64,000 bases of DNA from Hypomesus transpacificus (lineage: Eukaryota; Chordata; Actinopteri; Osmeriformes; Osmeridae). The notes under the pieces are model-generated. The model was not told the DNA's origin. It saw only the letters and a list, made by a program, of their open reading frames with translations, and ran no database searches. Position 1 is the first letter of the stretch. Every line of letters starts with the position of its first letter. A program made the translations under genes and the position numbers. Below, in pieces: positions 1 through 64,000 of the stretch. The stretch lies in assembly GCF_021917145.1 (NCBI RefSeq), contig NC_061081.1, forward strand, positions 8,704,100 to 8,768,099. Reading direction: 5' to 3'.

Positions 1-95
1 AGACCAAAAAAATGCGTTGATTACAGTTGAATTACTTACTGATTAATGAATCAATTCATTCATTCAAATGTATTCTGAAGTTTTCAATTCATTAC

Positions 96-2641
96 CGTTG
101 CAGTGGGATTGTAAATGAGCTTCAGATAGGGCTGAAACAAAATATGAAGACAAATTCTTAGTAATTCAACCAGCAATATATCCTAAAATCATGAAACAAA
201 TCATGACAAAAATTAGAATGACTTACTTGAAGATTATAGGAAGGATTTCCAAACTATCACCAGAGAAAAAATATAAACACCATTAATTATCCTCAAAAGA
301 GAAATCTATTTCCCAGTTAGAGAAACTTATGATCATACCAATTGCCTCTGAGGTGCGTTGGGATCAACCTGTGAGACATATCAAAGACACATTATGGTTC
401 CAATATTGGTTTGATTCCTTATGCTTCATTACTGTTATGTTATCTTTCATTGCCACTGATGAAGCCATACAAAGGGTCTGTTTACTGTAAGAAGACTGAC
501 TCATACCATTGGTGGAGGTGGTCTTGTCGTGTCCTGATAGGAAAAGACAAGATATGTTAGAAAAGTAAAGGAAAGTGTCTTTGCTCCACCTTTAACGTGG
601 GTCCTTGCAACAGTCCCCAAGAGCCTCTATGATGCAGACATCTTTACTATATGCATCAAATGCTTACCAGTGGCAGCAGGAAAAGATTTTCCCCCTAAAA
701 AAAAAGGAATTATTTACACGTCCATGAACTGTTTGGTTTTGAGATGAACAGACTAGTCATAACCAGGAGGCAATTCATCACTAACCTCTTTCAGGGGAAG
801 GTCAGACACATTCTGTGAAAAAAAATGTTTGAGTTATTGATTAATTTAGCATACAGACAATTTACAGGAACAAACTCAAAGGAACTTAAAACGTTGCTCT
901 TACCTGGAAAATCACATTATCCGCCTGATGAAACAAGAAACAAAAATTTGACTGTCAATCATACCTGACATAATTAAGATATCACATTTCAGTAAGCTGT
1001 GTTTGATGTTGGAAAAATGACAAATGTTGTACTTTACCTTCAGGAAAGGGAAGAACTCCCTATTGCCCTGAACAAAGAAAAACATAATAAAGAGACTTAA
1101 ATCCACAGTCATTCCTCTTTAATGTTACAATGTACAGAACGTGACTGTGTGAGTGTCTGAGCAGCGTACCACAATCTCAGGCATCAGGGGCTTCCCTCCA
1201 ATAAGGATGTTGCCAGCTCCAGGGTATGGAAGCATCGGTCCAGGCTGCCCACAAACACAATCCACGTTTCATTTATTTGACGTCTTTTCTATCAGTCTAG
1301 TGTGTAGTCGAGGAGCATTGTTGCTGTGTATTACCCTTCTGTTTCGGTCCCGTGTGTCTGGCTGTCGTGCTCCTCCCCTGGGTCCTCCAGGCTTCCCAGG
1401 TCGGCCTCGCTGCCCACGCTGGGGCTCCTGGCCAGGGTAGGCCCTTGCGCCCTCAGGCTTGTACCCCAAACCAGGTCCCTGCATACATTATGTATTTTTG
1501 CATGTTAACTAAATGAAGTTTGTGTGTTAGGAAAGGTTGTTTGCGTTGCTGTACAACAGAGGTGGAAGGCTGGGTGGTGATGCGAGGTCTCCCATAGTTC
1601 CCTGCTCCCACCATGGAACCCAATCATCTTTCTACATCCCAAACAAGATTTAAAGATAGTATATCTATTCCATATGGCCATCTCTACTGTACAGTTATAG
1701 ATGTTAAAAGACTATCTAGACTACAATGACCTTAGGTTGGTCAGTGAGGAGTTGTCACCTACCAGTCTGTCCCCTCTTTCAGGGATTAAAGGGGGTCCTC
1801 CAGGCTGTGGGCTGCTGGGCGGCTGGGCGGCTCCATTCCCTGGTCCTGCTGTGGGCCTCTCTGGGAGCCAGGGGGGTATCTCTTTAGGCTACATGACATC
1901 AGGGACATCAGTTAGAATCGGCAATATGTTATTGCATATATTTTGTCATGGCCACAGAGAGGGAAATTCTTACCCATGTTGGATTGCCAGGTTTCCTCAC
2001 ATCCCACCATGGCCACAAAGGTCCTGCGCCCATTGGTTCTTGGCTTTCTTTCCCTCCACCCATTGGTTGACCCCAAAATTGTGGTAGAGCTCCTCCTCTG
2101 TCATTGGGCTGTACAGAACACTTGTTACAGTGACATTTATTTTAAATCAAGCATAATTGATGCGTGAATGGATGATAATAATTTCTGTCTAATGTTTTAA
2201 ATTCTTAATTTACGATCATCTAAAACTTACCCTCTTCGGGGGCATGTTAGTGTTTTCAGGAGGCCCACCTAAGGGGGATAATGGAGGGCTTCCTTGCTGC
2301 CACTGCCTCCATGGATCAGGCTGAGGAAGATTGATATAATCACAAATGTTTTACATCATCAAGCATCTAAATGAATCCAAAAATTATTTTCCAAACTAAT
2401 ATTTTACAGTTTGGGAATATGTAGAATGTGTACTCACTCGTGCAGCTACTGCTGAGAATAATAAAGCCACAACAAAAAGTTTGGCCATCATTCCAGATTA
2501 ACCTTTAAAACACACAATTAATATGTTTAAACACTCTAAATATATATATTTCTTCAAGAAATCAAGTGTCATTGTGCTACTTCTACCTGTGCCCTGACAA
2601 TGTCTCTGTACTCTCGGTTGTGTGTGGGCACTTTTATTTGA
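96..2641 (-). CDS. Gene A: P/G-rich SCPP with a train of micro-exons, 3' end outside window
   Basis: I read a minus-strand secreted P/Q/G-rich protein of the secretory calcium-binding phosphoprotein type. Coding exons, all phase 0 with GT-AG borders, in order: 2491-2438 (signal peptide MMAKLFVVALLFSAVAAR), 2320-2231, 2108-1974, 1888-1763, 1478-1335, 1244-1170, 1067-1038, 924-904, 812-786, 694-668, 533-507, 368-339, 253-227 and 131-96, then off the left edge. That is about 284 residues so far. The first six exons are rich in Pro, Gly, Trp and Gln; the 1478-1335 exon is basic and Gly/Arg/Pro-rich. The last eight encode only 7-12 residues each. A non-coding first exon lies near 2587-2612 behind a TATA-like box. 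A further small exon between 1479 and 1762 cannot be excluded. The SCPP class is inferred from signal exon, intron phase, composition and neighbours; the exact orthologue (SCPP5-like is one option) is not established. Confidence 0.72.
2631..2639 (-). promoter_or_regulatory. TATA-like box of gene A
   Basis: Minus strand reads AAATAAAAG about 20-30 bases before the inferred non-coding exon that ends with a GTAGAA donor at 2586-2581. It faces away from the gene B promoter about 600 bases off, so A and B are divergently transcribed. Confidence 0.5.
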
Positions 2642-3236
2642 AAGCAAGTGTTTTGAAATCCTCATTGTTTTGGAATACTCCTGTGGGATGTATGTGTGCA
2701 ATGATGTCTACAATTTCACATAGTGTTTCCATATAATAGGATTATAAATGATCTTGAGCTCAGAATTCAATTGCTAGTCCAAACAAAGGGATTGGCTTTG
2801 CCACGAAAATATGTGACACAGGAAAGAAACATAAAAATGACATCTACAAAACGTACTTTTTGTACTCATAAGGTTTTTACATTTTCAAACAGGAAGGCAT
2901 GTGGATGACTTTACACAATCTGTAATTTATCTCTAATCTGTATTTCATGTCTGAAAACATGTTTCAATACGTGACAGAGCTGGAATAACAGAATGAAGGA
3001 GACACACCAGAAATAGAAAATCATTGTTCTTAGCACTTGATTATCAGATTAAGCGGGTTTATGTTTCCAAAACAACCAGATTAACATGATTAGAATAAAC
3101 TGCCCAGTCCGAAATCACAATTAAACTGACATCAATTTTAATCCTGGATTACCACTCCTCTAATATTTCAGCATATGGGGCTTTGTTTTCACAACCTTTT
3201 CATCTGGTGTGACATATGATGACATCGGTGAGGCTC
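2642..3236. other. Intergenic spacer between divergent genes A and B
   Basis: No exon-like ORF or repeat is recognised. As the shared upstream region of two divergent SCPP genes it may hold common regulatory elements; no specific site is identified. Confidence 0.5.
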
Positions 3237-3244
3237 TTTAAAAG
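3237..3244 (+). promoter_or_regulatory. TATA-like box of gene B
   Basis: TTTAAAAG lies about 80 bases upstream of the GTAATT donor at 3325 that closes the non-coding first exon of gene B. Confidence 0.5.
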
Positions 3245-3463
3245 AACCCACAAGATGGATCTCCATCCATTGTTTTCTCTCATTTCTAAACCTGAAAATC
3301 TGTCAAGATTTGTGAGATTTAAAGGTAATTTACCATATATGTACTTGCATTTGTATGTGTGTCTGTTTAGGATGTTCACAGTACTGATATAATATGGTCA
3401 ACCTAAGATGTGGAGTATGGTTTAACTGTTTCTGTGTTCTCTATAGGATTTCCCCCCAGTACA

Positions 3464-4030
3464 ATGATGAAGACTGCAGTCATTCTGTCATGTCTTCTGG
3501 GGCTGGCACTGACTCTGCCTGTGAGTTTGACAATGTCAAGAAGATTTTCTTTTACTTGTCAGTCTTTTGCATTTCGTGAGTTGACAGCGTTGTCTGTTTT
3601 TCCAGGCGGAGGTGAAGCACCAACGAATGGCTCGCTCTGACTCTGACTCTGATTCTCACTCTAACTCCAACTCTGATGAGGTTTGCTTGCCTTAATTAGG
3701 CACTATAGTTATGCTCAAGTGAACCCAACTCCTAATTATCAGAATTAAACTCTCTTTTTATTTATACAGGCTAGTTTCAATTTGCCGCCTCAGCTAACGA
3801 AAGAGCAGTTGCTTCAACTGATCCTTAGCTTCCTCACACCACCTGCCCCACCTGCCCCAGCCTCAACTCCTGCTCCAGCCCCAGCCTCAACTCCTGCCCC
3901 AGCCTCAACTCCTGCCCCAGCCCCAGCCTCAACTCCTGCCCCAGCCTCAACTCCTGCCCCAGCCTCAGCCTCAACTCCTGCCCCAGCCTCAACACCTGCC
4001 CTGTGGGTCAATAAGGAAGTGTTTGGTTGA
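3464..4030 (+). CDS. Gene B: small SCPP with Ser/Asp exon and Ala/Pro/Ser/Thr repeats
   Basis: Three phase-0 coding exons: 3464-3520 (signal peptide MMKTAVILSCLLGLALTLP), 3606-3680 (25 residues, an alternating Ser-Asp/Ser-Asn run ending SNSNSDE), and 3770-4030 (NLPPQLTKEQLLQLILSFL, then about 50 residues of APAPASTP-type repeats, ending WVNKEVFG before TGA). Total 130 residues. The non-coding first exon ends at 3324. Ser-x-Glu at the exon-3 border is the Golgi kinase (Fam20C) phosphorylation motif typical of SCPPs, so the product is probably secreted, phosphorylated and calcium-binding. An AATAAA signal lies at 4117-4122. It shares its plan with genes C, D and E, so I read it as a tandem paralogue. 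I cannot assign a named orthologue. Confidence 0.82.
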
Positions 4031-4116
4031 TTTGATTGTCTCAGTCCATGATCCTGATATGAATATGAATTGTGTATCATCATATTGAATTCATTGCAAA
4101 GTCAATTTGGGAACAG

Positions 4117-4122
4117 AATAAA
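4117..4122 (+). terminator. Polyadenylation signal of gene B
   Basis: AATAAA about 87 bases after the gene B stop codon. Confidence 0.6.
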
Positions 4123-4564
4123 TTAAAATGCAGTAAATTCTAAATATTGAGTATTACTCAGTTTTCTCACTGAAAAGACTGATGCCATTTAAGAAAATCT
4201 TATGAGAAAGGAGAACAAATTCATGGAACAACTTAAAGCTAAAACTGTAAGCATGGAATGTTGTGCTTGAATACAGTCTGCTTAGTAGCCCATGTAAGAA
4301 CACAAGTCTTTTCAAAATGCAAGATGTATGTATGAATCACTGACCCTTTCAAAATGGCTTGACTAGATCTACAGGTTTCTTAACATCTGATGAAACACAA
4401 GGCTTTGTGGGAGGACTGTAGATTTACAGGTTTTGGGAATAAACCATTCAAAACTCAATGTCATCACATAATTTTTTTTTTTACCTTGTTTTGGGGGGGG
4501 GGGGGGACAAATGACCATAACAGCTTTGAGAGCTGATTGGTTGATTGTGTATGGCAGCGGTCTT

Positions 4565-4570
4565 TATAAA
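4565..4570 (+). promoter_or_regulatory. TATA box of gene C
   Basis: TATAAA about 85 bases upstream of the GTATGT donor at 4654 that ends the non-coding first exon. Confidence 0.6.
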
Positions 4571-4757
4571 GCCCACACTGGAGCTTCAGAAGTCACTACC
4601 ACATTTTGCTTGCTCCGATACAATTACACATTTTTGCATCTACTCTTCAACAGGTATGTATATTATACATGAGGCGACATCAAGGGTACCAGTGTCAGTT
4701 TAGTGTCATTGTCAGGCTGTAATTTCTTTATTTTCTTTAAAAGGATTCAAGAGAGTC

Positions 4758-5052
4758 ATGAAACTGTTGTTCCTGGTTGTGTGCTCCATTGGACTGTGTT
4801 CCTCCCTTCCGGTAAGCTCTGTGTTAAAACAGTTTATACGACAGACACAGGTTGTGTGATATGTGATATGCTTGCCCTGTTTAAATAATTGTATTTGTAT
4901 AATTGTTGAATTGCTTCTTTTTTAAGGTATCCAAGGAGGTCCATGATAGAGAGGAACGCTCTTCAAGTGATGAGGTTATTGTTGATCAAGAATCCTCATC
5001 ATTAATGTTACATGCACATACGATACAAGTCATATAAGCCTGCGCTTTACTA

Positions 5053-5139
<87 letters not shown>

Positions 5140-5401
5140 CTTTCTCCCTCTTTCTCTGTATGTGTTTCAGATGTATCGAGGTTTTAGAGGGTTCAATCCC
5201 TACCAGTTCCAGCCTCAGTTCCCATTCTACCCATACGCCCAGCCTCAGCCAACTCAGAACAACAACAATGCCCTCCTGACTCTCCTACCCTTCCTGCTGG
5301 CTAGTCTGGCCACTCCTGCAGCGGCCCCAGCTGCTGCCCCAGCTGCTGCCCCAGCCGCTGCCCCTGCTCCTGCTCCTGCTCCCGCTCCTGCTGGGAAGTA
5401 A
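4758..5401 (+). CDS. Gene C: small SCPP with aromatic/Pro/Gln core and Ala/Pro tail
   Basis: Coding exons, all phase 0: 4758-4811 (signal peptide MKLLFLVVCSIGLCSSLP), 4927-4974 (VSKEVHDREERSSSDE, a Ser-x-Glu phospho-motif at the exon end) and 5171-5401 (76 residues). The last exon starts MYRGFRGFNPYQFQPQF, passes through a YAQPQPTQNNNN segment and a hydrophobic LLTLLPFLLASLA stretch, and ends in AAAP then AP repeats before TAA. Total 110 residues. The non-coding exon 1 ends at 4653 and a polyadenylation signal is at 5487-5492. The same layout as B, D and E supports tandem duplication. It is probably secreted to a mineralising or epithelial matrix; that role is inferred from the SCPP family. 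A very long CT microsatellite sits in the intron just before the last exon. Confidence 0.85.
5055..5135. repeat. (CT)n microsatellite in the last intron of gene C
   Basis: About 80 bases of pure CT dinucleotides end some 35 bases before the gene C acceptor at 5170. The run forms an extreme polypyrimidine stretch and is likely length-polymorphic. Confidence 0.97.
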
Positions 5402-5486
5402 GATGGACTTCACCAGAAGACTGTGCAGCAAAGTCGTTGACTTTTGAAAATCCCGGTTGTAAATTAATACTCTTGAATTAGTCTTC

Positions 5487-5492
5487 AATAAA
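5487..5492 (+). terminator. Polyadenylation signal of gene C
   Basis: AATAAA 86 bases after the TAA stop of gene C. Confidence 0.65.
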
Positions 5493-5509
5493 TCAAACAA
5501 CGAAAACAA

Positions 5510-6930
5510 AATACTTTCTGGAGTTGTTTTGTTTTGCTGTGTTGTCAGTGCTTCTGAGAGTTATAGTCCCTGGCATTGCTTCAGATTTGTTTATCAGGTG
5601 TGTTCTGTTAAGCTGACCAGGTTAGCCTGTTTTCATTGACTACAATAGGTCAAAGTAGAACAAAGTTTCAAAAGTAAGGCTCTGCACAGAGGCCGAGGAC
5701 ATCATTGGCTATGGGCTTCCCATCCAATTGGACACCTACCACCTGCAATGCCAGAGAGAAAACCCACAAAATCACTGCAGCCAGTCCACAAACCGTTCCA
5801 ATTAACGTATGACAGATGGTTCCTAAGCATCAGTGCTCGTACAAACACAGACAGCTTCTACCTTCAGACAATTAGGCTACTCTGCACTTGCCATTTAGAC
5901 ATGACATCCATAATGTGAATTATGTTTGCACCACCAACTGCATTACTAAATGTAGCTTCATCTCAACCATTTATGTGTCTACATAACACTGCCACTCTGT
6001 ATTTGATTAATAAAATACTTCAACTTTTCATTGCTAGCTGTGTAGAAGTCTATATTGCTAATGGTTAAATTATTGTTTTCAGAACAACACTTGGTACAGG
6101 CACAGGAACAGGAAGTTGGGTCAATGTTAAATGATTTATCTGTGCTGGGCCTGTTGGTACCGCATTCATTGTGAAACTACTGTGGGTGTTTATGTGTGTG
6201 TTAGTTGTCAAAATTTACAAAATTGTAGGAACAAAATTGTAGGTACGTGAATATAGGTGGTGGGTATCACTAGTCTCTTACTTAGTTTGTGTGAATTGAA
6301 ACCGTTAGTTGGAGCCGTGAGTGTGAATCCACAAGGTGAACTGACGACTTTAGCAGAATGTTAACTGGTAAATGCAGTGTAGTCATGTGCAAGCCTGGCT
6401 AGTTACTCACTTCTGCCCGAACACACAAAGAGAAACCAGTTTTCTACATCCCAGCCTCTGTCAAAATATAAGCGTATTTAAAAGCCTGATGAAAACTTGA
6501 GGAAGTGATTCATGCTGAGATTCCAACAATAAGAGCAGAGACGGTAGGATCTGCCTAAATATGGTCATGCACATCCCTAGTCCTCAATAGCTCACACTAC
6601 CCCACCTCAGCAATCATAACATCTCTTAATGCTAATCTGTATAGATAGTATTTATAACATGTTTAAGGTAAATAATGAGGAAAGTCTTAGATGGGTGACC
6701 TGTCACATTGTGAAGAAATGATATCTAGTACACATATCCAAAACACTGTACCGTTCATGAAGACAAAACCCATATATGGCCCATGTTGTGGGATTATGGT
6801 ATCCAAGATTAATGAGCATGCCTGTTTGGCAATGCCAATCTAGCATGCCCAACCCAGACAACAAACAGTACGACACCCTTGCTTACAACACATTCGGTAA
6901 GCTTAATTAACGAGAGCAGTGATTGGCTGA
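5510..6930. other. Intergenic region between genes C and D
   Basis: About 1.4 kb of AT-rich sequence with no convincing exon, RNA gene or recognisable transposon. An AATAAA-like string near 6010 has no associated ORF. Confidence 0.5.
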
Positions 6931-6937
6931 AAGGTTG

Positions 6938-6945
6938 TATATATT
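6938..6945 (+). promoter_or_regulatory. TATA-like box of gene D
   Basis: A TATATAT-type string stands about 95 bases before the GTAAAA donor at 7037 that closes the non-coding first exon. Confidence 0.5.
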
Positions 6946-7156
6946 GTGCTGGGTGTTCTTTCCATCAGCTCATACACAAGAGACAACAAGAAGACTATTA
7001 TTCAAGATACTCACAGAGACCCTGAGACACACCAAGGTAAAACAGAAGAGTGTTTAGGTTCAGGATTTCTGTTCCTGGTCATATTAAACACTTACATATG
7101 ACTGTGGATTAAAGATGCTGATTATGATTGTTCATTTTTCTTATTTTGTGTTTTAG

Positions 7157-7767
7157 ATGCAGACATTTCGAATGAAGCTCGCAGTTCTTCTTGGATGCTT
7201 GATGCTTCTCTCTTCAGCATTGGTAGAAGTCAGACAGTTGGCTGAGGCAAACGTACACATGTAATTGGGATTTGTACTTCTCTACAAATGACTAAAGCGT
7301 GTCTATTTTAGGCTGAACCTGACCATGTCATCGAGAAGCGTTCTTCATCTTCATCTTCAAGCAATGAAGTGAGTCTAACTCTAGTCTGAGTGCATAAAAA
7401 CCAAGAACATCTGAATATCTTTATCAGAGTATCTTTATCAATATATGGTGCCATAGCATGAATCTCCAAAATTGTTGAAAGTGTTCATCTGAGATCACAG
7501 AAAACTGTAGCTGCATGTTGCTGACAGCATTTTCTTCTTGCCTTTTTTCCTTAACAGGACAGGAATGGCAACCCGAATTTCTTGCAGTTCTACAACTTCC
7601 TCTTGCTCCTCCAGAGACTTGGTCTGGCTCCTGCCCCTGCCCCTGCCCCTGCCCCTGCCCCTGCCCCTGCCCCTGCCCCTGCCCCTGCCCCTGCCCCTGC
7701 CCCTGCCCCAGCCCCTGCCCCAGCCCCTGCCCCTGCCCCAGCTCCTGCCCCAGCTCCAGGACGCTAG
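7157..7767 (+). CDS. Gene D: small SCPP with poly-Ser exon and (AP)n tail
   Basis: Phase-0 coding exons: 7157-7222 (MQTFR then MKLAVLLGCLMLLSSAL), 7312-7368 (AEPDHVIEKR followed by seven Ser and NE) and 7558-7767 (DRNGNPNFLQFYNFLLLLQR, LGL, then about 20 Ala-Pro dipeptides, ending GR before TAG). Total 110 residues from the first ATG. The internal ATG at 7172 would give a more usual signal peptide, so the true start is uncertain. The poly-Ser exon ends in the SSNE phospho-motif. Most of the last exon is an almost pure CCTGCC hexanucleotide run read in frame as Ala-Pro, so its length probably varies between alleles. AATAAA lies at 7864-7869. It is a paralogue of B, C and E by layout; no orthologue name is assigned. 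Confidence 0.85.
7628..7755. repeat. Coding hexanucleotide repeat (CCTGCC)n
   Basis: About 20 tandem copies of a six-base unit with a few CCAGCC/CAGCTC interruptions towards the 3' end. In the frame of gene D each unit encodes one Ala-Pro pair. Confidence 0.95.
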
Positions 7768-7863
7768 AGCATCAATCACAGACAGGAGCCAACAATGTCT
7801 TTTCTGACTGTAAATCTATGCAATAACCTGTCTGCTGGGATGATGTTGGTTTACACAATATGC

Positions 7864-7869
7864 AATAAA
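7864..7869 (+). terminator. Polyadenylation signal of gene D
   Basis: AATAAA about 97 bases after the TAG stop of gene D. Confidence 0.6.
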
Positions 7870-7879
7870 GACAATTGGA

Positions 7880-8800
7880 AATAGCACATATGGCTTCATG
7901 ACGTCATTGTTTGATAGGACCTTCTTGGTGTGATGCATGCTGTGTGTGGGTAACAACAAGTAAAGAAAGTAGTGTGTGTGTGGTAGTGTGTGTTTATGTG
8001 TGTGGCAAGTAGTGTACGTGTCAGTAAGAGAAACAGAACACCATGTGAAAAGAATCAACTGTCGAGATTCACTATATGTGATGCCTTCAGTAAGTCAATA
8101 ATCAGTAAAGTGATCCGAGTGGGGTAGAACCCACATCACCCCTCCTACAGTAGTAACAGCTGTTTGTTTACAGGACGTGTTAACAACGTTGGTTGCTGGT
8201 GGACACCCAAAGCGGTGTGGAAAATGATCCATTTCAACATGTCTTTAAGTCCTTCTGATGAGAACATGGGTGTAGTTGGTGCAGTAACAAACACAACACA
8301 GTTGTTTTGAAAGTTGTTCTCCTCGAAGCCCATTCTGAAGCAAGCAGGTGGCAAACCTAGAATAAGCTAGGTTACTTGGACTAAATGCATTGATCTTTAA
8401 CTGCATATTTCTCTGAAATATTCAAAACATTTCCACATTCTTTTTGCAAGACCTTTGAGAAAAAGGCTGAATAATGAGCTGGCTATTTTTGCCACAGGTA
8501 AGGGTAAATCTAATAAGTTATAAATATTTGTATTTGATATGTTAAGGTGTATCTTATATGCACGCTTAATTCTTGTCATTCAGTGTGTACATGTAACTGA
8601 AAGATGTTTTTTTGAGGATGTGTGTGTTTGTGTGTCAGTGTGTGTGTGTGCCTGCATGCGTGCTTGTGCGTACATGTGTTTGTGTGGGAATGTGTGTGAA
8701 TGAGTCTGTGCTTCTTTGTCTTTCTGTCTCAACATTTCAAACGTCTTTAACAATGAGTCATATTAGTGAGGAAATACTTGTTTTTTAATCCTAATTGGTT
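7880..8800. other. Intergenic region between genes D and E
   Basis: Contains GT-rich stretches (about 7970-8010 and 8615-8700) and no supported exon until the presumed non-coding first exon of gene E ending at 8938. Confidence 0.5.
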
Positions 8801-9056
8801 TATTAATTATTCAAGAGTTGGCTTGAGACATCTGAGAAAAAGAGAGTTGGAAGTTTAGATGTGAACACAGATGAGGAACTACCTGTTTAATCATACATGG
8901 AATTACCCTGAAGAACCTGCCAGATTCAAGTCCTCATGGTAAGTGAGCTCCCATTTATGAACTGTCCTTTTTATTAATCAACTATTAACAGAAAAAACTT
9001 GTTAGATTTTTGTGTATTAATAACATCTTTTTTTTTAAATCTTTTTTCAGTTCATC

Positions 9057-9622
9057 ATGAACTTTGTTTATCTGTTCATTCTCATCTTTGGAATTTTTCC
9101 TGAAGCTGTAAGTGTAACATAATAACATTATTCATAAAGTATATAAATCAATAGTTAGTGAAAGCTTTACTTGAATACAAATTAAGGAGGCTGATGCATG
9201 TAAAATGTTAAACCAAATGACTTTAGTATAAATGTATCAATACTTTTTTGCAGAACTGTGGTCGTCACTATCATAGAAGCTACTCTGACAGCGATGAGGT
9301 AAGAAAACGTATTTAAAATATAACTTTACTGGTCTATCATCTATTTGCAATACTAATGTCAACATATTTTAAACATATCTGTCTTGTGTTGTAGAGACGT
9401 AACATCTACCCAATCCCAACATTTCGCTGGTATCGCCCGATACGCCCGATGCATCCCCGCTTCCCCTTCCCTCTGTGGCCTCTATATCCTCGGCTGCTGC
9501 CCCGACCGGCCCCAGCCCCGGCCCCAGCCCCGGCCCCAGCCCCGGCCCCGGCCCCAAGCCCAAGCCCAGGACCTGCTACCCCACCCCCTGGTACCACCGC
9601 CAAACGAGGAGACAATGGCTAG
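9057..9622 (+). CDS. Gene E: small SCPP with Arg/Pro core and (AP)n stretch
   Basis: Phase-0 coding exons: 9057-9107 (signal peptide MNFVYLFILIFGIFPEA), 9254-9298 (NCGRHYHRSYSDSDE, ending in the Ser-x-Glu motif) and 9395-9622 (75 residues: RRNIYPIPTFRWYRPIRP, a Pro/Leu/Trp-rich stretch, about 12 residues of Ala-Pro repeats, then a PSPSPGP and TPPPGTTAKRGDNG tail before TAG). Total 107 residues. A donor at 8939 probably ends the non-coding first exon. Compared with B-D it is basic and aromatic and carries one Cys. It is the fourth member of the tandem array. Secretion and phosphorylation follow from the signal exon and acidic exon; matrix function is inferred from the family. Confidence 0.82.
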
Positions 9623-9699
9623 ACCTTCTCAGTGGTACCTGCACATGTCTGTGGATCCTTTCCTTAAACATCTCTTTTAAATGTCTTCAGTAGAATGTC

Positions 9700-10775
9700 T
9701 TATCCTCTGTTAACAATGAACCAGGGCAGCAAAGCTCTTTTCAACATGTCCATTTATTTCCACATTAAATAGATCCATCTGCATTTTGACTGGCTTTTTA
9801 TATGATTTGTGCTCTATTTCTGTTTTGTCAGAACATAAATTCCTTTTTTAATTGGATTAAGAATTGTGTTGCTTATTTTAATATTATTTCCGATTGTGTT
9901 TAGTCTTTATCTTATTTACACAATGTTGTTCTGGTCATGTTGAACAATTAGAATCTAAGATTTGAATTGAGAAGGTGGCATGAAGGCGTGTCCCAGGATG
10001 AGTCATGATCTTGATGTTTGCATGTGTGTCTCATTGTGTTTGTGTATGGGTTATTTTTTTCAATGTGTGTGGGAGAGTGCTGAAAACAGCCAATGGCACA
10101 GATCTAAATTATAGGATTAGCTCAGATTATGACATACCTAGGTGTTGCTGGTGTAATACTAGGCCTGTGAGGAAAGCACCCCAGTCACCAAGGCCAGTAA
10201 AGTGTCTAAGCCTGCACTCCAACCACACCACTCCTTATTGATGGATGGAGATACAAGCTGGGTCACTTGAAAACTGTATATTAGTTGGGACTACAAATCC
10301 TAACATCCTAGAACACCCAAATCCTAGATTACAAATCCCAGAAGCACATTGGCTCATGTCTGCATTTATAGATGCTGGACTTCTAATGTTAGTTATGATT
10401 TGGCAAGATTATTACCTCACCATGACACAAGATTCTTCTACTGATTTTATTGGTCTAAGTGTAATATATTCTTTTAACGCCATTGTGGTTGAGTCTAATT
10501 ACGGATGACGCATGGACCTCAGACTATGATGTAAAGAAAAATTATTGTCAGTGGCTTTTGTATGTTTGCTTGTGTGCCTTTTCAGACATTACAGCACTAA
10601 AACTAAATGAAAACCTCTCAATTACATCAAACCAGTGCTTGGTCTGTGGCCATTAGCTCATAGACCACTTCAGGTACTTCAAGAAAGGAAATTATGTTGG
10701 TCTGACGTGATTGGTTGGTTCGTTCCATGGACAGTGCATAAGTTGCAGATCTCTGGTGAATTCTCTCACTTTTTC
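9700..10775. other. Intergenic region between genes E and F
   Basis: No exon is supported. Two ACTACAAATCC-like strings occur at 10289-10350 (see findings). The rest is AT-rich unique-looking sequence. Confidence 0.45.
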
Positions 10776-10780
10776 TCTCA

Positions 10781-10786
10781 TATAAG
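10781..10786 (+). promoter_or_regulatory. TATA-like box of gene F
   Basis: TATAAG lies 53 bases before the gene F start codon at 10839. There is little room for an intron between them, so the start codon appears to sit in exon 1. Confidence 0.5.
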
Positions 10787-10838
10787 TACTTGTTTATACC
10801 CCTTTCTACTTTGAAAATTCAAAAACACAGTTTTTAAG

Positions 10839-13343
10839 ATGATTAGACTGGCAATACTGGCATATCTTGCCACAACTGTAACTGCTGTACCAGTAAGTAT
10901 CTTCTGTTTGTATTTTAGACAGACATGTTATCTCACAACATATATCTTGGAAAAGGACAGTTCATCTTGTTTTTTGTCCATTGTTTAAACTTTGTTTACT
11001 CAGTTCAGTGTGGAGCTCTAACCCCATGTTCTTTCCATGCACATGTTCAACTGGCCCAGGTCACTGGAGGCCCAGCTCTTTCACAGCCTAAACAAAGAGG
11101 AGACCTACCGGCCCAAAAAGACCCATCTGTGCAAGCCTCTGCCACAAAGCCTGGGCCTCAAGTAGTGGTTCAGATCCATCCCAGTGTGCAGCAACCCCAG
11201 CCTATTCTACCTCAGCAACAAGATGCCCAGGGTGGGGGTCAGTTCCTGTTTCCCTTTCAGCCCCATGCTTGGGGACCACAACTGATGATGCCTTTCCACC
11301 CCAACACTCAGAGTCCTGCTCAGCCTGGACCTCAGCCTCAGCAACCTCAGGTGAGACACACTGGCTTGACTTAGTCATTCATGAAAAATATGATATTGTG
11401 TTTGATTTAAAAAAAGTATTGTTTGAGCGTTATAGAAATCGCATTGTGTTTACTTATTCTTTTACAGTATGTTTTCCCCTATGGATACTTCCCTGCGTTT
11501 TCACCACAGCAAGGGAATCAGCTGGTAAGATGAAGCTGTATGTGTGGTCTGATTGTATACGTGTTACTGTAAAGGTACAGTTTCGTGATTAGTGCAATAA
11601 TCTGTGAAATATCTGTTGGTTTTCATCCAAAACCAAACATAATTAAGTTGAAACGTTTTGCCCTGAAGCAGTCTTTGTTCATCTGCCACATCTACTGTAG
11701 GGAATTTTTTTTTAGAAGTTCTGCTGTCAAATAATTTATCATATTTATCAAACAGAAACTGCCTGTATCTGTCCTTCAGTCTTCTCCCAGGCTTTTGATT
11801 TGTTGGGTAAACCTCTGACATCAAAACAAACCCTTTGACTCGATCAGATATAGCTTGAGTTATGACTCCAGGAGGCTGCAATATTCAAAGAAAATTGTTG
11901 ATTTATAACCGGGAAAAGAGATTTATTGAAAATATATTGTATACTGTAATAGATTTTTTCCCTGACGGTTCATCAAGTTCATTTCAGCAGAATGGTCTCT
12001 AAACCATCTTTTGTCTAGAACAGCTACACAAATATAATTTTACATTTATAATTCTGTTATTGTAGATTTCACTTACAAGTGCAGGAAATAGTTTATATAA
12101 AATATAATTTATTATAAATTAGTCATGAAAAGTAATAGAAATTATAAATAATTTAAAAATTTATATATTATATTATAAATAGTAATGTAAATTAAGAAAC
12201 ATGAATGGAAATACAGTTTAAATGTAATGTGACTTGTTTGCTTGTCTTCAGTTCTCCCCCTATGGAATGCCAGTGTTTTTCCAGCCACCCGTGTACCCAA
12301 ACTTCCCTGCGCCAACCGGCCCAGTAGAAACAGTCTTGCCTCCCTCCCAACCTGAAGCACCAGCCCAGAACCCCTTGCCCGAGGAGCAGCCACAGCAGGT
12401 ACCAGAGCAGGCCTGACCCTGCAGCTGTGTTTGGTTCCTCCTGTTTGTTCAAGAAGCAGGTCATGCTTTTAGCTAGTATCTGTAAGATGAGGTGTTGAAG
12501 GGTATATTTTCTGTACCCACAGACTCCTCAATTTGTCTGGATTCCACAACCAAGGGTAAAACAATAATATAATATTATTGATATTATTTGATCAATATTA
12601 TGATACTGTACATTCTATGTTTGCAGTTCATTTTGTTTGAATGATGCCACTCAGTGGAATGACTCATTCTTGTGTTCACCTCCTAGGACCCTCTGTTTGG
12701 GGGACTGAGCTCTGAGGAACTTGAGGTGAGGCAACCAAGATGTTAATCAAGCCTTGTTAGTAATTACAAAAGAGGAACTCACTGAACTCAATGCACTCAT
12801 TGACACCCATCTGTGTAAAAGCCAACTGAACACACCCATTTTTTCTTTCCCTTGGGTTCTTTTCTCCCTCTCTTTCACCCTCTATTTCTTTCAAAGATGG
12901 TAGACAGAATGGGACAGATAGGTTTATTTATGCCCAATGTACAAGGGACAAGCGTGGCCAAAACTCAGGCCCGGCAGGTGGCCCCAGCCAGTCTGCCTAC
13001 AGGCACCATGGCCATTAACCCAGGTCTGCGAAGCTTTGGTTTACCCTCTCCTGCCTTCATACCCACCATGGAAGTCTCACATGGGGGCCTCCCCACCGGA
13101 CAGGCCACCTATCCTGAGATAACCATTGGAGAGGTTCCCCTGCCGGACCCTCAGGCTCTACCAGTTGGTCAAGAAGCGGCCATCTTCCCAGCAGTGGTCG
13201 AGCCCAACTATCAATCAGTCGAGCCCACCGCCACATATTCAGGCATTTCTCCACCGCGGATTGAATCCAAAGTATACCTCCTCCCTGAGACCACGCCCAC
13301 AGCAGGGTTTGCCGTGGAGACCAACACAGACCTCTATCCTTGA
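10839..13343 (+). CDS. Gene F: large P/Q-rich SCPP with SSEE motif
   Basis: Seven phase-0 coding exons: 10839-10892 (signal peptide MIRLAILAYLATTVTAVP), 11060-11350 (97 residues, Gln/Pro-rich, with QFLFPFQPHAWGPQLMMPF), 11468-11524 (YVFPYGYFPAFSPQQGNQL), 12252-12398 (49 residues beginning FSPYGMPVFFQPP), 12523-12555 (TPQFVWIPQPR), 12687-12725 (DPLFGGLSSEELE) and 12897-13343 (148 residues to TGA). Total about 355 residues. The SSEE motif resembles those in ameloblastin and amelotin, and the many Pro/Gln/aromatic residues fit the P/Q-rich SCPP subfamily of enamel, enameloid and junctional-epithelium proteins. The signal exon appears to be exon 1, unlike most neighbours, which have a separate non-coding exon 1. 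A named orthologue is not assigned; an ameloblastin-like (scpp6-type) identity is only a possibility. Confidence 0.82.
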
Positions 13344-13744
13344 AGAAAAACATCTGAACAAGTAGATTTTTATGGAAACATAAGGGAATTTGATGTTAAA
13401 GTATGTGTTGAGTTTTATTAGTGATACTGCAGTAATTGTAATGAGTACACTGTGTAACATTATAAAGGTTTTCTTTGATGAAAGTTGTATTTATTATGTT
13501 ATAATTGAATGTTAATGAATTATAAAAAATTAAAAAGAAGAAATTCTTCAAGATTACACATTTCTGAGAAATATCTTCTTTCTTGCATCTGTTTGAATGT
13601 CTGTGGCCTGAATGATGTACAGCATTTTAAACCTAACAAAAGAAAAACACAATGGCATATGAAAAAGATGTACTGCCCAATCAATCCTCTAGAGGACATG
13701 ATACGTGTGAAATGTTATCTTCAATCAGCCTTCGTTCACCTCAT

Positions 13745-13817
13745 CCCACCCCCTAGAGAGAGCACTTTGAGATTAAGTTCAGATGAAGATGATTGAAGAA
13801 GGAGATAACTAAATAAA
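13745..13817 (+). other. Possible acidic terminal SCPP exon or relic
   Basis: After a CCCCCTAG acceptor-like string ending near 13756, one frame reads ESTLRLSSDEDD and stops, followed by AATAAA at 13812-13817. Acidic ends of this kind close genes G (DDDEEDDE) and I (EDEDQDD). It could be an alternative last exon of F, a relic of a lost gene, or chance. Confidence 0.25.
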
Positions 13818-13819
13818 AC

Positions 13820-14425
13820 CACACGTTCCCTTCCTGGTGTGTAAAACTTATAATTATATGTTTCTCAGAACAAGGTTAGTTTAATTGAAATGAACCTCTA
13901 TGCAAAATGATGAGGGTGAAGGGTGTGAGCACTGCACATGAACCCCCCACGGTTATGAAATGCAATGTCTCACATAGTAGGTTTATTTCTTTAATATATG
14001 TCAGTGCTCAGTGAATCAAAAACATTTAAGGTTGCTATATTTGAAAGGCTTTCAGTTGGTCATTGCTCAAAAATGTTAGGGAGACCAGTATTTCAAAATT
14101 GTCAAACTATGCTAGGTCCTTATGCTCATTAGAGGTCTATCCACGTGTGAGAACCGTTTTTCTCCTCTTGTCCCTAATCATTTATATCATGTCACATCTT
14201 GTGCATGTTTACAACAGCTGATAGCATTGCTTCCCTCTAGGGAGCCATCTAACCAAACACAGGATGAGGGACAGACCATAATTAATCTTTATCTCTATCT
14301 TTGGAGATCTTCCCTATAGATACATTTCAGCTGCCAAAGCACATTTTTGCACAATTCAAAGTAAAAGCTTGGCAAGGAACCAAGGCCTGTCAAGCAGCTT
14401 TAGAGTGTTCTTTTGTTTCAGGAGA
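13820..14425. other. Intergenic region before gene G
   Basis: AT-rich spacer; no exon, RNA gene or transposon recognised. Confidence 0.5.
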
Positions 14426-14426
14426 G

Positions 14427-14435
14427 AATAAAAAG
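14427..14435 (+). promoter_or_regulatory. TATA-like box of gene G
   Basis: AATAAAAAG lies about 75 bases upstream of the GTAATG donor at 14511 that ends the non-coding first exon. Confidence 0.45.
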
Positions 14436-14675
14436 GAGAGGACCTTTCCACTGTCATCACACTCCTCCTCAAGCATCCTTCGATAACCGTGTGCCTCTAC
14501 ACATCCAAAGGTAATGTAGGAGAACTCTCTAGAAGTTCTGTAAATTGCAGTGTTAAAACAATGTGTGCTTGGTACATTTGCTAAACTTTGTTACAGATTT
14601 AAAATATATAATGTCTTTGTTGTGTGTCATGGTACTCCTTCTAAAATTGTATTTGTGTTTGCAGATTCATTCAAA

Positions 14676-16099
14676 ATGAAATCCTTCCTTCTGCTGGCCT
14701 TTGTCATTGGGACTGCCATCTGCGTCCCTGTGAGTTCCCAATCCCCATTAAGAATCATTTGTGAAATATTCGGTTTGCATTCATGAACATTGGCTTGATA
14801 GGAACAGGCTGTGTGAGGTTGACATTTATTATTTTCATCTTTCAGCAAATGATGTTCATGGAGTTTGACATGCACCATGCACCTGCCCAGGTAAGAGAGC
14901 AACTGGGATGTGATGTATAAAGCATGCTGATTGACTGTCATGGTGGGGATAATACATATTTTCATTTTCTAAAATTGCACACCTAAACATTTTATATTCT
15001 CACCTCAAAACAGTAGTTACTCCATGACAAGGATCTGTATTTAAGCCTGTCTCCAACCAAACAGAAAGAACAATTTGATGCTCTGAAATGATAGACTTCA
15101 ACTAAGTCTATCTGATTGATGTGTGTGACGATATGTAAAGAGACTATTTAAAATGTCCTCAATCTCCAGGCCCTCCAAGCTGTTCCTGCTGGAGCAGGAC
15201 CTGCCAGTCTGGAAGTGGCAAGTCTATAGTCCTCCTTACTTCTTTCATTGGCTAGAATACAACTGTCTACACTATTACTGTAAGCAATTTTCAAAACTGG
15301 TATGGTAACCAGAATCAATCGTTTATATTTTACAGCTCCTCCCTGTCGATGCTGCCCAACAGCCTGCCCGCGCACCTGTGAGTAACTATGGCAACATACC
15401 GTAGAGCCATGAGAAAGTATCCCTCATCACGACAGAAAGCTTTCAGTGCGACAAAATTTGCATTCAATAATTAGGGCCTAATGTTTTTCTACGTCCATAA
15501 GTGTGCTGCATTGAAGTTGGTACTGAAAGCGATGTTTCTGTGGTTGTTTGTGAACGCGTCCTCTGGGTGGTCTTCATCCACAGACTCGTGGCTTCATCAA
15601 GCAGGAGATCCCCCAGCCCCTTGGTAGAGAGAGCATTGAGATCGTAAGTTCTGATGTGCTGTGCGTGTACAGTATAGGACAGACTATTGGTGTCCTTGGT
15701 CACCTGTATGTAATGTGTCTCCTCTACTCTGCCCTCCCCTCTTCTGCTCTCTCCTCCTCTCCTCTGCCCTCCCCTCTTCTCCTCTCCCCCGTCCTCTCCT
15801 CTAGTTCCACCCCTTCGGTTTCGCCCAGGCTGCCCCTGCTGCCCCTGTTGCCCCTGCAGCCCCTGCTGCTCCAGTAAGACTCTCATTTCTAGTCTCTAAC
15901 ATAGGGTGTCTCCTAGCTAATATACAGCTGATGATATTCATGCGGAAACACTATGCACAATATTAGTCCAGTTTTTAATGTAGAAGTGGATGGTATGGGA
16001 CCATTGCTCCTTACAGAAGTGTTGATTCATTTGTGACCTGCTGTGTCATTCCAGGCTCCCAGACGTAAGTCTGATGACGATGAGGAAGACGATGAATAA
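14676..16099 (+). CDS. Gene G: SCPP with GFIKQEIP module and acidic C-terminus
   Basis: Phase-0 coding exons: 14676-14729 (signal peptide MKSFLLLAFVIGTAICVP), 14846-14890 (QMMFMEFDMHHAPAQ), 15170-15217 (ending ASLEV), 15336-15377 (LLPVDAAQQPARAP), 15584-15643 (TRGFIKQEIPQPLGRESIEI), 15805-15873 (FHPFGFAQ then Ala-Ala-Pro repeats) and 16055-16099 (APRRKSDDDEEDDE, TAA). Total about 120 residues. The third coding exon may use a GC donor (GTG|GCAAGT at 15218) or a weaker GT three bases earlier. A non-coding 3' exon starts near 16226 with AATAAA at 16427-16432. The GFI..E.P..GR-S-x-E module and following P-F-G motif recur in genes H and I, so the three are paralogues. The module faintly recalls teleost ODAM/SCPP9-type proteins, but I cannot confirm that. 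Confidence 0.82.
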
Positions 16100-16426
16100 A
16101 TGATGTAAGTCCCCCAGGTACACACACACACACAAACAAACACACACATGGCATTAAAACCTTTCTGGCTCAGTCAGTGAAATCTTCTTTGTTGTATTCA
16201 TTTTTCATGTTTTTCTGCTGTTCAGGCGACAAATGACTGGTGATTGATCAACTGCGCCCCCTATTGAAACAAGACTGGAAATGTGTCCTTCTAATGCTGC
16301 TTTTATTTCCATAGAGTAATGCGGTTAATGCAGATATTAACCTGGTCTAATGGTGCTTAAAACCTGGATTAGCTATTGTATAACCAATGATTTTTGTATG
16401 GCAAGTTTGTTATTGATCTGATCGGT

Positions 16427-16432
16427 AATAAA
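16427..16432 (+). terminator. Polyadenylation signal of gene G
   Basis: AATAAA in the inferred non-coding last exon of gene G. Confidence 0.6.
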
Positions 16433-16439
16433 ACTTTTA

Positions 16440-17160
16440 TCAACTTATCCCTTTGTGTTTTAGTAATATTGTGACAGCAAACCCATGCACAAAGATAAAC
16501 AAATACACACACATATATATATATGTATATATAAAAATATATATACACATAAAGATTGTGTGGAAAACAGTTATGTCCTTGTGCACTAGAACGGTGTGAC
16601 CATCAGCTTAAGTAAATTCAAGCCTCAGAGAGACTTCGCTAGTATCTCTGTGTGTCTGAACTGGTCATTTTCATGCCGAGGTGTTAAATTCTCTCTCCAA
16701 TCAGCCGGTTGTCTAATATTCATAAACCCAGCACCTAAACTGATGGTTGCATTGTTCTTGTGGAGACAGACAGAACTTTCTTCCACAAGCTTCTACACCT
16801 GTACAGTGCTCTCACCATGGTCCACCTACTCTGTAACGAAAAACACGTTTATAGGACTGCAAAGCTACCGTGAATGAGAACACATGAGAAACATTTCCCC
16901 AGGGCACTCACCTCTCTGCATGCCTTCTTGATTTCTTCTGGGTGAAATTTAATTCTATATATGTGCTCCAGTATGATGCAGAGTAAGGCTGAAATGAGCC
17001 TGTGATACACATAATCAGCTGGGCACTGCTATTACTGAGACAGCCTACCTGACCACTGATCATTTACTAAAGCTCAGGACTAGACACCTACACTCAGTGA
17101 AGTGTCCCTGCGGGTGGTGCCAATGTAAGGTCAACACCGATTGGCTGAGAATTCAGCCAG
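16440..17160. other. Intergenic region between genes G and H
   Basis: Contains a short TA/CA-rich low-complexity stretch at 16503-16550; otherwise nothing recognised. Confidence 0.5.
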
Positions 17161-17163
17161 AAC

Positions 17164-17173
17164 TATTTAAAAG
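17164..17173 (+). promoter_or_regulatory. TATA-like box of gene H
   Basis: TATTTAAAAG lies about 75 bases before the GTGATG donor at 17247 that ends the presumed non-coding first exon. Confidence 0.45.
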
Positions 17174-17414
17174 CCCATGGTTTGGTGGACTTGGAATAGA
17201 CCTACTGAACCTGTCTTCTTCAGAACCTGTACCAATAGTACTGCAGGTGATGTACTGAGAATAGAACCTAGGCCTTTATTTGAAATGCTTTTGAGATTTG
17301 GAAAAAAAAGAAGCTGCACTGTATTTGGTGACATGATCTTTGCTGATATTTTTTATATTGATTCATGATGTTGACAAGGTTTCTTGTGATTGTGTCATAG
17401 TGAATCCTGTGACC

Positions 17415-19563
17415 ATGAAGCTGCTCATACTGTGTATCTGCCTGACCAGCTCCATATCGGCTGTCCCGGTAAGTCTGACAAGATCAATAATGCTACTAGT
17501 ATCATCATAAATGAGTATATACTAACAATAATAATAAAGCCTCTCAACTCATCAAGTTATACCGTGTTATCAACTTCATATGTTCTGTTACATCAACAAT
17601 GTCTTTCATATTTGGGGCCAGATATCCTTCAACACAGCCATACGCTGGGGTATCACGGCCGACCTACCTATCAGTCATCACGGAGATGAATGAACACAAA
17701 TAAAATCTTGCTTGTTTGACTGTAAACCTTGTGCCTTTTCAGCTTCCCTCTTTCTTTCACTTCCTGCCTCACTTTGGGCCCAGACAGGCTGGCCCACCCA
17801 CGCAGGTACGGCAACAGGTACACCTGCTGGAGGTTGCCTAATTCTGTGTTCACATTCGACAGCAGATTCACTCGTTTTAAATCGTCCGTGTCAACATGAA
17901 TCTTTATCCTGTGGTGTTTTCCGTCTTATTTCAAAAGTTGAAATGTAGTAACATCCTTTCTCTCACTCTGCAGGGGAAGGAGGTCTATCCAGCAGGCCAG
18001 CCCTTGCAGCCAGACATGAATGGGGCCATCAGCATGGAAATTGTACGCTGTCATCTCTCCTACACTGTATTTTATATAGATGATGCACATAGAGTATAAG
18101 CTCTACTCCATGGGCCCTGCCTCTTCTGTTGATTCAACTTCGACTAGATAAAGTTGACTGGCAATCATTCCTCAGAAATGAGAGGTTTGCAGATATGAAT
18201 AGCTGTAGGATACCCCTCATCCAATAACATAAAAGTTAATTGGGCTATGTAATGATTAGTTACACTGAACCATCAAACTAAATTGGTATGCAAACCTGGT
18301 CATTGAATTAAGCTCTCTCCAAACAGGTGTTTCCACCCAGATTCCCTGGCCAATCTACAGGTGGACAAATGAATGGACAGGTGTGTAGCCGTTAACTGTT
18401 GGTTCTATTCTTTTATTTTATTAAAGATTTTGATGTTCTGTATTTCTCTGTCTGCCATCCTTTCCTCTCAGGCCTTTCTCAAGTACTCAGTACCTAAGGC
18501 ACCGGGTCGAAAAAGTGTGGAAATTGTAAGTATTTCTTGTTCTCAATGCAGAATTATATGGTGTAAGATGGAGTGAACCTCTTCAATTACAGGGGAAGTT
18601 AAAACCACAGGCACCGATGAAGATGTGTTCAGTCACAGCGGACAGCTTGTGTGATGTTAAGTGGGTTGCTGTGAGGCTGGGTGTCTGTGTGTGAACATTA
18701 AACAACCACTGTGATGTCTTACTGCGGCACTGATCATGATGTGATGCATGATGTGGAAAGAAGTTTCACATTATAATTATAATTTTTTCTTTTAATTTTT
18801 CAGTACTACCCCTTTGACTTCACACAACAGCAGGTGAGTGTTTGAATTCAATACATATTTATAACCTAATTTCAATATCTTTAAATCTTAATATCTAAAT
18901 ATGAGCTCCTTATCTTCTTCAGATGCCTAACATCCCACAGCTGTTCCCTTATGATAACTCTCCCCAAACCGTGCCCCAGCAAGATCCCATAGTAAGTCTT
19001 ATCCGTTTTTGCAATAATCCTATTTGTAAATGACAATACAACTTACAGTACTCTAACATACCACCCAGTCTTGTCAGAAATGAAACAAAAATATTTGACA
19101 TAGATAACTAAACTGGGGAGTTTTATCAGATCAGAAATTTTCCAAGGAACAGAGAAAGGAAGCTAACGTTTTTTAGGGGAATCAAAGTGTCCTCAGACCC
19201 ATGTGTACTCTGCTGTTTGCAGGTGCCGCCCTTTGAGGCCAGACTTCCTCATACCCAAGATCCTTTGCAGCCAGCCCAGCAGGAACAGCCACAACGGAGA
19301 GGCCAGGTGGGATCCAATGTACTTGTAGTACCTGTGGTTAATGTTATGTCCATATGTCCTGTATGTATCCATCCACAAAGGAAAAAGACTCGACGTTCAT
19401 GCATGCTGTACTGTTAGAGAACTCACTCAGCAATAATGAACATATTCTTCAACACGGTCAAACGAATAGCTGTAGAACATCTCTCATCCAAGGTCACATG
19501 ACAAATGTTGCTCAATTTAACAATAACATTTTCAACACTATACAGGTGCCTGTGCATCCGTAG
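17415..19563 (+). CDS. Gene H: P/Q-rich SCPP, family of G and I (odam-like candidate)
   Basis: Nine phase-0 coding exons: 17415-17468 (signal peptide MKLLILCICLTSSISAVP), 17743-17805 (LPSFFHFLPHFGPRQAGP...), 17974-18042 (ending ISMEI), 18327-18380 (VFPPRFPGQSTGGQMNGQ), 18472-18525 (AFLKYSVPKAPGRKSVEI), 18804-18833 (YYPFDFTQQQ), 18923-18991 (MPNIPQLFPYDNSPQ...), 19223-19306 (28 residues, Gln/Pro-rich) and 19546-19563 (VPVHP, TAG). Total about 164 residues. A second donor at 17818 would add VRQQ. Two Ser-x-Glu sites sit at exon ends. It shares the F(L/I)K...P..PGR-S-x-E plus Y-P-F-D layout with G and I but has a longer Pro/Gln tail instead of an acidic end. Order and composition make an ODAM-like identity plausible, not shown. 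A 3' non-coding exon may begin near 19686. Confidence 0.82.
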
Positions 19564-20467
19564 GATAGGAATGAATTGTGAGTCAAATCGAATTATACTT
19601 CACATACAAATTGAAGTAGCATGACAGTAACATCCCAAAAGCCCCTGGGAACTAACAACCACATTCTTTCATTTGTTCTTGTAGTGACTCGCAGGATCCA
19701 GAGTGCAGCGCTAGAACGAGACGAGTCATCTAGATATGTGTTTGTTTCTCATTCATCTGTTGGCAACATGTCTATGGATGGAGTAATAATGTGGAGTCAG
19801 CAGCCTTTATAGGCTGTATAATTTATTCTGTGTAGGAGTAAACTAATTTCATACAAGGATAGAGAACTGATATACTGTGCGGTAGAACACAGTGTGTCTT
19901 ATGTATTGTATTGTAAGTAGTGGTTTCTGCTGTGTGCTGCATTTAAATGTTCCCCTATTAGTAATGAAGGCAATTAAAATGTTTACAAGCAACCATTTCA
20001 GCTGTCTTTCTCATTTGTTTTAATATCATTGACACGGACTGTCTTGTAGATGATGTAAAAGTTTATTTCATGCAGTAGCGTTGATGAAGTATGGTAAAAC
20101 CGACTGTAACAGTAACATTGCTTGAGTGGAAATATCAAATTTCTTGCTCATATCTCGTACATGATTTGTATAGTAAGGGGCTATTACAGTACAGTACAGT
20201 ACTTAAAGAATTAGCTAACTAAAAGCAAAAGCAAGCAAACAAACAGATTTAATATAATGGCTTTTTGGCTCTTGGAAGCCGTACTCCATGGATTCTCCTG
20301 CAACAGAAACCAAATGTTAACATGTTTTTCATCAAAATGAAACTAGCTTTAAGATGCTCGCATGCTGATGGAAACAGTAAACATTAATGGTGAGTTTCCA
20401 ATCCAGTCTTAGGTATCACATAGATGCATCCAGTGTCATACCTTTGCAGACAGAATATTGTTGTGAT

Positions 20468-21775
20468 CTAGTCATCCTGGTCCTCGTCTTCTCCTGCAGG
20501 GGCCGGGGCCTGTAACAACACGTCCACAGTGACAACTAGCTCTCACTCGGTCTCTCTTCAAAGAGAGACAGATAGACAGCAGGCGCCATCTTTCTACCCC
20601 ATTTATGTGTGTGTGTGTGTCTGTGTGTCCCAGCCCCAGTAAAAGTCCTCCCTTCAGTCAAAATTCAAAGCCAACCAATCCATCCATTTGGTTCAAAACT
20701 CCCATTCCATACCAGCCAAAACAATACTATCAAACATTTATAGATTTCTAATTTACACAATGGGTCTTTCATCTTTCCTACAGGGTTTGCAGGTTAGGCA
20801 CATCGATACTCAGTTATCCTTATCCACATGCAGAGTCTGTAATTGTCAGTGAACTTACACGAGCTTCTGGAGCCCCAGGGGCCATGGGGACTACAGCCTG
20901 TCTGCCACCAAATGGAAAGATCTGTTGGAGGGAACGGAGAAAAGATTTGTTGAGTAAAACCCACATCAACAACCATCCCCATTTAGAAAATAGTAAATTA
21001 CAAATCACTCTGTATATTATTTTCTTTCTGTACCAGATCAGGGGCCTCTCTTACCAGCTCGTAGCTAGCTCTTCCAGGTAGATGAGGCACTTCCTGTCTG
21101 ATGAAGCCTTGGGATGGGAAGCCCTGTCAAACAAGAGGAACAAACAAAAAGGAAACCCAATACAATCACTTAAATTCTCTTCAAATTTGAACTTTAACTA
21201 TTTTTATCAACAACACACTTACAATGTTAGGCTGCTGCGGGCCTCCGAAAGGAAGGAGCTGAAATGGAGGATGAAAGAAAGATAGATGTGAGGTTGTGTA
21301 GAATATCATCTGATTTATAATAATGTCATGTGATACTCACAAACTCCAACTCGTACTCTGCTGCATTCCCAGCTACTGCTTGCTGAATGTGAAATGAACG
21401 TCAACATCACTGTGTTAATGTGATGAACTGAAGAGCAGGCTTGAATATTACCTTTGTTTTTGTTTTGCTTTTCTCTTTTGCAGTTTCAACTGTAAGGTCT
21501 AAATCTTAGCATTAGATGAAGGAACTTAATTTTACATAAATATTGTGTGTAGCTTAGTTCCAGTGTAACTTACTTGAGTCTGTGGTACCACATAGCGCTC
21601 AAATCCTCTGTAATGCCTGGCCTAGGACAAGAGGTAGGCACACCAAATGTTATTATCCATACACTCCATTGGACTTTACAAACGTTCTACTTTGGAATAA
21701 TCTACTTGTATTTACAGGGACACTGAGTGCTATGCCAGCAATGCATCCCAGAAGAACTGCGATGAAAGACTTCAT
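20468..21775 (-). CDS. Gene I: SCPP with GFIRQEVP module and acidic C-terminus
   Basis: Minus-strand phase-0 coding exons: 21775-21716 (signal peptide MKSFIAVLLGCIAGIALSVP), 21621-21574 (ARHYRGFERYVVPQTQ), 21382-21341 (QAVAGNAAEYELEF), 21258-21223 (LLPFGGPQQPNI), 21123-21055 (GFPSQ, then GFIRQEVPHLPGRASYEL), 20921-20859 (IFPFGGRQAVVPM, then Ala/Pro-rich) and 20509-20468 (APAPAGEDEDQDD, TAG). Total 119 residues, nearly the same length and exon plan as gene G, so I is its closest paralogue but inverted. The non-coding first exon ends at 21959 with a TATA-like box at 22012-22018. A non-coding 3' exon is likely between about 20060 and 20310. Predicted to be a secreted, phosphorylated matrix protein; the role is inferred from the family. 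Confidence 0.83.
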
Positions 21776-22011
21776 GGTGACTTGGTGATTGATTCTACAA
21801 ATGGGAAGGACATCTGATTAATGTCAAGAGAACAACTTGTTGTATAACGTTACAAAACACAATTTAAAATATGTGGCAAAAATGTAATTTCTGAACAAAA
21901 GAACCCTACGATAATCAGACCTCCAAACAGAGATTAGTAGTTAGAGAACATACAGTACCTGTGAGATGTTCACTGAAAAGATTCTGTTGATGAAGTCTGT
22001 GGAACACACTC

Positions 22012-22018
22012 CTATTTA
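22012..22018 (-). promoter_or_regulatory. TATA-like box of gene I
   Basis: Minus strand reads GATAAATAGG a short distance upstream of the non-coding first exon, which ends at a GTACTG donor at 21958-21953. Confidence 0.5.
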
Positions 22019-22029
22019 TCTAGATGATT

Positions 22030-23380
22030 GGGTGTCAATTTCATCCATTAACGATGAGACAGCAAACAAAATCTGCATTACATTGTATTGGGTCAGCAAA
22101 TTCATATAGTCATCAACGAGAATCACATATCCCACAATAGTTTGGAATGAATTAAGCAAATGATAGGTTCAAATCATGTGTTATGGATTCATTGCTGACA
22201 TTGCAAGACTTGAAGTTGAAACCAAAACCTCTGTGTTGATAAGACATTTATTGTGCATATCCTACTTTTATTTCACTACAGTGTTTACTGTTATCTCACT
22301 GTAAGGGTTTGTACACGATGACCGCCATGTAGGTCTATCTGCAATGAAAAGCTATAGTGAATGTTCTTCATTTGGCTAGTAACTTAAGGAGTCCCTATAC
22401 ATGTGAACCTTGCCATTTCTTTAAATCCTGTTGGAGAACACTGCCATACTTTTGCTAAACCACATGACACCTAAATGCAAAAGATTAAGCCCCATTTGTT
22501 AATTTGACTTTACTCTCCTTAAGCTTGGAGTACAAAGTACAAATATAAAAAGGGAGCACCATTTAAGGCTGAGCTGTCATGACTAACTAACCTTAAGACA
22601 ATGAGACAATATCTGCTTGTCAGACAAAAAGCAGAAAACTGAGAGGTACCAATATGATGATCATAATAACTGATAATAGAGGTTTCAGAATATCTGATAA
22701 GATGCTAATCTGTCCTCCACCGAAAACACTGAGCACAGCTTTTTCTGAAGTGGCAGGTATAGACATAGAGGAACAATTAAGAATACTGTTCCAGGTTTAA
22801 AATTATGGAACTCATTCTTTCATTGTTTATCTGATCTGGAACCTCAGAACCACCCAACCCACTTTCAACATTCCATATTACCTGGGGCAGTAGCGATACC
22901 CATCGAACAAGCCCAAACGAACCAGCGGGCTAGAAACCCCAAACCTAGACGCCAGTTTGGGGGGGTGGGGTTAAGCTGTTAGTCTGTGTTGATAACTTTG
23001 AGACATTCTTTCCCTAAATTGTCTGGCTGCTTCCAAATCCAACAACACACATCAGTCACATAGCCATCAGGCAATAAGTCAATGCAACAGCTCAGGCTTT
23101 TTCTGGGAGGGGTAGACTTTTGGGGAGGGGGAGGGGGCCGTGAGGTAGAGAGGACCTCAGGAGTGAGTGGCCGGGGAAGGCAGGGGGGGGGGGCAGGTGG
23201 GGGTGGGAGGGAGGGTATGTGCTACAGTAAGCATTCTTGTGTGTAATTAAACATAATGGGGGGCATTAAGCCTTCATGTCTTGCCTTACTTTTGAAGACT
23301 AAGGACATTTCATCAAACGACAGACGCTTGCACATGTCACTGGAACACCATGATGTGATTGGCTGTCTCTCGATGGTTGA
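22030..23380. other. Intergenic region between divergent genes I and J
   Basis: AT-rich in its first half, then G-rich tracts at about 22959-22972 and 23105-23215. No exon is supported. It forms the shared upstream region of two divergent genes. Confidence 0.5.
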
Positions 23381-23384
23381 GCAG

Positions 23385-23390
23385 TATAAA
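23385..23390 (+). promoter_or_regulatory. TATA box of gene J
   Basis: TATAAA lies about 85 bases upstream of the GTGAGA donor at 23476 that ends the non-coding first exon. Confidence 0.6.
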
Positions 23391-23648
23391 ATGGCAACTT
23401 TACAGAGACAAGAAATAGTTAACTTCTTCCCTACAGCCAGAGATCTCTACAGCTGCTCTTAATACGCAGAAAAAGGTGAGAATTCTAATCCCATATGGTT
23501 TTGAGTGATGCTAAAACTTGTTGAGTACTGTGTTGAGTACTTTGAACCTATTATTAACCCAATTGAGTCGACTGGGGTTCAATGATATTTCATACTGTAC
23601 TGTACATTAGGGTGGAATGAATCTATCAGTCTTTTTTTAAAGATCATC

Positions 23649-25437
23649 ATGATGAAACCAGTGGTGTTCCTGATGTTCCTGTTGGGCTCAACTTTTGCTG
23701 CACCTGTAAGTATTGTGGCAACCCTTTTAGAAGTTTAACTGTATACATTGTATTTCTCTATATATTCAGGTCAAAGTAAGACCACCTCTTTCCAATTCCA
23801 CACAATGTCCTAAATGTTACTCAGCTGTTACGTGTGCTGACTCAAACCAATTCCCTGTTTTACCAGGCTCCTGAAAGCGGAAGCAATGAGGTAAAAATAA
23901 AGCTTTCCTGTGCAGACATCTCTCCCGCTCACCTCCCAGCACGATGTGCCAAACTATCTCAGCCATGATATTCTCATGTCAAAAAATGACTCAATAGCCT
24001 TAATAACATGTCTGCTGTCCCACCTGCCGGGTTTTTCCAGCAGGTTTCAGCACATGCCAACATGGCTCTGAGGATGATGGAGCTCTACAGAATGTACGGT
24101 TCCCTTCAGCAACAGGTTAGACGTCCTCCATGTTGGTTTTCTTCCGTTTAAGAACTTGAACAGTTAAGACACTTGACTTGTGTGGAGTGTGTGAGTGTTC
24201 AGGGGGTTCATTAAATGGACAGGGATAACACAATATGGATCTTGTTGAAAGATGCAACACAGATGAAGTGTTCCTAATATGTGTTGATGTTTCCTGTAGG
24301 GTGTTGGAGCAGCAGGAAACCCTGCCTTCCCTGCTGTTCCCGTGAGAAACGTCTTACTTCCTTTCACAAAAGAAACATAGAACAAAAGACCACATTACAC
24401 ACTTTTGCCACAGAACTTTAAAAACTGACACCTTTTCATTTTGTATTTTTTTGGTAAGACTACCATTACATTTCTTGGAAGATTACCATTACTCAAAGCA
24501 ATTCCATACTCTAAAGCAAACTCAGTACAATGTGTCCATGAATCCAAAATCTTCCTTGTTCATTCATGAAAGTAAAGTAGCATTGGCAGGGGCCGACCTT
24601 CTGGAGCACATGCAGCATAATGTGTCCTTACAGTGTGAACAGTGTTGGAGGTTGAAAGGGGGGCTTGATCACGGTGTCTCTCCTGCAGGGGAACGCAGCT
24701 GCAGCTCCGCCGCCCAGCTTCTTCATGCCGCCTCCCATGTCAGCCGGGTCCGACGAGGAGGGAGCGGTGCGTGCGCTCTTCTCAAAGGGTTACATTCCAC
24801 TCGATGAGATGAATTAGGACCGTTGATGACATTTCTAAAGCGGCACATCAGGATGGTTCTCATCCTGCTTTTAGGGAGGAAGGAACGTGTGTCCGTATGA
24901 ATGTGTGCACGTGCGTGCTGAATGTGTGTGTGGGGGGGCGCTCACACAACTCTTCTTCTCATGCCTTCCGTGTCTGTTCTCCAGCCCCAGTATGCCTATG
25001 GGTATGGCTTGCCAGCGGGCGCAGCCCCAGCTGCCCCCCTGAACTCTGACGAGGTGGGAGAGGATGCCGTTGGCGCAGAGGCAGAGGCTGCTGAAGCCGA
25101 GGCAGAGCCCGCCGCGGCGGAGGGTGGAGCCGAGGCAGAGCCCGCTGCGGCGGAGGGTGCAGTGGAGGCCGAGCCCGCCGCAGAAGCCGTCGCCCCGGAG
25201 GCCGCAGCTCCCATGGACGTGGTGCCCGCTCTCCCTGAGGTCTCCATGGACATTGCCGTTGCCGTCCCTGCCGGCGCTGACGTCGGCGCCGCCGTGGATG
25301 CCGCCACCGCTGATGCTGTCGACTTTGCCACCGCGGCCGCAGCCTCCTTCGATCCAGCCCTCGTTCCACAGGGGTCACCAGTTGCCGTGGATATCGACAC
25401 CACTGTGCTGGTGGGGGACACCCCTGCATTGGTGTAA
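23649..25437 (+). CDS. Gene J: acidic Ala/Glu-rich SCPP, possible enam/fa93e10-like
   Basis: Phase-0 coding exons: 23649-23705 (signal peptide MMKPVVFLMFLLGSTFAAP), 23867-23890 (APESGSNE), 24041-24115 (QVSAHANMALRMMELYRM, then YGSLQQQ), 24300-24341 (GVGAAGNPAFPAVP), 24689-24766 (ending PPPMSAGSDEEGA) and 24985-25437 (150 residues, TAA). Total 242 residues. The last exon begins PQYAYGYGLPAGAAPAAP, has a Ser-Asp-Glu site, then imperfect repeats of EAEPAAAEG type, then an Ala/Val/Asp-rich end. Three Ser-x-Glu sites fit SCPP phosphorylation. The S-(N/D)-E-E-G-x-P-x-x-(F/Y)-x-Y-(F/G)-Y layout resembles a part of enamelin, and zebrafish fa93e10 has been discussed as enamelin-related; I offer this only as a lead. 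The last exon is much more GC-rich than its surroundings. AATAAA follows at 25676. Confidence 0.83.
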
Positions 25438-25675
25438 TTTCCACAGCCACAGTTTCCAACCTGGGTGTGCTTCCCTGACGACGTCATGACGACAATCAAA
25501 AACTTCAGTGAAAAAAAGTGTTTGGAGGAAGGAGATGTTTGTGTGTCCTGGCTACTTGTGCTGGGAAGGAAAATACATTAGTTTTGAAATTGGTCTGTGG
25601 GAAAGAATGAGCCTGGACTGTCTTTGTCAAACACCACTGATTCAGTCTTTACCTTGTGTTCTTTTTTTCATTCTT

Positions 25676-25685
25676 AATAAAATAA
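25676..25685 (+). terminator. Polyadenylation signals of gene J
   Basis: Two overlapping AATAAA strings about 240 bases after the gene J stop. Confidence 0.6.
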
Positions 25686-25689
25686 ATCT

Positions 25690-26875
25690 TGCTGAGATAC
25701 TGCATCTGATCTGGGGTTTTATTAACTCTCATCTGACACCTCCTAAACATCAAATCTGGTTCTCAGGTTTGAAACCTGTGGCTTTACAACCCCTCCATGT
25801 CTTTCAACAAGGAAGCCATAGAGTGCACTGTCTATGCATTCGTAGTTGCCTCTAACCACAGATTTAGATTCAGATCTTATTCAATTCCATTACTGATGGT
25901 AGTACACATTATGGTGATGTAATCTGATCTCCAACAAGTGGGTAAAGGCTGAACAACTTGTCTGGCTAGTTTTAATAGGATCAGAGGGATATGAGAGGTT
26001 GCTGACAAGGCAGAGGGGGGGGGGGGGGGCAGTGGAGCAAAGCCGGCCCTTACAGGGGATTAATGTGCATGTGTTCTACTCCTGCTGAAGAACTGTAGGT
26101 GAGCTAGCACACAGACGAGGTGATGCTGCAGACACCCCTGGCTCAGAGAGACTTTTCTATCCTGTTCTCTCCTCATTTTGGAGGTCTTGATAATGACTCG
26201 AGTACACACTTCCTAGAGCATACTCTCATTTCATAACTTGATGTTGGATAAGAGGGTGAATTAAATTCAAGAGGTTGAGTAAGATGTTGATGTTAAAGGA
26301 AAGTACCACTTTGACCAAGATATGACATGAATACTGGAATAACATAATAAGCATGGGAACAGGGTTCAATAGGTCTTTGAGAAAGTAATAAGTAATATAA
26401 AATATGATTAATTCCTAAGAAACATATATGAAAATATCACTTTGAAAGTAAAAGTATCACTCTAATCAAATTGTGACAACACAACGCTGGAAAAAATAAT
26501 AATGAGCATGGGAACAGGTTTTAATATTTCTGCAATAAGATTTGCTCTGGAATGTAATTCATTCCCAGGGAAGATAAATTATATATTCTGGATGTAAGAC
26601 CTGTTCAGTATATCCACAGTTAATCATTTAAAAGGAGTCAAATGATTTGCTCCCACTAGCAGTGTGTAAGGGCTCTCTGTAGTACCAAAGGAGGGTGTAG
26701 GAGGATATGAGCACTCTGTAATCTACTTATGTTGGTCAGGGTCAGACGTGTCTCTACGACACTACTATTACACAATGCTTGGACGAAAGCACATATTTTA
26801 TTGTGATATAATGATTAAATTGAGGTTGTGAATGTTTTTGGGATTGTGTTTAGAGTTGGTACACAAAGGTCATTT
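25690..26875. other. Spacer between the SCPP cluster and cnga1
   Basis: No exon recognised. Holds a poly-G tract near 26017-26031 and two diverged copies of an about 75-base segment at 26301 and 26452. Confidence 0.5.
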
Positions 26876-26880
26876 TCTAA

Positions 26881-26927
26881 GATTGCCTAGCTGAAGGACT
26901 ATGGACCGTAAAATACGTTAAATAAAG
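26881..26927 (+). other. cnga1: Possible non-coding first exon of cnga1
   Basis: A GTGAGC donor at 26928 follows an exon-like stretch upstream of the first coding exon. The acceptor would be near 27160 (TGAACAG) or 27202. No promoter is evident. Confidence 0.3.
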
Positions 26928-27204
26928 GTGAGCATTCTACATCATTAGTTTAGTTAAGAAAAGTAGTTTCTGTGCAATTATGTTATGTGCATCAACAATG
27001 ACTTCTGTATTTGTTCATTTTCATTTGGGAAGCTTGGTGAGTGGTTATTCCTTGATAGTAATTGGCTTGATTATTCTGTAGAGTACATTATAATAATATT
27101 GCAGTGTTTGGAAGTAGTTTCCAAATGCCTGAGATACTGCTGGGTTTGTTTGAACAGAACTTGTTACTTTTATATTTGGAAGGCTGGATCGTAAATCTGC
27201 AGTC

Positions 27205-30200
27205 ATGGCAACCACATCGAGCACCAGGCGCTACCTGTCTGTGTCGTCTCGTGTCACCTCAGAAATGGACACTGACACAGAGGGGGACAGCACAGAGGAT
27301 GACGTGTAAACAACAACACACCAGGACACACACTCTCATTCTACATGGTCAAGACCATAGGTGCAGGTTTAGGGGTCACACACGCCCCGGCCAATGTCAA
27401 GTGACCATTTCAATGTCCCCTCCCAAACATTTGCTGCTGGGCAGGGCTTCTGTTCACATATAGGATGAATGCAATTTTTGAACCAACCAATCAGCGGTGT
27501 TTCTGGACCAATTGGTGCCCTAGGCGAAAACTCAAAGGAATCTACTGTATTTATGTATTTTTTGTCTAGGTGGGGGTGGGGTGCGCCCTATTGGTGCCGG
27601 CCCCCTTGCAGGTGGTATCGGATGCATCCTAGAAATACCCCTGCCTCCAATGTTCAAACCAATCCTTCACCCTTGGTCTGATTACAAATGTTACAGAATG
27701 TTCTTTTATTCTTAAATTTCAGCTATATGTTTCAGGATTCAATTACAAATGATTTGTTGTGTTTCAGAGACCCACAGCCTCCTGGCCCAGGTCGTCTGTT
27801 CAACGTCAACAACAGCAATAACAATGAGGGGTATGTATGTTGTAATATAATGATAATACATTTAAACATTTCATGAGTGAGCTTCGTTTAAACGGATTTC
27901 AATGTACTTTCCCCAGAGAAGAGAAAACAAAGAAGAAAAAAGAGAAGAAAGAAAAAAAGGAGAAAAAGGAGTAACAGGCTATTTCTGATGACTATACCAA
28001 CAACTTAGTTTAACATATAAATACATGTGATGCTGTGACCCATTCCCATGTGTCTCAATGGTTTTCTCAGGAAGAAGGAGAAGAAGGAGAAGAAAGAGAA
28101 GAAAAAGGAGAAAAAGGAAAGGGAGGAAAATGAAAGAGAAGAGGAGCAAGAGAAAGAAAAGGAGAAGGAGAAAGAGAAGGAAAGGGAGAAGGCAAAGGCG
28201 AAGTATGTATAGCATATGAACACATCAGTGTTATATTGACACCATATATAAATCGTTTTCCATAATTCAGTGCTCTTTTCTGGCAGGCCCAAGGAGGTGT
28301 TTGTCATTAACCCTGCCGGCAGTTTGTACTACAACTGGCTATTTGTCATCGCAATTCCAGTCATGTACAACTGGACAATGATTATTGCAAGGTAGATTCT
28401 TAAATTATTGATAGCACGCATATCTAACATGACTGGTAAAGGTGTAAGCATGTGCTTGCCTACACCACTCCAATCATACTAGTGTTTCTCTCTTCAAGGG
28501 CCTGTTTTGAGGAACTCCAGCATGACTACCTTCTCACCTGGATGATTCTGGACTACTGCTCTGATGTCCTGTACCTGGCTGACATGGCCTTCAGGGCCAG
28601 GACAGGTGAGGGGAAAAGCACTGTCCCATTGCAGATGTTAAAACCAGTCTAGATTCTGTTTCAATATAAAATGTCCAAACATCACGGTACCTACATTGAT
28701 CTTACTCTAAAAAGCTGCGCAGTGTGATCAGTACCTTCACAGACTTTATTGATTCCTTCTACCTCGTGCGTTGAAGAAGTCGATTTTGGGTGTGACCCTG
28801 ACTTTTGTGTTGTCAGGTTACCTGGAACAAGGCCTTCTGGTGAAGGATAAGAAGATGCTGCGTGAGCGCTACTTCAGCAGCCTACAGTTCCGTGTGGATG
28901 TTGTGTCCATGCTCCCCACAGACGTATTCTACTTGTACCTGGGGCTGGACTACCCGGAGATCCGCATCAACAAGTTGCTGCGCATCAACCGCATGATGGA
29001 GTTCTTTACCCGTACCGAGACCAAGACCAACTACCCCAACATCTTCCGTATCTCCAATCTGGTCATGTACATCATCATCATCATCCACTGGAACGCCTGC
29101 CTCTACTATTCCTTCTCCAAGTCCATCGGCTTTGGATCGGACGCCTGGGTCTACCCTGCCCTGGATGACCCAGATGAGCCAGAGTTTGGGGAGCCCATGA
29201 GGAAATACGCCTTCAGTCTCTACTGGTCGACCCTGACGCTGACCACCATCGGGGAGACGCCGTCCCCAGCCCTGGACTCCGAGTTCCTGTTCCACGTGGT
29301 GGACTTCTTGGTTGGGGTCCTGATCTTCGCCACCATCGTGGGCAACATCGGCTCCATGATCACCAACATGAACGCCGCCCAGACCCAGTTCCAGTCCCGC
29401 ATCGACAACATCAAGCAATACATGCAGGTGGGATGAGACAGGGCTACCCCCGTTGACACCATGGATACGATTTCAACCCGACACCTAATATTATTGGCAC
29501 ATGTGCATTCCATGTTGGTATGTCAGTATTGTACGAATACGATGTATGAAACCTGAAGCAACCTGAATACTATTTGTTTCCTGACAGGTGCGTAAGGTCA
29601 GTAAGGAACTGGAGGACCGTGTCATTAAGTGGTTTGACTACCTGTGGAACAATGGGAAGGCTCAGAATGAGAGGGAGGTGTTGAGGTACCTGCCAGACAA
29701 GCTGAGGGCAGAGATCGCCATCAACGTCCACCTGGATACGCTGAAGAAGGTGCGCATCTTTGCCGACTGCGAGGCGGGCCTGCTGATTGAGCTGGTGTTG
29801 AAACTACGACCCCAGGTGTTCAGCCCGGGGGACTTCATCTGTAAAAAGGGTGACATCGGACGCGAGATGTACATCATCAAGGAGGGCAAGCTAGCGGTCG
29901 TGGCCGACGACGGCATCACCCAGTTTGTTGTCTTGGGCGACGGAAGCTACTTTGGCGAGATCAGCATCCTCAACATCAAGGGCAGCAAGGCAGGGAACCG
30001 GAGGACTGCCAACATCCGGAGCATTGGCTACTCTGACCTCTTCATCCTGTCCAAAGATGACCTGATGGAGGCCATGACGGAGTACCCGGATGCAAAGGTC
30101 ATTCTGGAGGACAAGGGCAGACAGATCTTGCTAAAGGACGGCCTCCTGGATCTGGACCCAGCCAACATCATGCCCGACACCAAGGACCTGGAGGAGAAGG

Positions 30201-30517
30201 TCGACCGCATGTACAGCACCATGGAGCTGATGCATATGAAGCTGAAAAAGCTGCTGGCAGACTACACCATCACAGACCAGGCCATCGTGGATCGCATCGC
30301 CATGATGGAGCGCCTGACCGGAGACGAGCCGGAGGAGGACGAGCAAGGGGAAGGGGAGGAGGCAAAAGCAGAGGCAGAGGAAGAGACAAAAGAGGAAGGA
30401 GTGCTGGAGGAGGAGAAAAAGGGAGACGAGGCAGACGAGGAGAAAAAAGACGAGGAGATGGAGAAGAAGGAAGAGGCTAAAAAAGATGAACAGGAGAAGA
30501 AAACAAAGGAGAAGTAG
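27205..30517 (+). CDS. cnga1: Rod cGMP-gated cation channel subunit alpha 1
   Basis: Eight coding exons: 27205-27305, 27768-27830, 27917-27970, 28071-28202, 28287-28391, 28499-28605, 28817-29427, 29588-30517. Together 2103 bases give 700 residues with no internal stop, against about 690 in human CNGA1. In order: an N-terminus with [13 protein letters not shown] and long Lys/Glu tracts; [16 protein letters not shown] leading into S1; S2-S4; the pore with [11 protein letters not shown], whose Glu is the known cation-binding site; C-linker; and a cyclic-nucleotide-binding domain with the [20 protein letters not shown] phosphate cassette. [16 protein letters not shown] coiled coil (leucine-zipper region) follows, then an about 60-residue Glu/Lys tail. 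In rods this subunit joins CNGB1 in the outer-segment membrane and closes when cGMP falls in light. LFNVNNS and IGETP with I in GNIGSM favour CNGA1 over CNGA2/3. Which teleost duplicate it is cannot be told. Confidence 0.96.
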
Positions 30518-30575
30518 AAGCAAGGAAGGAAGTAGCAATCTTCTTTCTAGCAGGAATAGAACTTTGTAAGACAAA

Positions 30576-30581
30576 AATAAA
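30576..30581 (+). terminator. cnga1: Polyadenylation signal of cnga1
   Basis: AATAAA about 60 bases after the TAG stop. A further ATTAAA-like string near 30824 may serve a longer 3' UTR. Confidence 0.5.
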
Positions 30582-30599
30582 TCTATGTCAACAGGGAAT

Positions 30600-33160
30600 A
30601 TAGCTGACTTTCTTTGTAAGAGTGTCGTCTGCCATCGGACAATGGAGTAAGACAGAGACTGAAAAACACCAGAAAGTCAGATGAGAGTCAGGAAGAATCC
30701 TTCCAGTAGATATATAAATGTAAACCAATACAACAGTGGTGGGGAATATTGTTCATTTACGTAAAATTATTTTCTGTATTGTAGAAGATGTGGAGTACAA
30801 CTTGGGAAATGCCATCATTCGATTAAAAACTGAAAAGAGATTGTAAAGAGATTGTTTTTTGTTATCTGTTTATGTTCAAATGAATCATGCTTGATCTGTG
30901 TGTGAATCTGTGTAAATCCCAGCTCAGTAATCACTGTGCCATGCAAACAGTGACAGACCCACTCTTATGATGATGCAACTCTATCATGCAGTACATGTGT
31001 TCTTCCACAGGGTTGTGGTAGAGGGCAGGGTTAGTTTTATTGACAAGTGTTGCATGATGGAAATGTTATCAAGTAGTATAGTGAAGCACAACTAGAGTAT
31101 TGATCCAACTAAACACATTCTCATAAGTTCTCTTTTGTGTTCAAGGCAGCCTGTACTGTACAATGAGATGTCATACCCAAAGTCTAGATCTGGGACATTT
31201 TACCTTGCGCCTTGAGCAAAAAACGTATATATCTGTTTTGTCCTTTACCTTTCGAACCCTGTTTTGTCATTCAACCACACACAGACACACACTCTTTCTC
31301 TGTCAAAATCAGCCGGTCCCCGTGTTATCTGAGCCTTCAAAATTGAAAGGCACTGTGCGTCATGGGCTATTCAGATGGTTCTATCGGCGGTCTCAAAGAT
31401 AACACTTAGGATAAAATCTTTTCCTGTCAGGTTCTCATCTCAGCTTCCCTTTTAAAATTCCTATATATCTTTCCTGATTGCTTGCCCTGCTGTTGTGTTC
31501 TGTAGAATTCTCCCTATGTGCTTTGTGCCAGAGGAAAAGTTGAAAGGGGTGTGCTGTGTACTTCAAGATGAAAGGCAGCATTTCAAGCTTCTTGTAGGAT
31601 GCTTCTTCTTTTGCTCCGTTCATGGCAATAGAGTCTATTGTTGTGTCTCGCTCTCACTTCCATTTTGGCAATTCACTGTGATTTATTGTTGAGTGATTGG
31701 AGACGGATCGTTTATTGGAGCAAGAAGAGAGAATACAATTTAAAAAACAATTACTGGGGATGACAGCCTTGACATAGGCCATTCAATTGTGTGTCATGTT
31801 TAAAATTTCATAGGAAAAGCCCAATACACATCTCATTAATTACACTCTCTTAGTCCACAATTGCCCTGTCATTCTTCATGGAGACCCATGCAAACCGCAG
31901 GTTTCCAGACATTACCCTAAATGTGTGTGGTAATAAAGGTGCGGGCGTGCATGCCATTCTTCAGTCCACTTCCTCCTCCCTCACGTGTTTCTTTGACTGG
32001 AGGACAAACATGACTCTTTCTATGGAGTAAAAAAATATAAATATAAAAAGTTATCTCTCCAGAGAGACAGTTATCTGATTACATTCCCACTGAAAGAGAA
32101 GAGGAATAGAGGACAATGCTGGCCTTCTCACTATCAGACCGCTCCATCTGATCCATGTATATATTCTGGTGAAAAGCTTTCATTTAAAGTAACCGGCAAA
32201 CCTTGAATCTGAGATTTCCTTCTCCTTCTTTGTCTCCACAAAACACCTTTTCACTCTTCTCAGACATTAGATGTATTATTGATTTTGTTGGAAAAAACTA
32301 GGTGCTGCTCTGCTGGCTTCTTGAATTGATTGTATATTAAACAGAGCTGGTGGTCCACCTACCTGCTCTACTGTTGTTGTAGTCAAGCAGATAGATGTCA
32401 CATGTCAAACTTTATATTCTAGCTTTGGGAGTTCACCCTACATGCTTCCATAGCCTGCTACAGTATACTTTAACACTGCCCAAGGGCTGGGTGTTGTGTT
32501 GTGTGGTCATCAAACCAAGGTCCAGGCAGACCCCTGTGATGCAAACTGAGGAGGTAGGGAAGTGATTTCTTTAGAAAAAAGGACATTTCCCAAAGGGCAA
32601 GAACTGTTGGCAGGGCACAGCACTGGCACACACAGACTTTGTTCAATAGGTAAAAGAAAGATAATAACCACACATACATACACACAGCATATTAGTTAGT
32701 TCCAGTTATTTTGAACCTTCTCCCATTCTCAAATTCAGTGTGGGAAGCTACAGTAGGCCTACAGAACAAAACACCAAGGGAGAAATCGTCCTTTCCTTGA
32801 AAACCCAGAGTGACAACCATGAAATCTCTCGCCATGCTGCTGTCACTCACATTTAACAGAGCATTTCTGAGAGGTAGGATGTAAACCGCCAGATTGGCCC
32901 AAGGCCTCCTCCACAGGTCATTCTAGGTCTACCAGCAGGTGCAATTTACAGAAGTGACGGGAGCATTGATTGGATCTCATTTCACACACCACTAGGTTGT
33001 TACCACCAGTAAGCACAGACAAGTATATCAAATCCAGACACATTTGTTGAAGGTGGCTTGGAAAAACGTGTGTGCTTGTAATCTGTGTAATTGTATGTGT
33101 TTTGTCGATTACTGTCTGAAACGGTATCCACGTTGAATGTTCTTTGAGGAATCCCTCTCT
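30600..33160. other. Non-coding region downstream of cnga1
   Basis: No gene or transposon recognised in this 2.5 kb; ORFs are short and lack exon signals or composition. Confidence 0.5.
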
Positions 33161-33164
33161 TCTC

Positions 33165-34150
33165 AAGTGCACTACCGTTCAAAAGTTGGAGTCACTTACA
33201 AATGTTCTTGTTTTCAAAATAATATCCACTAAAATAGCATCAAATGGATCACATATACAGTCTAGACATTGCTAGTGTTGTAAATTACTATTGCAACTGC
33301 AAAATGGCAGAATGTTTATGTAATATCTTCCAAGGCTTACAGAAACCCATTATCAGCAACAATCAGTCCTGTGTTCCAACGATACGTTGTGTTTGCTAAT
33401 CCAAGTTTGTTTTAAAAGGCTAATTCAACATTTGAAAACACACTTGCAGTTACAGCTGAAAACGACTGTGCTGATTTAAGAAGCAATAAAACTGCTTTTC
33501 TGTGGACTAGTTGATTATCTGGAGCAGCAGTTGTGAGTTTGATTACAGGCTCAAAATGACCAGAAACAAAAAACCTTCTTCTGAAACTCAACAGGCAATT
33601 ATTGTTCTGAGAAATTAATGTTATTCTATGCAATACATTGGTAAGAAGAAAACTGAAGATTTTGTACAACACTGTGTACTAATCCCTTCACACAGCGCAA
33701 ACTGTCTCCAACCAGAATAGAAAAAGGAGTGGATGGCAAAGGTTTACAACTAAGCAGGAGGGTACATGCTGCTTTGGCAAAACAGGTCTGAGTTTCAAAG
33801 AAAAAGTTATCAGATCAGTTATCAGGCCAATATGAAAGAAAAGATCATGAGGGTCAAAGAACACAGATACTGGACAGAGAAAGATAAAAAAAAGGTTATG
33901 GACACCTGAGTTTGAGGTGTTTAGATGACAAAGGAGAGTTCATGAATATCAGACCAAATGAAAAGATGCTGGTGGAGAACTTGATGCCATCTGTCAAGCG
34001 TGGTGGAAGCAATGTGATAATCTGGGGGTGCTGTGGTGGTGATGAAGAGGGAGATTTGTACGGGGTAAAAGGGATCTTGAAGAAGGAAGAGTATCACTCT
34101 ATTTTCCAATGCCATGCCAAACCTATCCAACTTGTGGGAAGTGACATGGA
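33165..34150 (+). mobile_element. Decayed Tc1/mariner DNA transposon
   Basis: Starts with the GCACTACCGTTCAAAAGTT terminal sequence common in fish Tc1-like elements. Later stretches match a broken Tc1 transposase: in different frames one sees a GGSNVIIWGCCGG-type segment (34000-34040, the region before the second catalytic Asp in intact elements) and GILKKEEYHSI (34075-34105). No long ORF survives and the right terminal repeat is not clear, so this is an old, inactive copy with internal deletions. Confidence 0.75.
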
Positions 34151-34159
34151 ATTTGACAT

Positions 34160-37100
34160 CACACTGTTAAAATGATGAAGATGGGTTATGATTAATGGAT
34201 TTATCAGGTTTAAAATTAAACTCTCATCCATCTTTTTAGTATATTCTATATTACTGGAAACCATATGTTAAGCTGTTGATTGATTATTATTAATACCACA
34301 AACCAGCAGAAGATATCATAACCAAAGTGTGAAGATATAAGTGCAGCTAGTTCAGGCAGGGCAATCGGGCAGCGCGCATCATCCATTTATCGGGGATGTA
34401 AGGCGTCTTACTCCACCTTCCTTTCCTCCGCCCACTACCACACCCATGTTATCAGCGCATATCCATTGGGCCACGTCCGATAAGACGTCTTTAAAAGACG
34501 TGCGGATATGCACACACTCAGCCCATTTGTTGTATGATCAGTGCTGCTGCCGCCCTCCACCATCCCCTCTCTCCCCCGTGCTGTCTGTATGTTCTGTCCA
34601 CCAGGGGGATTATATCTCTATTGCTCCCTGCCTCATATGTAATGTATGTATGTGTTGCAGTGAGGATGCAGGGAGTGCTTCCCTTAGGTCATCCACTCCG
34701 CCAAAGTTAAATCTACATGTCCGTGTCATGTAACAATAAATGCTCAAATGTAATACGTGATTGTCTTGACTGAACTGGATATTAGAGTCTGAGGAATGCG
34801 GGAGAAGACTAGTTGTGGATATGCTTCTTCCTCTGCAAGCAAGAGGCTCCCAGCTATACATTTTGTTGCATGTTTATGACCCTATGCCCAGACTCTTGTC
34901 TGCAGCTGCAGGGTTCAGGGACAGTACCACTAGCCGTAAATTGGGAGGATTGTCGTTGTATTAAAAAAGTAATCAGATGGGGGGGACCAATAGCAAATAA
35001 CTTCCACAGATTGACAACAAGAATGCCAAAGGTCTGCTAGGTTGTTACAAATTGAGGATTTTCTTTTTATAAAGGTAATGTAGACATTTTACTATTTCAA
35101 TTTCTAATTATTATTTCTAATCTACTTCCTCATTGCGATGTACAGACCAGAAAACAGTTGTTGTTCATCACCCAGCAATTAAATGTTCAATAACCTGATG
35201 AATCTTTAATGAACTCATTAAGTTTGAGTTTAAGTATACATTTTGCACAACCAGCATGTATTTTTATGTTGGCACAGATGAGAGCAGGTAGGAAGGAAAG
35301 GAGGGGGGGGGGGGGGAAGCCCAAGAAGAAAATAAGCTTCTCCTTAATAAAGGCCACGGGAGACATTTAACAGCATGTCCAAATTCCCTACAATGCTGGA
35401 TTAATGTCTTTCTCTAACAGACGCGAGAAGAGCCCGGTGCACATGTTCTGTTTGCTTATTGGCACATGAGCAGACACCCTCTTGAGCGGCTCATTAACCT
35501 CATTCCACATGGTCCGGGCTGGAAGACTGCAAGACAGCCCGCCTACAGGGGACCAGTCTGGGGTTGGTAAGGTGTGTACACTCCATACAAACTCAGACAC
35601 AAACTCCTCTTGAGACCTACTTAGCATATATCTCAACCACGCCGTGTGAGCATCTGTGAATGATTGTGACACTGCCTTAATTAAAACTATAGGCTTACTG
35701 CAATATAATAGATCCACCAAGGTCTCTTATAACAACATCCACTTAAACCATCTTTTCCAGCTTGTTGATGTTGCCATTGATTCTAGATGTTTCCCTTCCA
35801 CCCCTTACCACATCTCTGCAGCTCTTTTTGTTTTGTTTTTAAGGAAAAATCTTTTGCTGCTATTATTATGCTGAGCACAGTGGGATTAGACATTAATGTT
35901 GTATTGATGTGAAAGAACACATTTGATGTAAGCAATAAGAGGAAATAGCCTTTTTAGATTTGCTCACAATGTAGGTATATATTGTCAGAAGGATTGAGGA
36001 TGATATCTCTGTTGTAGAAGAGCTTATGGTGAAAGGTCATTTTTGTAAAATGTAAGTGCATCTTACAATATCTGTTCCAGGATAGAAGCCATAAAAAAGC
36101 CAACAATCAAATTATTATTCATGGGAAACTACATGTCATCTTTTCATAAATTCTATGTTGTGTGGGTCACCCATCTAATCTATCAATCATTATACAGTCA
36201 ATCAACAAAGCAATTTTATTTTGTTGTTTTTTGTTCTCTTGACATACTCGGTAGGAAAGATTTAGAAACACACATACATATCAAATTCAAGTTTGTTTTA
36301 CTGCCTGTCTTTAGACATTTCCACCAGCAAATCCTTTCCTGAAGCTAATTCCTCTGGCCATGCTCATTTGTACTTGACCCATGATGACCTTTACAATCCT
36401 CTTCTTCTCCGGTGCGGTGGACCGGTCTGGGATGCCAGTTAATTGATCTTACTGAGCTGGTCAGAGCCACGGCCTTGAGCCAGTGAGTAAAATACATTTC
36501 CATGCTGGGAACATTGTTTTTGTCACCCTTAATTAACTGCTAGAACCTGTGAGTTCACCAAACTCAACTCTTCAGACTCCTACGCTAGGGAAGGTACCAA
36601 GGTTACTGTGAGACCTTGCTGTGACAGAAACAGATACAAAATGACAGGATGTGACTGAAGAGCATGTGTTGTCCATTTATGTGGACATTTATTTAGGGAT
36701 GTCTGTGAGCTTTACACAAACTGGGGCAGGCATACTGCATGGATATCGTATCACCTTCGGCACCCTCTACCCTGCTGACCTGTGCTCTTTCTGTGTAGTT
36801 CTGGGTCATGTAGTCTGGCAATACCCCAGGCCTCTCGTCCCATCCTCTGAGGGATGGTACAACCTGACACACTCGACTCGAAAAGAGCTCTGTTGTCTGT
36901 TTAATCAATCAGTGCCCACTCAATCAGCAAAAGAAAAAACGCTGACATGGGTAATGTGACACCATACAATCTCTGTTCATTGATCGATTTCACTGTGTGT
37001 GTACACTTTAGGTTATGATGTTGACTCATTTAGCAGTGAGGGCTCCACTCACATTTAACCAGCCAGGGTTAGAATCAATAAATGAACACCTAAATGGATG

Positions 37101-39725
37101 AATAGATTTCTATGGATAATTCTCAATTTGAAATACATCTGACCTCCAGCAGCCTACCAATTTGTTACCTCAATACCCGAATGTTTAATGTTGATCATAG
37201 TATTAGTATTAGCATCATTAGTATCACAGTATTGGACCACAATGTTTGGTCCACCTTAATTAGCATTAATTTCTAAGCTTTCTACTCTGCTAAGAATGAC
37301 ATATTATTATGACAGTGGACATCAAAGGCAACCAGAGTCAAATTAAATTAAATTGTGTAATGTTTGAGCACACTGTCGACATGCTGATCAAGCGTGGTGC
37401 ATACCTGCAGGTGTAAATGTAGAGTATCAAAGAGGCTCTGTCGTATGGGCAGCATGCCAGATCTACATACAGCGTGTAATCGGTTTCCAGGCATGTAATA
37501 CATCCTTTACACATGTCTCCCCCCCTTTCTTACTGGAACTTAGCCTGTTATTGCCAGTTCACCATATAAGTCAGCAACAGTTTCCTGCAGCCTGATGCAG
37601 AAAGCAAGCCTCATGTAGTGTTTCCATCTAAACGTCTGAGGGTATTGGACCAGTAGAAGACAAGGTGGTGTTGGTGTGTAAATGTGGACTTTATGGAGTT
37701 TGACAATGCTGTTGTGACAAACAGCAACATCTGATAACCCAAAGGATTGGAGCTGTAAATCACCCATTTTACAATCATGCCAGTTGATAGACGGTTGCTT
37801 GTGCATTATAGAAGTGTTTCAGGAAACCTCGGGAGTGGCTTCCTCTTTGGTTTCGGGAAGTTGAGGAGGGTCCTATTCCTCCTGATGTTTTTGGCATTGA
37901 TCGTTCAGTGTAGGCAGTGGCTCCAGCAGGCAGGAAGAATTGCACAGACGAAGAACAGATAAACAAGAGCGCTTCCAGGAAATCTGGATTGAGTGTTTCT
38001 AGTGTAGAAGCACATTGTAGAATGGTGAGGGTGTTCATAGGAGAGAGTCGGGAGAAGTAGGGGCTTTCTATGTGGTGCTCCCTGATGTGTGACTTTGCTG
38101 CTTTATATTCTCACCATGCGGACACAAAAATGAGCAAATTATGAAAATGTTAATATCAATAATTCATCATTGCCACCGTTTACATGTTATCATTTTCTTT
38201 TGTAGAAGAGCATCTCATTTTTTTTATGCTTACATTTTGAATGCAACTAAATTAAATGTGCATAACACGTTCACATAAAGACAGTGACTATAAAACAACC
38301 TATGGATACATGAAACATGGCTAGCATTGGCATCATTTCAATATCCCTGAAGGCTAAACTATCACATTACACCCACCTGCTCTGCATTTCAATCAGCTTG
38401 AGGGATGAGAGGATGCAGAGGGCCCATGAACCCCGACCCCTCAAGTAGCTCTCCGGTAGTTTTTTATTATAATTACTCACACGACATGGATCAAGTTGTA
38501 AATTGCGGAAACCTTTATCCTTTGCCGTACACAGTGTTGATGCCACTAATAGTGAGGGTTAAACTGTAGAGAAACACTTTGTTCCTCAATTTGCCTTTAA
38601 AGGCACTATACAATGATTATGGAACCATTTGTAACAGTAGAAGGACAGTCTGAAAGAATTTTCCAGATGAAATGTCAGACAAAGGTTCTCTGAGCCATGA
38701 GAACCTTGCCTTGTTCAGCCGTGTACATTCTTATCGGTACACTCTGAAGATGGATTGCTGAACCATCCCTACACAAAGCTTGTAATACAGAAACTACCAT
38801 GGTGTTTCCTGGGCTTAATTGCTCCTTTGTCTGATGGATATCCATTTTGAAAGAAGGGTCTGTGGAACCACAGGATAAGAAAAGATATGCAAATATAGAT
38901 ACATTGCAGATAGTTCTGTTTGACATAGAGGGTAGGTAGTAAGACTGATGCAGTTTTAAAAGGGTTGATGTGTGTTCTTGGAAGGAGACACTCATTGCTT
39001 AAGATGTGGATGGGGTATGGCTTCTTCTTAAGAGCTCATTAGCCTAAATAAACTGTGGTGGGGTTTGCTATTCTGCTATTTTACACCTATGGAGTCTTAC
39101 ACTCAGAATGCTAAAATGTAATGTATGAACTGTGAGGGATTGTGTTTGTTGACGTTAGATCAACATCAGAATATTTTCATCTGCTTTTGGTTTTGTGCCA
39201 AACCGAACTGCAACCTGTTCACATTCTGTTGCAAACAGTTTTTTCCGTTCGAAAAAAACAGCAATGACTAACGGATTGATTAAATAGCAGAGGGATGCTG
39301 TCGCTCTAACCTATATTTGTCCCCACTAAGTTTAAAAACGGCAGCCTGCCAAAATCAATCAAATTCTCGCTTTATCTGTGCCATTGGTGCGTCACAGAGT
39401 ACATTGGCTGTTGCTGTGGACCGCACGCCTGTCTGCATTTAATAGGAGAGTAGAGGGATAACAGTGGATAACAGTGGAAACTTGCCCCACGTCTTCATAT
39501 CGCAAAAATATTTGGTATTTTTATTCGAAGTCTGAAAGACATGCATCCAGACCAATTTAGTTGGATCGAAAAGGAAATTGTATTCTAAACGTGGAGTAGA
39601 GGGCTGTGGTAAAGGTGCTGCCTTACCCTTGTTAGGCTGTAGCGGTGGCATTCTCGGTACTGTTTTCGCGGAAATAATTAATAATAATTTAAAAACATAA
39701 CTATCTTTGACAAAGTAAACTAGGA
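34160..39725. other. Non-coding region upstream of tacr3
   Basis: About 5.5 kb without a supported gene. A relatively GC-rich patch at 34340-34740 ends in AATAAA (34731) and is unexplained. A poly-G run lies near 35303-35316. Otherwise AT-rich sequence. Confidence 0.45.
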
Positions 39726-39731
39726 ACCAGA

Positions 39732-42700
39732 ATGGCTGCAGTTCACAACGGATCGAATATCACGGGGAACTATACCAATCAGTTTGTTCAACCTCCCTGG
39801 CGCGTGGCGTTGTGGTCGGTAGCCTACAGCTCCGTACTAACCGTTGCGGTCTTCGGGAATTTAATTGTAATTTGGATCATTCTTGCCCACAAACGAATGC
39901 GGACAGTCACAAATTATTTCCTTTTAAACTTGGCGTTTTCAGACGCATCCATGGCTGCCTTCAATACTTTGATCAACTTTATTTACGCTTCCCACGGAGA
40001 ATGGTACTTCGGAGAAGCTTATTGCAAATTCCACAACTTCTTTCCAGTAACTGCCGTGTTTGCCAGCATCTATTCCATGACCGCAATCGCCGTTGACAGG
40101 TATTGGGGATGCAATTGAAATCAATTTGAAGTCATACATTTGCCTGTGCAACTTTTCTCAGTTGTTAAATTCCAAAGGTTAAACACATATTTGAGCATAT
40201 AATGTGTGTTAATGTGTGTTAATCAGCTCTTATTTGAAATATAAAATATACATATGTTTTTCGCTTACGTGTTATTAAGACATCAGTGAATCCGGCTGCC
40301 ATTGTTTCCCTCTAATTTGCCTCGCAGATGTTCACTTCCCCATTCACTCAATTTAATTAGCTGGCTACACTAACAGCAAGGGATTGAAAAAGAGGGGGAG
40401 TTAGTGTGTGTGTGTGTGTCTGTGTGTGTGTGGTGGTTGGGTGGGGTAGTTGCAGTGCATGTTCTAAGCAAAAGCAAGAATCAAGATGTCCCCTCGAAAC
40501 AGAAACAACCGAGGCCCTCTTCAACCTCCACACTCTGATGTAGCTCGCTCAGGGAAAACCAAAAACACCTCTGGCCAATAACTGATCCAAACTCCCAACC
40601 CAGACAGCTTGGCTAAAACTAATGAATGCCATTTGACAAATTGGCTGGCTCCCGCACCATTGCTGTTCAATCTCAGGCTCTGATAAGTTATTTATGGCAA
40701 CTCCAGGGGGCGACACCAGAGAGGCCTGAGCACATCCATTTTGGTGATGGAGGCCCTAGTGGGCTGTAATGTTATTGTGTATCCGTTTCACATCACTTCA
40801 CTGTTTTATGAATGTGTTGTCTTTTACGAAATGGGGAAAGTCGTGTATGGAAAAATTAGAATACTCTCTGGCACACTCTGTGTGTCACTTTTCTATTTCC
40901 TCCTCCTACGGTATCATGTCATGAGGTGATTCAAACATGTTCCTCCATGACTTATATATTGACCAGTAAACTTGATCAAAGTTTCAATCATTCAATTAAA
41001 CTTTTGAAACCCACATCCCACATCTTTGTGAGAGCGAAAGTGTTTGTGTGTGTAGGAGTGCACACGCTGTGTGTGTGTAGAAAGCCTGCAGTGGGTGTAC
41101 ACAGGCTAAGGATGTGTGACTTGAATTTAGGAGATTTTCCACAGTTCCATGAGAAACAAGATGGCTTCCTCCGAGCTACTAGATGTCCTGTCCCCCCCAC
41201 TCAGAAAATAATTTTCTATACAGCTTATGTCCTTCCATCGAGTTCTGGTTTGGGGACCACAGTGTCCCCTTCATGTCATCACCCTGGAAACCAGACACAA
41301 ATAATACCTATGATTTGACCTACATATTGTGACCTTGAGTCTCAGACTTTGTTGCCAAAATATGGCGCGGTTCTGTTGACATTTTGAAAATGGCAGAGGT
41401 TCTACGGTTCAAAACTGTTCCTCGAACGCTTCCTCAAATACTCGCTGCAGCTTCCCCTCTATATCTCTGTTTACACCGGAGCTGCTGAAGAGACTTCCTG
41501 TTGGCTGTCGGATCAAAAACGGATAATGTGTGATATCAACCAGACTAGGTCCCCAATACGTGTGTGCAAGTACACACTTGCTGTGTGTGACAGCTGTCTG
41601 TCTGAGGTGTGGTGATTTTTGATAGTTGGATTGATTCGATTTACACACACACAAAACCTTTTTCTCCTTCTCCTCACCTTTAGCAGTTAATGTGTAAAAC
41701 CTAAGTAGCTTATTTTTTATTGTATAATGTGTAAATATTGTGTATCTTTTGATAATGATAAGTCTAAATTCCCCCCAAAAAATTATCACAAAAAAGAATG
41801 GGAGGGAAATGTGCAAATTACTTGGTTCTGTATGTGTACATTTCGAACTGTTTCTAAATATGTTTGAAGGTTTCCCCCATGTACATAGGCTGTGTTTCTG
41901 AGTGTCCGCTTCATGTACATATGCCATTTCATTATTTTGAGTACATGCATGCAGACAGAGTAGAGACATCAAAATAACCTTTAAAGCCAGTCCAGTACCC
42001 TTAACAAGCTGAGAGCTCTGGCAGATGGCTGGTGTATAATTGATTCTGAATTAAACAAGTGATTCCTGTCCAGTCTCCCATCTTGGACTGAGGAGTGCCA
42101 CTCAACATAAATAACAATTAATTACTGGAGGCGGTTAGGGAGGTCTGTGGGTATGTCTTCTAGGGAACACCCATCATTGAGGTGACGAGGTGATGAATAC
42201 CCTCAGACAGTCATGCAAGTATGCCTGCGTTTCAATTAGCATCCTTTACCCTCTACTCTTGACAGTCCATCAGTGTGGGATGTACCAGAGGATGGCATTC
42301 ATTCATCAGGGTAATACTCAGCATATCTCCTTCCCCATCTCTGCCTCATTTGCAGGCTCTATTGTTCAAATCAGGCTGGGATTTCTCAAAATCCCTTGTT
42401 GATATGAATGAAGCAAGATAACCAAGTACAGTGAATAGGATGTGAAATTTGAATTTTCTGTGAAGCGAATTATAAGGAAACAATGACAGCCTGATGTACA
42501 TTGGCTACTTTTCCCCTTTTAGGGGTTAAGATGGATTTTTGAAGAGTGAGCGAATTGTCTCTAAGTAATGAGAAAAATTGTCTCTATTTGTTTTATTGAA
42601 TTATTTTACAAATAGGTTTTCCACCTAACAGTTTATATGACTACTGGAAATATGTGAAAAGGTGTCCTCATTTAAGATGAAAGTGGGGAACAATAATTTT

Positions 42701-45700
42701 TGCTTCATAAAGAAGAAGTCTTAGACCACTGAACCTTATTCTCAGACATCTGGACCCTGTGATGTCTGACCTGCACAGGTACATGGCCATCATCCATCCC
42801 TTGAAGCCTCGCCTGTCGGCCACTGCCACCAAGGTGGTGATCGTGAGTATCTGGGCTCTGGCTGTGGCCCTGGCCTTCCCTCTCTGCTTCTACTCCACCC
42901 TCCGCAGGATGCCTCGCAGGACCATCTGCTACGTGGCCTGGCCTCGACCCGCGGACGACTCCTTCATGTGAGGGGGCACACACACACACATATGCAGACA
43001 CACACACCAACACACAGACGCACACACAATACCTATCCCATTATTTCTGATCTTAGTTTCACCGGTCATACTATAAGTCTCTACTAATCCTTTCATCCAC
43101 TCTCCTACCCTCGCCTCACTACTCATATCCGTCTTTGATACCAGACCAGATTTATATGCTGTGTTGACCTGCCTACATTTTTATCAGTTTCATTTATGTC
43201 ACACTGTTCTCCTCCCAGCTCCTCCAGTTGGCGTAAGATAATACTGAACCAAATACTGCTTTTGTTGATGGCCGTGTTTAACTGTTTGTGTGCAGGTACC
43301 ACATCATTGTGATGGTGCTGGTGTACCTGCTGCCCCTAGTGGTGATGGGCATCACCTACACTATCGTGGGCGTGACCTTGTGGGGAGGAGAGATCCCTGG
43401 GAACTCTTCAGACAATTACCACGGCCAGCTCAGAGCCAAGAGGAAGGTGAGAGCAGAGTCCTTCTGTAAGACATGATGGAGAAGAAGACAGAATGGGGGT
43501 GGTGAAAGAAAGGAAATAGATTTGAGTGGATACTTTAAATTGTTTCCGGTAATTCTGGAGAGTTTTAGTAGGAGTTTTTAAAATCTTCTACCTTCTGTTT
43601 CAGTGTGGCAGGAGATAGTCAGGGGAGCTGTCTCTGGCCACAATAATATTTTCATCTCACGAGCAAACAACTCTGACCAAGGTCAAGGTCTGTCAGAGAA
43701 AACAAATGGTGCCAACGCTCAGAAAGACAGCCCAATCTGAGGTGATACCTGAATAGACCTGGTGCCCCAGCCCCACCCTCTACAAGGGACCATGAATACA
43801 TGGCTTAGTTTGCTTAGACCTGCCTGCTCTTTGTCCTCACTCTGCCACAATTAGTATTTTGAATGTTTTCTGAATGTTAATGTAGACTCCCAAGTGCGCT
43901 GGGAGTTTGCTGACTCCCCACCACTCCAGTCCAAATGCCAGGAGACAGCACAACACCTGGCTGGGCACTGATGCTGACAGGAAGCCTGCCGTGGAGACCG
44001 ACAACCTATGCAATAACCATTTGGATCCAAACCAAAATAACTCAGTTGTTAGTTTTTGGTGTCATTTGGATCCATCACTGTGGTCTCATGGCTGTGGTTA
44101 TGTGCGAAATGTATGAAGTGAGCTCTGTTCAGCGATGCTTGCTTTTCTTTGCGAAGAGTGCTGTTCTTAGCGAAGTGTGCTCTGCTTAGCAAAGTTTTTC
44201 CCCTCAGTGAAGTTTGCTCTTCTTTGCAAAGTTCGTTCTTTTTTGCAAAGTGTAGGGTGGGAAACTCTGAAGCGTGTTCTGTTACAGTCGTCATGGTTAT
44301 TTTGTCTGTGGTGCCGTGGTTCAACTCAATTTAATTAGCTATGATTTGGGGCCCCTGCCATAATGCTGCCATTGCCAGTGGCATTGAGTATGCAGCTTGA
44401 AACCTCTTGTCATTAATGAATACTTCAGACTACAGGGAGGCTCCTTATACTCCCATGCAGAGTAAATGAGCCTGCCTGAATTAATAATAGACAGAGTAGA
44501 TCCCAGTACATGGTGTCTGTGATGTGCGTGCATTCGTATGCGTTGCAGCAATTATAGAGCATATGTTTTTATCTTTCATTCCCTTTTTCCCTTTAATCTC
44601 CTGGTGCATCTTGATCTTCATGTTGTTGCGGTATGTTTTTTTCCCCCACTGCCCTGCCCGAAAATGATTTTTTTTATGAGTCCTGCACTCATAAAAAGGG
44701 ACAGTCGCTGCAAATTAAAAGTGGGTCAGAACATTTCACGTCCTGTCTGTACACAGACTCTCCTCCCTCCATATCCCTGGTGTAACCATACTGGGTTTTG
44801 AACGAGTGAGAGTCGACTGTGAATGTCCTTCCCCCCCGGGGATAATGTCCCAGGTAGCGTAAGGTTAGGTGTTGCTGACCCCGCTCAGAATCTGTTAGGG
44901 GAGAGAGCCCAGGCCTTGAGCACTACTGTCACAGATAATATAGATACTGAGACTATAAAGGCTTAGTGTCACTTTCATTGTCCACGGCCAATTTTCCGAG
45001 CATCATGTTTTTCAGTAAAATGCTGTTAGAGCACAGGGCACTGAGCAGATCTATTTGATGTGGACAGTGAGGTTGTTGCAACTTTTTTTGCGTATTAGAT
45101 AGGGCTGTCAAGTGATCATTTGTTGTCTTTATTTGCCTAGGTCATTCAACTCTCTTTGGCAAAAGACGTGATTTAGTTTTTTCCCCTATGTCAACACAGA
45201 TAGCTGGGCACAGAAACAGGCTGAAAACCCCAACCATGCTGGATGATTGGATGGTTTTTAGAATTTACATTAAAACTGAGTGGTCTGGTCCCTGAATGTG
45301 TGCTTGGATGGTTATCTGGGAGAGTCCTTGAAGAAAATTTAAGCAAGCAGAAATTATAGGCATAAAATAAAATAATGATCGAGTCTAACAGGGGCTTTGT
45401 TTTAGTAGAGTCAGCCTCAGCTTGTCCTCTCTGCTACCTGCAGGGTTGTAACAGGGCTTGGTGTGGGCAGGTTGTGACAGGGCTTGGTGTGGGCAGGTTG
45501 TAACAGGGCTTGGTGTGGGCAGGTTGTAACAGGGCTTGGTGTGGGCAGGTTGTAACAGGGCTTGGTGTGGGCAGGTTGTAACAGGGCTTGGTGTGGGCAG
45601 GTTGTAACAGGGCTTGGTGTGGGCAGGTTGTAACAGGGCTTGGTGTGGGCAGGTTGTAACAGGGCTTGGTGTTCAAGTTGGAAGAGGGCAGCAAGCCATC

Positions 45701-48700
45701 GAGAAGCAACAGTCTCTTGACTATCATTATTATCTCTTATCATCTTCACAACTAACAGATTCAGCAGTGAGCTCCATTGTTTTCTGTTTAATCCATTCTG
45801 TGACAATCTCTGACAAGTAGAATCTATTAATGTTTGGCCCTACAATGGCTTTTCCCTGGGAAAAACCCATCCATGACCATGTACCAGACAGATGACTTGT
45901 GCTGCTCTGGAAGTGGACTTGCATACTCAGTCCCTCAGCAGACAAAATGTGTATGCATGTTGTTGTGTGTGTTGGTCTGTGTATTATCTTTTAGAGTGTT
46001 ATTGCTAGGTTACCCGAGAAGACCTGATTTTTAATCCTGAAGGCACACGTGTGACAATGCTAGAGCCAGCTGAAGTGTGGTGATATGAGGCAGAACTGCA
46101 GGCACCACTGTTAGTATCCAACTTGTGCTGCAGAATGTAAACAAGCTTTGTTATAGGGCGGCTGGTATGTGATTGACATCACGGCACATTAGTAAGTAAT
46201 ACTTTATTTATGTAGCACATTTCATACAAGAATTGTAGCTCAAGGTGCTTTACATAAAATCAATAAAAACAATAATACAAGTGATAAAAGTAATTAAAAT
46301 GTATGGGTAATTTGTTCCATAGTTTTGGGACGTATTTGACTAAGGCCAAATCAACAATCTTCTTATGATTGCTTCTGGTGACCTCTAATAGGCCTGCATT
46401 TGATGATCGCAGTGTTCTAGCTGGTGTGTAGTTTATAAGGGAGTTAGCAATGTAGCTAGGTCCTTGTCCGTGTAGAGCTTTGTATGTGAGGAAAAGGACC
46501 TTAAAGTCAATTCTGAAGGTAACAGGGAGCCAGTGTAAAGTAGCTAGAAGTATAGCAGCCTGGATGTTCTTGAGAGACATTTGAGGTTTCTGGCAGGCTT
46601 AATTGTGTGCAGTGTGCACATTTCGTGCTTCCCTCAAAATCAATGACTGAAAAGTGTATGATGTTTTGAAAGACATGCTAATATAAGTCTGACAGGCACT
46701 TTCAGTACTCCGCCTGTTGCCACCTATGGTATCAACTCATTTTTTAACTTTTGTGTCCAGGGTGTAGATGAGACATGGGAAGCCATGGTTTGTGTTTCTG
46801 ATAGAACTTTGTTATGTTGTGGGTACTCTTAAAAGCAGCACAGAGAAATGTAGGGGTATGTGGGTTCTTATAATGATTGACGGGAAGCAGCTTTTGATTT
46901 CTGCTAATATTGGCACAACCATGGCAACAATCTGAAAGGCCTTTGTAGTAAGGTCTGAGTGGGTTGGGGGTCTTGAATATTTATAATACTCATTTCTGTC
47001 CAAGAAAACAAATGTAAATGTTCTCCCCCATTTCTTACATTCTCAGGAACTTTGTTCTCAGTGGCTCATCTTCTTCCAGTAGTCCTGAAACTAACAGTTA
47101 GTCATTTACTGCATAATGATGCATTATAAATCCAATGAAGTGGCCATGCCCTAAGACCACCCTTGGCAGTTGCTGCATGATTCAACATCAATTAGATACA
47201 TTCATATTGTCATTAGAGACAGATTTTCAGCAGATGAAAAATTATGTTCTTCTCCCACTGCTCTGCTCAAATGTTGTTGTTGTTATTATTCTTTTCCTTA
47301 ATCCTAATCCTAATCCTTAATGGATGTCTAACGGGTTATTAATATGTATATCTCTCAGGAACTAAAAAGCAAAAATTTGATTGAGAATATGTTGACGAAA
47401 AAAGGAGCAATAAACAGCAGTGGAGCACACTTCTTGCATTGTTTAAGAAAGGAAGTCACCGTTTTTAAGGTTTGATACAACTGGCACTTCTCTTAAAGAT
47501 GTTAAGAGGTTATTGTGTAAATAAATTGTTTAATTATACATTAATATGGACAGAATTGTGAAAAGATGGATACCCTACAAGTTGTGAACAGGTTGTTTGT
47601 GTCTGAGAAATGGAGCACACATATTGACATCCAATCATAGCAATTTAAAACATGAAGGGTTTCAGCGAGACCTACTAATGCTGATGTGCTGGTGTACTGA
47701 TGATTGAGTGCATGTGAGGAATACTGTTGTGAACAATTCTCAAGGATCCTTCAACAAATTCAAAGTAATATTAAATGGCCTATATGTCTTTCTGTTGGCC
47801 TACTAATTTCTTATACGTGGGAGTTTCATCAATCTGGCCATTTTAATTTCCCTCATATCTTTAGCTCTTGTTGTCCCTGAGAGCACAGTCAAATTAGTTA
47901 AGTAGGAACCAGGAAACACGGTTTCACATTGGGTCTTTGAAACAAAAGGACCAAACGACTTGACAGCTTTTACAATTCCCTCTGAGAATACTCTAGAGTA
48001 GACCTTTTAAACACATTAACAATTTTCTTTTGTTACTGTGTGATGAGAAAAGGGGGCTACAAAGGATTTTTCCTCAGTCGGCATGCTGTTTTTCAGTGCT
48101 ATAAAAGACTATTTGAATTCTGCTTTCATCCCAAATGACAGGGACAAATTATTTTCCTTTTTAACACTGCAGGTACGTGTAACTAAACAGTGTTTTCAAA
48201 GATAACAGCTTGATTTTCTTTATCAAACCACTTCCATTGGAGGTTGTTAAGGTTTATTGATTGGCTCTCTGTGGATTTCTTCCATCCTTAGAGGAAAGCC
48301 CAGCAGGTAGCCAACATCCCCACATGTGTGATAACCTGTTGGACCAGAGAGCTCTGTCACAGCCTGGGTGTGATTACCCAGTGACAGAGCGTCTCCAGAT
48401 GAGCCAACGTGCAGAGCCGTCACAGCACGTAATCAGCTTCATATTCCCAGTTTCCCCGGCGTGACCATCACATCCCACAGTGCACAGTCGTCCTGCAGCA
48501 CTCCTAAAGAAAAGCTGTTTGTCCAGCTGTTTTTCAACGAACGACAATGATCAAACAAATGTTTGGGTAAGAGCACTTCCTGGACTCTAAATCAGTTTAT
48601 TTGAGGTGCTCTTTGGAATGGGGATATGTGTGTAACAACGATGATGATGATTGTTTTTTTGAAAGGCAGTGTGTTTAATTTGTATGGTATTTTACTTGAT

Positions 48701-51700
48701 GTTGCCACACTGCGTATGTGTGCTTGATCTGGTCAGTTTTGATTGCAATACCTGTGATTTCCAAAGGGCCATTTTCAAAGGGTGATTTCCTTGTTGCGGA
48801 CTTAAAAGTGATGAAAAGCTCAACTTTTGAGTGTGTATGGATGCGCAAGGCCAATCAGAGCACAAATGTACAAAAAAAAATCCTGCACAGTAGTCTATCA
48901 GTATGTGGCACAACAATGTACAGAATGTCCACCCTGTGCTGCACTGAGAATGCAGCATTATGCCGTGGTCTCATTAAAGCATTTACATTTGTTTGTGTAC
49001 ACAGGGTGGTGGGTGTGCTGCATTGTGGTCAGGTCTGTACAAATATGGTATCGTGAGAACACGACATGGAGGTGTGAGTGTGGGGCTGGTCGGAGAAGGC
49101 TGGGGCTGGTCGGAGAAGGGTGGAGCTGGGGCTGGTGACATGAGGGCATGGCTTGAGAGCAGACATGCATGTGTTTGTTTTACTTAGTGGTCGATAAGGG
49201 CCCCCTGGCTGTTATTTCCATAGCAAGGATCAATACAAGGGAAGCCATTTACTGTGTTGAGTGAGGATCTATAGTGCCAGGGTCTGCGTGTGCTGACACA
49301 TTTGAGCAAACTCAGCCATTTTGTCTCGTTTTAACCGCTGGTTTTTGGGGGATGACCAGCTCAATTCAATGCTTTTTCAGAGAACAACACAGATATGCAA
49401 AGTTTCACATTTAGTTTGAGGGTACAACAATAACAATACGTTATAACTAGTGCTGTCAGTTTAACGCGTTATTAACGGCGTTAACGCAAACCCAAATTAA
49501 CGGCGTCCATTTTTTTATCGCGCGATTAACGCTCTTTTTGGCCTAGCAAACTTTGTAGTTTTTTTTCACATGCTGTTGCAACAACTACCGAAGTTAGAAA
49601 AACTACAACACCACACCGGATCTAGCTAGACCGGAAACAAAACAACAGGCACGCCACACACTTGTTTGGCTTGTAGTGATGGGAAGTTCGGTTCTTTTTA
49701 CTGATTCGGTTCTTTGAATCTCGTTCAGTAAAATGAACGAATCTTTTTTCGAGTCATTTGTTCATTTCAGGGGGGGGGGAAACGAATCGTTCGTTTCCTC
49801 TTGCTACAGCCTGTACAGGTCACGTGAAAAATGATCCAAAGACTCGTAGAAAGACCGAGTCGGGAAAGGAACGAATCGTTCGTTTCCTCTTGCTACAGCC
49901 TGTACAGGTCACGTGAAAAATGATCCAAAGACTCGTAGAAAGACCGAGTCGGGAAATGAACGAATCACTCGTTGAGAGGACTCGTTACTCCCGAGTCCTT
50001 ATAAGGATTTGTTCAAAATGAACGAATCGTTCACGAACGACACATCACTATTGGCTTGCGATCCGGCTAAAGCGTAGTAGCAGAGCCCGTTTACGGATAT
50101 GAGACATTCTCTGGTAGTAGGTTAACTTTACGTTTTGAGTGGATGGCGAGCGCGAGACGCCGAAATGGATGCCAATAAGATTCTGAATGGAAAGTTTACT
50201 TTTAAAAAGTTGCCAAATGGTTCCATTGACAAGACCAAAGTGATCTGTGTGTTTTGTCGTTGTAAAATGAGCTATCATTGCAGCACGTCCAGTCTGAAAT
50301 ACCACTTGATGGCCAAGCACACAGATGATGCAAATTCTCCGCCCCCTCGTCAAAGCCAGGCGATTGCAATGTTGTTTTCAATAACAAAAAATATTTGCAC
50401 GAAGCAATCCGAACCACTTTTCCATGTTGATAAGAGCATTAAAATTTGAAAAAAGAATGGGACAAAAAGAAATCAAGGGACATTTAGAATAGATAGAAAT
50501 AGAAATGTGCGATTAATTGTGATTAATCGCGAGTTAACTATGACATTAATGCGATTAATCGCGATTAAATATTTTAATCGTTTGACAGCACTAGTTATAA
50601 CTGTACATCTGTAGCTGGCATTTGTAGCAGAAATTTGTAAAGTATAGACTTGTTTTGAATTACTCTCAGATACAGCACAGTAATATGAACAAATGTCAAT
50701 GTATCTTTGTGTTTGATATTTTAATTAAATTCCCTAAGTACAGTATCTCCAATCAGGCGTTACTTTTCCAATGAAAAAACACTTAGCTTCCAACCTTCCA
50801 TTCTTGTGGATAAAGGCTGATGTTTGATCTACTGCAGCTTTTTGTACTGCCCTTTGTAAGTGTTTTCTTTTTTTATACACAGCTAAGATGAAGAGAAGGA
50901 ATGAGTCAACACCATTAGCAGTCTGTCAGGTAACCGCAGAGCCAGGAAGAGCTAGATTAGATAGACAGATCAGATGGACAGACAGATGGCGGGAAGGAGG
51001 TTTTGAAGCGTTCTTTTGAGCACCATAGCAGAATAGGTGTGTTACTGAAAGTGCTCCATTGCTCAAAGAGCATTGCACACAGAGCGTACACCACATGCCT
51101 GATCCCACTTCTACATCATATAATACTGAATATATTGGCATTATGGTTGAATCTAAATCCATCCCACAAATATACTGTCGGAAGTTTGGTGTGCATAGCG
51201 TAGATGACTCACTGTTGAAGTTTTATTTGAATCAGCCTGTGACATCAAAATCTCTCAGATGTCTGTGCTGGTGAAGGACATAGCCCGCCTCATTTCCTGT
51301 AGCCAGGGGCAGCGCTCAACCTTTCAAGCTGCTGTTGCTTCCAAGTCAGTAAAAATGTGCATTGTGTTCTCGGCATATTGTATAAAATGGGCACTATCTA
51401 GACTGTAAACACTAACTAGACTGTAAAATACATGCATGTCGGTTCTAACCACAATTGTCAGTTTGGGATTGGGGAATTTCCTGTTTTTTCCTACCATTCC
51501 ACAGTGAGATATTGCACGGAAAAGTATATGGGGAAAGTTGATGAGGTAAAAGTGAAGCTAAACGATACAGTAGTTGAATTAGGTCATTTGAAAGGAGTTT
51601 CTTTATGGATGAAATGTTGGCTACCTAACTAACAGCAAGACAATATAAAGTGAGTACTTAGTTTCAGTAGAAACGCAGTGAATTTGATATTCATGTTAAT

Positions 51701-54700
51701 TAATTGACATGCATAAATCCAATCACTTGACAAGAACCGTTATCCAGGTGGTTAGGGATACAATAGCATCATGTTTCAGAACTAGACTGAGAGACTGAAA
51801 AGAGACTGAATCAGTTAGCAACATGACGTGAGTATCACCAATTCTCGGCATGCATACATGTACCGTTACACCCCTAATATATATTTACTGTCAAGTCTCT
51901 CCTTCTTCTTCCAGCTCTCTTGTATCTCTCTCAGACCTGTCAGCTTTTATGGACTAATAAAACAAATCCTTCTCACTGGATCGCCCACCCATAGACTCTG
52001 TCCTCAAAGACATTTAGCTGCTAACCTTGCCCATTGTATACAGTACATGGATGTGTGTGTGTGTGTGTGTGTTTGGTACCTGTACACTACATAACCTGTG
52101 TGACAGGATGTGGGAGGCCGTCCCCATGTCAACTCTGAAGGTGGTTGGTCTGAAGAAGATCATTGTGCCGTGCTCTGGATGTGGCTGGGCTGCTCTCGGG
52201 ATTTCGCTGTGGTATTTGTCCACCTTGGGGAATGCACAGCAGCCTAGATACGTAGGAAGGGAGACTGTAATTGGTGGAATGTGAAACCTGCCATATGTGG
52301 ACTTCCAGTAAATACCTCATCAGTCAATTATGGACTAACTAGAGCTGTTTGTTGTGTGCATGTGCGTGAGCTATTGAGTTTGTAGCTTACCAAAACCAAA
52401 GGCTTGGAGGCTTTTTCCAGGATATTTACTGTGTTTGCTCTCTGATGATTTCATGGACAAATGGCCTGACATATAGTCTGTACTGTCTTTTGGGAACAAT
52501 AATATGGGAACTGTCTGGAGTCCCATGTTGTCACTTGAAAAGTTACCAGAATTAACAAAACCATCATGACCATGAGATTAAAAACGTCCCATCTTTTGTC
52601 AACACAATTGACAGCACCTCGGTGCATCATTTTCTGACAGCAACAGTCCAGGCAATCTGAAAGAAGACCAGATAAGATGACTTACAGATGATAGAGGAAC
52701 TCTGTTCAGCTCAACTGATGTATTTGTATGCCAGACCTCAACTTCTATTCTTATCTATGCGCAAGCAACGCCTGGCGGAGAATATGCTGTGTTTGGCTTG
52801 TGCAAGACTCAAGTCTCTCTTTCAAGCACGATTATTATAGTTTTTTGTTATAGCTTCGCCTTTTGGAAGAGAGTCCAATTTGGACAGGAGATGAGACCCA
52901 GATGCCGGGCCCACCCCCTGAGACGGCCTTGGGGTTCGGAAAGTCTTTTCTCAGCACCGTAACGCCGAGAGCAAAAGTGAAGGGTCTGACCTGTTCAGCT
53001 GCTTGGCCAGCACTGCACGTCCTGCCAGCTGATTCTCCTGAGGTCAATGTGGATGAGGGAGAGGGATGGGGGAGTGGGGGATGGGTAAATGGGGGACTAT
53101 TGACTATTTAACAGAGACATGTATAGTGCTTTCAAGTACCTGAATCTCAAGTGGATAGGATGGAGGGTAATGTGGGAGGGGAGGGGGAGTTTGGGGGTGG
53201 ACTATTCAACAGAGAAATATTTATAATGCTTACCTGATCTCCTTAAGTGGACGGAAATGGGAGAGAAGGTAGAGGGGGTTCTGTCAGGAGGGGGGGTAGA
53301 CTATTCAACAGGAAGATATTTGTAATGCTCTCGAGTACTTATAAAATATATATAATTTCTGTTTGGAAGAATTAAGCCAATTGACAACTTACTTTGCAGC
53401 AAATCTGTCCGAAAATAGTCCTGCTCTGCTCCATTTGTCTCCAAGGTTGGTCCTTCATTTCCTCACCATTGTAGAAGTGCAACTGCTTGACGTTCACTTA
53501 TTAAGGGGGCGTCCACTTTTCACCTCAGAGACCACGGGGGGCCCTGTTTCCTGCAGATCTTCCTACACAGAACAGCAGTGGAATCAGAATGATCCCCATC
53601 GTTTGATGCGGATGAGCAGTGGGGCATCATCCTCCCAGAGACATGAGGCTTCGTCTCTGTTTAGAAATGGCCTTTGGGGTGGAGGGGTCATTTGGTCTGC
53701 TGGTAACAGCTTGCTGTATAGCATGCTGGATAATCACATACTGTATATAACATGCTGTATACTCGTATACTTTATATTGTTTCTGGGGATTGTCTTGTAT
53801 GTTCGGTTGCAACATTGCCTACATAAAGAAATGGTCAGTTCCTTTGACAAGGGAGATGCCTTTGCCACATCTTGATGAGTTCTGTTTAAAGTTGCTCGAA
53901 TACCATTAGAACTGAGCAAGCCACATATTGACAGTTTATTGATTCTTTACCGTTTTTGGTTCTGTCAGCACGACGGTCACTCTTATCCGTCACAGTTGAA
54001 ATGATTGACACTGCTGAACCATAATCAATATTTCAACCCATCATACTAATCTCTCCCAACTGGGTGTTGAAGCTTGTCTTTCCTCCCTCGAGAGAAAAGA
54101 TGCACGCAGCATCTAATAAAACAGTACCTTAATCATTCTTATATTTTTACTCATTTTGAACTAACAGGAAGAAACTGAATGGTAAAATAGCATCTGACTT
54201 TCGTCTACCCAGTTTGTCAGTTTTAGTTATATGTTACTATCAAATTCATATCAAAATGAAGGAAAATATCATATTGTTTAAAATAATAGTACAGAAATAT
54301 AATCAAAAACAAAACTGGAGAACATGTAGACATGACATCACAGGACGCTGTTTTGTAAGTAAGTCAGAGTTAACTCCAGAAGCAGTGACATGTAAACACA
54401 GTTTAACTTCATTTACTCCAGTGAAACATACTCGTAAAATGCCTTACTGCCTTGTACTCAGAAAAAGTTCTGGGCTGGTTTTATAGGCCTGTATCCCAGC
54501 CCTCACACGTCTCTTTGGTGTCATTTTTACAGACTCACCCTCACGGTGGCTTATTCTACCAGATATCCAGTTGAGATGGTCTCACCCCCTGCTGACCCCC
54601 TGATGCACTGGTCAATGTGTTGTATGTGGCAACAGACTGGCCTAAAGTGACATCAGTAATCATTTCTTGCCATGGTGTACAGCTTGTCAAGGCTCAACCA

Positions 54701-56194
54701 TTTCACATTTCAAAAAAACCTTTCTTATTAAGTTTGGTGTGCTGTTATTTTGTAATCCTCGAGGTACTTGCTGGAGATACATCTCGGGTTCTCCCTGCTG
54801 GTCCCTCACCCGTTGTCCTTTGTGTGCTGTGGTAGGTGGTGAAGATGATGATCATCGTGGTGGTGACCTTCGCCCTCTGTTGGCTGCCGTACCACGTCTA
54901 CTTCATCGTGACGGGCCTCATCAAGTACCTGAACAGGTGGAAGTCCATCCAGCAGGTGTACCTGTCAGTGCTGTGGCTGGCCATGAGCTCCACCATGTAC
55001 AACCCCATCATCTACTGCTGTCTGAATAGCAGGTAGGCTAAACACACACACACACACACAGATCAGAACATAGTTGAGTGCACAGATAAAAAGCTTTCCT
55101 GGTGTCTTCTAACCAATAGAATGTTGCCTCATCTTGCTTTTGAAAATGAAAGGCTGTGTTCTCAGTTTAGAAGGCGCCCCTCTAGCAAAGTGGTCCAATA
55201 ACTCTGGCTGATTCTTTTAATCTATTCTGTGATTCATGCAGTTCATAAACATGCTCTCAAGTGGGACATTATTGGGTGGATTATTATTATTGTTAGACAA
55301 CCCAGTAATTATGTGTGATACTTGTGACGACACAAACACACACAGAATGTTCTGAGTGAATACATTTTTCCATGGCCATGAGCATTGTTTCTGCGAAACT
55401 GAACATAGCATGACCATACAACAACATGAAAGAGACATGGGGCAGCTTCAAGCACCCTGCATGGTTTGGGCATTGGTGTATGGCAGTGCATGAAAGGTGA
55501 ATAGCAAATAGGGCAATTAGGGTTTCACGGTAATTAACTGAAGTGCAGGGTGCCTCTTTGTCCAGAGTAAGCACAGCTCTTATGGGGGACGTACAATGTG
55601 TTTGCCTCCTCTCTGACACTTGAGGCAAGTTGTGGGGAAAATACATCAGTCCCCCTTAAATGCCCATGAAGGCTCATGCCATTGTCCACACACAGTAGGG
55701 GCAAGTTGGGAAGCTGCTGCCAACATACTTTTGTGGACGCAACTGTCAGCTTTAACGGAAAAGTGGGATTGACACCCATTTTTCTCCTCTCTCTTTCTGT
55801 CTCTCTGTTATTGCTTCTCTTTCTCTGTCTCTCTCTGTTTCTCATCACCTGCTGCCCCCCCCCTCTCCCCAGGTTCCGGGCGGGGTTCAAGAGGGCATTC
55901 TGCTGGTGCCCGTTCGTCCAGGTGTCCAGCTACGACGAGCTGGAGCTGCAGACCACCCGCCTGCACCCGGCGAGGCAGAGCAGCATGTACACCCTGTCCC
56001 GCATGGACACCAACACCATGGTGGTGTACGACCCCGCCGAGGGTGACGCCGGGAGTGGTGGGGCTGTCCAGAACCACGCCACCGTCAACAGGAAGAATAT
56101 CTCTGTGGCGTCGCGCCACGACGACTGCAACGGGAATGGGAGAGCGGTCAAGGCCGGGATCGCCCCCACAGTGGAGGCCGAAGAGTTCTCCTGA
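39732..56194 (+). CDS. tacr3: Neurokinin-3 (tachykinin) receptor, class A GPCR
   Basis: Five coding exons: 39732-40099, 42779-42967, 43296-43446, 54836-55032, 55873-56194. They total 1227 bases and 408 residues, intact. The protein starts [18 protein letters not shown] with N-glycosylation sites (NGS, NYT). [35 protein letters not shown] and [19 protein letters not shown] (E/DRY position split by intron 1) match NK3 receptors closely; TM5 [20 protein letters not shown]6 FALCWLPYH and TM7 [14 protein letters not shown] follow. The C-tail has palmitoylation-type Cys (FCWCPF) and [20 protein letters not shown]. It binds neurokinin B and couples to Gq at the neuronal plasma membrane; in vertebrates this signalling controls GnRH neurons. 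Exon number and phases (2, 2, 0, 2) fit the family. Human TACR3 is 465 residues; the difference lies mostly in a shorter N-terminus and C-tail. Intron 3 is 11.4 kb and repeat-bearing. Which teleost paralogue (a or b) is unresolved. Confidence 0.97.
40100..42778. other. tacr3: tacr3 intron 1
   Basis: Donor GTATTG, acceptor CTGCACAG. Holds a short GT run at 40407-40432 and no recognised element. Confidence 0.85.
44105..44265. repeat. Degenerate short tandem repeat in tacr3 intron 3
   Basis: Seven or so imperfect units of about 20-23 bases around the words GCGAAG/GCAAAG and TGCTCTTCTT. Units are clearly diverged from each other. Confidence 0.7.
45445..45675. repeat. 26-base minisatellite in tacr3 intron 3
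   Basis: Nearly nine copies of a 26-base unit beginning GTTGTAACAGGGCTTGG; most copies are identical, pointing to recent expansion. The minus-strand ORFs across it are repeat artefacts. Confidence 0.97.
46196..46580 (-). mobile_element. LINE 3' end (non-LTR retrotransposon fragment)
   Basis: The minus strand reads [20 protein letters not shown], then [20 protein letters not shown] and a KLWNKLP motif, the conserved end of a fish LINE ORF2. It is followed by a 3' tail with AAGCACCTTGAGC-like sequence seen at ends of fish non-LTR elements. It is a 5'-truncated copy of about 0.4 kb with the end of ORF2 still readable. Confidence 0.8.
49674..50050 (+). mobile_element. Nested hAT-like MITE
   Basis: A 377-base element inserted into the larger hAT. 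Ends TAGTGATGGGAAG and CACATCACTA give a short terminal inverted repeat, TAGTGATG against CATCACTA with an intervening base mismatch pattern, flanked by the perfect 8-base duplication TTGGCTTG (49666-49673 and 50051-50058). The interior is full of GAACGAATC / GATTCGTTC words in both orientations and has no coding capacity. It is younger than its host element. Confidence 0.88.
49781..49958. repeat. 89-base tandem duplication inside the nested MITE
   Basis: Two nearly identical 89-base copies start at 49781 and 49870, each beginning AACGAATCGTTCG and ending around GTCGGGAAA; they differ at only one or two positions seen by eye. Confidence 0.93.
50165..50449 (+). pseudogene. hAT transposase N-terminal fragment with BED zinc finger
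   Basis: From [13 protein letters not shown], the reading frame contains [20 protein letters not shown] followed by YHLMAKH. The C-x2-C ... H-x4-H spacing is a BED-type zinc finger, the DNA-binding domain of hAT transposases. The frame stops about 50 residues later, without the catalytic core or hAT dimerisation domain. Confidence 0.7.
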
Positions 56195-56623
56195 AACAAA
56201 AGCGAGCACGCTCACACACTCACACAGACAGACACATACTCTCGCATAATTAGACACACAAACAGAAACACACTCAGGGTAGTTGTGTACTAAGTTGTAT
56301 CAAGACAACTAATAGTCAATGTTTCCAAACCGAACGCACACCCAAGTAAACAGCACAAACATGAGAATTGAATCTAGTTCACCGGAACAGGTTTTTGTAG
56401 TAGCCTTTGTGAACACCATCCTTTTAGTTCATCTCAAGTACAGTTGAGCAAGGTCGCCGTGGCGTGCCGCAGCTCTGCGGTTTGTCTTGCTTGGTTTGTG
56501 TTGTAGTGGTTTCATTTTAGCTCTAATCCCATGAGGGTTTCTCCCATATACCTCATTGAGGGTTCAGGCCATGATCACAGTGCTCAACCTTGGAACTGAT
56601 TAGCATCTGAAAGGTCGTGGACT

Positions 56624-56899
56624 GTGGTAATTAGCGAGGGCACATGCCTGGCAAAACAAATGATCCTTCTTGGACTGATTATTGGGGTGTGCTTGCCGAC
56701 GGCGAGCACAAACCATTGTTATTTCACATATATATTATTATTGTTTATTTTCGCGCCCCTAAGGCTCAGTCAATATTTGGACTACATAGACAACGCCGAT
56801 GTCAAAAGGTTCGTCTTGGTCGCGATTGCGTTGTTTCTATCGGGATTTATGTTCCGTTGCACGGTTGAGGTTTTAATTAAGTTTTTGTGGCAAAAGTGA
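56624..56899 (+). CDS. Unrecognised ORF with two hydrophobic segments
   Basis: A 91-residue ORF with two hydrophobic stretches (around FTYILLLFIFAPL and VLVAIALFLSGFMF) split by a short acidic loop YLDYIDNADVKRF and ending KFLWQK. No family is recognised. It lies 430 bases after the tacr3 stop and part of it is involved in a 21-base inverted repeat, so it may be repeat-derived rather than a gene. Confidence 0.15.
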   Translation: MVISEGTCLAKQMILLGLIIGVCLPTASTNHCYFTYILLLFIFAPLRLSQYLDYIDNADVKRFVLVAIALFLSGFMFRCTVEVLIKFLWQK

Positions 56900-57450
56900 A
56901 GCTAACAGTGGCTAACGTGCTAGCCACAGTCGCTGACGCTACTGACGTCACTAACGTCACAAAATATCGCGTGACTACCTCTAGCAGAACATTAGTTTAG
57001 CAGCTTGTTAACTTCTGGGAGATAGCTAGGCTAACTGCTGTACTGCAAGGGAGGAGCAGAAACGCCACAAGCAAATAGGCCAGGGTGATAACTATTTACT
57101 CATTATACTTTTACTTTGCGATTTGAAACACAATTGTGAAGTGTAATGTACAATATAAGCTGATATAAGGAAGTAGTTACGTCTACTTTCGGAAACAATA
57201 GTCTACTATTTCACTGAAGCATTAGCATCATGACATTAGCCTCTTGCCCGGACAACACATACTACAGCGGTCCGTGATGCATCTGTTTTCAATCGTTAAA
57301 ATAAACATTCTTCTCCAATACATTTTCGTTGTAGGATTTATTATGACATATTACAAGTAAACGATTTGGGTGAAATTATCATTACCTGTGGTGTCAAACT
57401 AATGTAACTCACTGCAACACTGTACAGTAGCCTAGTAGGGTACTTACAAA

Positions 57451-57540
57451 ACAGCGTTAGCGGCTAGATAAAGACTACTAACAGAACAGCGCTAGCGGCT
57501 AGGTAAAGACTACTAACAGAACAGTGCTAGCGGCTAGGTA
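57451..57540. repeat. 35-base tandem repeat
   Basis: Two full copies and one partial copy of a 35-base unit starting ACAGCGTTAGCGGCTAG at 57451, 57486 and 57521. Confidence 0.93.
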
Positions 57541-60500
57541 GCCTAGTAGGCTACTGTAGCTAACAAAAACATCTCCACAGCTGTTTACAGTACTGTAGGA
57601 AGTCAAACGGCGGCACATGTTTTTGGTGAAACTATCTAACTAGTGACTACTAACCTGAACTCCATTGCCAAAGCCTAAACTTTGTCAATCTGTTCATGAA
57701 AATAATTCATTTCAGCCTAGACCGTACAAAGTAAGTAACGTTAAATCAAATTCAACCAACGCAATCGCGACCAAGACAGTCTAGTAGTAGTTGTAGCCTA
57801 CAATCTACCAGGGCAGCTTCTCCACACAGCAGGGCTATATGGCATTTTGCCTGGTTACTGACAATGATCGCTACCACTGACATTCTTATGAATGAGTGAT
57901 TTTCCCCTAAATACATGTCAAGCTTATTTACCATTTTTGGGGCATATTTTCAGTTAGCAGATGATACTATTTGAATCGCGATTCCATCTGAGATAGCTAG
58001 CTACAGTACTGCTGGTAACGTTGTTGTTAAACTAAATTTCAAAGGGGGTTCTTTATTAATGAATTAATGCAATATGAGTAGGCTAAATGCCTGAAAATAT
58101 CACGAGAATGGAAAAACTTACAATGACGTTTAAGTCATAGAGATTAGGTCAATTTTTACACCGGTCTGCCAAATGTATTCGTTTTGATTCAACTATGAGG
58201 TTGCTGATCACCATTCCCTCTTGCAGGGGAGATGAGAAGACAACTATTTCATTCTACTCTTCACTCTTAGTATTTTGAGTTGTAAATGAGCAGAAAACAA
58301 TGCTTTTAAATCTATGTAATCTTTAGCATATAAATAATAAGTAGGCTATGCATTTTAATATAAAATATATAGAAATGTAATTTAAATACGGACCCTTGCA
58401 ACCAACACAAGTAAGCAAGCACACCCTACAATTTCCCCAGAAATCTCTAGTTTTGTTTATTTCTTGAGCAGATCCCACAGTTTACATGGTCACGCCAGTG
58501 CTGTGTACATGATCCAGCATATATGGTGATAAGTTTGAGCTCTTCTTTTGCGTGATACTGTGATAATGTGGTCATGTATCAATGTCTACAGCCACTTGGA
58601 GACTTGCCAGTTATTGAACTTGCAAGAAAAGGTGTAATCAAGTTTATGTGTTGTGTGTGTGTGTGCTGTTACGGGTTTGTTGCCCATTCATTTTCCTGTC
58701 AGACCAAGTCAACATGTAGTACAGCTGACAAAAACACAAGGTTATTGTCATGCTGTGTGGGCCTTTTTGATCTAATTCATGATGCCTGGCTGGGCATTAT
58801 CTTAAAATGGGACTGTTGTGGTGTTGTCTGTGTGTTTGAAGCGCACCAAATAACTCGATGTGGACATGTAATAACAGTGCAAATCACTTAACAGCAAAGT
58901 GAGTGTGAAAAGGGTTGTACATAAATGGACAAATCTGTCAAATTCGTTGACATTACCTTGATGTGGGATTACGATAGCACGTGAGCTAGCAACAATGTGT
59001 GAATGTAAATGTCTGAATGTAAAATATTTTTTCACACCCCTCTGTAAAACCACAATTGCCTGAGTTTCCGCAGAGCTCCAGCTAAGTGTGTGTTTACATA
59101 GCTGAAGAACAATGACTGTAAGTTTCAGTGTAAATATGGCAAGGAAAGTGTTTTTCCCTCTTTGGAGAGTGTGTGTGCGTGTCTCCCCCCATCCCAGGTT
59201 AATCTTACAGCCAGGTTTCTCCATCATGTGCTAAATGCAGCACCCACCAGCCCTTCAGCTCTTGTCATGTTTGGTCTGAATGCCAAACAGACACAGTGTT
59301 TATGCCTGTTTATTTCCATGGCCTTAGAGGAGTGGGAGAAGGGAGGGCAGTTCAGCATGAACCAGCTTTATACTTGTCAGACAGTCCGATGGGGTCTCCC
59401 AGTCATCCCTACAGGGCAGAGATCAGTCCTAGCTTGGGGTGACAAATGTGTAACCCCCCCCCAAAACACACACAGGCAAACACCTCCCTCAGGGCCAGCC
59501 AAGTGTTCTGTTGAATCATAGACAGATTCCAGAATCGAAGTGTAACAGATTTATTTATATATTTTTTCTAGATGACTGACCTCCACCTGTGACCATTCCT
59601 TCTTTGTGCCTTAAAGAAAACAGGAGGATGGGGTGGTGGTGGTGGTGATGATGGTGGTGGGGATTTGTGTTATTTGTGCTTGTTGGTTGTCATGGAAACA
59701 ATTGAATGTTTGTGAGGTCGCGCTAGGAACTGTAGCTCATCAAAGTCCTGTTGTTTTAATTTGTGGCCCCTGACAGATTGTAGGAACATAATTAGGTTGA
59801 GAGTGATACCTCATTCATTCTCAAAGCATAGATTTGTATTTGGAGGCCTACAATTAGACAGTGTTCTGTAGCCATTCAAAACCCCACATTGTTTAACTGT
59901 ACATATGAACTTTGATAGATATTAATGTAGTGGATCAATAGTGATTTGTGCAAACTCTTGTTTTACAGTATCAAAAATGCATGTTTAGAGCCTCTCACCT
60001 TACAGCAAACATGCCCTCCGAGGGGGCATTGCTAATATATTATATGTACACATTTATTTTCACATAGGAGTTATTGGTGCCAGAGAGAAATATATTGTGT
60101 GTACTCAGACAGTTGAGTTCTCAGTCGTTGGTAGGCAAGCTAAGTGTGCCATTAGAATGTTTAAAGACGTCATGAAAGTATTTATTAGATTATATTAACT
60201 TAAATTATGATTTCAATATTGCGAGTAAACTTGCTATAAAGCAACTATTTATAATTTCATACCAAAACAGTTTGCCATTTATGCTGCTATGTTATGGTAA
60301 GTGTTGTCAATCTATATGATGTGCTATTTGTTTCTAAAAACAAAGAAATGCCTATGAAAAGGTAAGTTGTTGCGTGGTGTCATGTTGTGGTTTGCTTAGT
60401 TGAGATCTCGCGTTCCTGTGTTACCTGTTCATGTATTTTCGATAACATGCTTTGTGTTAGTGGACAGAAGGAAGAGCAGTGCCTCTATTGTTGTGTTATT

Positions 60501-61219
60501 GTATTGCAGGAAAATAAAAAATAAAAACATTTCTAACACATCTGCCAACTTTCTGGAGTTCTACACTATAAACTGTAAATTTATTTTTAATAATGGATGA
60601 ACTCTCTGAACCCAAAAGTTTAATATAAAACCGTGGATCAAGATGGAATATGTTAATGCTGTTTGGAATCGTAAATAGTTCTTTTTTGACTTGACAAAGC
60701 TCTGTTCTGTACCTTCTGTTTGTTGGCACCCTTAAGTTGTGATGTATGGTAGAATATCATAACTGCTGGCTGTCATTTTACTACAGTGGGTCTCCATACT
60801 AGTGCCCAGAAATGTTTTACATTGGAAAGATTATCCTGTTATCAGTTTTTAGCTTCAATTCAGACATCTGTCTTTGCTTTTAACACCATCATGGTCTACT
60901 CAAACTAAGAACAACATACTTATGTCCACTTTTAAAGTGAATAAAACTGTTCTAAAAAGTCATAGATTTATGTATTTAAAATGCACAATGTATCGCTTGT
61001 ATGTAATGCAAATGCACTGTATATGCTTCTGTGTTCAGTAACTTCAAGACAGGCCCTTTCAATTAATCAAATGTTGTTATCACGAAAAAAAGAAAAACTT
61101 TTCTTTTTCTGCTACGTTTTTTTGAAAAGCATTTTGTAAGTGTGTGGACTTGTAACTGTTGATCTGTTGTGTTTTTAAGTGGTCCTGTAAATAAAAGGTT
61201 TTCTGCTCCACTGAATAGT

Positions 61220-64000
61220 CCCAGCCTTTTCCTGACCATTACTAAGCACAAACTCGCCTGTGCTTCTTTCATTATGGTAGACTCAAGCAACTGCAGTTTT
61301 CCTAGATTGTCTGTAGGATTAAACTAGCAATGCATCAACCCAACACCTACAACAAAAGACACAACCAATTTTCCCCATGTATGCTTTGTACATGAAGCAG
61401 GCATGCATGTGTCGGGAGAAACGCAGCATCAGTCAAGCACTGTTGTCCAATTAGAGACAGCTCGGATGTGACTAATCTGTGAACCCGTGTGAAAATGTCT
61501 CCGGACGTTATTCCAAGGATTTGCAGGTCCCCTTTTTGAGATTGCAAAGTTTGTAGCGGAAAGACTATTGTCCTTTTTGCTTCAGTAAACTCAAGTTCTA
61601 CAGAGGTAATTAAAACATCTTTATGTTCAAGAGTCTGTAGACTTATGGAGTGGTTGTTTGAACCTAAGCTGTTGATAGCTTTAAAAGCCTGTTGTGCATT
61701 TTAAAAAGGGCTTTGAAATGTACATTTTGTTTTTATTAGAGGTAGAACATGAAGTATAGAGATTCACCTTAATGCATACGTGTAAAAATGTGTTTCTATT
61801 TAGCTAATTAGTATGGCTCAATTACAATTAAAATGTAACTGTAGCTGATCTCTGCTGTGTGCACATAAGGATATAAGGTAAGTACAAAAAGTATTTGAAA
61901 ATATCAGAGGTCCATACATTCCTTGTGTCCATGACACCCCTCAGGCGCAATTACAATCTATTTTATTAGATCTTTCTGACATCTGAATGAATAAAGTTGT
62001 AATATTGGATGCTTGTAAACATGACTCACAACAACATTAACACAGAAATTAGTCTTAATGAGACTTCTGAAATAGTGGGTTTGAAAGCTGCATTTGCTGT
62101 TTTTCCATCAAACAAGTTCCTCAGAGTCAGAGGATTATTTTGTGCCTTTGGGCTAATAGTGCACATTAGAGCTACTTGGCAGCAGTATGCTTACATTCAT
62201 TACTCCTCTGTGGTGTTTCAACAAACACCTGAACATTTCATTCTGAAGAAGTCTCTGACATACCGGAACTCACTGCTTTAAGCTTTTTCTCTGGTTAAGC
62301 ATTTCAAAAAGGCAAGATTGAAGACTGCTGTCGTTACTGTATGTTTTGACCATTACTCAAGTCTGAATGTGGATCGTACTAATGCAGCAAGTCAGGGCAT
62401 GTTGTTTATCACTAACTTGGTGTGTCGTCTTACCACGGGTAATTGGTTTGCTATTGCGCTTCATTTAATTCATTCAACTAATCAGCCTGAGTAGGCTGTA
62501 CATATTTTCAGCCAATTTGTTTCTGTCTGCTGGGATGGTTCTCTGGGGGTGGGAATGCCCAGGATTGTCACAGCCAGCACGGATATACTGTATGTTTGAC
62601 TATGGGCCCTGCCAGATAATCTTAGAACAAACATTTGACTCAGAATGGCGGTACACTTGTAGATTTGTTGTCAGATACAAGTTCAAAAGCTCACAGCCTA
62701 AAAGATAAGAGTTGTTCTCTCCTCAGAAAGACAGGTGACATGACATGAGCTTATCCAATGGATATCCAATGGATAAGCTCATGTCATGTCTGTCTCTACG
62801 GAGACTGCTGTACTCGCAGACATAGTGTGAGCAGTCCACTGCTGAGTGGACTGGCCTTGTCAGGTTGAAGGAACAGTTCTGTGGATGCTATTTTCCAGCC
62901 CATGTATAGTAAAGACCCAGCCTTTGCCATTTTACTTCAGAAGCTTAATCTTATGATATATTGATACTATCAATAATGAAAGCTTTTCCATGTGTTCTTT
63001 GTCGGATGATCCAGAAGTGTGACATCCCTGATCAATAGAAGCTCATGTATGAAAGCCAACATCAATTTAACGAAAGCTTTTAGGAGCGAGGTGTGACGTT
63101 CAACATCAAAGCCCCTGCTATAAAAAGCCATTCATTCTTCTCTAGTCTAAAGTACAATGGTGCTAAAAGTGCAATTTATTTTGCTGTTTTGAACTTCCTA
63201 CATATGTCATAGCTATTCATCCTTTCCTATAACCTTATAATATCCTCATACTGTGTAGCCTGTTTCCAAGGGGATGTTAAAATCCAATCACAAAACCTTT
63301 TCTCTTAGGTCCATTCCTTGTATCATTACTTCTACCCACAATTGGAAAAAGATTGCCTCCGTATTGACTGGAAGCGTTGTCTGAATGCATAGTGTATTTT
63401 CTGATAGTATGCCCTCATGTGACAGACTAATGTTTACATAACCGTTCGGCACCATCCCAGAAGTCAGGAAATCGCACCAGAGTGTCACCTGCTCCCTGAG
63501 CCAGACCAATACTGAGGGGGGATTTTCTGAACAATACATACAATCCAAAAGTTCAATTTGATCTTGGCAGCTTGGCAACAAATATCACTTCTCAGTGAAT
63601 GTGCCTGGCGTGTGCACGTCCAGATATAGAAGTCATCAATTAAACATGGTTTGCTATCAAATTGTACCCATAGATCCAGAAATGTGATGCCTTCTTCAAC
63701 TCCTCCATGATAATAGAATGTATTCACATGACATGCTTGTACAGGATGTGGTATGATTATCACAATGTGAAGATGTACAACTTTCGTTTCCAACATTTAA
63801 TTGGAATGGTGTCTTTCAAAAGTAACAATGTATTGTTTAACAGAATATGTTTGTAGTTCTCCTAATTTATGTTTTACACCATATCATGCCCTATTTGATA
63901 TCAAATTGATGGGAAATTGTTGCACAACTTTCTTAGCAAACTACACCTGAAGGAAGTTGAATATCAGGAAATGTCAAACCCATTGATAATCGAGTGAAAG
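61220..64000. other. Right end of window, no gene
   Basis: No exon, RNA gene or clear transposon. Contains the hairpin at 62737-62790. Confidence 0.45.
62737..62790. repeat. Perfect hairpin with 20-base arms
   Basis: Arms GACATGACATGAGCTTATCC (62737-62756) and its exact reverse complement (62771-62790) flank a 14-base spacer that itself contains the palindrome GGATATCC. Confidence 0.97.

Follow-up and report, generated by a model that had tools for sequence, protein, structure and literature searches.

Four tandem Ala/Pro-tailed SCPP-type genes in Hypomesus transpacificus that probably correspond to scpp3

Gene models of the array

The window analysed here is a 64 kb stretch of Hypomesus transpacificus DNA, in which four genes, referred to as B, C, D and E, lie in tandem on the + strand (3464-9622). 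Each is modelled as three coding exons split exclusively by phase-0 introns, with start and stop present; the lengths of 12/12 coding exons are divisible by 3 and the frames are open throughout. In all four genes the signal peptide has exon 2 to itself, downstream of a putative non-coding exon 1 for which the sequence offers donor candidates in B, C and D, and a 5′ UTR donor candidate in E. Exon 3 closes with S-x-E directly at the GT in 4/4, the last exon is Ala/Pro-rich in frame in 4/4, and a poly(A)-type signal lies downstream of every gene. TATA-like boxes were seen upstream of B, C and D, and none upstream of E. Past the signal-peptide exon, each protein has about 90-110 residues.

Gene B (130 aa)
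3237..3244, + strand: TATA-like box (TTTAAAAG); the putative non-coding exon 1 ends at 3324, then GTAATT
3464..3520, + strand: exon 2, signal peptide MMKTAVILSCLLGLALTLP
3606..3680, + strand: exon 3, AEVKHQRMAR-SDSDSDSHSNSNSDE; an R-M-A-R site abuts 7 Ser in alternating register; the donor GTTTGC is weak
3770..4030, + strand: exon 4, with Leu-rich patch, Ala/Pro/Ser/Thr tail (3836-4000) and C-terminus -VFG
4117..4122, + strand: poly(A) signal AATAAA

Gene C (110 aa)
4563..4571, + strand: TATA-like box; the putative non-coding exon 1 ends at 4653, then GTATGT
4758..4811, + strand: exon 2, signal peptide
4927..4974, + strand: exon 3, VSKEVHDREER-SSSDE, with R-E-E-R preceding the Ser run; the donor GTTATT is weak
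5171..5401, + strand: exon 4, with Tyr/Phe/Pro/Gln segment, Leu-rich patch, Ala/Pro tail (5309-5392) and C-terminus -AGK
5487..5492, + strand: poly(A) signal AATAAA

Gene D (110 aa)
6937..6944, + strand: TATA-like box; the putative non-coding exon 1 ends at 7036, then GTAAAA
7157..7222, + strand: exon 2, signal peptide; the donor GTAGAA is weak
7312..7368, + strand: exon 3, AEPDHVIEKR-SSSSSSSNE, with K-R before the Ser run
7558..7767, + strand: exon 4, with Leu-rich patch, Ala-Pro tail (7627-7758) and C-terminus -PGR
7864..7869, + strand: poly(A) signal AATAAA

Gene E (107 aa)
9057..9107, + strand: exon 2, signal peptide
9254..9298, + strand: exon 3, NCGRHYHRSYSDSDE, a Ser run without a preceding convertase-type site
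9395..9622, + strand: exon 4, with Arg/Pro/aromatic-rich basic segment, Ala-Pro tail (9506-9568) and C-terminus -KRGDNG, which contains RGD
9764..9769, + strand: poly(A)-like signal ATTAAA

The SCPP family plan consists of phase-0 exons, a signal peptide on its own exon and an exon 3 that closes with S-x-E. The P/Q-rich members amelogenin, enamelin and ameloblastin share these three features with B-E, however, they are Pro/Gln-rich, whereas B-E have three coding exons, 39-53% Ala+Pro and, past the signal exon, 0-7% Gln.

We scanned both strands of the window for a signal-peptide-like exon, a short phase-0 exon ending in S-x-E/GT and a final exon no shorter than 55 codons, with intron lengths of about 60-250. 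The scan returned four matches on the + strand, exactly B-E, none on the − strand and none in 200 dinucleotide shuffles; since the thresholds were set with B-E in view and the splice cut-offs relaxed to admit them, this shows rarity of the layout and not an independent discovery. A version with stricter splice sites was uninformative, with 0 real matches and 0 in 100 shuffles. Several splice sites score weakly (D exon 2 donor, −3.0; D exon 3 acceptor, −1.2; B exon 3 donor, −0.8; C exon 3 donor, −0.4), as might be expected if B-E were non-functional, either chance exons or pseudogenes. However, the open exons, the starts, stops and poly(A)-type signals, and the empty shuffles all argue against this, and we regard it as highly improbable. 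Judged on these features, B-E are four functional-looking SCPP genes. The initial annotation had proposed a common three-coding-exon plan, a short exon closing with S-x-E and low-complexity Ala/Pro ends on the last exons, and all three are borne out in all four genes.

Surrounding locus

Six further gene models lie beside the array.

96..2491, − strand: neighbour A, Pro-rich multi-exon SCPP-type gene that extends past the window edge; 14/14 modelled exons are multiples of 3
10839..13343, + strand: neighbour F, P/Q-rich, 7 coding exons, 355 aa; candidate odam
14676..16099, + strand: neighbour G, 120 aa from 7 coding exons, with GC as one of the modelled donors; grouped with H and I in one family; its position alone makes it a candidate scpp9-type gene
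17415..19563, + strand: neighbour H, a relative of G and I with about 9 coding exons; the end of exon 8 was placed by eye
20468..21775, − strand: neighbour I, a relative of G (z 18.1); exons placed by eye
23649..25437, + strand: neighbour J, Glu-rich SCPP-type gene that by eye resembles scpp1; exons also placed by eye

A and F-J show SCPP-type exon plans (by eye for I and J), and the order along the locus is SCPP-type genes around B-E, then cnga1 and tacr3. Together with the exon plan of B-E, these neighbours support the earlier assignment of the array to SCPP-type genes in tandem. Pfam puts no name on any of A and F-J, and gave no confirmation of odam for F, which we take to be a candidate from its position and a motif. 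In catfish, scpp1 is reported with sparcl1 on a different scaffold from scpp3b and odam (PMC9596584), so J as an scpp1 beside the array is not a close fit.

Protein and DNA comparisons

With the tails removed, four of the six pairs among B-E align at p < 0.05 (0.038, 0.003, 0.024 and 0.007), and the other two give 0.053 and 0.101. Aligned in the same way, B-E against G, H and I gave 0/12 pairs and against A, F and J 3/12 (C-F, 0.046; D-J, 0.040; E-F, 0.009), which is 3/24 for all six neighbours combined. B-E carry a weak common signal, the specificity of which is limited, as E-F, D-J and C-F also align. B-E are probably one old sub-family. The unique parts had been described as unlike each other, which holds insofar as the likeness is weak, but not wholly, given the four significant pairs. 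With tails kept, C-I and E-F reach p 0.005, and among the signal peptides, where similarity is not specific, that of B is nearest to neighbour I.

A DNA-level comparison of the gene neighbourhoods gave no convincing similarity among B-E outside the tails, E < 1e-3 being reached there only by tail matches; elsewhere, one 20-base match between D and I had E 0.006. Because G-I, a clear protein pair, is also weak in this comparison (best E 0.04), we set it aside as evidence either way. Pfam searches with B, C and E gave no match up to E 10, and the search with D gave four matches, all of them weak and unrelated (E at least 0.21).

Ala/Pro tails

Across six frames, five places in the window carry Ala/Pro-rich stretches, namely B-E and one exon of neighbour G, and at 5/5 they are in the coding frame. 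The repeat periods are 18/24/42 bp in B, 24/12/6 in C, 6 in D (20.3 copies, 93% matches) and 6/12 in E, with 97% matches in the period-42 array of B. The unit is A-A-A-P in C and A-P or A-S-T-P in the other three, while the codons GCC and CCA are common to all four tails. Of the claim that the tails were built from different codons and units, the periods bear out the second part, but the codons overlap through GCC and CCA. Antifreeze-type repeats, which have an Ala-Ala-Thr type of unit, were considered for the tails and rejected, since the units are not of this type.

The tails might be products of neutral slippage, with Ala/Pro arising from a locus-wide bias and with exon 3 and the pre-tail patch alone mattering, a reading that we consider possible, if rather unlikely. 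At the match levels given above, the D period-6 and B period-42 arrays look young, and G has an Ala/Pro stretch too. However, all five stretches are on the coding strand and in the coding frame, and the A-A-A-P unit of C against A-P or A-S-T-P elsewhere suggests that composition was kept and not one repeat. No relevant SCPP paper on Ala/Pro tails appeared among the literature matches listed. We consider these tails and the apparent peptide-processing signals of B-E unusual, and the array itself probably ordinary.

Relation to scpp3

The joint best explanation, to which we give a probability of about 0.52, is that B-E are the scpp3 tandem array of a teleost cluster, encoding secreted, processed, phosphorylated coat proteins. 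We infer scpp3 orthology from locus, copy number and literature. Four copies lie in tandem beside F-J, a placement that may be of scpp3 type, the candidate names within F-J being given by position, by eye and by a motif.

Published work describes scpp3 as a teleost SCPP with considerable copy-number variation, from 2 to 8 (2 in parrotfish, 8 in gilthead bream), the cause of which is said to remain open (PMC10932694). Catfish have several scpp3b copies, two of which share one scaffold with odam in Ancistrus (PMC9596584). Among ray-finned fishes, scpp3 (scpp3a/b/c in fugu; scpp3a and copies of scpp3b in catfish) is reported as multi-copy, as B-E are; its number varies, and it sits in an SCPP cluster linked to sparcl1, together with odam in the case of catfish. 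A 2026 survey detected scpp3 in every toothed teleost it covered, stated that earlier similarity searches overlooked many SCPP genes, and proposed scpp5, scpp3 and odam as essential for teleost tooth formation (PMC13367325). An older paper treats SCPP3A-C as absent from an icefish (PMC7327861).

B-E had been proposed to be a lineage-specific radiation, an SCPP set without named orthologues and thus not scpp3. Such a set would fit the weak likeness of the pre-tail sequences, to which some neighbours align about equally, and the uninformative Pfam searches of B-E. SCPP genes are also described as fast-changing and without conserved modules (PMC13367325), and older work treated SCPP3A-C as possible pufferfish-specific duplicates (PMC4895719). 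However, the number of copies, their tandem order and their position within the cluster match the scpp3 reports, and the 2026 survey has scpp3 in every toothed teleost it covers, and we consider the proposal unlikely and probably wrong. Individual copies may yet be specific to the Hypomesus transpacificus lineage.

Expression of scpp3 is reported in dental/oral epithelium (PMC13367325, PMC10932694). A medaka study disagrees with these reports, as no scpp3 expression was seen, and places fugu scpp3a/b in inner dental epithelium. In fugu gill after Vibrio harveyi, scpp3b is reported to rise 14.54-fold by RNA-seq and 3.91-fold by RT-qPCR. The mineral- or mucosa-related role first suggested for B-E is plausible.

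Processing motifs and proposed function

A convertase-type basic site abuts the Ser run in three of the four proteins (B, C and D; chance 3.6e-4), and a C-terminal Gly or Gly-Lys/Arg is found in 4/4 of B-E vs 0/5 neighbours, both features having been noticed after looking, which makes their p-values optimistic. FAM20C is reported to target S-X-E/pS (PMC8348777). With the terminal S-x-E fixed, this register reaches 7/7 Ser in B (p 0.0002) and 3/3 in E (p 0.015), and is not above chance in C and D (p 0.28 and 0.21). Prior to phosphorylation, E is basic (net charge +8). AlphaFold models of B and C, run without an alignment, are of low confidence (pLDDT 57 and 59), with predicted helices confined to the signal peptide and Leu-rich patch (B 55-66, C 65-81) and the remainder unstructured; the helix moment of the Leu-rich patch is not significant (p 0.47, 0.14 and 0.34).

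Under the scpp3 reading, B-E would likely serve as statherin-like proteins, disordered and phosphorylated, that coat tooth or mouth/gill epithelium, for which we infer expression, processing, phosphorylation and binding as follows. The signal peptide would be removed first, and in B, C and D a convertase would cut at R-x-x-R or K-R, making the Ser run a new N-terminus. Fam20C-type phosphorylation would then run backwards along the Ser run from the terminal S-x-E, with all 7 Ser of B in register. The proteins would be secreted by epithelium of dental, oral, pharyngeal or gill origin, and Ca2+, apatite or a mucus layer would then be bound by their phosphorylated end. A hydrated brush on the outer side would be built from the Leu- or aromatic-rich patch and from the Ala/Pro tail, taken to be stiff, uncharged and disordered. 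Such a coat would resemble that of statherin and acidic proline-rich proteins on teeth.

Statherin, a human salivary SCPP, begins with a short phospho-Ser stretch, and a Tyr/Pro/Gln segment comes next, a layout that C in particular may share; it differs from B-E in having no Ala/Pro tail, and we take it to be a mammalian gene and not an orthologue. Aligned to the human sequence, C scored best (58; p 0.007 and 0.001 in two shuffle nulls), a likeness that is not specific, as four of the ten proteins tested (C, E, F and J) had p < 0.05 in both nulls. B (p 0.27 and 0.69) and D (0.04 and 0.55) did not reach this level in both.

The array offers four copies of a phosphorylation-type exon with a likely cleavage site (3/4) and a Gly signal at the C-terminus. 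As their tails and middle parts diverge, the array allows a direct test of which parts matter. These signals suggest a tie between tooth-matrix and mucosal-defence roles. B-E might instead be precursors, from which convertase cleavage and C-terminal amidation would free peptides acting in defence or signalling at the oral/gill surface, and E, through its Arg/Pro/aromatic segment, would be of a proline-rich antimicrobial type. The convertase-type sites, the C-terminal G or G[KR] and the reported induction of fugu scpp3b in infected gill are consistent with this, however, the segment of E has no match among PDB chains at E <= 10, its likeness to antimicrobial peptides is compositional, and no link of SCPPs to amidation or convertases appeared by title or abstract start among the literature matches listed. 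We rate this as distinctly unlikely. Equally doubtful is a capped form, in which a convertase-exposed phospho-Ser run, built stepwise by Fam20C, and an amidated C-terminal Gly would bound Ala/Pro peptides that coat or defend teeth, mouth and gills, with E as a proline/arginine-rich antimicrobial. The C-terminal signal is kept in B-E while the repeat units and middle parts vary.

Gene models of the array

The window opens within a fish SCPP-type cluster, in which the following genes are considered.

96-2491, minus strand: A, a Pro-rich gene that runs off the window edge
3464-9622, plus strand: B, C, D and E, four small SCPP-type genes
10839-13343, plus strand: F, 355 residues, P/Q-rich
14676-16099, plus strand: G, SCPP-type, one family with H and I
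17415-19563, plus strand: H, SCPP-type, one family with G and I
20468-21775, minus strand: I, SCPP-type, one family with G and H
J, Glu-rich, recognized by eye

The initial annotation described B-E as an array of SCPP-type genes with three coding exons each (a signal peptide exon 2, a short acidic exon 3, and an exon 4 that ends in an Ala/Pro tail), and this reading was borne out. Exon length is divisible by three in 12/12 exons, exon 3 ends in S-x-E directly at the GT in all four genes, AATAAA or ATTAAA lies downstream of every gene, and TATA-like boxes are present for B, C and D. A scan for this layout across both strands of the 64 kb returned B, C, D and E as its sole matches and nothing in 200 shuffled windows, with thresholds loosened with B-E already in view after a stricter version found no match in the window, because several B-E splice sites are weak. 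A six-frame search for Ala/Pro-rich stretches, defined as 16-residue windows with ≥80% Ala+Pro, gave five places, each of them on the plus strand and in the predicted coding frame, which supports the gene models. Four are the tails of B-E and the fifth is exon 6 of G (overrun by two codons), so Ala/Pro content extends beyond the array. A CT microsatellite of 52 copies (5055-5157) occupies the intron immediately before C exon 4, near the acceptor.

Identity of the array and its neighbors

The proposal that B-E are a lineage-specific radiation without named orthologues is probably mistaken: they are most likely a known gene array, with the multi-copy teleost gene scpp3 as the candidate, since both place and number agree with it. 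A published study cites the inner dental epithelium as the fugu scpp3 site and found no scpp3 expression in medaka; there the relatives of fugu scpp3a/b carry non-coding RNA annotations, so genes this small are readily overlooked.

G, H and I form one family by core alignment against shuffled controls (z 16.9, 11.9 and 6.6). In this second SCPP-type family, where mutual similarity is clear, G-R-x-S precedes a PF motif, and G and I have acidic C-termini. Pfam put a name to no gene from A to J (its hits for D and G were weak and unrelated), and we therefore infer the neighbors' labels from order and composition: F as candidate odam, also by a motif that we take to be odam's, G/H/I as candidate scpp9-type genes, and J as candidate scpp1. 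Beyond J are one exon of cnga1, whose top PDB hit is the cGMP-gated channel alpha-1 (E 1.5e-119), and then the first exon of tacr3 (neuromedin-K receptor, E 4.9e-60). Published work puts sparcl1 with scpp1; by-eye inspection between J and cnga1 (25438-28752) noticed no sparcl1-like open frame. A 26-bp minisatellite lies at 45444-45672 (8.8 copies, 99% matches).

Kinship within the array

The middles had been called unlike each other, which proved not entirely right. In exon-by-exon global alignment none of 12 pairs (six exon 3, six exon 4 head) fell clearly below 0.05 (lowest printed p = 0.050); local alignment of exon 3 plus exon 4 head without tails gave p = 0.101, 0.038, 0.003, 0.024, 0.007 and 0.053. 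Tail-free controls gave 0/12 with G, H and I (p = 0.22-0.99) and 3/12 with A, F and J (C-F 0.046, D-J 0.040, E-F 0.009). With 4/6 pairs below 0.05 within the array versus 3/24 with neighbors, the common signal in these sequences is real but weak, and not exclusive. Whole mature sequences reach p = 0.005 in 6/6 pairs, tails contributing most, and C-I and E-F equal that. Signal peptides fail to set B-E apart (nearest to B is I), and their DNA outside the tails shows no convincing similarity. On these comparisons, B-E look like old duplicates rather than a recent burst.

Apparent processing signature and proposed role

Alongside divergent tails, B-E carry an intriguing shared signature of apparent processing, worth a direct test. 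The basic-site, C-terminal and Ser-register features were noticed while looking, making all their p-values optimistic, including that for C-termini ending in G (B, E), G-K (C) or G-R (D), found in 4/4 versus 0/5 in F-J (Fisher 0.0079; the end of A is outside the window). Such endings are a signal for C-terminal amidation. Directly upstream of the exon 3 serines lie R-M-A-R (B), R-E-E-R (C) and E-K-R (D), with identical H-x4-R-S spacing; a basic site there in at least three of four has a permutation probability of 3.6e-4. E has none there, and carries R-R immediately after its S-D-S-D-E. With the terminal motif fixed, all seven exon 3 serines of B (p = 0.0002) and all three of E (p = 0.015) keep an S-x-S-x-E register, which would let a Fam20C-type kinase run backwards along them; C (3/4) and D (4/7) show no excess over chance, and inside the Ser run alone the register is non-random in B (p = 0.001) and not in E (0.17).

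Every step beyond the gene models is one that we infer. The products would be secreted and disordered (low-confidence models of B and C apparently are), with a phosphorylated acidic N-terminus binding mineral or calcium, a hydrophobic or aromatic patch in the middle, and, opposite, a stiff, uncharged Ala/Pro tail displaying a hydrated brush. The layout of C resembles that of human statherin, and the two sequences are modestly alike (p = 0.007 and 0.001, two nulls), a lead rather than a family test since E, F and J, among 10 proteins tested, also fall below 0.05 in both. Published work has fugu scpp3b going up in infected gill, which supports a mucosal besides a dental setting.

Arg, Pro and aromatic residues abound in the exon 4 head of E (9395-9505), which has no match in PDB and resembles proline-rich antimicrobial peptides in composition. 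Three of the ten SCPP-type proteins (A, E and F) contain an RGD tripeptide; in E it lies close to the C-terminus, in the context KRGDNG (shuffling probability 0.016).
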